From: Zanthoxylum bungeanum
Lineage: Eukaryota; Streptophyta; Magnoliopsida; Sapindales; Rutaceae
Length of the DNA: 64,000 nucleotides
Assembly: GCA_019454045.1 (NCBI GenBank)
Contig: SKCR01035539.1
Location: 16,918 to 80,917 of the forward strand
Direction: 5' to 3'
The position numbers were made by a program, and so were the translations under genes. The notes under the pieces are model-generated. The model was not told the DNA's origin and did not search any database. It saw only the letters and a list, made by a program, of their open reading frames with translations. Positions within the stretch are counted from its first letter, which is position 1. Every line of letters begins with the position of its first letter. Positions 1 through 64,000 of this stretch are shown in pieces.

Positions 1-883
1 TCATCTCTGAGATCTCATCAGTTAGCTGCTCATCCTTATGACAAGGGCAAGAAAAGAAAAATGAGGCCCATGTCCTGAGACTTCTTGTTTCTGAAGTCCT
101 TTGCCATGTGACCGCTTTTTTCCCACAGGTGTAGTACTTCCCCTTGAACTTCTTGTTTGCTTGGGAAGAATCAGCTCCACTGTTCTTTCTCTTTTTGCTA
201 CCTTTTCCACCTTCGACGATCTTGGCCTTAGACTCCATAGTCTTGTAGCTAGCCTTCTCTGACTTCCCGTTGTCCTCTTCGATCCTCAATCGAACTCCAA
301 GGTCTTCAAGACTCATCTGATTCTTTTTGTGTTTCAGATAGCTCCTGAAGTCATTCCATGATGGAGGCAACTTTTCAATGATTGTGGCTACTTGAAACGT
401 CTCGCAGAGTTTCATTCCCACATCTAATATTTCATGAATGATTAACTGTAGTTCACCCAACTGAGACATTACCGTCCTTGAATCTAACATTTTGTAGTCC
501 AAGAACTTACCCACAACAAACTTCTTTTGTCCGGCATCCTCTGTTTTGTACTTCTTCTCGAGAGATTCCCGGAGAATCTTTGAAGAAGCCATGCCTTGAT
601 AAACATTATATAGGGTATTGTCAAACCCTCCCAAGAGGTAGTTCTTGCACAAGAAGTCGCCTGACGATCATGTCTCATCTCGCAGTTGTTTGGCTGTTTC
701 AGTTTCTCCTTCCACAGGACCTGAAGGATCTTTGAGATACTTAGCCAACTGCAGTGTTGTTAGGTAGAACAATATTTTACTCTGCCACTGTTTGAAGTTT
801 GCTCCACCAAATTTATCTGGTTTCTCTCCATGAGCGACTGTGACTGTGATATTTCCACTAGCCATGTGTAACTGAAAAATCAA
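1..883 (-). pseudogene. Ty1/Copia gag (UBN2-type) fragment, decayed
   Basis: Reading the minus strand from the ATG at 862 (or 883) gives a typical Copia gag: an N-terminal MASGN start, a KFGGANFKQW motif, then a long alpha-helical gag region. The frame is broken by a TGA at 668-670, after which the same frame stays open to about position 120. There an A-run carries an extra base inside the zinc knuckle. The knuckle is also damaged: the first Cys is Tyr and the last Cys is Phe in the expected CX2CX4HX4C. Gag would package element RNA; this copy cannot make a full protein. The fragment continues beyond the left edge of the window, so protease and pol cannot be judged. Confidence 0.8.
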
Positions 884-2581
884 CAGTAATCAATAAGTTT
901 ACAAAAGACAAATCACACAGCGATCAACTGTATGATCTTATTTAAGTGATACACTAAGAATCCACTTGTTGTTATATTGGACAGTAGTACCAAATAACAC
1001 AAGTCCTTGAATTTACGACTAAGGTTTCTTATGATAAGTGAATAAAGGAAAATTCCCAGAGGACGATGGGGGTCCGGTGTAACCACTTAAGTCCTTACCC
1101 ACTTAGGCTCTTATCGCCTTGATGATATAATTTCCTTAATCACTTTTTCAATAGAAAATCTTAGACATTTATTCTTAGTGTTACACTTTTAATCCTCAAG
1201 TTTAAGTATAACAATTGTATAAGGTATAATATGCAATCAACATATAAATACTACGTTGTTATTTTTTCCAAGATACTAACATCAACTTTATCACATATAA
1301 ATTATTGTGTTAACATATGATAATTGAAAATGCTTTAATTAACTTATATCTATAATAACCAAGTTTATAATTTCATTTTATGATTTTTCTAAGTTAATTA
1401 AACACTTAATGAATAAACCCTAAAACAGTAAGTTACAAGTCATAAATAATTTTTTTTTCTTTTAGACTAATGTTGTTTCAAATGATATGGTTACTTAACT
1501 ATCCATGAGCCACAAATTCAAAACACACATGCTTCAGTCAGAGTAAGTCCAATGGTCACAATGTACTCACATATTACAACGCATATTAATTCAAGCATCA
1601 CACCCCCTTTATAAAAGAATTTGGACTTATAATACTTGAAGTTAATTTGTGATAGAGTGCCACACATATGAAGCATTAGAAATTTAGATTATACTATTTG
1701 TTATCATTTGGTTTATTTTACGTATTAAGATTTTAGTATATTTATTTTCCTACCCATGCATTAAATCTTTGTTTCATCATTTATGATTGAGATTTTGTGC
1801 TGTCGAATGGTTATTGTTGTAAGGATGTGTTGCTATTTATTATTATTAATATTTTTTTAATTACGTAAGTTTGCATGAATCATACAAAATCAGATTTTAC
1901 AATACAAAAATTAATAAGTTCTTAATTTTGTAGTCTGTATGTGTCATTAAACAAGTATAACATGCTAATTACCAAAATCAAAACAATAACCAAAAGGCTT
2001 AGAAAAACCTGAAAAATGATGAAGATAATGAAAACTTGGTCCAAGTCGAGTTGCCTTTGTGCTTAAGAACTTATTAGCCTCGTATCAGTGCTTTACGGAT
2101 GTCTTGTGACTAACGTTCTCCCAGGATTACTTGAATATTTCTTACAGAAGGGGCACTCCTTTCACAAGATCTTGAATAAGGAAAAATGAAGGAAACTCTC
2201 TCTTGACTCTCTAGACAATGTATAATATGAGAATATTTATGGATTCTTCAAATGAATGCAAGACCCCCCCTTTATATATACATGGAAGGGTGACATTGAG
2301 ACACCATTTGACTTAGGGTGTAACCCTCCTAAGGGTTATACCATTTCTTAAAGCTTAAGAAGGTCTAGAGATGCACCTTTCTAATTTAGAGGACAAGTCT
2401 CTACATCATTGTGCATTTCCCATAACCCACTACTTAAAGGGACACGTCTCTCCTACTTATACACTATATATTAGAGAATTTATAACATTAAGTTTTCAAG
2501 TAAATATTTAATAAATTGTTGTGTTGCATCTCTAATATTTTATTGTATCCTAAAATAAATCTGCATGCAACCTTTACAACA
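884..2581. other. Non-coding AT-rich flank of the Copia fragment
   Basis: No open frame of interest. The part next to the gag start probably holds the leader and perhaps LTR of the element at 1-883, but no primer-binding site was recognised. The last 90 bases or so (2490-2581) match 44471-44565. After the solo LTR that begins at 2582 is skipped, the match continues from 36732 against 44566-44690. This shows that 2581 and 36732 were originally adjacent. Confidence 0.5.
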
Positions 2582-4169
2582 TGATGAGTGGTAAATATAT
2601 CACTATTTCCCACTCATTTGACCTAATATTTTGTATAGTTTCTTGAGTTTTGTGAATATTTTGATGTGTTTTGTGTTATTTTGTAGATAAATAAAGTTTC
2701 AGGACTCTCTGGAAGCAATTCAGGGCCAAAATAGTGAAAAACAGGCAAAAATGGTAAAATTGTCATTTGGCGCGTCGCGACGCACAGCCTGCGTCGCGAT
2801 CGCTAACGCGCGCCGAAGTCTGCTAACATGCACCGGGACACGTGTCACAGTCAGAGAAGATTTGCTAAAATACGCCTTGGTAACGTGCGCCATGCTAACA
2901 TACGCCGTCTGCTAACGTGCGCCTGCCACGTGTCAACATCACATCAAATCATGCTAACTTGCGCCAGACACGTGTCATCATCACATGCTGCCGACAATCA
3001 TCATCGCCATGTCAGCATAATTATTGAGTTAATCATTCAGCCCCTGACACGTGTCACCATCTCAGCAAAAGGCGTGACACGCGTCGAAGATTAACACGCG
3101 TCGCGACTCGCAATGATGTGCGCGTCGCGACGCTCAGTGCCAACTTTTGCCTATAAATAGAAGGCCGAATTTCAGATTTGAATTCATACATTCTTCTATG
3201 TAATTCCTTAAGAATACTAACAAGATTGTATCTTGTTTGTTTATTTACAGCTTTCAGTAATTAATTTCCGCTTTTTCACTTTATTTTCTTTACTTTTCAG
3301 TCTTTACTTTCCGCAATTTACTTTTAAGCACAGTACTTTCCTTTCTTTACTTTTCAGCAATTTACTTTTCAGTAATGAAGAGGTAACTCCCCCCTGCTGG
3401 GGTAAGAGGTAAAGCTTTTATTACTAATATTTAGATTAATCTCCCTTAAATATAATATATAAACTAGTTAAAACCTGGCTTAATGAGGATACCGTCTGAT
3501 TGGTCAGTTGGTAATTATTGAAATTAGTTTTAACCAGACTAAACTGGATACCGCCTGATTGGTCGGTTGGTAATTTATTATTAATTTGACTTAATGAGGA
3601 TACCGCCTATATGGCTTGTTGGTAATTATCACGTAAAGTTAATATATTATATTAAAGGATATATCTAAAATAGTAGTGATAAAAGTGGATCCTTTAACCT
3701 CATCATTTTCTTTTATTTGTAATTTTATATTTTTACCTTCCAGCATTTACTTTTCAGTATCTACTTTCAGTATTTACCTTTCAGCATTTACTTTTCGTCA
3801 TTTACTTTTCGTCATTTAATTTCCAGAAATTTAATTTATGTATTTTATTTAATTTAAGTTTTTACCAGCCCTGGTTATGAGTTATAACCAAGTTAATTAT
3901 CTGGGGTTGTGATGAATTCCAATATCACCGGTTAATAAGGGGTTATTTTATGGTTTGAGTAAAATAAAGGTTTATTTATTGAGCCTTAGTCTTAATGCTT
4001 CTTGTTAACTGGTCATTAATAAGATTGATTCGGTAAACTTAAAATGAACTTGGAAAATGGATTTTAGGTTAAAGATCTTTGACTTAATAGCCCACGATCT
4101 TTCTTGAGGATAAATAACCCTTTAATAGATTTCCTTACATGATAGGAATATACCTGTCGGGCAGGGTAG

Positions 4170-6228
4170 TGACCGGCTTAAACACACACGTATAACGCAA
4201 GCGCACGTATTGTTCAAGTAGTATAATAATATCGATCCCACGAGGACTTAATTCCTACTGTTGTTATTAATTATTGATACTATTTATTTACAGGTATCTA
4301 ATTATAGGGAGAAGGGATTTGATTTCTTTTGGTTGGTTGAATGTGGATTTGCTAATTAAAATACTTAAAGATAAAAACATACTCAAAAGAAAATACTAAG
4401 GAAAATAAAAGAAAAGACTCAAAGATCTAAGGTCGTGATTCCACACAATATTATATAAAGATGAATTGATTCTTTTATATATGTGTAATAAATCAGATTG
4501 CTAACCTGGAACACGAAAATATGCAAAAGCCTCTGTCGATGGTCAGACGCAAATACCCAGTATAACCCAATTGAACCATATGTCTATGTCAACCAAATTA
4601 CCTGGATTCATTAAGATCAAGTTCCAATTATGGCTACCCCCGCCCGACAGGTATATGTCTGTCCTGTAAGGAAATCTATTAAAGGGTTATCTATCCTCAA
4701 GGAAGATCGTGGGCTATTGAATCTAAGGCTGAAACTTAAAATCCATATGTCTAGTTCATTTTAAGTTTACCACATCAATCTTATTGGTGATCAGACAACA
4801 AGAAGCATTAAGCTTAAAACTCAATAAACAAACTAAAGAATTACCCAATAAACAATTAAATCAATTATTAAGCCTAGTAATAGTGTTTCATCACTTCCCT
4901 AAAATAAAATAAAATGCTGGGGTTAGAGGATCCACATTTAATATTTCTTATCTAGGAATCTCACTTATTATAATATATAAATTATTTTATGTTCTGCTTT
5001 CTCAGGAATTAATAATATTAAACATTTAAAACCAGCCATATATGCGGTAATCCATTTAGTCCAATTACACCAGCCATATAGGTGGTAATTATATATCACA
5101 TAAAGACCAGCTATATAGGCGGTAAAGTAATTTATATTTAGACCGACCATATAGGCGGTAATAAAGTCTGCCATTAATTAATCCGGTTAAATTATAATTT
5201 ATATATTATAATTAAGTGAGATTTACCTAGATAATTATATTAAATGTTTCACCTTTTACCCCAGCGGTAAATTAACTACCAAACATAAAGTAAAAAAGTA
5301 AATAAAATTTTATTACAAAAAGTAAAAGTGCATAATTAAAAATAATAAAAATAAAAATGCTAAATTAAAATTACATAAACTAAAACACACAAGATGCAAT
5401 CCTTAGAGCCCTTACAAAACTCAAGGAAGACATGATTTGAATTCTGAAATCGAGTTGAATTTATAGGCGCGGATAGGGGGTCAGCGTCGCGACGCCGATG
5501 ATTGTCGACGTGGCACGCTCTGGTTCGTCGGCTCAGATTCTGGATAAGGTGACACGTGGCAAAGTGGTTGGGATCTCAATTATTGTGACACGTGGCAGCT
5601 TCTGATTGGTCGGCTCAGATTCTTATCCTCCACATGTCGATTTCGGATAAGTTTGTCAATAATTGATGCCGACGTGGTGATGACGTGGCGCTGACATGGC
5701 ACATGTGGCGAAATGGACTGTCGGCACCATATAATTAGGACACGTGGCACACTGTTATTGGCTGATGATGACGTGGCGATGATGTGGCACTTTGACTCGG
5801 TCAACCAGTGATGTGGATGATGACGTGGCAGACACGTGGCAATCGCGACTGTCGTCACCGTAGGATGATGACACGTGGCACGACGTACATTAACAGATCG
5901 GCTGTGATGGTGACACGTGGCACGGCGCACGTTAGCAAAGTCAAATTTCCTCAGATTCTGACTTGTGGACCCGGCGCACGTTAGGACTGTTCGGCGCATG
6001 TTAGGCGTCGCGACGCCAAAGGCTTGCGCGTCGCGACGCGTAAATTGACCATTTTGCCCTTTTCGTCCAATTTTCACTGTTTTGGCTCAAATCACCTCCA
6101 GAGTGTCCTGAAACTTTATTTATCTACAAAATAACACAAAACACATCAAAATATTCACAAAACTCAAGAAACTATACAAAATATTAGGTCAAATGAGTGG
6201 AAAATAGTGATATAATTACCACTTATCA
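4170..6228 (-). repeat. 3' LTR of the LOG-carrying Athila-like element
   Basis: 2059 bp, colinear with the 5' LTR at 15119-17215. It contains the G-box array, the palindromes and a TATA-like site at about 5459-5466. A subrepeat of the form ccagccatataggcggtaa recurs four times with drift at 5030-5165. It ends CGGTCA in element sense. Confidence 0.9.
5551..5925 (-). promoter_or_regulatory. G-box/ABRE-rich U3 segment in 3' LTR
   Basis: Six CACGTG cores, most in the context gacacgtggca, lie between two clusters of the GCGTCGCGACGC palindrome (5484-5495 on one side; 6004-6017 and 6028-6039 on the other). CACGTGGC is the known ABRE/G-box core bound by plant bZIP and bHLH factors. Several further ACGTGG half-sites are interspersed. 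Some sites intact in the 5' LTR have decayed here (acatgtgg, acatgtcg). Confidence 0.6.
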
Positions 6229-7758
6229 CACCTCCAAACCTAACATTTTGCTAGTCCTCGAGCAAAATATAGAATAAAATAACATAAACATCTTTAAAAT
6301 AAATTTTAACTAATCCACTTTCGTAGGAATCACGGTTGCATTTAGCGTATGCAACAAGCCTTTAAACCCCTAGGTGTCCCTAGTGGACGAGTTGTAGTCT
6401 CGTGAGGGTTTACAGCAATGATACCCACAAACATTTTACAAAAGTAAAAATGTAGTAAAACTAATGCACACAAAAGCAAAAAGACAAGCGAAAAGAGAAT
6501 AAAGAAGTCACGGTTGCATTTAGCGTATGCAACAAGCCTTTAAACCCCTGGGTGTCCCTAGTGGACGAGTTGTAGTCTCGTGAGGGTTTACAGCAATGAT
6601 ACCCACAAACATTTTACAAAAGTAAAAATGTAGTGAAACTAATGCACACAAAAGCAAAAAGACAAGCGAAAAGAGAATAAAGAAGTTAGTAACTAATCAT
6701 GTGAAATTTCTACTCCAAGTTACTAGTTGTTTTGTTTCTTTCTAAATTAATGAATAAGTAAATTCTCCTATTATATTTACCATTCTCCATATACACAGCC
6801 AACAAAATATTAAACAACTCATTTTTGCCCACAACAGTCATAAGTGCAGTTGATAAGAGAGTAATATTTTTGTCCTAAAGTTTTATCAGAATTCACACCT
6901 TTTTGCAGCAATGGAATAATTTTTTTCATTTTTCTGATTTTTTTCTTTGATTTTTTTTATTTTTTGATTTTTTGATTTTTTTTTATTTATATACAATACC
7001 TTCCGTCCATGTAGCGAGTGTTGGGTCGGTGGCTCCCAAATCAGTTGGCTTTAGGGCACCAGGTGTTAAGACACCCCTACGGACTTAATTACTCAGACTT
7101 CAGATATATATATTTTTGCAGCATCTTTGATCCATGTTGCGAGCTTTTGGCCAGTGACTCCCAAACCAGTTGGTTTTAGGGCACTAGGTGTTAAAACACC
7201 CTTACAAACTTAATAACTCGGATCTCAGATGTTTTTTTTTTTTACTCCATCACTTTTTGAGATGCTTCCTCCAATTAAACTAGAGCACTGAATATTACAA
7301 ACTTTTAAATTTTAGCTCATGTCCGTATGTTACTATGTATGTTGATAATATCTGCTAACTGAGCATATGAAGATTCATTTTAGTCAGTTTTATGGAGAAT
7401 TTACAAATTAAATTATTTAAAATGAAATAAACAAAAATTAACTTGTTCCGAAATAGGTTTGAGATATGTCTCAGGAGTGAAAACTCCTTACTCAGCTATC
7501 TCTTACCAATTTCACATTTTTAGTCAAAATAAAAACAAAAACGCTAAATATTTTTGTAATTTTTGAAAGAAATTCAATTTTTTTGTATTTTTCAAAAAAT
7601 TTTGGACTAAAAATAAAAATAACACACAACTAAAAATAATATACTAATCAACTAATTCCCTCCTCCAAACCTAAATGAGACATTGTCCCCAATGTCTTAA
7701 AAAATAGAAGAAGAGTTTAGAAGATAGTACCTGGTTAGCTGAAATTCTACACGAAAAG
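6229..7758 (-). other. Non-coding 3' internal region of the Athila-like element
   Basis: Runs from the LOG stop codon to the purine tract. It holds a near-perfect 178-bp tandem duplication (6331-6508 and 6509-6686) and an older tandem pair of about 125 bp (about 7003-7115 and 7129-7229). A CTCGAGGACTAGCAAAAT stretch (minus, 6246-6263) precedes the purine tract, as is common in Athila/Tat-type elements. No protein-coding frame is visible. Confidence 0.7.
6331..6686. repeat. Tandem duplication, 2 x 178 bp
   Basis: Both copies begin cacggttgcatttagcgtat and differ at only a few positions (for example ccctag versus ccctgg, and agtaaaac versus agtgaaac). The duplication is recent compared with other decay in the element. 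Confidence 0.95.
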
Positions 7759-8412
7759 TTAAAGGTTAAGATCCAGATTAATCCTACGCCTCTTACCACG
7801 ATCGTCCTCGGACCAATTTATCATTGAAAGGATAGGGTCAATTTGTGGTTCATAGGCTAAGATTTGGTCAATTAGATTCGGAGCAGTTCTGGCAGTAAAG
7901 AGGAGTTCTTTTAAAGGTTTTGACACGAACCCATTTCTCCGAGCATCATCAAGAAACACACAAAGAAAATCATAAAATCCATCAACGTTAAACAACCCAA
8001 TTGGTTTCTGGTGTATGTTCAGGTTTGCCCAAGATAACACTATAAAAATTTCCTCCAATGTGCCCAAGCCACCTGGCAAAGCAATAAAAGCATCAGCACG
8101 GTTAATCATTTCTACCAGTCGTTCAGACATACCTGGCACGATCAGTTCTTCTCCGTTTGATGGTCCAATAAGATTTGCCTCTGCCAATGGTTTTGGGATG
8201 ATTCCCAAAACGTTACTGCCTCCTTCCTGTAAGGCCTTTGAAACGATCCCTATTAATCCAAGATTGCCTCCGCCATATACTAAGTGCATATTCCTTGCAG
8301 CTAAGACTCTACCCAATTCCTGTACTGCTTCTACGTATTGTGGCTTAGTACCAACACTAGTACCGCAAAACATACAGATGTTTTCAACTCGTCTTCTTGA
8401 AGTGGCTTCCAT
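7759..8412 (-). CDS. LOG: LOG-type cytokinin riboside 5'-monophosphate phosphoribohydrolase, intronless, within a retrotransposon
   Basis: 217-aa ORF, the usual LOG length, with a favourable start context (aaaacATGG). LOG enzymes release active cytokinin bases from nucleotide precursors in the cytosol or nucleus. Visible motifs are CMFCGTSVG (residues 13-21), the nucleotide-binding YGGGNLGLIG (46-55), an Arg at 98 in MSER, and ALPGGLGTLEE (111-121), which matches the family signature PGGxGTxxE. The Lys that normally follows the Arg is Leu here. The C-terminus has a basic stretch RGKRRR and ends in LDLNL, which fits the LxLxL EAR pattern. Plant LOG genes normally have several introns; this ORF has none and is uninterrupted, so a captured cDNA is likely. 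It lies in element sense between the gag-like ORF and the 3' LTR. Whether it is expressed or active is unknown. Confidence 0.88.
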   Translation of the reverse strand: MEATSRRRVENICMFCGTSVGTKPQYVEAVQELGRVLAARNMHLVYGGGNLGLIGIVSKALQEGGSNVLGIIPKPLAEANLIGPSNGEELIVPGMSERLVEMINRADAFIALPGGLGTLEEIFIVLSWANLNIHQKPIGLFNVDGFYDFLCVFLDDARRNGFVSKPLKELLFTARTAPNLIDQILAYEPQIDPILSMINWSEDDRGKRRRINLDLNL

Positions 8413-8646
8413 GTTTTACTTTGGATGTCTTCAAAAGTGAAATGATGAGTTTAATTTATAACACCTGAAAAGGGTGAGTAATAATAGCACTAGTATCTTC
8501 CAAAGGATGATTGTTAGCTAAACAAAGAAATCGTGAAAGGTCAAAAAGTCTGGATCATGTCTACGAAAATAAAGATAATTACAATAGAAAAGCAAATCAA
8601 AGCAATAATTAAGGCAACTGAATTGTGTACGCAATACGCCACTAGC
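8413..8646 (-). other. Upstream flank of the LOG ORF
   Basis: On the minus strand this holds a pyrimidine-rich CCCTTTTCAG (about 8468-8477) followed by a TATAAATTAAA-like stretch (about 8452-8462), some 40-50 bases before the ATG. Either could act as a splice acceptor or a minimal promoter for the LOG ORF, but nothing proves use. It ends at the TSD ctagc (8642-8646) of the nested solo LTR. Confidence 0.35.
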
Positions 8647-8839
8647 TGTAGGGAATTCTCGGGTCGGGCGCAGCGGAAACTTGGGTCGAGCTGAAATCGT
8701 ATTTCAAAAATTTTTCAAAATACCGAGTAGATTATTCAATATATAATATGAATAATCTATTCGGATTTCACCTAAACCCAAAATTAATTACTCATGTGTA
8801 TGATCCAATCAGATGAAGTAATAATCCGACCACAAAAGG

Positions 8840-9056
8840 CCCTTTGTGCCGACCACAGTAGGTGCGACCAGACGAGGTCCGACCACATTAGTGCCGACCA
8901 CATTAGGTGTGACCAGACGAGGTCCGACCACATTAGTGCTGACCACATTAGGTCCGACCAGACGAGGTCCGACCACATAAGTGCCGACCACATTAGGTCC
9001 GACCAGACGAGGTCCGACCATAATAGGTCCGACCAGACGAGGTCCGACCACATTAG
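8840..9056. repeat. GACCA-rich minisatellite in the nested solo LTR
   Basis: Repeats built from the blocks ggtccgaccacatta, gtgccgaccacatta and ggtccgaccagacga. Three GCCGAC cores (8848-8853, 8893-8898, 8983-8988) match the plant DRE/CRT consensus RCCGAC; the others are TCCGAC. The sister LTR at 9057-11465 lacks this array. Open frames here are repeat artefacts, not genes. Confidence 0.9.
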
Positions 9057-11465
9057 TGAAGGGGTTATTTAGGGGGTGAGTCCGGTAACGCAGCGGAAGC
9101 GGTGAAAATCCGATTTTCAGATTTCAAAAATTTTTCTCGGATAAATTAAATAAACATATTTATTTAACATTCCAATAATCAAATTATGAAAATAAATTCA
9201 ATAAAACATTTTTAGGTGAATTTACCGAAATACCCTTGCTTTGTATTTTTGTCCGTTTTAGTCCGAAATTGATCCAATCAATTTTGAATGATTCTAAATC
9301 ATTTCTAAGATGAACTTATGATGTTCAAAACATCAAAACACCAAAGCAAGCAAAATCCCCAATTTCCCTTCAAATTGCCGAGAGCACCATTTGGTGCCAA
9401 CATTGACCATTTGGTCATTTCATGCTTCAAAACTCATCCAAATGAAATCCAATCAACATGAAACTTTGCATGCATCATATACACACCAAAATGCTCAACA
9501 TATATGAAAACCCCCAAATTTGGAATAGGTTAAAAACCCTAATTTTTCAATTTCCACAAATTGGGCAAATTAGGCCATTTACATTAAATCAAATGTTTCA
9601 ATCATCAATCTTTCAACTAATTCAAGTCTCAACACAATGAAACAACTCAAGATCAAATCTAGGTCATTTAAGAGTGGGTCAATAACTCTAGAATAGCAAC
9701 AAGGTTTCATAAACCTTAAAAGAATACATATAACTACACTAGTTACATTCTTTCTTCACCATACATGCTCAACACTTCATTCAAACTTCCATCAACAAAA
9801 ACACAAAGAAATAAAGAAATAAATTATCTAAGAACAACATATGTTGAAGCCTAGAACCTAAGGAACATATTCCTCTCTAATAGTAAGTTTAAAAAACTTA
9901 CTAAATTCCAAGCTTTTTCTTTGATAAGTCTTTCTTCTCTCAAGCTTTCAAAGTTTCTTCAATGGAGTTTGTTTGTATAAAGTGTATTAGGTTAAGTGTA
10001 TCATGAAATGAAAATCAATTTATACTTGTTTCATTTGGCCTATGGCCGAAAATACCAAAGACAAAAACAAGGAAAATTAATTTCAATTTCATTTCAAAAT
10101 CATTTGGTCAACTTGGACAAATATCTTATAAACAACTTTATTTGATATTTATTTTGGTCAACAAATGCAACTAATGTCATTTACTTTAAATATCCTAATG
10201 TAAGATATTTATATTTTAATTAATTTAATCATTTAACAATTAAATAATTAATTAATTAATCAAATACAAATATATTAAATATATGTATAATATTTACATT
10301 AAATATTAAAAATATATATTCATTTAGGAAATAAGTCAAATAACTCATTTTGACTATTAATTAATGTGTATTTAAATTAATCAAGTATTAAATGTAAATA
10401 CACAATAATTAAGGAAATGACTATCTAGTCTCTTTAGCATGTATCTTGCGTTTAACCATTAAACGACTTTATAAATAATCAATATTATTTATTTATGTTG
10501 CTCTAGTGCTCAACGAGTATGTTTCATTATTGAGACTCTCTAGGTTCAGGTATATCCGTCACAAAATCTAATTTCGTGTCCATAATCTATCCACCCGTAG
10601 ATTATGACGATCACGGATAATCTCGCTGAACCATACAGGTCGAGGTCATCGCAAATGTATAATTCCTCCGTCACAGGTATCCGGATAAATCCCAGAGATA
10701 TAGATGTAAACGTCAAATCTCTATCGGGACTATCCAGTCGACTATTCTATTAGCAATCTCAAAAAGAATGTTTAGAACTAGCTTCTAAACTTACCACGGG
10801 CCCATGGTTTTATCTGATTGCTAATCATATGGACTACCTATGCTCTGGTACACAGAACTGACGGATCCTATCTTGATACACATAGGACACCCTGAGGATC
10901 TATCTACACCCAACGAACAGGCGGAGGTCTGATCTAAATAGATCGGTGACGTGACTGCCGTCTAAGTGTAGAAGATGTCTCATGTGCCCACAATGGCATC
11001 TCAAGTCTAAGAATCACAAGTGCTACTCAACCCAAGAAGATTCTTATTGACGCTGGTGTACCATCCATTAAGAATCTTCGGTGAGTCGTTCAGTGTTTAT
11101 CCACTATAAACACCTACACGTCTATACTAGTCTCCAAGACTTATGGTTCATTGAGAAACCATTGGAATCATATATTCCAGTATACGACATGTACCGGTCT
11201 CAACGGGTTTACTATACTGACCAAGTAGTGCAAACCTTGACCAGGAACTGTCTGAGAATGACAACGTCATGATACGACTCAATGTCCGTTGCGACGCTTT
11301 TGCAACTGTATCATGACTAATCATTCTAGGGTCATTACGTCTTTACCATATAAAAGATTAGATTATATTATAGAAACTGCATATATTATTACTAATAATA
11401 ATGTTTTACAGAAGTATTTAACAAAATACAACCGGGAATTGGCGCTCTGAGCACCAACCCCTACA
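9057..11465 (-). mobile_element. Solo LTR inserted in the minisatellite of a sister solo LTR
   Basis: 2409 bp, starting TGTAGGGGTTGGTGC in minus sense and ending at tgaagggg (9057). The TSD attag lies at 9052-9056 and 11466-11470. It is strongly similar to 11471-13453, including a long block from the confirmed start of homology at tgcatcatat to the ggcgctctgagcaccaac end. No ORF of interest. Confidence 0.9.
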
Positions 11466-13458
11466 ATTAGTGCCGACCACATTCAAACAGAAGAGTATTT
11501 TACATGCATCATATACAAATCCAAATACTCAACATAAATGAAAAGCCAAAAGGTGGTACAAGGTTAGAAACTTGAAACCAACACTTAAATCAAGTTTCTA
11601 AAACACCATTACAAGCCTCACCACAATGAAATAATTACAGAACAATTCTAGGTCATCTAAGAGTGGGTCAATAACTCTAGAATGGCAACTAGTTTCTTAA
11701 ACCATTAATAGAATACTTATTAACTCATTAGTAACATTCTATGATCTTTATACATGCTAAACCCTTTCCAAAAACTTCCATTCTCCAAAAATACATAGAA
11801 TAAAGAATTGAAAAACATAAGAACATCACAAGATGAAGACCACAACAAGAGGAACATTTTTCTCTTTAATGGCAAGTTGGAAATACTTACTAAATTCCAA
11901 GCTTTTCCTTGTTTTTGCTTTTCTTTCTCTCAAGCTTCTATGTCTTCTTTCAATGGAGTTTTAGGTAAAGTGTGAAAAGGTTATTAAACCCTAAATGAAA
12001 CAAAACAATATATACTTGTGTATTTTTTGCCTTGGCCGAAAATTGCCAAAGGAAATTAACAAGAAATTTGTTTTAATTTCATTTGAATTTCAACTTGTAA
12101 CTTGATTAAATGATCATTACATTTTAATGATAAATTCAACCAAGTCAACAATTTCAACTTAGCCATTAAAACAAATATCATAACTTTAAAATATCTATAC
12201 TTTAATTAATTTAATCATTTAACAATTAAATAATCAATTAATTAATTAAATACAAATATATTAAATATATGTATAATATTTACATTAAATATTAAATACA
12301 TATATTCATTTATGATATTAGTCAAATATCTCATTTTGACAATTAATTAATGTGTATTTGAATTAATCAAGTATTAAATGCAAATACACAAAAAATTAAG
12401 GAAATGACTATCGGGTCCCATCACATGTATTTTGCGTTTAACCTTTAAACGAATTTATAAATAATCAATATTATTTATATATGTTGCCCTAGTGCTCTAC
12501 GAGTATATTTCATTAGTGAGACTCTCTAGATTCAGGCATATCCGTCACGAAATCCAATTTCGTGTCCATAATTTATCCACCCGTAAATTATGACGACCCC
12601 GGATAAACTCGCTGAATCATACAAGTCGAGGTCATGGCAAATGTATAATTCATCCGTCACAGGTATCCGGATAAATCCCAGAGATATAGATGTAAACGTC
12701 AAATCTCTATGGGGATTATCCAGTCGACTATTCTATTAGCAATCTCTAAAAGAGTGTTTAGAACTAGCTTCTAAACTTTACCACGGACCCATGGTTTTAT
12801 CTGATTGCTAATCATATGGACTACCTATGCTCTGGTACACAGAACTGACGGATCCTATCTTGATACACATAGGACACCCTGAGGATCTATCTACACCCAA
12901 CGAACAGGCGGAGGTCTGATCTAAATAGATCGGTGACGTGACTGCCATCTAAGTGTAGAAGATGTCTCATGTGCACACAATGTCATCTCAAGTCTAAGAA
13001 TCACAAGTGCTACTCAACCCGAGAAGATTCTTATTGACGTTGGTGTACCATCCATTAAGAATCTTCGGTGATTCGTTCAGTGTTTATCCGCTATAAACAC
13101 CCACACGTCTATACTAGTCTCCAAGACTAATGGTTCATTGAGAAACCATTGGAATCATATATTCCAATATACGACATGTACCGGTCTCAACGGGTTTACT
13201 TTACTGACCAAGTAGTGTAAACCTTGACCAGGAACTGTCTGAGAATGACAACGTCATGATACTACTCAATATCAGTTGCGACACTTTTGCAACAGTACCA
13301 TGACTAATCATTCTAAGGTCATTACGTATTTACCATATATAAAGATAGATTATATTATAGAAACTGCATATATTATTCATAATAATATTGTTTTACAGAA
13401 GTATTCAAAAGAAATACAACCGAGAATTGGCGCTCTGAGCACCAACCCCAACACTAGC

Positions 13459-13728
13459 TTAGTATAAATTCATAAGGATGCGTCTCAAGAATTCATTCCT
13501 TACTCAGCCATCGATAATGAATTATCTCTTATCTATGCCAAACACCATTCCTTATGTCTTAAAATGCTCTGTTTGTGCTTTTCCCTACAAAAATAACACA
13601 CAAAATTAAAAACTCTACAACATGTATACACAAAATATAAAAATAAAAATTACAACAAAGTGCATGGGTTGCCTCCATGCTAGCGCTAAATTTTTCGTCT
13701 TCAGCCAGACGTTACTGAAATCCATCTG
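13459..13728 (-). other. Internal spacer between gag-like ORF and nested solo LTR
   Basis: Non-coding residue of the Athila-like internal region, with a trace of coding-like sequence near 13660-13700. Before the solo LTR arrived, the gag-like stop and the LOG start were only about 0.5 kb apart. Confidence 0.5.
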
Positions 13729-14988
13729 TTAATGAGGTTTCAGCGTCATTTTGGATGTCCGATTAAAGACAATCCCGTGAGCGTTGCTTTTAAAAGGTCT
13801 CTTCCAACGGTAAAGGGGCAAAAAGACTTTTGTCTCATTCAGTGCTCGTGCCACCTTCTTAAACATTGTCGCTCCAATGGTTCCTGAAAAGAAAGAAATA
13901 AAATCAGGAGGTCTCGTATGGTGCTTGACTTGGAATGGAAGTTCCCTTCTGTCAAACTTCTGGTTGATATCTTTAAATTGTACTCCCCAAAACAGTGATG
14001 TTTCTCTTGAATGCTCTGGATCTTCAATTTGGTCTGACAATTGCTCCTCCATTTACTCTGTTTCTTGCTCCACCTTTTCTTCACAGATGTATTTTAGGAT
14101 TTCCGCGTTCAGTTCTTCATCTGTCATCTGTGAAAAACATGCTTCATAAGTGTCAACCTGAGGATGTAAAGATGTTTCTGACATTAGGTCTTCATCCTCT
14201 GATACGACTGGAATGGATGGTTCAGGTATATCTTCATCAAACATCATGGTAAAGCATGCTCCAAGATCTTCATTTTGAGGATTGAAAGTTTGATCCTCCG
14301 TTGTTGGTGCAGTTGGTACGAATAGATCAGCTTCATCCTCGTCAGAATCTGAATAATAAAAGTCAAATAGAGACTTCGCTGGTTTGGGCTCCTGAACTGA
14401 TACCTCTGGTTGTTGATACTGCTCAGCCTCCTCCTTTGTTAAGGTGTCATTGTGGATCTCTGGGTACTCGAAGGCTTTGTCAGTTTTATCTGATAATTCT
14501 TCTTGAGGTAATTGTCTCGTTTGATCTGTCAGTCTCTGAATGAATTCTGATTGTCTCTGAATACTTTCAAATTGATTCTGGCATGTTTCAAGCATTGTAT
14601 CCAACTTTTCGTCTTGTTTCTTGACCCAATCTTTGAGCATGTCAATCATCTGATCTTCCTCAGATGGTTCTGATTGTTGATGGAAATCGAAGGTGGGTAG
14701 TGGATAAGATGGAAAGTATGATGGTTCTTCATACCATGAAGGATTTTGATAGCTCTGCCACCCTGGATTGTAGTTGTACTCACAATGATCTCTCGGGTGG
14801 TTACCATTACATATGTCACATCTCTCCATTGCATCTTGTTGAGCAAATGTGGTATTGCTTGGTTCTGGCATCCAGTGATAGTTGTTGGGCTGGACAACAG
14901 GCCTCGGAAAACCTGACTGTTGCTCCCAGATTTGGGGTGTATCTTTTAGTAAAGCTCGTGATCTTTCAATCTCCCAATAATGTTCCAT
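13729..14988 (-). pseudogene. Gag-like protein of the Athila-like element, split by an in-frame stop
   Basis: The first frame (14053-14988) codes for 311 aa starting MEHYWEIERSRALL shortly after the primer-binding site. It has a CDICNGNHPRDHC zinc knuckle (CX2CX4HX4C, about residues 57-69), a Tyr/Pro-rich stretch, a Gln-rich helical part and a long acidic tail. A TAA at 14053-14055 is followed directly, in the same frame, by ATG and another 107 aa (13729-14052), suggesting a single original ORF of about 420 aa. The usual upstream gag core seems to be missing, because the ORF begins only about 110 bp from the primer-binding site. A reduced gag of this kind could still aid RNA packaging by a helper element. 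Function is inferred. Confidence 0.75.
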
Positions 14989-15094
14989 TTTTCAATCATC
15001 TGAAAACAAAAGAAAGAAATTACAGATAAAAATAAAGAAAATTAGATACAAGTAAATTAGATAGCTTCAAAATTAATAACTCAAGAAAAATAAG

Positions 15095-15112
15095 TCCCCG
15101 ACAACGGCGCCA
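15095..15112 (-). other. Primer-binding site (tRNA-Asp type)
   Basis: Minus-strand TGGCGCCGTTGTCGGGGA, six bases from the end of the 5' LTR. It differs by one base from the perfect complement of the tRNA-Asp 3' end (TGGCGCCGTTGCCGGGGA) as recalled for Athila-type elements. It fixes the element orientation as minus. Confidence 0.85.
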
Positions 15113-16408
15113 AAAACTTGACCGGCGTAAACACACACGTATAACACAAGAGCACGTATCGTTCAAGAAGAATAATAATATCGATCCCACGAGGACTTAA
15201 TTCCTACCGTTGTTATTAATTATTGATACTATTTATTTACAGGTATCTAATTATAGGGAGAATGGATTTGATTTCTTTTGGTTGGTTGAATGAGGATTTG
15301 CTAATTAAAATACTTAAAGATAAAAACAGACTCAAAAGAAAATACTAAGGAAAATAAAAGAAAAGACTCAAAGATCTAAGGTCGTGATTCCACACAATAT
15401 TATATAAAGATGAATTGATTCTTTTATATATGTGGAATAAATCAGATTGCTAACCTGGAACACGAAAATACGCAAAAGCCTCTGTCGATGGTCAGACGCA
15501 AATACCCAGTATAACCCAATTGAACAATATGTCTATGTCAACCAAATTACCTGGATTCATTAAGATCAAGTTCCAATTATGGCTACCTCCGCCCGACAGG
15601 TATATGTCTATCCTTTAAGGAAATCTATTAAAGGGTTTTCTATCCTCAAGGAAGATCGTGGGCTATTGAATCTAAGGCTGAAACTTAAAATCCATATGTC
15701 TAGTTCATTTTAAGTTTACCACATCAATCTTATTGGTGATCAGACAACAAGAAGCATTAAGCTTAAAACTAAATAAACAAACTAAAGAATTACCCAATAA
15801 ATAATTAAATCAATTATTAAGCCTAGTAATAGTGTTTCATCACTTCCCTAAAATAAAATAAAATGCTGGGGTTAGAGGATCCACATTTAATATTTCTTAT
15901 CTAGGAATCTCACTTATTATAATATATAAATTATTTTCTGTTCTGCTTTCTCAGGAATTAAGAATATTAAACATTTAAAACCAGCCATATAGGCGGTAAT
16001 CCATTTAGTCCAATTACACCAGCCATATAGGTGGTAATTATCTATCACATAAAGACCAGCCATATAGGCGGTAAAATAATTTATATTTAGACCGACCATA
16101 TAGGCGGTAATAAAGTCTGCCATTAATTAATCCGGTTAAATTATAATTTATAAATTATAATTAAGTGAGATTTACCTAGATAATTATATTAAATGTTTCA
16201 CTTTTTACCCCAGCGGTAAATTAACTACAAAACATAAAGTAAAAAAGTAAATAAAATTTTATTACAAAAAGTAAAAGTGCATAATTAAAAATACTAAAAG
16301 TAAAAATGCTAAATTAAAATTACAAAAACTAAAACACATAAGATGCAATCCTTAGAGTCCTTACAAAACTCAAGGAAGACATGATTTGAATTCTGAAATC
16401 GAGTTGAA

Positions 16409-16416
16409 TTTATAAG
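16409..16416 (-). promoter_or_regulatory. LTR TATA box
   Basis: CTTATAAA on the minus strand, just downstream of the G-box array. The same position reads CCTATAAA in the 3' LTR and CTATAAATAG in the plus-strand solo LTR (3151-3160). Conservation in three copies supports a pol II promoter. Confidence 0.65.
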
Positions 16417-16526
16417 CGCGGATATGGGGTCAGCGTCGCGACGCCAAGCCAGTGTCGCGACGCCGGTGATTGTCGATGTGGCACGCTCTGGTTCGTCGGC
16501 TTAGATTCTGGATAAGGTGATAAGGT

Positions 16527-16906
16527 GACACGTGGCAAAGTGGTTGGGATCTTAATTATTGTGACACGTGGCGGCTTCTGATTGGTCAGCTCAGATTCTT
16601 ATCCGCCACGTGTTGATTTCAGATAAGTTTATCAATAATTGATGCTGACGTGGTGATGATGTGGCGCTGACGTGGCACACGTGGCGAAAGGGACTGTCGG
16701 CACCATAGAATTACGACACGTGGCACGCTGTTATTGGTTGATGATGATGTGGTACTTTGACTCGGTCAACCGGTGATGTGGATGATGACGTGGCAGACAC
16801 GTGGAGTGACACGTGGCGACACGTGGAAATGGCGACTGTCGGCACTGTATGATGATGACACGTGGCACGGCGCACGTTAGCAGATCGGCTGTGATGGTGA
16901 CACGTG
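16527..16906 (-). promoter_or_regulatory. Array of ten G-boxes (CACGTG) in U3 of the 5' LTR
   Basis: Ten CACGTG hexamers in about 380 bp, mainly as gacacgtggc, plus TGACGTGG sites. In element sense the array sits upstream of the TATA box. Such clusters are typical binding targets for bZIP (ABF/GBF) and bHLH factors in plants. Response to ABA or light is inferred only from the motif. Confidence 0.7.
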
Positions 16907-17236
16907 GCACGACGCACTTTAGCAAAGTCAAATTTCCTCAGATTCTGACTTGTGGACCCGGTGCACGTTAGCACTGTTCGGCGCATGTTAGGCGTCGCGA
17001 CGCCAAAGGCTTGCGCGTCGCGACGCGAGAAATGACCATTTTGCCCTTTTCGTCCAATTTTCACTGTTTTGGCCCAAATCACCTCCAGAGTGTCCTGAAA
17101 CTTTATTTATCTACAAAATAACACAAAACACATCAAAATATTCACAAAACTCAAGAAACTATACAAAATATTAGGTCAAATGTGTGGGAAATAGTGATAT
17201 AATTACCACTCATCAGGTAGCATTAATTGGAACTTG

Positions 17237-19190
17237 TGTCGGGTACTAATGTCAAACCAAGATCATATTAAGCATGAAATCATGTGAATATGAAAAGAAG
17301 TATAGCGGAAATATACTCACTTTGATCGGTTATAGGATGTGTAGAAAAATTTTTTTTTGCTCTCTTTGAAGTTGTTCCAAGCTCATCCAAAGTATGTGAA
17401 TCAAGCTCCAAGCTTTGATCTTTGATTCCAAGCTCAATAGGAATGGTTTCCCTATCACCTTTGTATGATTCTTTGTGTGCTAGCAATGGAGAAATTTGCA
17501 ACAAAATTCCCCTTCTTCTTCCTTGTGACTCTCGGCCAAGCCAAGATTAGGGAGAATGAGAGTGTTTTGGGCGTGAATGAGAAGAGAGGAGAGAGTGAGT
17601 GACTTGAGTGAAAAAGTTGTATTTGATTTTCCAAAAATCAAAATGTCATATACCAAAATCATATTTGGTAAAAAGTCACTCAAGTCAATCAAGTTGAGTG
17701 TTTAGTAAGCCACCACCAACTCACCAAATTCCATCACCAAAAAGGTGAGTAAAGTGACAAGTGATGTGATTTGTGTGGGTCCCACTTGAATTCAAAATCC
17801 GAGTGGGCCCGCAAACACATTCCGGGCTCGCGTTCGTTAATTCCGAATTAACGAATTTTCCGTTGCGACTTAATTAAATCAAATTTAATTAAATAATAAT
17901 GCCTCGCAAAATTATTATTAAAGTCGCTCGTGAATTAATTCTAAATTAATTCGTTCGCCCGAATTAAAATCCAATTTTAATTTCGTTATGAAATCTAATT
18001 TCATTTAATATATCAAATATATTATTTTATCGATTAATTCCGAATTAATTGTTCTTTCTCTACTAATTGAATTTTATCCCAGATAAAATATCGCCGTAAT
18101 TAATCATAGATTAATTTGGTCTCTCTTATAATTAATCCCAGATTAATTATGTTCTAGTCATACGTTATCGGTGAATCTTCGGGAAGCGACCCATGAAATC
18201 CCTGGATATGTTGGCAGTAAATCCGGTCGTCGGACTATACGAATACGTGCGTACTCGGTACCACGTTTTTATCGATTTACGAGACATGGTTGGCTTCTAG
18301 CAAAGCACCGTGCCTACCCAATTCTCCAGAAATATTCTTTAAGGAATATATAATCTTTGTCAAGTGTAGTATACGTAGTATTGCATATTGCGATCCAGTA
18401 TCAGATGTCACATGCAAGGCCTTAGGCTGGAATAGTGTCTGCCCCGTACGAAGCATATATCGGATCACAAGCAACTAGTCTCTATAATCGGATAATCATG
18501 ACCTTGTCATATTATCCCGATAGTTGCAACATAATAGAGAACCGGTTCTGTATCCCTGCGTGATCATCATCACCATATGACTGAAGTGATACTTTTGTCT
18601 TGACATCACACCCAATATACTACGATTCTCAATAAACCCAGAAGAGGCGTACACATAACCTGTTAAAGTCCCGGACGACCAAAACCAAAGCGTATTGATT
18701 GTCGCAAGTACTAGCGATGCAAGTCTCAGGTTAAGACCAAATACACCTACCCTGATGCGGATTCCTATAGATACATAGTCATACAACCAATGGGATTCTG
18801 CGGGGTCTATCCAGAGCGAAGCTGTTTCCGTACCATCGGTAAACACAACCTCCTATCACACTTGCATAAGTATCCAATACTTAAATATATGAGAACTATG
18901 TGTTACGCTTCCATAACACGCACAAGTGCAATACTAGTCTATTCTGCATTATCGATGTCCAGTCTCGATAATACTACGACTAGGGATATTTAATGATTAA
19001 ACCTTCGTGATTGATATTGTCTCATATCTTATAATCCGAAACTAATCATAAGGACTTTTATCATTTATATATTCAAGTAATCAAATTACAAAATGATAAA
19101 ATAGCAATTTCCATTGTCACACAGTTAATTTGTACAAAAACCACAATGTCTTTTACAAATAGTGTCGCTATGGGTCATAATTGTCCAACA
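17237..19190 (-). repeat. 3' LTR of the Copia element
   Basis: 1954 bp, aligned end to end with 34348-36303 with scattered substitutions. It starts TGTCGGGTACTAATG on the plus strand, where its partner reads TGTTGGGTTCTAATG. Open frames appearing in both copies (for example near 18277-18474) are chance frames in LTR DNA. Confidence 0.95.
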
Positions 19191-20386
19191 ATCTCCCACT
19201 TGGCCTATAGCCAGTCACTCAAGCATCTAACACCTGAACTATGTACATGTCGCTCAAACTTTTGCTGAGGAATAACTTTCGTCAGCGGATCTGCCTTGTT
19301 ATCATCTGATGTATTTTTATTCGATCATTACATCGCCACGATGTATGATTCGACGAATCAGATGAAATATTCGAAGTATATATTAGGATCGTTGATGAGA
19401 CCGTAATACTTTAGCTTGTGCTGTAGCCCAGCCCAGCTGCTAACAGAACTTTACCTAATCTAATTAGGATTATGTAGATCCAAAAGTGCTTCTTTTGCTC
19501 CCTCAGCTGCAGCAATGTTCCGCTTTTGTTATTTATTCGGCAACAATATCTTGCTTGGAAGATTTCCAGCTCACTGTTCCGTTATTCAAACTATGTAGTA
19601 CCTTTATTGCCACTTACAGTCATTTTTGTCGGTTTGGAAACTTGCAACGGTGAACCCAGTCACTTCAAGTTCTCTTTCTCCATGACTTAAGAAGGCATCT
19701 TTAGTTCGTCTAAGATACTTAATGATGTTCTTAACATCAATCCAGTGACCATCACCTGGATTGTCCTGATTTTGACTCCATATGCTCAAAGCATATGAGA
19801 CACCAGGTCACGTACATATTTTTAATGTACAAGTTCTCGGAGAGGGTCAACAACTTTTAGATCTATCCCAGTAGATCCTTATTCCTAGAATAAAGGTTGC
19901 ATCTCCCAAGTATTCCATGGATAATTTTAATGAAAGCCAAGCTTTCACCGATTGTATTATGGGAATGTCATTTCCAAGAAATTATATGTCATCATTATAT
20001 AGGACAATCATTATCAGTGCGCTCCCACTAACATTCTTAAATACACAAGAATCTTTACCGTTTTGAATGAAACCATATACTATTATGATCTTATCAAAAT
20101 GTTAGTTCCAAGAACGTAATGTTTGCTTCAATCTATAAATGGATCGATTTAACTTGCAAACCTTGTTTGCTTGTTTTGGTACGACAAAACCGTCAGGATG
20201 TTTTAAACATCCTCCAAAAGGTTTCCGTTAAGGAAAGCGATTTTGACGTCCATCTGTCATATTTCATAAATGAAATAAGCAGTTATAACAAACATTATAT
20301 GAATGGATTTAACATGGCAACATGTGAAAAAGTTTCGTCGTAGTCGACATTATGTCGTTGACGATAGGCTTTCTGTATAAGCTTTG
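19191..20386 (-). pseudogene. Copia pol remnant: RT C-terminus and RNase H
   Basis: Minus-strand translation around 19604-19789 reads NPGDGHWIDVKNIIKYLRRT and continues to a TVASFQTDKND stretch, typical of the Copia RT-RNase H junction, with the catalytic D of the usual YTDASF motif changed to V. Near 20180-20300 there are traces of the MDVKTAFLNG region of RT. Multiple stops and indels; no functional product. The gene is cut at 20386 by the Gypsy insertion and resumes at 29764. Confidence 0.75.
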
Positions 20387-23065
20387 TGTGGGAACATAGA
20401 AACTGGGCGACGCATGCTGTTCCGGGCTCGCGGCCTGGTTGGAGTACGGAGTAGCCCGCGGGGGACTAAACTGGAGAATAATGGAGTCGCCACCCGGTGT
20501 GAACCGGGAAAATGAGATTTAAGGCCGCACTCACCCCTCGCAAGGGAAGACCTCAAACCGTTGGGTTCGGAATGGTCCCTTAGTTATGCCACTTGTAATA
20601 AAATGATTTGTGCAATAATTCAACCAAGCCTAAGTAACATTTATTTCCAAGGAGTATTCTACTTTTAAGTTCACATGCACAAAAGTAATCATCATAACGG
20701 AAAACATGCAATAATACGAGACAATCTCATGAACATACTTCGATCATATAATGCGGAAAACGAAGAACATCCTAAACATAATGCAAATTCCAAATGCAAA
20801 ATAAATGACTAATCATGCTTGAATACCATCTCATGAACACATCAAATAAATAAATACAGGAATACAAATAGTATGATTGATTACATGATACAAGAGAAAT
20901 TACCTAAGAAACAATTATGCATGACATGTGATGAAAAAGACTCAATTCAGTGTGTGTGCGTTCGTGTAGCGTTCGTAAACGCGTTCGAACGGTAAACAGA
21001 AGGTTCGCGTTCGTGTAGCTTTCGAGAACGCGTTCGAACGGAACCAGACCTGATGCATGATAAAACAAAGGAAATACATGCGCGTTCATGTAGCGTTCGT
21101 AACGCATTCGAACGGTAAACAGAAGGTTCGCGTTTGTGTAGCGTTCGAGAACGCGTTCGAACGGGACCAGACCCGATGCATGATAAAACTACGAAAATAC
21201 GTGCGCGTTCGAGTAGCGTCCAAAAACGTGTTCGAACGTTAAACAGAAGGTTCGCGTTCGTGTAGCGTTCGAGAACGCGTTCGAACGGAACCAGACCTGA
21301 TGCATGCAACACATACATAGACAAATAAATCCACAATGTAGGACCTCACGTGTCCGATTGAACTCATTCTCATCCAATCATGTGTACCTCGTCCGGCGCG
21401 GCAAATCATCGTGGTAAAAGATTTTAACCCCTCGAAATAGAGGACCTTTAATCGCACTTACTAAGCCCATGCGCTAACAACACAATACATATATAAAAAG
21501 TAAAGACAACGATATCAGACTTCGTGTATCCGATTGAACATATCTCACATCCAATCGAATATACATTAACCGCCGCGGCAAAGCATTGTGGTAAAGGATT
21601 TTAACCTCTCAAAATAGAGGACCTTTAATCGCACTTACTAAGTCCATGCGCTTTATCTCATCACTATATATACCAATAACATGCGGAAATCACGTAGCGA
21701 ATAATAAACAAATCAAGATAACGTGAAATAAAATATTTGCCGTATACTCAAGTGGTACGTGGAGTTGTATCTCGAGTACAGATCATACTACCGTCTATTC
21801 GGGATCGGCTATGAAATTTATGTCCGGGTTTCCATCCTATATACCACAAGAGGCGACACATTTTCATTCATTCAATGGCCACAACACACATTATGCAACG
21901 ACTCTCATGCGAATAAAATTCAACAAACAATTAAAAGATGAATATAAAATAATGAGAAAGGTGCCCTCAGGTCTAACCTTTTATGTCAACTTTCGAAGTA
22001 CCGTACACGGTCGTCGGAAGGGTGGATGCTCCGCTACTCCTCCGATTCACTGGTTCAACGTTTCACTTCGCTGCTTCACTGTTCGGGCTGCTGTTTTCCC
22101 TCCGTTTCGCTGTTGTTTTACTGTTGTTTTGCTGCTGTATTCCGGTCACTGTTTTGGTGTTTTAGGCTAGTGTTTTGGAAGTTTTTGGGGGGTTGTTTTG
22201 GTGTGATTTGGGCTGCTGTTTGGGTGTGATTTTCAGTTAGTGTAGCGCGTAATGGGGTTGTGAGTTGTGAGTTCGTTGAAGTGGCCAAAGGCTATGGCCG
22301 TGCGTGGTCAAGGGATTATGTGTCTCGGCTGTGTGTTTGATTTGTGAGGGTTATGAGTGTGAGTTCGGTTGTGTCAATGAGCTTGGGTCTTTCTTGGGTG
22401 AATGAACTAGGGGTTTAGATGTGTGGTGAATGGTTCTTTTTATAGGCAAATGGCTAGGGCTTCTCCTTGCTTGACAAGGAAGGGATTTGGTGCATTAAGG
22501 GAGGATATGATTTAGTTTGAATAAGGAAAACCAAAGATTTGATTGGGGGACAAGATTGGTTCAAATTAGGGATATAATATATTTAATTTGTATTGTTTAG
22601 GCATGATATTTGTTAAGTTAGGAATACAATATTTTTAATTTGGAATAATATTTTGTTGATTGATTTTAATTAGGCATGATTTTATTTAATGTTTTATTTA
22701 ATTTGGTATATGATTTAATTAATATTTTATTTAATTTGGTTGTATTTTAAGGGCCTTGGGCGTGTGGGCCAAGGTGGCGGGCGTGTGGGCTTGGGTGTGA
22801 GGCTAACAGAAAAACCAGAAATACCGACGCCGTTCGAACGCCGATTCGAACGCTACACGAACGTCTGTAATCTGCTTGACGTTCGAACGTGGTCACGAAC
22901 GTAGCACAAACGAAAAACAGTGAACTTATGAAATGAATCTGATGACATAGTTATTCTGAATTTCCCATTCCGACGTCCGTTTCCCGCGACTTCCGCGACT
23001 TAAAAGTTAGTGCCTCCAAATAAGACTCAGCATAGGGACTTATATGCAAAAATGCAGTGCCTACA
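20387..23065 (-). repeat. 3' LTR of the Gypsy element
   Basis: 2679 bp, TGTGGGAACATAG to GTGCCTACA. It includes a minisatellite of inverted-repeat-rich units (20955-21300) and the flanking-like text ggcctcacgtgtccgattgaactc. Long frames in the minisatellite (for example 20947-21336) are repeat artefacts. Confidence 0.93.
20955..21300. repeat. Palindrome-rich minisatellite (gcgttcgtgtagcgttcg units)
   Basis: About six units of roughly 60 bp pair up into units of about 120 bp, each carrying gttcgtgtagcgttcg followed by acgcgttcgaacg and the spacer gaaccagacctgatgcatg. The matching array in the other LTR is at about 27665-28015, and short versions recur near the opposite LTR ends (22830-22915 and 29525-29610). 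Confidence 0.9.
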
Positions 23066-23224
23066 GTCGCCCCCACTTTGATGGGACTTGTGTAATGTGC
23101 AATAGTGACAATCTTATCAAAGTTATGCAATGCATTTTCACTTACCTGGCTCGCTAGCTGCCACTTGACTTGCCATGTGTTGAGTTGAGTTGATTTGGTG
23201 GTGAGGTGCTGCGACCCCTGGTTC

Positions 23225-23400
23225 ATTTTTGGAGTGCCATTTCCTGCATCTGTTGTGTGTGCTCCATTTTGGAGCGCCATTTTCGGCATATGTTATGTGT
23301 GCTTCATTTTGAAGCGCCATTTTCGGCATCTGTTGTGTGTGTTCCATTTTGAAGCGCCATTTTCGGCATCTGTTGTGTGTGCTCCATTTTTGGCGTCTAC
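23225..23400. repeat. 43-bp tandem repeat, about four copies
   Basis: Units of the form agcgccattttcggcatctg followed by ttgtgtgtgctccattttg. Located just inside the purine tract of the Gypsy element. The frames on both strands are repeat artefacts. Confidence 0.9.
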
Positions 23401-23524
23401 TGGTTAATGAGAGGTGGCTCATTTTTGAATCGTTACTTGATGAGATGGTCTTTACCGCTACAATCCTGCGAACAAAATAAAAATTATATGTATGTGATAT
23501 GTATGCTTGTATGCATGGATGCAT

Positions 23525-24055
23525 GATGCTGATGTGGGCCTCGCCCCCAAACAGATACGGATGTGGGCCTCGCCCCTAAACTGATACTTCTGTGGGCCTC
23601 GACCCTCGGGACTCGTCCCTAAACTGATACTGATGTGGGCCTCGGCCCTGTGACTCATCCCTAAATTGATGTTGATGCGGGCCTCGACCCCCAAACAGAT
23701 ACTGATATGGGCCTCGCCCCTAAACTGATACTGCTATGGGCCTCGACCCTCGGGACACATCCCCAAACTGATACTGATGTGGGCCTCGGCCCTGGGTTCA
23801 TCCCCAAACTGATGCTGATATGGGCCTCAGCCTCAGACTGATACTGATATGGGCCTTACCCCAAACTGATACTGATATGGGCCTCGCCCCCCAGACTGAT
23901 ATTGATATGGGCCTCGCCCCCAGACTGATACTGATATGGGCCTCGCCCCAAAATGATACTGATATGGGCCTCACCCCCAGACTGATACTGATATGGGCCT
24001 CGCCCCAAACTAATACTGATATGGGCCTCGCCCCCAAACTGATACTGATTCATTC
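23525..24055. repeat. About 31-bp tandem array (ctgatactgatatgggcctcg), about 17 units
   Basis: Units share gatactgatatgggcctcgc with variable C-rich ends. A longer order is visible in the left half: a block of about 130 bp (single units plus a cctcgaccctcgggac variant) occurs twice, at about 23560-23690 and 23695-23820. The right half is a simple array. It occupies the place where pol would lie. Confidence 0.93.
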
Positions 24056-24780
24056 CTGAAACTGATGTACTGTACTATTGCTGCTTCTGATTGGCTTGCA
24101 TTTGACGTTTTCTTTTTTTTCTTCGTTGAAACCTGTGAATACAAAACAAACAAAAAGGAATGCACAATACGTTACGTGTATGCATGTATGCATGAATGAG
24201 TTTCCTATCTCGTTGGGTTAAGTCTTCTCTTGGTGACTGCTTGATTTTCTCTTCTTCAGGCAAAATACTGCTTCAATCTGTCTACATTGATCGACTTGGT
24301 GACCTCATTCCCTTCTAAACCCGACAGTCTCACTGCCCCATTTCCCAATTTCTGAATGGCTATCATGTCTTTCTGCTTGCTTCTCTCGGGAATCCCCCGT
24401 GTTCTGAGTGTCGCTGAATATCATGGTAGCAGGGTTGAATGCTTTTGTCAAACATACTCATGTCATGTAGGTTGAAAGGAAAGGACTCAGGCAAGTAGGC
24501 GAAATGGATGTTTTTATTATTATTCAGGAAAAGGTTCAAACAAGTAGACGAAGTCGATGTCTTTATTAAAAATGCAGAAAATAAACCAGAAAGAACAGTT
24601 TCATTGCCTTCTTCCTCGGCCTATGGTTCTTCGCTGATGTCATCCTCTATCTTCATGGAAGAAACTGGGTGGTTGAGAGTTTGGAGGATAAAGCTTTCGG
24701 GCATGTCGGAGTTGATCATGTAAGTGGGTGGGGGAACAGAGTGATAATTTGGTAGGGGGTTCTGATGTGTGTTGGGTTGT
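24056..24780. other. Non-coding internal stretch of the Gypsy element
   Basis: Includes a pair of related segments near 24484-24510 and 24524-24560 (aggcaagtaggcgaaatggatg and caaacaagtagacgaagtcg). No convincing coding frame. Confidence 0.5.
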
Positions 24781-26113
24781 TCTTTCTCAAGATCGGGTAT
24801 TTTATGGGCATCAATGAGGTTTTGGAATTCATGCCTAAGGCGGGTGCAGCTGTCAGTTTCATGGCCTCTCCTCTAATGGACGTGACAATATAGGCTTAGG
24901 TCAAGGTTGGGTGGTATAAGATCTGGAAGTGGTTTAGGCTCTAAGGGTTTTAGAAGTCCTTGTGCCTTCAGCTTCTCAAGCACCTTAGATAAAGGCTTCC
25001 CCAGGTTAGAGAAATGCCGGTTCCTGATGGCAGCAACCTCGGTAGTAGTGGGTTTGGTCTCAGAATGCCCCCCAAAAGTCCTCATATTCTGGCCATAGAA
25101 CTTTCTATTCTCAGCTTCTTCTTCTTCTTCTTCTTCTATATCCATGACAGTTTCCTTTAACTGTCTAAAATCTGCAATCATGGAGGTCATTCTCCTCAAC
25201 TTGCCATAAATTGAGGGCTTGGTGCCCTTTATGATCATTTTAATCTGGTCATTCTCTGAGGGCCGAGTCTGCATCTTCAGAAGCTGGCTTCTCCAGCAGT
25301 CTAGATACTCATTGAAGCTTTCTTCCGGCTTCTGCTTAGTGTTCTCCAAATCACGGAGTGACAAATCAATCTCCAAGTCCGTAACATACTGTTTCAGAAA
25401 TGCATCTGCCAATTCCCTCCAATCCTCTTTAACCTTTCTTTCAAGGCTATGGTACCACACTACGGGTGCCCCCTCAAGTGACATCCCAAACATCTTCTGA
25501 ACTTGGCGCTGTGTCAAGCCTACTAAACTCATAACTAACACATATTGTCGGAGATGTACCCTCGAGTCCCCATTCCCATTGAACTTGGCCATATTTGGCA
25601 TTTTGGCAGCTGTTCTTCAAAGGTCATCGCGTCATAGTCTAGTAAGTCTTCGTCCTTACCCTTCATCTCACGGGTAAAGGACTCTACCTGGTCACGGAGT
25701 TTCTGTATCTCGGCCTGAGACCCAATCACTCTGCATGTTGCATATTCTGCCATGTCATCATCAAAAGCTGGGATATCATCCCCCAACCCATTCAGAGGCT
25801 CATCACGCCTCACATTCTCAGAATTTCCCCCAGCACGGGGCACAACCATATTTGCCATGGCAGTAGTCAAGGCTTGCAACTGTTTGGTAATTTTGGCGAA
25901 ACCATTCTCCAGTTGGTCCATGCGAGATATCTCGTTATCGGATGTACTCATATCTGTTACCGGTCTTTTAGTGAGTCTTCCCTCTTCCCTAACCAACGGG
26001 ACTCTATGATATCTTTTAGACATAGAGGGTGTTAACAGGATATATGTATGCATGAGATGAATGAGATGCATGCGATACAATGAATATATCAACTCATTAA
26101 AATTTTCACACAA
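24780..26113 (-). pseudogene. Ty3/Gypsy gag (retrotransposon gag domain), one frameshift and one stop
   Basis: The minus-strand N-terminal part (25535-26113) has a charged coiled-coil-like stretch before LPK. The frame then shifts by one base near 25590-25601. The gag core (24873-25601) follows with KFNGNGDSRVHLRQYV, FGMSLEGAPVVWYHSLE, LADAFLKQYVTDLEIDLSLR and MIIKGTKPSIYGKLRRMTS, all typical of the retrotransposon gag family. A TAG at about 24873-24875 interrupts CHVH before RRGHETDSCTRL, which continues in frame to about 24785. Gag forms the virus-like particle of the element. With two lesions it is not functional as it stands. No protease or RT follows. Confidence 0.85.
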
Positions 26114-26124
26114 ATCAGCCCATC

Positions 26125-26545
26125 ATCATTATAGAAGCTTTTGGGCTAACTGTCATAGGAGTGAACTCATCCCAGTTTAAATGGCCCAACAAGTTCACAT
26201 CTTATGGCAAGAAGTCCAACCGTATCCAAATGATAATGTTCATAAACACAAACATATAATGGCCCATTGGTGTTTTAGGAGCTTTTGGCCCAATCGTCAT
26301 AAGATACGTTCTTGTCCCAGTTTAAATGGCCCAACAAGCCCATACCTCATTACAAAAGGTCCGAATGGATCCAAACGACAATGTTCCCAAACACAAGCAT
26401 ACATAGATAGTTTCTACAGAGTGGCCCATCAACATTTCAAGAAGCTTTTGGCCCAATTGTCATAGGATACGAACTCGTCCCAGTTTAAGTGGCCCAACAA
26501 GTTCACATTTCTGACAAGAAGTCCAACTGCATCCAAATGAGGATG
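26125..26545. repeat. About 150-165-bp tandem repeat, three diverged copies
   Basis: Each copy contains gcttttggcccaat, a gtcataggatacgaactcgt variant and cccagtttaaatggcccaac followed by a variable tail. They lie upstream of gag in the leader of the Gypsy element. Coordinates are approximate. Confidence 0.85.
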
Positions 26546-27077
26546 GTCCACAAGCACAAGGAAATAGTTGCTATAGGCCATACAACCCCGGTCTACGTGT
26601 GGGTTTGCGGGAGTGTAGACAAAGACTCTCGCTGGCGAATGATTGCCCACAACTAGGTCTCCCCGCTCAGGGGTTCGAGTGACCAAGTGAGCGCACCTTT
26701 TTTATACCTTACTGTACGTGCCAACGAGTTATGGTGTGTGACTGTCTGTCAAATGGATTTCCCGTTGTAGATTCCCCAGAGGGAGGGTGGAGCGAGGCTC
26801 TCTTAAGTACCCTAGCCTCTTAGGCTCTTATCGCTTGGTGACAGGAATAAACAACGAGTCCTCCAAATTAGTCCATCACAATAGGCCACAAGTAAGGGAT
26901 TATCTAGGTGCCTTCACAGCTTTTCCTTATAGAAAGGTAGTGAATGAGGGAAGAAACCAAACCATTACCTAGCCTTAAAAGTGCCTTTGATTAAACCCCT
27001 TTTAACCCACAGTAGACACGGTTAATTAAAACATAAATCATAATATTACAAGACATTATTTCGGGGCCAATTCTCTA

Positions 27078-27094
27078 TCCCAGTGGAGTCGCCA
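27078..27094 (-). other. Primer-binding site of the Gypsy element
   Basis: TGGCGACTCCACTGGGA on the minus strand, three bases from the 5' LTR end. This sets the orientation as minus, in agreement with the purine tract at 23066-23082. Best guess is tRNA-Arg; not verified. Confidence 0.7.
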
Positions 27095-27097
27095 GAC

Positions 27098-29763
27098 TGT
27101 GGGAAAACAGAAACTGGGTGACGCATGTTGTTCCGGGCTCGCAGACCGGTTGAGAGTACGGAGTAGCCCGCGAGGGACTAAACCGGAGAATAATGGAGTC
27201 GCCACCCAGTGTGAACCGGGAAAATGAGATTTAAGGCCGCACTCACCCCTCGCAAGGGAAGACCTCAAACCGTTGGGTTCGGAATGGTCCCTTAGTTATG
27301 CCACTTTTAATAAAATGATTTGTGCAATAATTCAACCAAGCCTAAGTAACATTTATTTCCAAGGAGTATTCTACTTTTAAGTTCACATGCACGAAAGTAA
27401 TCATCATAACGGCAAACATGCAATAGCACACGACAATCTCATGAACATACTTCGATCATATAATGCGGAAAACGAAGAACATCATAAACATAATGCAAAT
27501 TCCAAACGCAAAATAAAGGACTAATCATGCTTGAATACCATCTCATGAACACATCAAATAAATAAATGCAGGAATACAAATAGTATGATTGATTACATGA
27601 TACAAGAGAAATTACCTAAGAAACAATTATGCATGACATGTGATGAAAAAGACTCAATTTAGTGTGTGTGCGTTCGTGTAGCGTTCGTAAACGCGTTCGA
27701 ACGGTAAACAGAAGGTTCGCGTTCGTGTAGCGTTCAAGAACGCGTTCGAACGGAACCAGACCTGATGCATGATAAAACAAAGGAAATACATGCGCGTTCA
27801 TGTAGCGTTCGTAAACGCGTTCGAACGGTAAACAGAAGGTTCACGTTTGTGTAGCGTTCGAGAACACGTTCGAACGGGACCAGACCTGATGCATGATAAA
27901 ACTACGAAAATGCGTGCGCGTTCGAGTAGCGTCCGAAAACATGTTCGAACGTTAAACAGAAGGTTCGCGTTCGTGTAGCGTTCGAGAACGCGTTCGAACG
28001 GAACCAGACCTGATGCATGCAACACATACATAGACAAATAAATCCACAATGTAGGACCTCACGTGTCCGATTGAACTCATTCTCATCTAATCATGTGTAC
28101 CTCATCCGGCGCGGCAAATCATCGTGGTAAAAGATTTTAACCCCTCGAAATAGAGGACCTTTAATCGCACTTACTAAGCCCATGCGCTAACAACACAATA
28201 CATATATAAAAAGTAAAGACAACGATATCAGACTTCGTGTATCCGATTGAACATATCTCACATCCAATCGAATATACATTATCCGGCGCGGCAAAGCATT
28301 GTGGTAAAGGATTTTAACCTCTCAAAATAGAGGACCTTTAATCGTACTTACTAAGTCCATGCGCTTTATCTCATCACTATATATACCAATAACATGCGGA
28401 AATCACGTAGCGAATAATAAACAAATCAAGATAACGTGAAATAAAATATTTGCCGTATACTCAAGTGGTACGTGGAGTTGTATCTCGAGTACAGATCATA
28501 CTACCGTCTATTCGGAATCGGCTATGAAATTTATGTCCGGGGTTTCCATCCTATATACCACAAGAGGCGACACATTTTCATTCATTCAAGGGCCACAACA
28601 CACATTATGCAACGACTCTCATGCGAATAAAATTCAACAAACAATTAAAAGATGAATATAAAATAATGAGAAAGGTGCCCTCAGGTCTAACCTTTTATGT
28701 CAACTTTTGAAGTACCGTACACTGTCATCTGAAGGGTGGATGCTCCGCTACTCCTCTGATTCACTGGTTCAACGTTTCTCTTCGCTGCTTCGCTGTTCGG
28801 GCTGCTGTTTTCCCTCCGTTTCGCTGCTGTTTTACTGTTGTTTTGCTGCTGTATTCCGGTCACTATTTTGGTGTTTTAGGCTACTGTTTTGGATGTTTTT
28901 GGGGGGTTGTTTTGGTGTGATTTGGGATGCTGTTTGGGTGTGATTTTCGGTTAGTGTAGCGCGTAAAGGGGCTGTGAGTTGTGAGTTCGTTGAAGTGGCC
29001 AAAGGCTATGGCCGTGCGTGGTCAAGGGATTATTTGTCTCGGCTGTGTGTTTGATTTGTGAGGGTTGTGAGTGTGAGTTCAGTTGTGTCAATGAGCTTGG
29101 GTCTTTCTTGGGTGAATGAACTAGGGGTTTAGATGTGTGGTGAAGGGTTCTTTTTATAGGCAAATGGCTAGGGCTTCTCCTTGCTTGACATGGAAGGGAT
29201 TTGGTGCATTAAGGGAGGGTATGATTTAGTTTGAATAAGGAAAACCAAAGATTTGATTGGGGGACAGATTGGTTCAAATTAGGGATATAATATATTTAAT
29301 TTGTATTGTTTAGGCATGATATTTGTTAAGTTAGGAATACAATATTTTTATTTTGGAATAATTTTTTGTTGATTGATTTTAATTAGGCATGATTTTATTT
29401 AATGTTTTATTTAATTTGGTATATGATTTAATTAATATTTTATTTAATTTGGTTGTATTTTAAGGGTCTTGGGCGTGTGGGCCAAGGTGGTGGGCGTGAG
29501 GCTAACAGAAAAACCAGAAATGTCGACGCCGTTCGAACGCCGATTCGAATGCTACATGAACGTCTGCAATCTGCTTGACGTTCGAACGTGGTCACGAACG
29601 TAGCACGAACGAAAAATAGTGAACTTGTGAAATGAATCTGATGACATACTTATTCTGAATTTCCCCTTCCGACATCCGTTTCTCGCGACTTCCGCGACTT
29701 AAAAGGTAGTGCCTCCAAATGAGACTCATCATAGGGACTTATATGCAAAATGGAGTGCCTACA
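27098..29763 (-). repeat. 5' LTR of the Gypsy element
   Basis: 2666 bp, colinear with 20387-23065 and highly similar. Small differences include loss of a short duplication near 29490 (cgtgtgggcttgggtgtgagg in the other copy). Confidence 0.93.
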
Positions 29764-32400
29764 CCTAGCTATGTGCATTTCATGTTGCCATCCATGTATG
29801 TGCACAATGCCTTCTGGTACATCAACCAGTGTCCAAACTTAGTTGGTATACATGGAATCCATTTCGGACTTCATGGCACTTTGCCATAAAAGGAGTCGAT
29901 ACCTTATATCACTTCCTCATACGTAGTCGATTCGTCTTCCTCAATAAGATTGACATCTTTATGAGGTGAGATCAGAAACCCATACCTCCCAGGTTGTTTT
30001 CTGACTCTCTCCGACTTACGCGGTTATTGTGTATTCGAAGATTGTGGTACAGTTTCATCCCTGATGAACTGTTTGTGTTCCGTTAAGGAATCGGTGCCTG
30101 GAATAGTATTACTCTGATTTTCATAGAGTTTTACTTTCCTCCCACTTACCACTGCATATAGGTATTCCTCTTAGGAAATCCGCATGGAGAGCAACAATTA
30201 CATTGTTCTCTTGTGAGTTGTATAAGTACTATACTTTGGTTTCCCTAGGACAACCCACAAATTAGGCACTTATCCGATTTGGGTTCTAGTTTGGGATCAT
30301 CCAAACATATTCCCAGCATTCCCAAATCTTCAAGAATGAGAAATCCCGGTTTCTTTCCTGTTCATATCTAATATAAAGTTTGTCTAACAAATTTTCATGG
30401 AACCTTATTCAAAATAAGTATTGCACTGTTTAATGTGTATCCTCAGAAGGAAATTGGTAGCTCAGAGCGACTCATCATTAACCTTACCATGTCCAATAAA
30501 GTTCGATTTCTCTTATCGGACACACCGTCAATTGAGGTGTTCCTGGAGGAGTCCACTATGAAAGAATATCATACTCTTTCATATAGTCGAAAAACTTATT
30601 GCTTAAGTATTTCCATCACGGTCCAATCGTGATGGTTTAATACTCTTGCCTGTCTATTCTTATACTTTGTGTCGAAACTCTTTGAATTACTCAAAAGTTT
30701 CTGACTTGTGTTTCATAAGATACACATAATCGTAACGCGATGCCACATCCGTAAAGGTTGTGAAGTATTCATATCCACCTCTAGCCTAGTTAGACATGGG
30801 CCCACTTACGTCACTATGAACGGGGGCTAACAGATCGGTGGCACTTGCACTTTTATCTAGTAAAAGGTGTTCTAGGCACTTTGCCTAATAAACTAGATTC
30901 ATAGACATCATTTGAATTAGAATCAAATCCGTCATAGTATCCACTCTTCGAAAGTGTGGATATATGAATCTTGTTAATGTGTCCCGGACAATAATGCCAC
31001 AAAAAAGTCTCAACAGATTTATTCAGTTTGAGCTTTTGTTTGTCATATTATATGTTTGAGATTCATTTATATTCAAAATATAAATATTGTTTTTCACATC
31101 TAATGTGTTTATCTCAATATCATCTTTATAAACAAAACACTTAGTGTTCTAGAATATAAAGGTATACCTGCAACGGGTTATACTTGATATAGAGATAATG
31201 TTTCTAGTCAAACTAGGTACATTATAACAGTTTCCTAATTCAAGTACATGCCCCAAGGGCAGTTCCAAAACTTAGGTTTCTACGGTTAAAACAGTGACTT
31301 TCGTCCTATTTCTGACTCGCAGGTCAATCTCCCCTGAAGTCAGTATCCTGCTAATCAGCAGGTCCCGTACATCAGTACATATATTTATGTACCACATCCA
31401 GTATCTAAAATCCAATTTTAAAACCAGTAGTGGACATGTTTATAACAAACATACCTGAAGCTGGACCCTTGTCCGTCTTCACTTCCTTCATGTCTGCCTT
31501 GTCCATACGGCAATCACGCTTTCAGTGACCCCGTTTGCCACAGTTTAGGCAGACATCTTGGGATATGTCATTTGTCTTCCTAGAAGACTGTGACGATTTT
31601 GCCTTTGCCCCCTTTTCATATCCCTAGAAGCCTTCGGCCAAACCTTGATCTTCTGGGAAGTTGAAGTAAGATGCACATTGCGCTTCTTGCCCTTTTGCAA
31701 GCTCTGGCTCTGTCTCCTTGAGCATAGCCATTAACTCTCCAAAAGTTTTCTTTTGCAATTAGTACTTCTAAGATCTAAGAATATATCTATAAATATCCTT
31801 CAATTTCAATATCATACTATAATGATATAATCCTTAGTTCTGACGAAGAAATTAAGGAGTCATTGCGGCAAGCATAACAGATTGAGCACTAAAGTTATCA
31901 TCACCATGAGTCTTCCAAAGCTCGTGCTCCACTATTTGCTAAACTCCGGGCTCAGGCCCGAGATGTCACTCTATCAAATAAAGTAACTTTTCGGCTCCCA
32001 GGACTATCCTGAGGTTCTATTCCCAATTTGAAAATTGAAGCCGCTTAAAGACATTTTCACCTAGGATTATGTTTTAAACGCTAATCTTTCATTTATCTTG
32101 ATTCCAATAGTCCAACTATCCAGTCAACGATTTCGAGTACAATCGAATATAATGATTACTATAGTTTAACTATATAATCAACTACTATTTGATTACTATA
32201 ATCCAATTATATAATCAACTATAAATGAAGTAGTTTGAATACAGTCCAACTGTTTAATTAAAACAACAATTGAATTATTAGTCAAACTAATATATATAAA
32301 AATTTTAATGACGAAAAATTGAAATTAGCGCGTATTGGCAAGTATTCAAACGAAATTGCAAATATAATACTTGCCTCCCACTATTTTTCGACGAGCCTCT
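29764..32400 (-). pseudogene. Copia pol and gag remnant: RT N-terminus, integrase, zinc knuckle
   Basis: Reading minus strand right to left: the zinc knuckle near 31505-31550 reads CLNCGKRGH, a stop, then KRDC, so the CX2CX4HX4C pattern is clear but interrupted by a TGA. Integrase core traces near 30690-30800 read YEYFTTFTDVASRYDYVYLM, where the second Asp of the usual FTDD is Val. The pre-RT region near 29790-29890 resembles the conserved AMKSEMDSMYTNQVW segment. Many stops and frameshifts throughout. This is the upstream half of the gene that continues at 19191-20386. Confidence 0.75.
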
Positions 32401-34334
32401 AACCCTCTGTGGAGTACTCGGGAAACCTAGTTTCCTAGTAGGCTAGGATCCCGTTAAATAACACACAACCTTGACTTTGGCCAACAAGTTGTATGAAACT
32501 TAACTAGGTAGATCTCTAAGATCAATTGGATCTCATCCAATTCCTAGATCCAGTAGGTGGACCTCCAAGTCCGAAATATATATCCAATATATGCCAATAT
32601 ATCCAATATATTGCCTAACCTTTTTCCTCTGAATCAACTAAGCCTTGGCTTTGGCTCAACAAGCTTAATGAAACCAGTTAAGCGTGACCTATTGACTGTG
32701 GGAAAACTTCGTAACGAGGTCGATGAACAAGAAGTGACTTTGACTTTGGCCAACAAATCACAACTTGCCCAAGGCGTACGATATGGAACAAATCTTTCAT
32801 GTTTCAAACACATCCGCGATGGACATTGATCTTGACTTTGGCCAACAAACCAATGCCAATCTTGGATCTTGAGAGAGAATCACTCAATGGAAGGAAAAAA
32901 ACTTAATATATGTTGAGGGTTTTTCACGTAATTGGCAACCAATTAATTATCTTTGATTAGGTCTCATCATACACCCTTAAGCATGCATTCTAAAAGCATA
33001 ATAAGGCGCGATAAATAAATTAATAATGATATGCGGATGGATATCTCACAAATTGTTCCTAGAACAAATCACTCATTTTCCTCTCCCCGGCTAGCACTAT
33101 TCTAACTTCTACCCAATTACATAATACAATAAAGAAACCTCATTACATTGAGGGGAATTGGTGAGAAGAGAATTACAAATAATCGAGAGATAAAGGCTGG
33201 ACACGCGTAGGTCCAATTTAATAAATTCTAAATCTATTACAACAATTTACAAAATTGCCCTTACCCATCTAATATCCATCGGATATACATTATTCATACA
33301 ACACATCCATGTATTCACACAAAGCATGTTATTCAATCAATCTAATCCAGTTAATTAATCATTGAATTAAGTGATCATCCAATGTTCAAACAATGATTTG
33401 ATTTGCGCGAGTCCAACTCGTTTAAGAATAAGTACTCAAAGTACGAATTCTTGAATTATATCGAACTACAATTTTAAATCCGATTTAATTTGTATTCAAT
33501 ACTAATTCTGTATTTAATTCCAAATTAAATAATTACACTTTATTAATGTGCCTTTACGACTTAGATTCTAAATCTAATCTTAATGGGTCTCAAAGCCCAA
33601 TTAACATCCATTGTCAATTTAATTAAAGTCCAATGGGCTTTCAATTAATTTATTAAGGCATGGACTTTGGCAACCAAAGCCTAATAAGGAATCACCATTT
33701 GCCATAAAATTAATTTTGGCCCATTAGGCCCAATTAATTATTTAAAGGCCCATTTATTATATTTGGACTTAATGGAATGATTTTAGGCCCAATTTGGATC
33801 CAATCCAATTGTCCTAAACCAACTTGGCCCAACCAAGCCCATTAGGCCCAAATACAACAATATTAGCCAAATTCCAAATTAAGCCTAATTAATTAAATTC
33901 TAATATTCCAAATTTCACAATTTAATTAATTAAAGTGTTTAGCCATGATTAATTATTTAAATTAACATTTCCAAAATACCAATTTACATAATTAATCATG
34001 CTTAATTATTATTGAAGCAAAATCAAGTCCAACATGCTTTCCAAGGCTCACGACAATTATGGGAATTTTTCATTAATTTTGATTTCAATCCAATTAAATC
34101 ACAATGATCTAAAAAAATCAAAATCACCATGAGCTACAAAGGCTCTACACATTCGGCCAAGCTTATATTTTTGGGGAAAATAAATCCAATTAATTTTTCA
34201 TAAAATTGATCATGCATAACTCTAAGTTATCAATATATAAGCATACTCAAACAAACAATTTGATCAAATCATGCTCAAATAAAAAATACCAAATTTTAGA
34301 TTAATAACCCTAATTCATTTTCATGCTCAAATAG
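32401..34334. other. Leader region of the Copia element
   Basis: Untranslated region between the primer-binding site and gag. It holds four dispersed repeats of cttgactttggccaacaa (near 32467, 32640, 32738 and 32833) and a run of ggcccatt/ggcccaatt motifs around 33590-33850. No coding frame recognised; the small frame at 32557-32829 is formed by the repeats. Confidence 0.6.
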
Positions 34335-34346
34335 GCTCTGATACCA
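34335..34346 (-). other. Primer-binding site of the Copia element (initiator tRNA-Met)
   Basis: TGGTATCAGAGC on the minus strand, one base from the LTR end at 34348. This is the standard plant Copia primer site. Confidence 0.95.
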
Positions 34347-34347
34347 T

Positions 34348-36303
34348 TGTTGGGTTCTAATGTCAAACCAAGATCATATTAAGCATGAAATCATGTGAAT
34401 ACGAAAAGAAGTATAGCAGAAATATACTCACTTTGATCGGTTATAGGATGTGTAGAAAACAAATTTTTTTGCTCTCTTTGAAGTTTTTCCAAGCTCCTCC
34501 AAAGTATGTGAATCAAGCTCCAAGCTTTGATCTTTGATTCCAAGCTCAATGGGAATGGTTTCCCTATCACATTTGTATGATTCTTTGTGTGCTAGCAATG
34601 GAGAAATTTGCAACAAAATTCCCCTCTTCTTCCTTGTGACTCTCGGCCAAGCCAGGATTAGGGAGGGGGAGAGTGCTTTGGGCGTGAATGAGAAGAGAGG
34701 AGAGAGTGAGTGACTTGAGTGAAAAAGTTGTATTTGATTTTCCAAAAATCAAAATGTCATATACCAAAATCATATTTGGTAAAAAGTCACTCAAGTCAAT
34801 CAAGTTGAGTGTTTAGTAAGCCACCACCAACTCACCAAATTCCATCACCAAAAAGGTGAGTAAAGTGACAAGTGATGTGACTTGTGTGGGTCCCACTTGA
34901 ATTCAAAATCCGAATGGGCCCACAAACACATTCCAAGCTCGGGTTCGTTAATTTCGAATTAACGAATTTTCCGTTGCGACTTAATTAAATAAAATTTAAT
35001 TAAATAATAATGCCTCACAAAATTATTATTAAAGTCGCTCGTGAATTAATTCTAAATTAATTTGTTCGCCCTAATTAAAATCCAATTTTAATTCCGTTAT
35101 GAAATCTAATTTCATTTAATATATCGAATATATTATTTTATCGATTAATTCCGAATTAATCGTTCTCTCTCTTCTAATTGAATTTTATCGCAGATAAAAT
35201 CTCACCGTAATTAATCATAGATTAATTTTCTCTCTCTTCTAATTAATCACAGATTAATTATGTTCGAGTCATACGTCATCGATGAATCTTCGGGAAGCGA
35301 CCCATGAGATCCCTGAATATGTTGGCAGTAAATCCGGTCGTCGGACTATCCGAATACGTGCGTACCCGGTACCACGTTCTTACCGATTTACGAGACATAG
35401 TTGGCTTCTAGCAAATCACCGTGCCTACCCAATTCTCCAGAAATATTCTTTAAGGAATATATAATCTTTGTCAGGCGTAGTATACGTAGTATTGCGTATT
35501 GCGATCCAGTATCAGATGTCACATGCAAGACCTGGGGCTGGAATAGTGTCTGCCTCGTACGAAGCATATATCGAATCACAAGCAACTAGTCTCTATAATC
35601 GGATAATCATGACATTGTCATATTATCCCGATAGTTGCAACATAATAGAGAACCGGTTCTGTATACCTGCGTGATCATCATCTCCATATGACTGAAGTGA
35701 TACTTCCGTCTTGACATCACACCCAATACACTACGATTCTCAATAAACCCAGAAGAGGCGTACACATAACCTGTTAAAGTCCCGGACGACCAAAACCAAA
35801 GCGTATTGATTGTCGCAAGTACTAGCAATGCAAGTCTCAGGTTAAGACCAAATACACCTACCCTGATGCGGATTCCCATAGACACATAGTCATACTACCA
35901 ATGAGATTCCGCGGGGTCTATCCAGAGCGAAGCTGTTTCCGTACCATCGGTAAACACAACCTCCTATCACACTTGCATAAGTATCCAATACTTAAATATA
36001 TGAGAATTATGTTGTTACGCTTCCATAACACGCACAAGTGCAATACTAGTCTATTCTGCATTATCGATGTCCAGTCTCGATAATACTACGACTAGGGATA
36101 TTTAATGATTAAACCTTCGTGGATTGATATTGTCTCATATCTTAGAATCCGAAACTAATCATAAGGACTTTTATCATTTATATATTCAGGTAATCAAATT
36201 ACAAAATGATAAAATAGCAATTTCCATTGTCACACAGTTAATTTGTACAAAAACCACAATGTCTTTTACAAATAGTGACGATATGGGTCATAATTGTCCA
36301 ACA
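34348..36303 (-). repeat. 5' LTR of the Copia element
   Basis: 1956 bp, starting TGTTGGACAATTATG in minus sense and ending AGAACCCAACA. It aligns with 17237-19190. Confidence 0.95.
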
Positions 36304-36731
36304 ACTTGCACTTAATGAATTCAGGTAACTTGGTTGACATAGGAATATGATTAATTGAGTTACACTGGGTATTTATATTGACCATCGGAAGAGGCTTTTA
36401 CATAATTTTGTGTTCCGGGTTAATAAACCAATATATTACACAACTGTAAAATAACCACTTCATCTTTTAAAAGATATTGGAAAGATTCACAACCCTGGAT
36501 AGTTTTATAAATTTAAATTTTCTTCAATCTATTTTCGAGCAATTTTATTTACTTGTTTTAATTTTTAAGTCACCACCCAATCAAACAATTAATCCATTAG
36601 ATACTTGTAAACATTTAACTTCATAAATTAATAACAAAATGTTTTAAGTCCTCGTGGGATCGCTACTTTTTATACTACTTGAACGATACGTGCGCTTGCA
36701 TTATACGCGTGTGACAACGCCGGTCACAACA

Positions 36732-37336
36732 CACTGTAGAGGCAAATATTATTGTAAGACAATATAATACATACCTCAAAATTAGATTTTCTACGATTTC
36801 AATCATTGTTTTATATTTTTCTTCAACACCAACTTCATCAAAAGCTATTAGTCAGAAATACAAATTATTATCATTCTTTTTTAACAAAAGGTATTCGGCT
36901 TGCTTACATTGTCTGGATACAATATCTAAACTTCTTTATCAAGCTCGTACTGAATCATCGTAAGATCATGATTTGCTTTAGTGAATAAATTCGCCAAACC
37001 GTCGATTGATCATGGACCTGCATTCGTTTGATATATATTTAAGCTTCACTTCATTGAATTTAAACCCTTTCTGACATCACCATTCAACTTCGCTTTTGTA
37101 TCTTCCTCGTATGTTGGAATTTCAGTAGTGTTAGTGTATGGGTTGGTCATTTTCCAACGATATTAAAAAAAAAAAACAAATTGGTCATTTTACATAAAAT
37201 CTGTAACTATTAATAGTTATTAACGGCGTGGTGGAGCACTAATACAATTGTCGAATAATAGGTGAACCATCAAATAAATTAGAAGTAATTGTATATTTTT
37301 AATAACATGTCATTTTTTTTGTATGTGATTGATAAT
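36732..37336. other. Flank of the retrotransposon nest
   Basis: The first 120 bases match 44566-44690, the counterpart of the 2490-2581 match. After the shared acttcatc the two diverge. The rest is AT-rich with no coding frame recognised. Confidence 0.5.
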
Positions 37337-38524
37337 ATCCCTTCATGTTAAATTAAATCCTAGGAATAAAAATGTCATTTTACACAAAATCAGTTAAATA
37401 TTTAACCGTCATTAACGTCATAGTGGAGTATTGATATTATTGTCAAACATTGAGTGGACTGCTAATAACAAGAGCGAGGGAGATACTATGCGAGTTTTTA
37501 AAGTATATGATCCTTGTTGATAAATGATATTACATAAGAAATATATTATTTTTCGATTTGATCAAAAATTAAGTCCAAACTCCTTAACATAATCAAATAT
37601 GTTCTTTACATTAATAAATTAATTTATCAAAATTCAATTTTTAAAAACTAAGCACTTAAAATGGGGGTCATTGTTTTGGCCTAAAATTGAGGCCTCAGCC
37701 AGTAGTTTGTATGGGCTGTCCTCATGGCCAACCCTATTGATAACGTGACATATTTTGGATATACGATTCATAATATCCATTTTTTTAAAATACAATGATT
37801 ATTTGAGTAATTAACTCAAAATTTTCATTATTTACACTTGATCAAACGTTTTAGTTATCTGCATGAAAAATGAATGGACTTTTTTACTTTCTTCAAAACG
37901 TTCACAAGTGCATTAATTAATAATATATACTTTCTACACGAATGTTAACATCGATATTCATATTATAATATCAAAACAATTTTTTATTCGTCATGATGAT
38001 AACACATGCAGTTAATTATATATGATGGCTGATATATTTTATTTTTATTTTTATATATTCATCAATATTCAAAACATTTTTCTATCTCATTTTTCTATCT
38101 CATTATGTGAATTTGAAATTTAATTTTTCGTATCAATATTTTTACATAAATCCTATTGTTATATTCTACATAATTTTATGATTTTTTTTATCATTCTGAC
38201 TCATATTATTAGATTCTTTAATTTTACAAATTTCATATTATAATCTATTCAAATTTATCATTTCTATGTTTCAATTCTTATCAAATCAAAATCTTGATTC
38301 CGTCACTGTTTAGCACGATTATAATATAATCGATTTGTGTGAAGAAGAAAACCTTGGGATGAATAATATCTTACTAGTAGATACTATAGAAATAACAATA
38401 TTGTTTCTAAAAAAGGAAAAAAAATAGAAATGTTGTTTTTCTTGTGAGAAATATCTATAGCAACCGTCTTAATTAGAAGAGGCTTGCATAAAAGTTAATA
38501 AATCATCATCGAATAAAATGTCAG

Positions 38525-39905
38525 TGTTGGAAAAATGCTTATGAGTAAGCATTTTGAGGCTCAATTTTAAGCATGGTCCACTTCGTGTTAGTGGTTGTTA
38601 TTGAATGATTCAGATACTCCTCCGTGAATACTTCAAAATGGTATATTCATATGCTTAAAATAGTGCTTGGGTGAATGAGAAATTGTTGCTCAAAGTTTAC
38701 CCATTGGTGTTGGAAAATAAAGAGAAGTTAGTTTGTCCCATATGGGAAAGCTATAGAGGAAAATTGTGCTTATATATGATTGCTCATATGTAGATGGGTA
38801 AGAGTTATAAGGATAGAGGCTCTCTCTACGTGCGCGCAGGGGGGTGCAAATCAAAATCCAAACAAGCTTGGCTCGTGTGCACCCGCGTGTCCTGCGTACA
38901 CGAATGCCGGACCAAATTGTGTGGGCCCGGCCCAACCGAATTTTTACTAATCTCTTCAATTTTCCAATCCTTTTGAATTTCCATAACAGCTAATTTAATT
39001 AGCTTGGTGGTTACAAAAGTTGAATTCCATAACAGCTAATTTAATTAGCTTGGTGGTTACAACAAGTGAAAGGCCTCCTATTTATGAGATATAATTGGCA
39101 TGTTAATTTCCTTTAAATGAGCTGTGTTTTTCGTTTTCCTATAAAAACAATACTCAGATTTTGTTTACAACACAGAGAATAAAAAACAAAACATCACACA
39201 CAACAGCTCGTTTTCTTTGTTTTGTTAAGGGAGAGTTCAAACACTTTTGTGGTTCATTGGAAACGAGTTCGATGGTGCCCTTACTCGTACATTTTCCGTT
39301 GTATCCTGGGAAACAATCGTATCACGTTCTACTACACCTACGGTAGGGGACGAATTTGTTTTAAGGATATTGTTGAAATCAACAAGCCTCGGAATAGTGA
39401 AGATTTGGGCTGATTTCAGGGTCCGCTCATCAGCCTCTGCCTCTGCTCATAAGCCTCTGCCTCCGCTCGCCAGCCTCTACCTCTGCTCATCAGCCTCTGC
39501 CTCTGTTCATCAGCCTCTGTCTCCGCTCATCAGCATCTGCCTCCGCTCGCCAGCCTCTGCCTCTGCTCACCAGCCTCCGCCTCTGCTCACCAGCCTCCGC
39601 TCTCAGCCTCCGCTCGCAGCCTCTGCTTTCAGGGTCTGCTCTCAGGGTCCGCTGTGAGGGTCTGCTCTGTGGGTCTGATTTCAGGGTCTGCCGAGAAGGT
39701 CTGATTTCAGGGTTTGCCGAGAAGGTCTGATTTCAGCGTCAGATGCATCAAGGTCTGCCGTCAGGGTCTGATTCCGCCTTCAGGGTCTGATTCGTGCGTG
39801 GTTCTGCTCCGTGGGTCTGATTCGGCCTTCAGGGTCTGCTCGAGGATAATTGTAATATTTGGATTTCCCAATTACCGTGAAATAATTGTAATAATTGTAA
39901 CTACA
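38525..39905. mobile_element. Solo LTR with perfect TSD and an empty-site paralogue
   Basis: Runs from TGTTGGAAAAATGC to AACTACA, 1381 bp, with TSD gtcag at 38520-38524 and 39906-39910. The paralogous copy at about 47048 has a single gtcag and no insert. It contains a tandem array of cagcctctgcctctgctcat-like units (39425-39625) and then stcagggtctgatt-like units (39630-39840). The frame at 39247-39657 comes from this array. Confidence 0.95.
39425..39840. repeat. About 20-bp tandem repeats in solo LTR
   Basis: First about ten units of cagcctctgcctc(c/t)gctc, then about ten units of cagggtctgattt/gctc. Both are CT/TG-rich minisatellites. Confidence 0.85.
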
Positions 39906-40835
39906 GTCAGTTCCTTTTTGATTGCAAAGTTTCTTAATTATTACCAAATGGGTTTCATTGAGGAGTGAGAAATTCCAATTGATCTTTAATTTGTTTTCTA
40001 CTGGGAATTCATAGATTCTTTCTTCATTTCTTTTGTTTCATGTAATGCAAGAAAGATACAAGAGGAAGGGTTAATTATAAACTGATCTGTTATTTGATAA
40101 CTTTTTAAATAGATTAATAAATAAAGAAGAATGTTAAACATATACCCAAATTACACATTTAAGACACACTCATGTGTCTTGGGGTGGGCGATTTGAATAT
40201 TTGTTAAAATATTGAGGATAAAAAAATAAAGAATTTTTTTTAAAAAAAATAGACATGAATATGTTTTGGGGTGTATTTTTAGGATAGATATGTATCATTA
40301 CTCATAAATAAATCTACTAGGAACCTGTAAGAGAGCTAAAATAACTCAAGTAGAGACAAGCATTAGACATGGAATCTTTCATGCAACTCAGATAAAAGAT
40401 CCCATTCAAAATTAAAAAACTGATACTTTTAATTTACTTCCCGGTGAACTCTAGCCCAATTAGAATGAGATCGTCCTCTTTGGCATAGCCAAGATAGCGA
40501 TGTAGGTTGGGATCCAACTTAATTAGTAAGATATTGTCTTTTTTAGACAATTCGGGGTGACTTATCTCTAAAATTTTGAAGCCCTCGAGAATTTATTCCT
40601 CACAGGAGATCAAATCTATTCAAAATACTTCTTACACATTAAGAGGAATTTCCCCTTATAAGCACATTCCAATATTATTTTCAAAGGATGTGAAATATTA
40701 CAATTGTGTCTAAGTAATAGAAGTGATTTTGGTGCCAAATGTGTGGTCAACTCACTCTACTAATTAAACCTTCAATGAAAACTTATGTTCCTTCTTAATT
40801 ACTTTAATAATTAAAATCTAACTTCTTAATTACAG

Positions 40836-42640
40836 CGTCGCACACCTCTGTGGCCATGTCTACAAACAGGTTATGTGTACGCCTCTTCTGGGTATACTGA
40901 GAATCGTAGTGTATTGGGTGTGATGTCAAGATGGAAGTATCACTTCAGTCATATGGAGATGATGATCACGCATGGATACAAAACTAGTACTCTTAAATGC
41001 TGTAGCTATCGGGATAGTATGACTAGGTCATGATTATCCGATTACAGAGACTAGTTGCTAGCGATCCGATATATGCTTCGTACGGGGCAAACACAATTCC
41101 AGCCACATGCTTAGCATATGACATCCGATACTGGATCGTAATACGCAATACATTGTATACTACGTCTGATACAGATTATATATATTCCATGTTGAATATA
41201 TTTCTGGAGACTTGGGTAGGCACGGTGCTTTGCTAGAAGCCAACCATGTCTTGTAAATCGGTAAGAATGTGGTACCGGGTACGCAAGTGTTCGGATAGTC
41301 TGATGATCGTTTTTACTGCCAACATATCCAGGGATCTCTTGGGTCGCTTCCCAAAGATTCGCCGATGATATTTGACTTGAACAGAATTAATCTGGGATTA
41401 ATTATGAGAGAGAAAATTAATCTGGGATTAATTGCGGCAATAATTTATCTGGGATTAAATTCGTCTAGAAGAGAGAACGTGATTAATTTGGAATTAATCG
41501 GAAAAGTAAATTTAATAGTTAAATTGGATTTTACTATTTAATTTATTTAACTAAGGGCCAAAATAATATATCAGATATATTAATTGAAATTGGATTTCAA
41601 TGCGGAATTAAAATTGGATTTTAATTCAAGCGAACGGATTAATTTGGAATTAATTCGTAAGCGACTTTCGTATAATTTTGCTAGGCATTATTATTTAATT
41701 AAATTGGATTTAATTACGTCGCGACGGAAAATTCGTTTAGTCAGATTAAACGAACCGGGCTCAAAGTGTGTTGTGTAAGCCAACATGAATTTTGAATTCA
41801 TAGTGGTGGGACCTAGACCCGGCCGGCGGTTCGGTTCGATTCCGAACTATCCGGTTATGGTTCCACTTTGTGTGGAAACCAAAACCGGAACCGGAACCGA
41901 ACCGTTCGGTTCCGTTCCAACCGTTTTTTTTTTTTTTTTTTTTTGCTTTATTGAAAATAAAAAATTGAGATTGATAAATCAATATAATTTAAAATTATGA
42001 ATTTGAATTTATTACATTACATAATTATATTAAATTACAAATAAAATTCTTATCTAAAAAATAAAAAATATATATATATATATTATATAAATTTAAACCG
42101 GTTCCGGTTGGAGCCGGAACCGTCCGGTTCCGGTTGGAGCCGGAACCGTCCGGTTCCGGTTCAGTTCCGGTTCCGAACCGGAACCTTAGCCAGATCTAGT
42201 GGGTCCCACTCACTTACATCAACTAGTCACTATTTGATGGAAGTGGTTGGCATAATAAATTGGATTTATTAATTCAATACAACAACACACTTAAGTTAAC
42301 TTTACAAGTCAACTTTATTATGTTGTTTTGGAAAACACAAAGCACTATTCACAACTCTCTCTTTACTCCAAATTCCTCTATTGCCGTGAGCTTGGCTCTC
42401 CATCTCCATTGGATTTCTACTTCAAAAATCATCATTGCTAGCATTTTGGGAGTCAAATAAGGTGATAGGGAAACTCACCATTGAGTTTGGAATTCAAAAG
42501 AAAGCTTGGAGCTTCTTCTACAACAAAGAAAAGTTTTGAATCTCATCCAATCAATGTAAATTTTTTCCGCAAACTTTATTGAATTATTCACACTAGAATC
42601 CTGTTTAGGATTCTTGGGCAGGTCTTAGAGACACTAACAA
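40836..42640 (+). mobile_element. Plus-strand Copia LTR fragment, related to 17237-36303 element
   Basis: From about 40860 (ggttatgtgtacgcctcttc) the sequence is the inverse complement of the LTR at 18180-18680 and 35280-35790, with moderate divergence. The similarity fades towards 42640. Interrupted by the MITE at 41814-42198. No TSD found. Confidence 0.75.
41814..42198. mobile_element. hAT-like MITE rich in ggttccggt repeats
   Basis: 385 bp with imperfect terminal inverted repeats (tagacccggccggcggttcgg versus tagatctggctaaggttccgg). It is flanked by gtgggacc (41806-41813) and gtgggtcc (42199-42206), an 8-bp TSD with one mismatch, as expected for hAT elements. The ends are arrays of ccggttccg; the middle holds a T-run of about 22 and a TA-rich stretch. 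No coding capacity. Confidence 0.75.
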
Positions 42641-43810
42641 TAGGATCTAAAGTGAATTATGTTCATGAAAGAAAGTCTCATAATAATTCTGATAGAAACA
42701 AGAATAAAAAAACCCCATAAATTGAGAATGCCAACAAAGATAAGAAGAATAAACTAACACAGCGGGAAAAAAATGACATTTCAAGTGTGATTGTAGGTTA
42801 TAGAAAAAGCAGAAGACAACAAATAACATAGAAAATGTAGTTGAGAAAGATATCTCTGAAATATTAGCAATGGTGACAGATTTGCACATTGGCATAATAA
42901 CAAAATTATATATGACTACATCAATAATATCAAAAGATTGGTGGCTTGATTTGTGAGTCATAGTGCATGTATGTAATAATAGGTCTCAATTCAAACAATA
43001 TGAAGATTCAAATGAGGAATACAAGGTTTTAATTGGGAATAACGATTCTGACAAGCTCATTGGGAGTGGGAGTGTAGAACTTTAGTTTACCTCTGGCAAG
43101 AAACTAATTATGGTTTATGTCTTACATGTATCAGAAATTAGGAAGAATTTTGTGTCTTCTAATTTATTATGTAAAGGGGGTATAATAGTTGTCTTAGATT
43201 TGGATAAATTAATCTTGTCTAATAATTATTAGTTTTACAATTTAATATAATTGTAGAATCCATAAGATATTGATTTTTTTGAAGATAAGTTATCTTGTGA
43301 TGATTATACTGAAACTTCTAGACAAACACAAGAATTAAACAATTACAAATGTCAAGAACAATGTTCATTAAGCAAAATGATAGAGAAAATAATTCACAAT
43401 GAAACTCGAAGAAGTCAAAGACCTAAGAAATAAATGAAGTTTGATTCTGATTTTATATATTCTCAAGATGTTATCTTCTTTATTGAAGGTAATAGATAAA
43501 AAGTAACAAATAAGATACCAATGTTACCAAATTTAGAGGATGATCTGAAAACCTTTGAAGAAGCAATGTCTTCAAGAGATGTTGCATTCTGGAAAAAAAC
43601 GATTAATGATGAGATGGATTCTCTTATGGCTAATAGAACTTGGACAATAGTAGATTTTCCTACATGATCTAAACCTATTAAATATAAATGGGTATTTAGA
43701 AGAAAATATAATACTGATGGATTTATACAAACCTTTAAAGTTAGGCTTGTGGCTAAAGGATTTAGGCAAAAAAAGAAGGTATAGACTATTTTCCGTGTTA
43801 ATATATAAAA
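42641..43810 (+). pseudogene. Plus-strand Copia fossil: knuckle, protease, RT start
   Basis: Plus-strand translation shows a decayed zinc knuckle region near 42765-42810, then a protease-like stretch (42940-43200) with HVCNNRSQFKQYED, LIGSGSV and FTSGKKL. Next comes an RT start near 43500-43780 with FWKKTINDEMDSLMANRTW, YKWVFRRK and RLVAKGFRQK. Integrase is missing, so an internal deletion joined protease to RT. Several stops. Confidence 0.8.
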
Positions 43811-43959
43811 TATAGGTTTAATGCTATAATCAACCTAAATTTTGTTAATACTTTGAAGTATTGGTTCTACCTAAAGGATGAAGTTGAAAAATATCTTTAT
43901 TTATGTATTATAATATAAAATTGATTTTTAGATTGATAATTAATCAATTGGAGGATTGT

Positions 43960-44565
43960 TGTTGAATTTGGACATATATTCAACATATGATGGTTAACTT
44001 ATAAGTGTAAGATGTTGAATACATGTTGGTTCGATTATTGTCCTACACTGATACATCAGGTATCGACCTATCTGAATAGGTCATTTGGGTGGGTTTAGGG
44101 GGGAGTGCCCCCATAAGGGTTTGGGGGAAACGCCACAGAAAGAAAAATAAAATTCAAAAGTAAAATTAACCGAAATAACCGATTTCGTGTCCTTTGGTGC
44201 GAAAAGATATTGTCGTGACAATGAGACTTGAAGACATGCTGACCATTCTGACTCTCATTGTCGCGACAATAGATCCTCATTATCGTGACAATGAGACCTG
44301 AAGACATGAGGAGCATTCTGACTCTCATTGTCACGACAATGGATCCTTATTATCGCGACAATGAGTCTTTGATGCGAAAAACTTGACTAAAGATCATGTT
44401 TCTTGGAAGCAATCTTTGATTGCCTATATATAAATATGGTTTTCTTCATATTAAATAATAATTTTTTCCTTGTAAATTCTCAAGTAAAGATTTAATAAAT
44501 TGTTGTGTTGCATCTCTAATGTTTTGTTGTATCCTAAAATGAATTTGCCTACAACCCTTACAACA
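43960..44565 (+). repeat. Probable 3' LTR of the plus-strand Copia fossil
   Basis: About 606 bp bounded by TGTTG and CAACA and preceded by the purine tract ggagga (43951-43955). It carries TCGCGA-centred inverted repeats at 44200-44370, with a perfect attgtcgcgacaat at 44257-44270 and four degenerate relatives. The last 95 bp match 2490-2581. The matching 5' LTR was not identified. Confidence 0.6.
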
Positions 44566-44922
44566 CACTGTGGAGACAAATATTACTGTAAGACAGTGTA
44601 ATACACGTCTCAAAACTAGATTCTCCACAATTTCAATCATTGTTTTATATTTTTCTTCAACACCAACTTCATCGAATTCGTCTGAAATCATAATTTTAAA
44701 CGAAACCGAATGAGGGCAAGATTCAGATTTCATCTTGTTAGGTTGGGTTTGGGCTTTGCCTATGGTTTCCGCCGATTCGAGCTCGTCCCAGACTCTATTG
44801 TCGAGAGACCACGCATGTTTCGCGGTCTTGTGAAGAACCGAGAACTCGTCTTGGTTATTGTCGCTGTCGTCGAACACGCTTTCGTTGAAGAACAAGCCAT
44901 ATATTTTCTTGAACCCGCACAT
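44446..44922 (-). CDS. Hypothetical 158-aa ORF, gene-like fragment near a CACTA end
   Basis: The open minus frame starts MCGFKKIYGLFFNESVFDDS and has an acidic, helix-prone middle (WDELESAETIG, EFDEVGVEEKYKTMIEIVEN) with non-repetitive, protein-like composition. The family is not recognised. Its C-terminal third overlaps LTR-like DNA (44471-44565), and a matching minus-strand reading exists at 36732-36850 plus 2490-2581, so the shared piece is itself a repeat. The segment cgaatgcgcgggttcaagaaaat occurs twice, at about 44912-44935 and 45091-45115, so the 5' part has been duplicated. Most likely a captured or decayed gene fragment. Confidence 0.3.
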   Translation of the reverse strand: MCGFKKIYGLFFNESVFDDSDNNQDEFSVLHKTAKHAWSLDNRVWDELESAETIGKAQTQPNKMKSESCPHSVSFKIMISDEFDEVGVEEKYKTMIEIVENLVLRRVLHCLTVIFVSTVCCKGCRQIHFRIQQNIRDATQQFIKSLLENLQGKNYYLI

Positions 44923-44929
44923 TCGCCGC

Positions 44930-45466
44930 TCACGTGTTCAAGTAATTGTTTGAGGGGTGGAGGCTGACGTGTCCTTTGAAGGTCGACTCGCGGCAAACAA
45001 CTCTTCTGCTTCGCTCTCGAGCAGTACATGCTTGGGAAAAAATGAAGTGGAAGAGGGTACATGCTTGGGAAAAGCCAGAGATTTTCTTGAACCCGCGCAT
45101 TCGCCAATCAAAATGGAGTGGAAGAGGGTTAGGGTTTCGTTTTGATGAAGGAAAAAATGGGGGGTTGGGTTTTGTTTTGAATGAAAGGGGATAAATGTTT
45201 TGGTTTTGTAAACAAAAAAAAAATTGGTCAATTAGTGGGGAAAAAATTTCCCCACTAAAAATGTTTTTTTCGCCACTAATGTTAATTTTAGTGGTGAAAT
45301 TATTTTTCGCCACTAAATATAAATTTTTAGTGACCAAAGTAAATTTCGCCACTAATTTTGCCACTAAATGATAATTATTAGTGGCGAAATATATTTTCGC
45401 CATTAAAAGTTTACATTTTATTTCGCCACTAAATTTTTGCCACTAAAAACCAGTTTTCTTGTAGTG
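44930..45466. mobile_element. CACTA (En/Spm) transposon right end
   Basis: The terminus reads cactacaagaaaa on the minus strand (45454-45466), a standard plant CACTA end. It is followed inward by about ten copies of ttagtggcgaaat in both orientations (45235-45450), the subterminal repeat pattern of this superfamily. The left end was not found; it may have been lost, so the true start is unknown. The 3-bp flank is atc. Confidence 0.75.
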
Positions 45467-47967
45467 ATCCCTTCATGTTAAATTGAATCCTAGGAATAAA
45501 AATGTCATTTTATACAAAATCTGTTAAATATTTAACAGTCATTAACGCCATAGTGGAGCATTGATATAATTATCAAACATTGACTGGATTGCTAATAACA
45601 AAAGCGATCCTAAGTTTTGGGAGGCCCTATGCGAGTTTTTAAAGTATATGATCCCTATTAATAAATAATATTACATAAAAAAAAAATATTATTTTTTGAT
45701 TTATCAAAAATTAAGTCCAAACTCCTTAACATAATCAAATATGTGTTTTACATTAATAAATTAGTTTACCAAAATTCAATTTCAAAAACTAAGCACTTAG
45801 AATGTGAGGTCATTGTTTTGGCCTAAAATTGAGGCCTCAGCCAATCACTTGTATGGGCTGTTCCCATGACCAAACCCTATTGATAAGGTGTCATAATTTG
45901 GATATACGATTCATAATATTCATTTTTTTTTTTAAAAATACAATGATTATTTGAGTAATTAACTCAAAATCTTCAATATTTACACTTGATCAAACGTTTT
46001 AGTTATCTGCATGAAAAATGAATGGACTTTTTTATTTTCTACAAAACGTTCACAAGTACATTAATTAATAATATATACTTTCTACACGAATGTTAACATC
46101 GATATTCATATTATAATAACAAAACATTTTTTTATTTGTCATGATGTTAACACATGCAGTTAATTATATATGATGGCTGATATATTTTATTTTTATTTTT
46201 ATATATTCATCAATAATCAAAACATTTTTCTATCTCATTTTATAATTATTTGGATCAGCCACGTATACCCATACTCGCATGGGATCATGGTTGGTGGGTA
46301 TGAAGATAAGTGATTATTTTTATTTCACAAAGATTACAATAATTAAACTAATTAATTGAATATAAATGTGAGGTTGATTTAACTCGACTTGCATCATATC
46401 CTCCAAAGAATGGGGAACAATTAATTTGGATACGTGTTATTGCTGAATATGATCTTCTTGCAAAGTATTTAGTCAAACTTTGTTACATCTCACATTATTG
46501 GTGAAAGATGTTGGGAATGTGTTTCTAATAAATGATCTTTATCCGGTAAGATATGTGCTCTTGGTATCAATAGCGAAATCACATAAAATTTTAACGCGGC
46601 TTTAACCACCTTCAAATAAATAAAAAAAATTTATATTTATGTGGATTTGAAATTTATTTCTTTGTATCAAGATTTTTACATAAATCCTATTGTTATATTC
46701 TATACAATTTTATGATTTTTTTTTTCATTCTGACTCATATTATTAGATTTTTTAATTTTATAAATTTTATATTATAACCTATTCAAATTATCATTTCTAT
46801 GTTTCAATCTTTATCCAATCAAAATCCTGATTCCGTCACTGTTTAGCACGGTTATAATATAATTGATTTGTGTGAAGAAGAAAATCTTAGGATGGACAAT
46901 ATCTTACTAGTAGATACTATAGAAATAACAATATTGTTTCTAAAAAAGAAAAAAAAAATAGAAATGTTGTTTTTCTTGTGAGAAATATCTATAGCAACCG
47001 TCTTAGAAGAGGCTTGCATAAAAGTTAATAAATCATCATCAAATAAAATGTCAGTTTCTTTATGATTGCAAAGTTTCTCAATTATTACCAAATGGCTTTC
47101 ATTGAGGAGTGAGAAATTCCAATTGATCTTTAATTTGTTTTCTGCTGGGAATTCATAGATTCTTTCTTCATTTCTTTTGTTTCATGTAATGCAAGAAAGA
47201 TACAAGAGGAAGGGTTAATTATAAACTGAGCAGTCATTTGATAACTTTTTAAATAGATTAATAAATAAAGAAGAATGCTAAACATATACCCAAATTACAC
47301 ATTTAAGACACACTCATGTGTCTTGGGGTGGACAATTTAGGTATTTGTTAAAATATTGAGGATAAAAAAGAAAGAACTTTTAAAAAAAGAAAATAGATAT
47401 GAATATGTTTTGGTGTGTATCTTTAGGGTGTATGTGTATCATTACTTATAAATAAATCTGCTGAGAACCTGTAAGCTAAAATAGCTCAAGTAGAGACAAG
47501 CATTAGACATGGAATCTTTCATGCAACTCAGATAAAAGATCACATTCAAAATTAAAGTTCTCATACTTTTAATTTACTTCCTGATGAACTCTAGCCCAAC
47601 TAGAATGAGATCGTCTTCTTTGACACAGCTAAGATAGCCGATATAGGTTGGGATCCAACTCAATTAGTAAAATATTGTCCTATTTAGACAATTCAAGATG
47701 ACATATCTCTAAAATTTTGAAACGCTCAAGAATTTATTTCTCGCATGAGATCAAATTTATCCAAAATACTTCTTACAAATTAAGAGAAGTTTCCCCTTAT
47801 AAGCATATTCCAATATTCTTTCTAAAGGATGTGGAATATTACAATTGTGTCTAAGTAATAGAAGTGATTTTGGTGCCAAATGTGTGGTCAACTCACTCTA
47901 CTAATTAAACCTTCAATGAAAACTTATGTTCCTTCTTAATTACTTTAGTAATTAAAATCTAACTTCT
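45467..47967. repeat. Direct duplication, copy 2 (empty-site control)
   Basis: Matches 37337-40826. It begins exactly at the CACTA terminus. It has an extra segment of about 400 bp (about 46240-46636) absent from copy 1 and no solo LTR. No genes seen. Purpose and origin of the duplicated segment unknown. Confidence 0.9.
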
Positions 47968-48032
47968 CAAGGAGTAGTAAGAGGTATTTTGTACCACTCA
48001 ATGCATTTAGGTTAAAAGTGTATTTTAACTAA

Positions 48033-48204
48033 GTCCCCAAGGGCGTGATTTGGTGGTGTAGGGTTTAGGATCTCATTTTGAGGTTCTGTGTCCGAATCCA
48101 GAAAGTACGTTCTTGTAAAAGCCTGAGACAGCCGGGGTTTTACCTGCTCCGGTTAAACTCAGAAGGGATGGTTTGACGATGAGTTTTCCAACGACTAAAA
48201 AAAA
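48033..48204 (+). mobile_element. SINE with 13-bp target-site duplication
   Basis: 172 bp from gtccccaagggcg to an A-run. The TSD gtattttaactaa is perfect at 48020-48032 and 48205-48217. A B-box-like tgtccgaatcc lies near 48088-48098 and an A-box-like tagggtttagg near 48058-48068, at the usual spacing for a pol III promoter derived from tRNA. The ending in an A-tail right at the TSD points to reverse transcription at the target site. Confidence 0.85.
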
Positions 48205-48217
48205 GTATTTTAACTAA

Positions 48218-50337
48218 AATTAGTGGGCGAATAGGATCTTTTACAAGTAAATTACATATAAGTTATGAAGTTTGCGAACTCCTGATCTGCCATGAACGGC
48301 AATAGTAAAAGAGTTAGCAATAACTTCAAGCACCGTAAAGGTTTTGCCACAAATGAATCATGTTGATTCAGAAGTGAAAAAATTAAATGCAAGAAAAACT
48401 AAGACTAAAGAATTAGATACGTTTGTATATCAAAATAGTGATAGTAATCTCACATTGGAAATGTAAAGGGAATATAGAAAGTTTATAAGTTGACTTTGCA
48501 TACTTATATTAAATTGAAGTTATAAGGCTTGGGCTTGGGCTTGGGCTTGAGCTTTGATGTATGGTTTGGATGTAAGGTTGGCAAGTCAAAAGATTGGGGC
48601 TCTTGTAATTAATTAGCCTCCCTGAAATTTTTTTTTTTTTGTTTATTTTGGATTTAAATTTTAGTTTAAATCAAAAGAACACAACCCTTCAGTTCAACCG
48701 GAAAGACATCAACACTGCTTCAATTTCAACTGATTCTAACTGTCTATTTAAACAGAACAGTATCTATTTGAAGAGATTACTTTTCTATGAAAAACGTTAA
48801 TATCACTGCTGATCTTTGAGAAAAACGAAATAAAAAAGATATCAAGTAGATTCGCCATGGGTCGATTTTCAGTGCAGAATTTCGACTTCCAGATTGTTGA
48901 ATTATTGTGGCAGACGTCCGAAGAACTACAAACACGAGAGTAGGGACGAAATTCTGCTATAGGACATAGCGTTACGCTAGCCTCAATCTTCAAGTCAGTG
49001 AGTTTGTTTAATTGAATTACTTGTACTGAATTTCAATTCTGTTTGTTGTTATTTTCATTACAATCAATTCTGTATTGGTATTATTATTGTTTATACAAAT
49101 ATTTTCAATAAAATTATAGCATTTACTGATTGTTCTTTAACAACTCTTTCCTTAGAGCTTGCAAGATTAAGTTCAAACTCATAATAATTTATTGATCAAT
49201 ATTGGCTAGTGGCTACGGACTAGCCAATTTATCTCGATTCACCAAAAAGAAAGAAAGAAAAAAAAAAACAAGTGTTACTGCAATTTGTTTGAACTCGATC
49301 AAAAAAATAAAATAAAAAATCATTTTATAATTGCCATTGAGAATGGCTCACATGAGCTTATGTGATCCTGTATGTGCGGTTATACCATTCGATACTTACA
49401 AACATCATACAAGACAAGTTGTTGAATTCTGAATATATATATAAATATATATATCCCCTTATGAAAAATAAGTGAGGAAAAATTCTCACTAATCACCAAA
49501 ACAATTTGTTTTCAAACCTCTGGAAGAATTTGTTTGTTGCAGCCTTGCAGGCAATATCAAAGTGATTGAATAAGTCAAATAAATATTTAAATAATATAAA
49601 AACCAAATGTCCTACTTGAAAACAATGCATTACATAACAAGGATTGCATAACGTCATTAATTTGCTTTGCTATTGTCAAATCAAGGTCTTTATCATCAGC
49701 TAAACATAAACATTGACAATGATGATGCAGATTTTAGAATAATTTTAACAAGAACTCTTACATCAGTATCTGGACAAAACAAAAAAAAAAACAAAAATTG
49801 GTAATATCCCACATCACTTTGAGAAGAATGTTGGCATGTGAGTGTTAACCCCTCAAAGGCTTTTTGATTGGACTTGCAGTCACGGGAATAATAAAATGGT
49901 CAGGATGAGAGGCTGTAGGGCTGGTTGGCTTCCGAAGCAGATAATATCTTGTTAGCTGGGTTAGGTCATCACACTTGATATCAAACTAGTTCCCAATCGA
50001 AAGTGTACTAGCAAAGATGTTGGACCCCAAATGGATAGATTTTAAGGAAAGGTGACGGGATGTGTTTATAAGTGTTGAGTCCCCCTCAACTAGCTAAATG
50101 CCTTTTGGATTGGCTTACAAGCCACACCAAAAACAACAAAACCATGAAGAGAATGGGTCGGGCCGTTGGAATGACATGCGCTTTCAAAACCGACAATAAT
50201 ATTTGGTTAATTAGGCCAGATCATCAAATGAATACACATGACAGAATTTTGATCCCAGCTGCCAACAAATAAACAAATTAATGGCCGGCTAATTAAAGAA
50301 GCAGTAAAATATTATGGCCTGCCAAGCAATGTTTTGA
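48218..50337. other. Intergenic DNA upstream of the ABCB gene
   Basis: AT-rich, no coding frame recognised. It includes a short ttgggc repeat (48528-48550), an A-rich tract near 49250-49270, and two related 60-bp-class segments around 49835-49875 and 50060-50120 (gtgttaacccctcaaaggctttttgattggactt versus gtgttgagtccccctcaact). The second pair may belong to an unidentified transposon. Confidence 0.5.
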
Positions 50338-50346
50338 TTTATATAT
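50338..50346 (+). promoter_or_regulatory. Putative TATA box of the ABCB gene
   Basis: tttatatata about 32-40 bp before the chosen ATG. This would give a very short 5' UTR, so a more distant promoter is possible. Confidence 0.35.
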
Positions 50347-50377
50347 AGCTTTGCACAAACTATCTCCATCTCCTAAA

Positions 50378-53300
50378 ATGGGGGGAAAGGAAGGAATGTT
50401 TAGATATGCTGATGGGAAGGATAAGGTGCTGATGTTATTTGGAACTTTAGGCAGCATTGGAGATGGAATGCAGTATCCTCTCATGATGTTTGTGCTTAGC
50501 TTTGTAATCAATGATTATGGAAATCCCATTAGTAGCTCTCTCTCCAATCATAATGTTGACAAGGTATCTATTTTGTGTCCTCTTTTGTAAATTTTGTGAG
50601 AGATGAGATGGAACAATTGCCATTATTAACTTGTTAACTTAATCTTCATTTCTTTCTTTTTTCAGTATGCACTCAGGCTGCTGTATGTTGCAATAGGAGT
50701 TGGACTTTCTGCTTTTATTGGTCAGCACCTTTTTTGTTACAAAGAAATACATGATTAGGGTTACTTTGGTAATTGGCTCCTATAGATTACCAAAATAGAT
50801 ATTGTGCATATATTTTTGGGAAAATAATACTAAATTATTATGTATATTGTCATAATGAAACTTTAGTCATTATAGTTTTGAAAATACAAGTATTAATTTC
50901 TATCGTTAGAATTAAATTTATTTTAAAATTAGATGAAAATTGATTCAATTAAGAAAAAATAAATATATAATAAATATATTATATAATTAGCTCACAGTCA
51001 CTATTTTATTACCTCACATATTGAATTATATAATAAATATCTTATATAAAATAATTTTATATTAATATATTATATAAATATTTATTAAAATGTCATTCCA
51101 CCATGATTACTTCCTAAAACGGAAAGTAGTCCAATTTTTTTTCCTTCATATTTAATATAAAGTATAGTCTTAAGTTTGACTTTCACCATATTTATATCTC
51201 TAATTTTACTCATCTCCATTCTAATATTATATTATTATTTTTATATATTTTTTTTAAAAAAAATCATTGTTCACCGTAAACAATGAATCACTGTTTTATG
51301 GTGAACAATGATCATTGTTTACGATTTTTTTTAGATTGGATATCAAATATATTTTTAGGTAATTATTCACGTGAACAATAATTTTTTTTTTTTAAAGATT
51401 AGACATGTTAAAATATATTTTTAGATATGTAAAATGACATTATAACTGTGACTGACATGTAACTATGATTGAATATTTATAAATATCATTATAACTGAGA
51501 AATATGACTGATATTGTGTATATGTCTGGCACTGTGATTAAGAAAATATGATTGAATATTGTAATTATTATTGTAATTGAGAAATATGACTGAAAAGTAT
51601 GTATATGACTGACGTTGTAACTGAATTGTAAGTGTGAATGTGACTGTGAATGTGATTATGATTGTATGACTTTGACTCTAACTTTGACGATGTAACTGTG
51701 ACTCTGGCTCTGGCTATGTGCCTGTGTGATTGTATGACTGTGATTGTAACTGTGTGATTGTGATTATTTGACTATGACTATTACGTCATAATAATTTTGG
51801 GGTTAATTTTGACCTTGTCAAAGCCTTAATTTGAGACATAATCTTTCTTGAAAGTTGAAGTATGAATATTAACTGTATGTAATATTTTACAAATTGTGAT
51901 TTGCAGTCCGGATGAAAAAATATGAATGTTTGAAAAATACTAATTCGTAACTTATAAATATAAGAGTCATTTTTATCCAATATTTTTTGGTCGAAACATA
52001 ACCATCATAATATTTATTTTAAAGCTTATGGTTTGTAAATCAATAATACATAATTTTTTTTCTTGAAACACTTTATATTTTGAGAGATATTTAATTTTTA
52101 AATTTAAAGTTGAATTTTTTTTATTATTATTAATTTCCTTTTTCTTCTGCTTCTTCTTTTCTTTTTTCTTTTTTCTTTTTTCTTTTTTCTTTTTTGTCCT
52201 TTGTTTTTTTTGACAATCTTATAATAACATTATTTTACCATGTATATTTATGTCTTTTTATATATATGTGACTAAATGATGTTTGGAGTAAACTTAAACA
52301 ACCATAATAATTTTGACATTTTTAGGAATTCCCACTACATTTTATGTTTATTGGAGGGTGTTTTTGGAATTTTAAAAATAGTGTGCTTCATTCCAATTGC
52401 TACTGAAAAAAAAAAAAAAAAAGGAAAAAAAACACTTGTCATAGCAAAACACAAATTATTTTTCACTTGAAAAGTACTTTTGCGGCACCAAAAGGGGGCT
52501 CATTGCATAAACTGAAATAAACAATTTTTTGTTTTTTTGGTTTCTGGAATTGATATGGTTTTGCAGAAGGAGTTTGTTGGACAAGAACAGCAGAGAGACA
52601 GACTTCTAGAATGAGAATGGTGTACCTGAAATGTGTTTTAAGACAAGAAGTTGGTTTTTTTGACACTCAAGAACAAGGTTCTTCCACAACCTTCCAAGTT
52701 GTCTCCACCATCTCTAATGATGCCAATTCAATCCAAGTTGCAATATGCGAGAAGGTTTTGCTTCTCTTTACTAAAATTCAGTTCCATATCAATCTTTCTA
52801 ATTAATGTATGAATCTCAGTAATTAAGCTATGATAAATTATTTATGTAGCGTAGAATATTTTGTGTACGGTCATTATTGATCTGTTTGTTTTGTGCTTGT
52901 AGATACCTGACACCCTTGCATATCTGTCAACTTTCTTCTTCTGCCTCCTCTTTTCCTTCATACTGTCTTGGAGACTTGCATTGGCGGCGCTTCCACTGAC
53001 ACTAATGTTCATAGTTCCTGGACTTTTATTTGGGAAGCTGATGATGGATGTTATAATGAAGATGATCGATTCATACGGAGTTGCTGGTGGGATTGCTGAA
53101 CAAGCAGTTTCTTCCATAAGAACAGTTTACTCATACGTCGCGGAGCATGAAACACTAAATAGATTCAGCAATGCACTTCATAAAACTATGGAATTGGGAA
53201 TAAAGCAAGGTTCCATAAAGGGTTTGTTGATGGGAAGCATGGGAATGATTTATGTAGGTTGGGCTTTTCAGGCTTGGGTAGGTTCTTATTTGGTCACTGA

Positions 53301-56300
53301 AAAAAGAGAAAAAGGTGGTTCTATCTTTGTTGCTGGAATTAATGTGATCATGGGTGGATTGTAAGTTAATTTCCCTTAAAGACAGGCTTGATCATTAGTC
53401 ATTAAACCTTATTTCAGTTTTATAACTCTGTGTTTCTGTTCTGTTTTTGTAGGAGTATCTTGGGTGCACTCCCAAATTTAACTGCCATCACTGAGGCAAA
53501 AGTTGCTGCTTCTCGAATCTTCGAAATGGTTGACAGAACTCCTGCTATAGACACTGAAGATAAAAAGGGGAAGGCTTTGTCATATGTTAGAGGAGATATT
53601 GAATTCAAGGACATCTATTTTTGTTATCCATCAAGACCTGATACGCCGGTCTTACAAGGGCTGAATCTGAGAGTTCCAGCCGGGAAATCTGTTGGTTTTG
53701 TTGGTGGTAGTGGCTCTGGAAAGTCCACAACCATTGCATTGCTTCAAAGATTTTATGATCCTATTGAAGGTGAAGTTCTCTTGGATGGATACAAAATAAG
53801 GAGACTTCAGCTCAAGTGGCTGAGATCCCAAATGGGTCTTGTTAATCAAGAACCAGTCCTCTTCGCGACATCTATAAGAGAGAATATACTCTTTGGGAAG
53901 GAAGGAGCATCTATGGATGATGTGATCAGCGCGGCTAAGGCTGCTAATGCACATGACTTCATCACCAAGTTATCTGATGGATATGAAACTCAAGTAAGCT
54001 CACTTCAACTCTCTCAACTCAACCAATAGTTTTTATGTTCCTGTGCAACTCTCTCACCCTTCAGTTTTATGGATCTGTGTTATTCCCAGGTTGGCCAATT
54101 TGGATTCCAGATGTCTGGCGGGCAAAAGCAGAGAATTGCCATCGCAAGGGCTCTAATCAGGGATCCAAAGATCTTGCTGCTTGACGAAGCCACTAGTGCA
54201 TTGGATGCACAATCTGAAAGGATAGTACAAGAGGCAATTGATAAAGCATCAGTAGGGAGGACAACAATCATCATTGCTCATCGCCTGTCAACAATCCGAG
54301 CAGCAGATGTTATCATGGTTTTGAAAGCTGGCAAAGTGGTGGAATCTGGTTCACATAATGAGCTGATGAATCACAGGCAAAGTGGAGAATACTACCAGAT
54401 GGTAGAGTTGCAGAAAATGGCATCAGAAAATGACACTTCTAATGACACTTCCAATGATTTCAACCATCAAATGGACGCAAGAACTCTCTATAAGAGAACT
54501 GTTGCTCAAAGCCCTATGAGTGTAAGGTCTAGTGCTGCAAGCACACCAGTTTTAAACCACTTCAGCCCAGCACTTTCCATGGGAACACCCTATTCCTACA
54601 CAATCCAGTATGATCCTGACGATGAAAGTCTAGACGACAGCATCAATCAATCAAGTCATGCTGCTCCCTCACAATGGCGTTTGCTCAAAATGAACATGCC
54701 TGAGTGGGGAAGTGCATTGCTAGGATGCATAGCTGCAATAGGTTCCGGAGCAGTTCAACCAATAAATGCTTATTGTGTCGGTTCACTTATATCAATTTAC
54801 TTCAAAACTGACAAGTCTGAAATCAAGTCCAAATCCAGAACCTTGTCACTTATTTTCTTAGGCATTGCTGTTCTCAATTTCACCTCCAGCCTACTCCAAC
54901 ACTACAGTTTTTCAGTTATGGGAGAAAAGTTGACAAAAAGAGTAAGAGAGAAACTGCTAGGAAAGCTGATGACATTTGAGATAGGGTGGTTTGATCAAGA
55001 AGACAACACAAGTGCAGCCATTTGTGCAAGATTAGCCACTGAAGCCAATGTGGTTCGATCCCTAGTTGGGGATAGAATGTCATTGCTGGTTCAAGCAATC
55101 TTTGGTTCTGTCTTTTCTTACATAGTAGGACTTGTTCTTTCTTGGAGGCTTACACTTGTGATGATCGCGGTGCAGCCATTAGTCATTGGAAGCTATTATT
55201 CAAGAAGTGTTTTGATGAAAAGTATGGCTGTAAAAGCACAAAAGGCACAGAAGGAAGGAAGCCAGCTAGCAAGTGAGGCTGTCATTAATCATAGAACTAT
55301 AACAGCCTTCTCTTCTCAGAAAAGAATATTAGGGCTATTCAAGGAAACCTTGAGAGGTCCAAAAGAGGAGAGTGCTAAACACTCATGGTACTCTGGCGTT
55401 GGCCTGTTTAGCGCTCAATTTTTCAACACAGCCTCTACAGCATTAGCTTACTGGTATGGTGGAAGGCTCTTGACACGAGGCTTAATAAGCCCGGAGAATC
55501 TTTTCCAAGCATTTTTGATATTGGTATTCACTGCATATGTCATTGCAGAAGCTGGAAGCATGACTTCTGATATATCTAAGGAAGTAATGCTGTTCAATCA
55601 ATTTTTGCAATCCTAGACAGGAGAAGTGAGATTGATCCTGATAGCACACATGCCCGAGATATCAAAAGAGAGATAAGAGGACGCATAGAGCTGAAGAATG
55701 TGTTCTTTGCTTATCCAACTAGACCCGATCAGATGATCTTCAAAGGCTTGAACCTTAGAATTGAAGCAGGCAAGACAGTGGCATTAGTGGGGCAAAGTGG
55801 CTCTGGCAAATCCACCATTATTGGCCTAATTGAGAGATTTTATGATCCATTGAAGGGATCAGTGTTCATAGATGAACAAGACGTAAGGAACTATAATTTG
55901 AGACAGTTGAGGTCACATGTTGCATTGGTCAGTCAAGAGCCAACCCTTTTTGCTGGAACAATCCGCGAAAACATTGCCTACGGAAAAGAGGACGCTAAAG
56001 AGTCTGAGATCAAAAAGGCTACAGTTCTTGCCAATGCTCATGAATTTATAAGGTATGTTACCAGTACAAACCCTTATGAAGTGAAAACTTATAGCAGTTT
56101 ACTCGTTGACATTGTGTTTATGTTTTTGTTTGCAGTGGAATGAAAGATGGATACGACACATACTGTGGCGAAAGAGGAGTTCAGCTATCAGGAGGCCAAA
56201 AACAGAGGATTGCACTTGCAAGAGCTATACTAAAGAACCCAGCAATTCTCCTGTTGGATGAAGCTACAAGTGCACTTGACAGTGTATCAGAAAGCTTGGT

Positions 56301-56511
56301 CCAAGAAGCACTTGAGAAAATGATGGTTGGCAGAACATGTGTGGTTGTTGCTCACAGGCTCTCTACGATACAAAAATCGGACACCATTGCTGTCATCAAG
56401 AATGGGAAAGTTGTGGAACAAGGATCACACAATGAACTCATTTCCTTGAGTCGCGGGGGAGCTTACTATTCCCTTATCAAATTACAAGGCAGCAGCTCTC
56501 CTTACCGCTAG
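50378..56511 (+). CDS. ABCB-type (P-glycoprotein/MDR) full ABC transporter, seven exons, frameshifted
   Basis: Exons 50378-50563, 50666-50720, 52567-52754, 52903-53360, 53453-53993, 54090-56052 and 56136-56511, all with GT-AG introns. Restoring one base gives about 1255 aa, the usual size for TMD-NBD-TMD-NBD exporters of the plasma membrane, which move hormones or secondary metabolites by ATP hydrolysis. NBD1: Walker [10 protein letters not shown] (about 380-388), NQEPVLFA, signature MSGGQKQR, Walker [22 protein letters not shown]2: [43 protein letters not shown]. It is closest to the ABCB15 clade from memory. The frame breaks near 55579-55582: aaggaag where one more G is needed to read DISKGSNAV. 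It then meets TAG at 55614-55616. A pseudogene or a sequence error; every other part reads cleanly. Confidence 0.93.
50721..52566 (+). other. Large intron 2 of the ABCB gene
   Basis: 1846 bp, far longer than the other introns (83-148 bp). It holds a degenerate period-6 tgactg/tgtgac microsatellite (about 51430-51790), a ctttttt repeat (52160-52196), an A-run (52407-52423) and an inverted-repeat block at 51265-51335 with the 16-bp palindrome aacaatgatcattgtt. The size suggests one or more old insertions. Confidence 0.8.
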
Positions 56512-56798
56512 AGTACAACCAAAATGTTGCATACAATATATAGCCTGTCTCATAAGTTAGGATTGGCTTTTATGTTTTAATTATGTGAATATGAGGATTA
56601 TGGATTGCAAGTACTTTTGTTTTTTCAGGCTATATACTTTATGTTCAGTTTTAATGCCACAACTTTAATTCTTAAGAGGAAATGAATTTCTGGCCTTGAA
56701 AGTGAAGGATTCTTCCTAAATAATTTGTGCTTTGACATCACAGTATGAAATTCTCTGTGTTATAATTTACAGATAAATTATAATTTGAAGTCAAATGA
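56512..56798 (+). other. 3' flank of the ABCB gene
   Basis: AT-rich 3' UTR candidate. No canonical AATAAA seen close to the stop, though AT-rich near-matches occur. It ends at the next Copia element, 287 bp after the stop codon. Confidence 0.4.
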
Positions 56799-57294
56799 TG
56801 TTGTGATTAAACACACACAATAGAGGAGATGTGATAGAAAATTTTCTTTATTATAAACAAACAAAGAATTACAAAGCTTACAAACCCAAGCTTTACAAAA
56901 AACTATCAACCCTCTTTACTCTCTATTATACTCACGTTTTGGGATACTAACAATGGTCTCAAATGGCTCAATTTATAGTGCCAAAACCGTGTGAATAGTG
57001 TCACACGGTTTGGCCAACTTGTTACAGCTTTCACGCGTCTCTCTCTTTCTGTCATGCTCATGCACCGTTTCTGCATCTGTCTTCATTTGCTTTTGCATGC
57101 CTGGCATGCATACTGCATGCATTAAGTCAACAAATCTCCCCCTCGGTGAAGATTTGCTCTAAAATCTGAGCCGACCATCAATCATCCAAATCGGATCCTC
57201 AAAAGGATCCACCCCTGGCTGCATCTGTATGACTGCCTACGTACCCTGAGTTGGGATCAAGCCAATCGTAGTTCTCTGAATCTCCCCACTCTGA

Positions 57295-57531
57295 CTATGT
57301 GGAGATTTTTGTCATCCCGGCTATGGCACGACAGATTTCAAGCTTCTCCTTCGGTAAAACCTTCGTGAACATATCGGCACCGTTGTCGTCGGTGTGAATT
57401 TTCCTGAGTTCTAACAATTTTGAGCTCAGGACGTCCCGTATCCAGTGATACCTCACATCGATATGTTTTGACCTCGAATGAAAGGTGGAATTTTTACCGA
57501 GATAGATAGCACTCTGGCTATCGCAGTACAA
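57295..57531 (-). pseudogene. Copia RNase H C-terminus
   Basis: YCDSQSAIYLGKNSTFHSRSKHIDVRYHWI followed by FTKVLP, typical of the Copia RNase H end (here cited in short form: CDSQSAIYL, RSKHIDVRYH, DMFTKVLP). Separated from the upstream part by a TAG codon in the same frame, just after GFK (57544-57546). Confidence 0.9.
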
Positions 57532-57543
57532 AGTGTACTTCTC

Positions 57544-58786
57544 CTACTTGAAACCTAATTTCTGGACGAATGTCTTCATCCACAACAATTCCTTGCAAGC
57601 CTCTGTCACTGCAATGAATTCTGCCTCTGTTATAGAAAGTGCAACACACCTCTGCAACCTCGACCGCCATGCCACAGCTCCTCCTGAGAGAGTAATCAGA
57701 TACCCCGAAGTAGACTTTCGGGTATCCACATCTCCTGCCATGTCTGAATCGGTGTAGCCCATCAACACTGGTTCACTGCTTCCAAAACATAACCTCATTT
57801 TGGATGTGCCTCGTAGATACCGCATGATCCATTTGATCGCATTCCAGTGTTCCCGTCCTGGGTTTGACATAAACCGGCTGACCAATCCAACTGCGTGTGC
57901 TAAGTCTGGCCTCGTGCACACCATGGCATACATAAGACTTCCCACTACTGAGGTGTATGGAACCTGTTTCATTTCCTCATTCTCTGTCTCAGTAGAGGGA
58001 CTCTGTTGTGTACTCAATCTAAAGTGGGTAGCAAGAGGAGTGCTAACCGCTTTAGCCTTGTCCATCTGGAATCTCTGAAGTACTTTCTCGATGTACTCCT
58101 CCTGTGACAAGTATAACCTCCTGGCTTTCCGATCACGGCCGATCCTGATGCCAAGAATCTGTTTAGCTGGCCCCAAGTCTTTCATCTCAAAAGACTTACT
58201 CAATTGCTGCTTCAAATTATCAATCCTCGATTGATTCTGGCCAACTATCAACATATCATCTACATACAGCAGTAAGATGATAAAGTCATCGTCAGAAAAT
58301 TCTGAACGAAAACACAATGGTCTGAAGTGGTCTTCTTGTATCCCTGCTCCCCCATAACTGACTCAAACTTCACGTACCACTGTCTCGGTGCCTTGTTTCA
58401 AACCGTAGAGGTTTTCCTGAGTCTGCACACATATTCCTCTTTCCGCTGACTCTGAAGCCTTCTGGTTGCTCCATATAAATTTCTTCTTCCAAATCTCCGT
58501 GAAGAAATGCGGTCTTGACATCCATCTGCTCAACTTCCAGGTCGAAGCTTGCTGCTAAACTGAGTACCACTCTGATGGATGACATCTTCACAACTGGAGA
58601 GAAGATTTCATCGAAGTCAATGCCTTTCCTCTGATTGAATCCTTTCACGACTAGCCTGGCTTTGTATCGGGGTTGTGAAGTGTTCTCCTGTTGCTTCACT
58701 CTGTACACCCATTTGTTCTTCAAAGCCCGTTTGCCTCTTGGCAATTTCACCAACTTAAAAGTGTGATTGTCATGCAAATATTTCAT
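57544..58786 (-). pseudogene. Copia reverse transcriptase and RNase H
   Basis: N-terminal part (58370-58786): KNKWVYRVK, RLVVKGFNQ and VEQMDVKTAFLHGDLEEEIY. C-terminal part (57544-58317): the catalytic YVDDML motif, KDLGPAKQILGI, VGSLMYAMVCTRPDLAHAVG, YTDSDMAGD and SLSITEAEF. A frame change and a stop between 58318 and 58370 break the RT just before the YVDD motif. These parts would copy element RNA to DNA. Confidence 0.92.
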
Positions 58787-59190
58787 CTCATCTTACATGG
58801 CTTCCTCCCACTTTTCTTTGTCATCTGTTTCCACAGCCTCCTGGTAGCTCTCGGGTTCTCCCCCGTCAGTAAGCAGCACATAATCATATGCAGAGTATTT
58901 GGTTGAAGGTCGCCTCTCTCTGTCAGACCTTCTCTGTGGAACTGTTGGTGTAGCTTCTGGTACTGGTGGTTGATCATGATCATCATCTCTGGGAGCTTCA
59001 TCCCTGTACCCTCCTGTCTGGGAACCTTATCTTCAACTCGTACTGGCACCGGTGTGTGAGGTTCTGGATTCACATCTCTGTATTGTTGGGGCATTGTCTT
59101 CATCTCCTTTCTGATATCTTCTATGGTCTGGTCTTCAACGAAGACAACATCTCGACTCCTGACGATCTTCTTTTCCACAGGATCATACAA
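58783..59190 (-). pseudogene. Copia integrase C-terminus/linker
   Basis: Variable linker between integrase and RT, with RSRDVVFVEDQTI, which is common to the Tnt1-like integrase C-terminal region. Stop at 58783-58785 just before the RT. Confidence 0.75.
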
Positions 59191-59234
59191 TTGTAGCCGA
59201 AATCATCCTGACCATAGCCAATAAAGACACACTG

Positions 59235-60082
59235 TCACGTCTTTGCATCAAGCTTGGATCTCTCGTCCTTTGGGATGTGTACAAAAGCTTTGCACCCAAA
59301 GACATGCAAGTGTTCATAAGACACTTCTTTACCTGTCCAGGCTTGGTTAGGAACATTACCTTTCAGTGCGATCGCTGGGGACATGTTCAAAACATGTACT
59401 GTTGTGTTGAGTGCCTCCCCCCAAAATGTCTTCGGTAGCTTGGCTTGTGACAGCAAGCTTCTGACCCTTTCGCACAAGGTTCTGTTCATCCTCTCAGCTA
59501 GGCCATTCAGCTGAGGTGTCTTGGGAGTGTCATTTGATGTTGGATTCCTTGCATCTTGCAGTACTGATCAAACGGACCTATGTATTCTCCACTATTGTCT
59601 GTTCTGATGCATTTCAGTTTCTTGCCTGTTTCTCTCTCCACCAGAGCATGAAACTCCTTGAACACTCCCAGCACTTGATCTTTTCTCTTCAAGGTATATG
59701 CCTAGATCTTCCTTGAGTGATCATCTATGAATGTCACAAAGTAAAGTGACCCACCAAGTGTTTGTGTCTGCATCGGACCACATACATCTGAATGTATGAG
59801 GTAAAGTACCTCCGGTTTCCGTTGAGGCAGGGAGCTCTGGAAGGACACTCTGTTTTGCTTTCCAGCCATGCAGTGTTCACACTTTCGTAAGTGTGAGTTC
59901 TTCAATTCGGGAAGAACATTCCGCCTGCGTAGTATCTCCATCCCCGTTTGACTCATGTGACCGAGCTTTTTATGCCATAGCTCGGCTGCCTCATTACTGT
60001 TGACTGTATTTATGCTACTATTTGAAAGCTTATCATGCATCAAATACAGAGTTGAATCTTTCTTACCTCGTGCCACGACCAT
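59235..60082 (-). pseudogene. Copia integrase, frameshifted and with stops
   Basis: 60082-59702: GAG-pre-integrase H-H-C-C zinc part (ELWHKKLGHMS and CEHCMAGKQ) then SDVCGPM and FVTFIDDHSRKI, with the first two catalytic Asp residues. A stop at 59702-59704 follows. 59507-59692: TDNSGEYIGPF. A one-base shift separates it from 59235-59489: ERVRSLLSQAKLPKTFWGEA and HVFGCKAFVHIP. The DDE core is therefore complete but spread over three frames. Confidence 0.88.
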
Positions 60083-60100
60083 TGATCCTTTAGTGAGCTT

Positions 60101-61252
60101 CTAGGTGTTGTCACTAAAGGTGCTGCAGAAACCTTCATCATCCAGCTTGCCTGTTAAGATCAGGTTTAACTGGATGTCTGGGATGTGCTTGACTCCCTTC
60201 AACACTAGCCTTGTCCCGTTGTCTGTTTCAAGGCAGATGTCTCCAATACCGACAGCTTTGGACTGGCCGTCATTCCCCATCCTTACAGCACCGTAGTCTC
60301 TTGGTGTGTAAGATGAAAAAAAGTCTCTGCGATATGTGGCGTGTATGGATGCGCCACTATCTATCACCCAACTGGTCTCGTGGCTGGCAAGATTCACAAC
60401 ATTTTCTTCATATATAATGAAGAACTGTTTGGAGGTATTGTCGGTGGTAGTAGCAACTATTTCTTTATTAGAGTCACCATCTTTCCTGGACTGCTCGTTC
60501 TTCGACTTGTAGCAATCCATCTTCATATGGCCTTTCTTTTTGCAGTGATAGCACTCAATATCTTTAGTTCTTGATTTACCTCGGTTCTTGTCTAGTCTTC
60601 CTGGGCCTCGGCTTTTACTCATCCCCCTTATGATGTTCTTTTCTGTCATTAGAGCTTCTGAGGTTGAGGTTGATGCTGACTCCTGCATTCTCGTCCTCTT
60701 TTCTTCCTCGAAGATCCTGGTCTTCGCCATCTCCATAGTGACTTTCCCATCTGCGGCTGAATTTATCACCGTAGATCTGAACGTTTCCCAAGATTCTGGT
60801 AACGTATTAAGGAGTATTAAGCCATTTACCTCATCACCGAAGTCTATGCCCAATCCCGACAATTCTTTCATGGTGCCGAGGAAATCGTTGATATGGTCCG
60901 CCACAGCTGTACCTTCCTGGTATTTCAAACCCATAATCTTCTTGATGTAGTACAACTTGTTGTTGCCAGTCTTTGCTCGGAAAAGCTCCTCCAGCTTTCT
61001 CCATAAGACACGTGCATTTGTTTCTTCACTGACATGGTTCACGATACTATCGTCGATCCACTGACGAATAGTACTGCATGTTTTCTGGTGAAGATTAGCC
61101 CACTTCTCATCGGACATTCCTTTTGGTTTCTGCTCCAGAAATATCGATCCATCATAGTCCTTCACATACAGAAGGTCTTTCATCCTTTCTCTCCATGTGA
61201 AATAGTTTATACTGGATAACAAAACCATTTTTCCGTTGCCCCCATCCATCAT
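60101..61252 (-). pseudogene. Copia gag and protease (383 aa)
   Basis: Gag core with NYFTWRERMKDLL and the UBN2-type region, a CYHCKKKGHMKMDC zinc knuckle (CX2CX4HX4C, intact), then the protease with WVIDSGASIHAT. The DSGA active-site triad is intact. A TAG at 60101-60103 follows SDNT, where the polyprotein would normally go on into integrase. This is the longest intact open frame in the element. Confidence 0.9.
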
Positions 61253-61964
61253 AAAAATTCTAAGGAGAATTTCAAAAAATGGACCTCACCGTTGGGTCCG
61301 GAATGGTAAAAAATGGTGGAAATGCCAATTCGTTTGTCAAAATCCGACACAGGGGCCAAATTGCAAATTACAGAAATTACAGGGGTCAAAGTGTAATTTT
61401 CGAAAGTTAAGGGGCTAAAGTGCAATTATGGAAAAGCTCAGGGACTAAAATGTAGTTTCCAAAAAGTTCAGGGACTAAATTGAAATTTTTTGAAAGTATA
61501 GGGGCTAAATTGTAATTTCCAGAAAGTTCAGGGACATATCTGAAATTTACCAGGCACCGCTGACGTGGCAAATGCTGATGTGGCTGCTGACTTGATGCCA
61601 CGTGTCTGCTGACTGTGTTGTTGACGTGTCCTGCTGACTGGGCTGATGACTGTGCAGGACCTGTTGACGTGGCAGCTGACTGGGCGCTGACTTAGTGCTG
61701 ACGTGGTCGTCTTCTTCCTTGGAACGCGCGTGCGGCGCATGGAGCGCGTGAAGAACCCGCTGGACGGCGCGTGCGGCGCGTGACACCTCGTCTGACCTCC
61801 GATCGATCGCCGGAAAATACCACCGTACTCGTCTCACCGTGAAAAGTCTGATGGTATGCTCAAAATCAATTTTCGACAACTTTTGTCGAAACCGACTTTC
61901 CAAACCGAACCTCTATTTCTGAGTTTCGGGATCCCTCTGAGTAACCTTAGCTACTGATACCACT
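61253..61964 (-). other. 5' leader of the Tork-like element with tandem repeats
   Basis: Between the primer-binding site and gag. Holds an array of about 32-bp units (61380-61550; agttcagggactaaattgaa with drift, six to seven copies) and a stretch with several tgacgtgg/tgacgtgtc and ctgactg motifs (61558-61710). No coding frame. Confidence 0.8.
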
Positions 61965-62271
61965 TGTTGTGATTAAACACACACAATAGAGGAGATGTGA
62001 GAGAAAATTCTTCTTTATTATACACAAACAAAGAATTACAAAGCTTACAAACCCAAGCTTTACAAAAAACCCTCAACCCTATTTACTCTCTATTATACTC
62101 ACGTTTTGGGATACTAACAATGGTCTCAAATGGCTCAATTTATAGTGCCAAAACCGTGTGAACAATGTCACACGGTTTGGCCAACTTGTTACAGCTTTCA
62201 CGCGTCTCTCTCTTTCTGTCATGCTCATGCACCGTTTCTGCATCTGTCTTCATTTGCTTTTGCATGCCTGG
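61965..62271 (-). repeat. 5' LTR of the Tork-like element, truncated
   Basis: 307 bp matching 56799-57104 or so; the last 28 bp of the LTR are missing at the junction tgcatgcctgg/tgtcacgg. Confidence 0.92.
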
Positions 62272-64000
62272 TGTCACGGTCCTAGTTTCAGACTAGGACG
62301 TGCAGTCACTTTACAAAGGAGCTCATGTTTCGGGACATCAGTTTAAGGTCGTTAAGGGTTATATGTACCCTTCATGTACTCTTGTACTGGTGACTTTCCA
62401 TCCGTGAGGCCTTATTCGAAAGTTTGCCTGGAGATTTAGAAACATGCTCGCTTGCCGCTAGGAGCTTGCCTAGTTGTGCAGCGTTGTGAAGGAGCCTATA
62501 TTTTGGAATGCCGGATTGAGCTTGCTCCAAGCCCTAAGTAACTGTTATTGGTAGATGTACTAGGAAGTTCTCACCCGTGGGGTCCCGTTCTGAAGTTTGG
62601 CGGGAGATTTTGAGATACGCTAGCTTGCCGCTAGTCGTTAGCCTAATTTGGTTCATTGTGAAGGAGCTAACGACCCTGGATGTCAAATCGAGTGGGACCA
62701 AGTTCCAAAGTGAATCTTATGGTCACTTGTACTGGGAAAACTTCAGCCCCAGAGTTGGATTTCGAGATTTTCCGGGAGATTTTGGCAGTAGGCCCACCTT
62801 TAGGTCTTTTCCGCTAAAGTGGGGGTGTTGTGGAAACCCATCAAGACGAGCTCGCTTAGGGACGATATTTTAACCCAAAGTCGCTTATATGGTGGCTTAC
62901 TGAATGCCCGGAAGAGTTCCTTAAAACTCTTCTTAAGATAGATTTTAGAGGGGGGTGTGACAACTCAAGCGCTAGGTGCCTATACTGGTGAGACATGTGC
63001 AATGTCTTTAAAACCTCTTTAGGGGGGAAGCCTAGGTGAACCTTGGGTGTGGCCAAGGGGGCTTCGAGAGGAAGCCGGGAGAGTGCGTGTTGATGCACGT
63101 CAGAGCCCTAGGTTGGGCAAGTGGAATGTCTACGGATGTGAGTAGATGGTATAGAGACGTTGTGAACATCGTAAGGCTAGTGTGATGCCTCGGGAGAGTG
63201 CGTGTTGATGCACGTAGAGAAGTGAAAATCCTAAATTGAGATGGATGGATGTGAGACAGTATGAGAGCACATGAGAAGTGCCAGTTTCATATAAGGTTGG
63301 CCTGGATAGAGCCGAAATGCTTGGGGGTGACCCGAAATGGATGTGAAACTTGTCTATGAGAGACAATCAAATGGTCTATACACCGTGAAGGTGTGAGACA
63401 TATTTGGGATGTATAAGAAACATCACGAGAATGCCGATGTGATATTGGCAAGAGTATATGCGTTTATGAGAACCCGATGTAGGGTTGGTTGAAGTTGTGT
63501 GGGGTCCTAAAGGAACGTGAAACCCTTTTCCCATGGCAGTTGAGTGCCAGAACGTGATAGAGAGTTGAGATGAGTAAGCCCTCTTGTGTGAGGCAATGAC
63601 AGGAACCTGGTGAAAACCCGATACTCCGTGTGAGTAGTTTGAGAATGTCTTGAGAAATGAAGCCTTCGTAAGGCTATGAGCAACAAGTTGTTTGGATTCC
63701 TCTGATTAGGAATGCCATTATCTTAAAGCTACGAGTAACGAGTTGTGTGGATTCCCGTGAGTGGGGATGCCAACGAAAGTGTGATGGCTTGAGGTAGGCC
63801 AAAGTATAAGTGGGGGAGTGAGCCTGAAATGAGTCAGGTATCTCCAAAGATCCTTATGGAATGTGATAACCATTGTGTTGGTTATGTAATGATTGGGTGG
63901 GAGACCGAGGTTGAATTATTTTTGGTAATATAACGAGTTGCTCGTAAAGGTAGAGTGCCTTACGAGTTGGAGGTGCAATGAGTTGCACAAGGGTTGCATG
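62272..64000. mobile_element. Unidentified LTR-like element inserted in the Tork 5' LTR, continues beyond window
   Basis: Starts TGTCACGGTCCTAG at the precise point where the Tork LTR stops, so this is probably the left end of an LTR element. A hairpin GTCCTAGT/ACTAGGAC with a 5-base loop lies at 62279-62299. The text is non-coding with repeated phrases: gggagagtgcgtgttgatgcacgt (63075 and 63192) and acgagttgtgtggattcc (63683 and 63735). No right end or TSD is visible in the window, and no RT-like frame was seen. Confidence 0.6.

Follow-up and report, generated by a model that had tools for sequence, protein, structure and literature searches.

The abstract of Steinbauerova et al. 2011 is said to describe two Athila-like elements similar to LOGL4. 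For two Citrus species, PMC9289625 records a LOG-type YgdH domain in consensus sequences of LTR retrotransposons, and it does so for Populus as well once a filter is disabled; this is the paper that cites Steinbauerova et al. 2011 on elements with a LOG-type domain. It was the only one linking LOG to an LTR element within the coverage of our literature search, which most subscription papers fall outside. The presence of LOG in LTR elements is itself already reported (PMC9289625), and the belief expressed in the preliminary description of the present locus, that no LOG-carrying family had been described, does not hold. Among related elements, a primer-site spacing of 5 bp and a tRNA-Asp primer are described for the Diaspora and Calypso group in PMC1142308, and Athila ORF-1 (PF03078) is given as present in 16% of Athila elements, and as not required, in PMC6317226. 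Plant viruses are a second point of reference: viral cysteine-rich proteins (CRPs) suppress RNA silencing, and the CRP of chrysanthemum virus B works as a transcription factor that induces hyperplasia (PMC12172455).

The window, the whole 64,000-nucleotide stretch of Zanthoxylum bungeanum DNA analysed here, holds a complete, LOG-bearing LTR retrotransposon of pol-less form on the minus strand (4170-17215). Repeat comparison delimits a 5' LTR of 2097 bp (TGATGAG...GGTCA, 15119-17215) and a 3' LTR of 2059 bp (4170-6228), both on the minus strand; the element has TG...CA termini and is flanked by a 5-bp TSD, CTACC, on its 5' side (17216-17220) and its 3' side (4165-4169). A primer binding site (TGGCGCCGTTGTCGGGGA, 15112-15095, minus strand) lies 6 nt inward of the 5' LTR, and a polypurine tract (GGTTTGGAGGTG, 6229-6240, minus strand) abuts the 3' LTR, so that all four landmarks named in the preliminary description are present. 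We take the primer site to be of tRNA-Asp type, with one mismatch to the tRNA end. The two LTRs differ at 77 of 2048 aligned sites (K2P 0.039), which with three substitution rates would correspond to an age of 1.5-4.1 million years.

A short gag-like ORF (13735-15006, minus strand; open over 14053-14991, with two in-frame stops over the whole) carries CX2CX3HX4C-like and YNPGW motifs, which we take as marks of gag; a Pfam scan of this ORF gave no match. The LOG ORF (7759-8412) is on the minus strand, as are the LTR pair, the primer site and the gag-like ORF, and the proposal that LOG and element share a strand is borne out. LOG does stand between the 3' LTR and the gag-like ORF, as had been said, but most of the space from LOG to gag is a separate nested insertion (8647-13453) with TG...CA ends, a 5-bp TSD, CTAGC, and two 1.85-kb direct repeats that are 87% alike; this insertion is later than the window's pol-less derivative. 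A splice-acceptor-like motif (CCCTTTTCAG, 8465-8474, minus strand), which reads CTTTTCAG followed by GT and would by its form serve in splicing, lies 52 nt upstream of the LOG start codon; a strict version of the pattern is present in 21 of 33 copies sampled without regard to LOG and in 7 of 20 copies chosen by LOG similarity. Downstream of LOG lies a 3' untranslated region (6241-7758, minus strand), of which 6700-7740 was used as a non-coding probe. Within this region, window positions 6330-6686 are a tandem duplication of a 179-bp stretch, 98.9% alike.

The element was inserted into an older, related LTR in opposite orientation (2579-4163, continuing from 17216), which is about 79-84% like parts of the LOG element's own LTR. 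Elsewhere in the window there is a second large element (17237-36313) bounded by a repeat pair (17237-19201 and 34348-36313, 96% alike), with an inner repeat pair (20387-23065 and 27098-29763, 96% alike) and a gag domain in a minus-strand ORF (24873-25616). Open frames of an ABCB-type transporter gene, apparently a host gene, lie on the plus strand at 52903-56511; its named protein matches include Punica (74%), Acer (79%) and Pistacia (86% over 66% of the query), a spread that does not fix the plant family. Minus-strand ORFs at 56799-62271 belong to a Copia-like element (type read by eye) with terminal repeats of about 307 bp that are 97% alike.

The uninterrupted, intronless LOG ORF encodes 217 aa plus a stop; on the plus strand the same stretch contains 13 stops. 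Its translation matches Pfam Lysine_decarbox over residues 55-184 (E 2e-34) and Arabidopsis At2g37210 (PDB 2a33) over residues 4-203 (E 2.5e-56), with 46% identity over 200 aligned residues. The similarity to the Lysine_decarbox (SLOG) family is full-length, and the preliminary description of the ORF as intact is confirmed. The PGGxGTxxE motif reads PGGLGTLEE in the window and is kept in 87 of 96 relatives. In place of the canonical MHxRK the window has MSERL, with R kept and both H and K replaced; K is found in 5 of 96 element-type relatives, with 17 of 96 unmatched by the pattern. Because most element LOGs lack the MHxRK lysine, their catalysis may be altered. The change lowers the certainty with which activity can be predicted from sequence, not that of family membership.

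The window protein ends in a C-terminal GKRRRINLDLNL tail. Both a basic pair and LxLxL occur within the C-terminal 16 residues in 86 of 120 relatives (the best 120 of 6934), and in 78 of the 101 listed relatives of at least 200 aa; among 16-mers drawn at random from these proteins, 0.15% show the combination. The one host LOG locus that was found and read (L067) has no such tail and ends in ...QQLGYTNKSDIAR, with the C-terminus ...WEMEQQLGYTNKSDIAR. Two Arabidopsis LOG chains stop 8-10 residues past the aligned part, too short for the whole tail. We take the basic pair and LxLxL to resemble a nuclear signal followed by an EAR-type motif. These observations, together with the replacement of the MHxRK lysine, would fit an element LOG that has left cytokinin metabolism and become a nuclear protein, for example a recruiter of co-repressors or a nucleotide binder protecting element transcripts or chromatin. 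That proposal has to contend with the PGGxGTxxE glutamate, the MSERL arginine and the full-length similarity to 2a33, all retained in the window copy, and the nuclear-signal and EAR reading is an interpretation of short motifs; we consider it improbable, if the best placed of the alternatives.

Several features make the element most likely of Athila type, in agreement with the preliminary description. The tRNA-Asp-type primer site lies a few bp past the LTR, and the order gag-pol (RT-RH-INT) followed by an extra 3' ORF is seen in the fullest fetched copy, L013. In the pol ORF of L013 only RT_RNaseH models match, with no second (archaeal-type) RNase H, by Pfam alone and in this one copy. Athila ORF-1 (PF03078) had no match in the ORFs scanned.

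We wondered how widely such elements occur in the genome (3.96 Gb, 51,709 contigs). With the window LOG protein as query at least 150 scored matches were obtained at 91-100% identity, the window included, of which 142 of 150 were stop-free; the 70,434 first-look candidates of this search are not verified copies. A canonical Arabidopsis LOG as query also gave at least 150 matches (49-52% identity, 145 of 150 stop-free), and the two listings overlap at 10 places. Counted once each, with allelic and duplicated contigs left in, the matches listed come to at least about 277 places whose matched stretch has no stop. The non-coding 3' UTR probe returned 40 scored matches from 7142 first-look candidates, and LOG homology was present in 36 of 38 copies sampled in this way. 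The preliminary description had proposed a search for further LOG-carrying copies, and had allowed that the ORF might be a local gene if no other copy carried it; such copies turn out to be many. LOG is not the private capture of one element; it is likely to be an accessory gene, at the 3' end, of an Athila-like family with a very high copy number. One copy, on contig C19159 (L002), is a twin of the window, with 100% identity in the LOG protein and 99% in the 3' UTR. Two further pairs, L024/L025 and L065/L066, have identical LOGs on different contigs, and all three pairs are probably haplotypes or assembly redundancy.

The forms of the family were typed in 21 copies: the window and 20 of the 150 LOG matches, fetched with flanks. 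All 21 contain LOG, the 20 having been chosen by it. Nine have the window's form, with a short gag-like ORF and neither pol nor CRP, the cysteine-rich zinc-finger ORF that precedes LOG in other copies. Eleven have gag (in L015 only a quarter of it by homology), the end of pol alone, a CRP frame or its remnants, and LOG; the pol-end match starts at pol residue 817 in 8 of these 11 and at 810-861 in the others. L024 and L025 share layout as well as LOG and are probably one locus counted twice, and nested in L014 is a further, inverted copy that shows the integrase end, a portion of CRP, and a LOG that has diverged. The single remaining copy, L013, has gag, RT, RNase H, integrase, CRP and LOG, with a protease-like match below the Pfam cut-off, which gives the order LTR - gag - protease-like - RT/RNase H/integrase - CRP - LOG - 3' UTR - LTR. 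The 38 copies sampled without regard to LOG divide into 24 in which CRP precedes LOG, 9 with the short gag, and 5 in which the fetched 1.8 kb contains neither of these.

The window copy is a pol-less derivative, one of two pol-less forms. Because the typed copies include L013 with its full pol, the term pol-less, applied in the preliminary description to the element as such, is right for the window copy and describes forms within the family, but not the family as a whole. The forms are intermixed both in the LOG tree and in the 3' UTR tree of 20 copies, and the window's form as a single clade is rejected (p-AU 2e-5 and 2e-4, respectively); the simplest account is that the forms exchange 3' ends with each other. 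Given this mixing, template switching, and not selection within the pol-less copies, may be what keeps their LOG renewed, and a claim of separate selection on LOG in those copies was given up as not separable.

The CRP frame of L013, upstream of LOG, is open for 168 aa and shifted near its end; in relatives it is about 182 aa. Two Pfam families of carlavirus cysteine-rich proteins match it above their curated cut-offs: Viral_NABP at 29.2 bits (cut-off 23) and Carla_C4 at 27.6 bits (cut-off 20.9). A protein search with L013 CRP returned 102 proteins at E<=0.001 among 117 candidates, and of 37 of the 102 that were aligned, Carla_C4 is matched by 35 and Viral_NABP by 32 at E<=0.01, the best values being near 1e-8. 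Three stretches are well conserved: KKRRAKR, a finger of the form CxxC...C...C, and NREDKIxFIKDGLSKESLD. These matches suggest a link to the viral CRPs, at Pfam scores of 23-29 bits in the members whose scores are given, and movement of the gene from virus to element or the reverse would both be compatible with them. The CRP and LOG scans of viral contigs found no relatives, and a PDB search with a CRP profile gave no match up to E 1.

The named sources of CRP homologues are the plants Xanthoceras, Orobanche hederae, Rhamnella, Acer and Citrus, plus one entry labelled Clostridioides difficile. This entry (P0327) is a 98-aa CRP fragment on a 293-bp contig and most likely plant contamination of that assembly. 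Automatic gene models run CRP into LOG in Orobanche (P0314), Acer (P0328) and Citrus (P0342), and a model from Rhamnella (P0333) fuses an integrase-like end to CRP, by a reading of its sequence by eye. On contigs C41828 and C29699 the listed CRP and LOG matches stand at the expected spacing; on C23121 they are 95 kb apart. Our literature search found no paper on a carlavirus-type CRP in an LTR element, as judged by titles and abstract starts and with most subscription papers outside its coverage, and no earlier report of the pairing of CRP and LOG in a retrotransposon was found.

The preliminary description had taken the LOG ORF, as the sole undecayed frame, to indicate recent capture or selection, and had proposed dN/dS between copies as a check. 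In a first sample found by LOG similarity (28 loci, 22 distinct ORFs), LOG dN/dS was 0.13, and it was 0.12-0.13 across the LOG-chosen copies, with values of 0.50 for gag, 0.58 for the short gag and 0.39 for CRP in the fetched ones; the LOG figure is biased, because the copies were picked by LOG similarity. A second sample comprised 38 of the 40 3' UTR matches, all except the window and its twin, with the upstream stretch fetched; these copies are those closest to the window's UTR, yet they were not chosen by LOG. In the second sample LOG is intact in 7 copies (L038 without ATG, and the identical L065 and L066 among them), has stops only in 7, is shifted or partial in 21, and is missing or under half in 3. 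Pairwise LOG dN/dS over the 35 copies with at least half of LOG is 0.35, hardly better than the 0.40 of CRP; it is 0.50 among the 7 intact and 0.33 among the 28 broken ones. A cruder reading of the same 38 copies gives 0.46 for both genes. The low dN/dS thus holds for the LOG-chosen set but not for the set chosen by non-coding sequence. The notion of a uniquely preserved LOG was dropped on these numbers. Because LOG is intact in just 7 of 38 copies, the intactness of the window ORF is not itself evidence of selection, which becomes visible only in the pattern of shared variants.

Singletons are mostly changes that followed insertion, whereas variants in at least three copies were mostly passed on by transposition. 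Among 34 distinct LOG rows, singletons have N/S 233/82 = 2.84, inside the neutral range of 1.9-3.4 derived from the window ORF, whereas variants in at least three copies have N/S 60/57 = 1.05 (odds ratio 0.37, p 1.5e-5). For CRP, which 24 of the 38 copies carry and which is intact in 3 of them, the values are 4.03 for singletons and 1.35 for shared variants (p 6e-5). The p-values of these contrasts are optimistic, because related copies are not independent, and in the 20 LOG-chosen copies of the first sample the contrast of shared variants with singletons was not significant (0.37 and 0.69, p 0.21). Amino-acid changes are under-represented among shared variants when these are set against singletons, so LOG is constrained in the lineages that spread; both LOG and CRP seem to be maintained through the spread of the element itself and to degenerate where they have been inserted.

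The same data bear on a rival account that makes LOG a passenger: after a single capture it would be copied together with the 3' end because it is harmless, with no function for the element. LOG is broken or missing in 31 of the 38 copies not chosen by LOG, and conservation is good in the adjoining 3' UTR too (mean K 0.074 across 20 copies), as a passenger would have it. The depletion of amino-acid changes among shared variants, the retention of PGGxGTxxE in 87 of 96 relatives and the occurrence of CRP-LOG gene models in three plant genera all speak against it, and we think a passenger LOG somewhat more improbable than a nuclear one.

For the origin of LOG, 120 relatives were considered, the best of 6934. 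A tree with 101 rows, made up of the window, the 96 of these relatives that have 205-260 aa, and four PDB entries (length excluded the other 24 relatives), splits the window and the 96 relatives from At2g37210, At5g11950 and two bacterial LOGs (support 100/94). This element-type clade is deep, and its named members come from several plant families. Reevesia contributes 14 entries to the best 120, under nine different chromosome labels; this spread and the CRP-LOG gene models point toward the 96 relatives being element-borne. In a second tree, of 34 rows, the LOG parts of the Citrus and Orobanche models fall among element-type LOGs on long branches, with the host and outgroup rows held together at a support of only 92/94. 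The Arabidopsis LOG matches at host gene L067 fall in seven pieces, read as exons, and the gene is therefore read as having six introns. Its identity is 82.5% to At2g37210 and 43.7% to the window ORF.

The acquisition of LOG is likely to be old, and its sequence has diverged from the LOG with introns found in the host. The preliminary description had preferred a recent capture from mRNA, which was rejected on the divergence from L067 and the copy number. Recent retrocopying, by this one element, of a LOG gene of the local host, which an intact, intronless ORF in a host with an intron-bearing LOG might suggest, is scarcely credible given the 43.7% identity, the very many copies in the genome and the deep clade of element-type LOGs, and is refuted for L067, the only host LOG locus found and read.

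We therefore favour, as the likely explanation of the whole, an old LOG accessory gene of an Athila-type family that is selected in transposing lineages and activates cytokinin in the host cell. The family, its gene order and the constraint on both accessory genes are its observed parts. The steps beyond them would run as follows. The element would be transcribed and LOG translated from it, perhaps from a spliced subgenomic RNA; within the cell that expresses it, the enzyme would convert cytokinin riboside monophosphate to the active hormone; and cytokinin would favour a dividing, meristem-like state from which new copies reach the germ line. CRP may act beside LOG like its viral relatives, with silencing suppressed and cell proliferation stimulated. 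The variant spectrum shows purifying selection on LOG in lineages that transpose, and decay in each inserted copy. Both the activity of LOG and its benefit to the element are predictions, and that the cytokinin step is the selected function we put slightly below an even chance.

A more elaborate version of the favoured explanation would see a two-gene cassette for host manipulation in an old angiosperm retrotransposon lineage: CRP would blunt silencing and drive proliferation, and a nucleus-directed cytokinin enzyme with a co-repressor-like tail would act with it to hold the cell proliferating, poorly silenced and meristem-like. We regard this as unlikely, though less so than a LOG that has left cytokinin metabolism. 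Were the cassette real, the element would gain by shaping the fate of the cell lineage toward the germ line. An active enzyme would mean that a plant genome contains a large, mobile stock of genes able to activate a hormone, and that a retrotransposon may steer development toward its own inheritance. The short remark in PMC9289625 on LOG-type domains in a few plant retrotransposons becomes a testable system, with at least about 277 open LOG places, spread-linked constraint, a virus-type neighbour gene and an unusual conserved tail.

Compared with known systems, the family shares with Athila, Calypso and Diaspora the tRNA-Asp-type primer site, the 5-bp TSD and an ORF between pol and the 3' LTR (PMC1142308, PMC6317226), but its extra ORFs are CRP and LOG, not envelope-like genes or Athila ORF-1. 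With the Citrus and Populus elements it has in common a LOG-type domain in plant Ty3/gypsy elements; the selection test, the tail and the viral-type neighbour ORF noted here are absent from the accessible portion of that account (PMC9289625). The Phalaenopsis Gypsy elements with an AlkB-type RNA demethylase are alike in that a host-type enzyme has been fixed as an accessory ORF, and differ in the enzyme and in its demonstrated activity, whereas LOG here is known from its sequence (PMC9289625). Maize Bs1 and other transduced genes likewise place host gene sequence inside an LTR element, but Bs1-type captures are found in one or few copies, whereas LOG is a standing gene of a large family (PMC7264820). 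Like the CRPs of carlaviruses, allexiviruses and mandariviruses, the element protein matches Carla_C4 and Viral_NABP and has a basic KKRRAK stretch followed by a cysteine finger (PMC12172455); unlike them, it resides in a retrotransposon, is about 182 aa long, has a conserved NREDKIxFIKDGLSKES and is a suppressor by prediction only.
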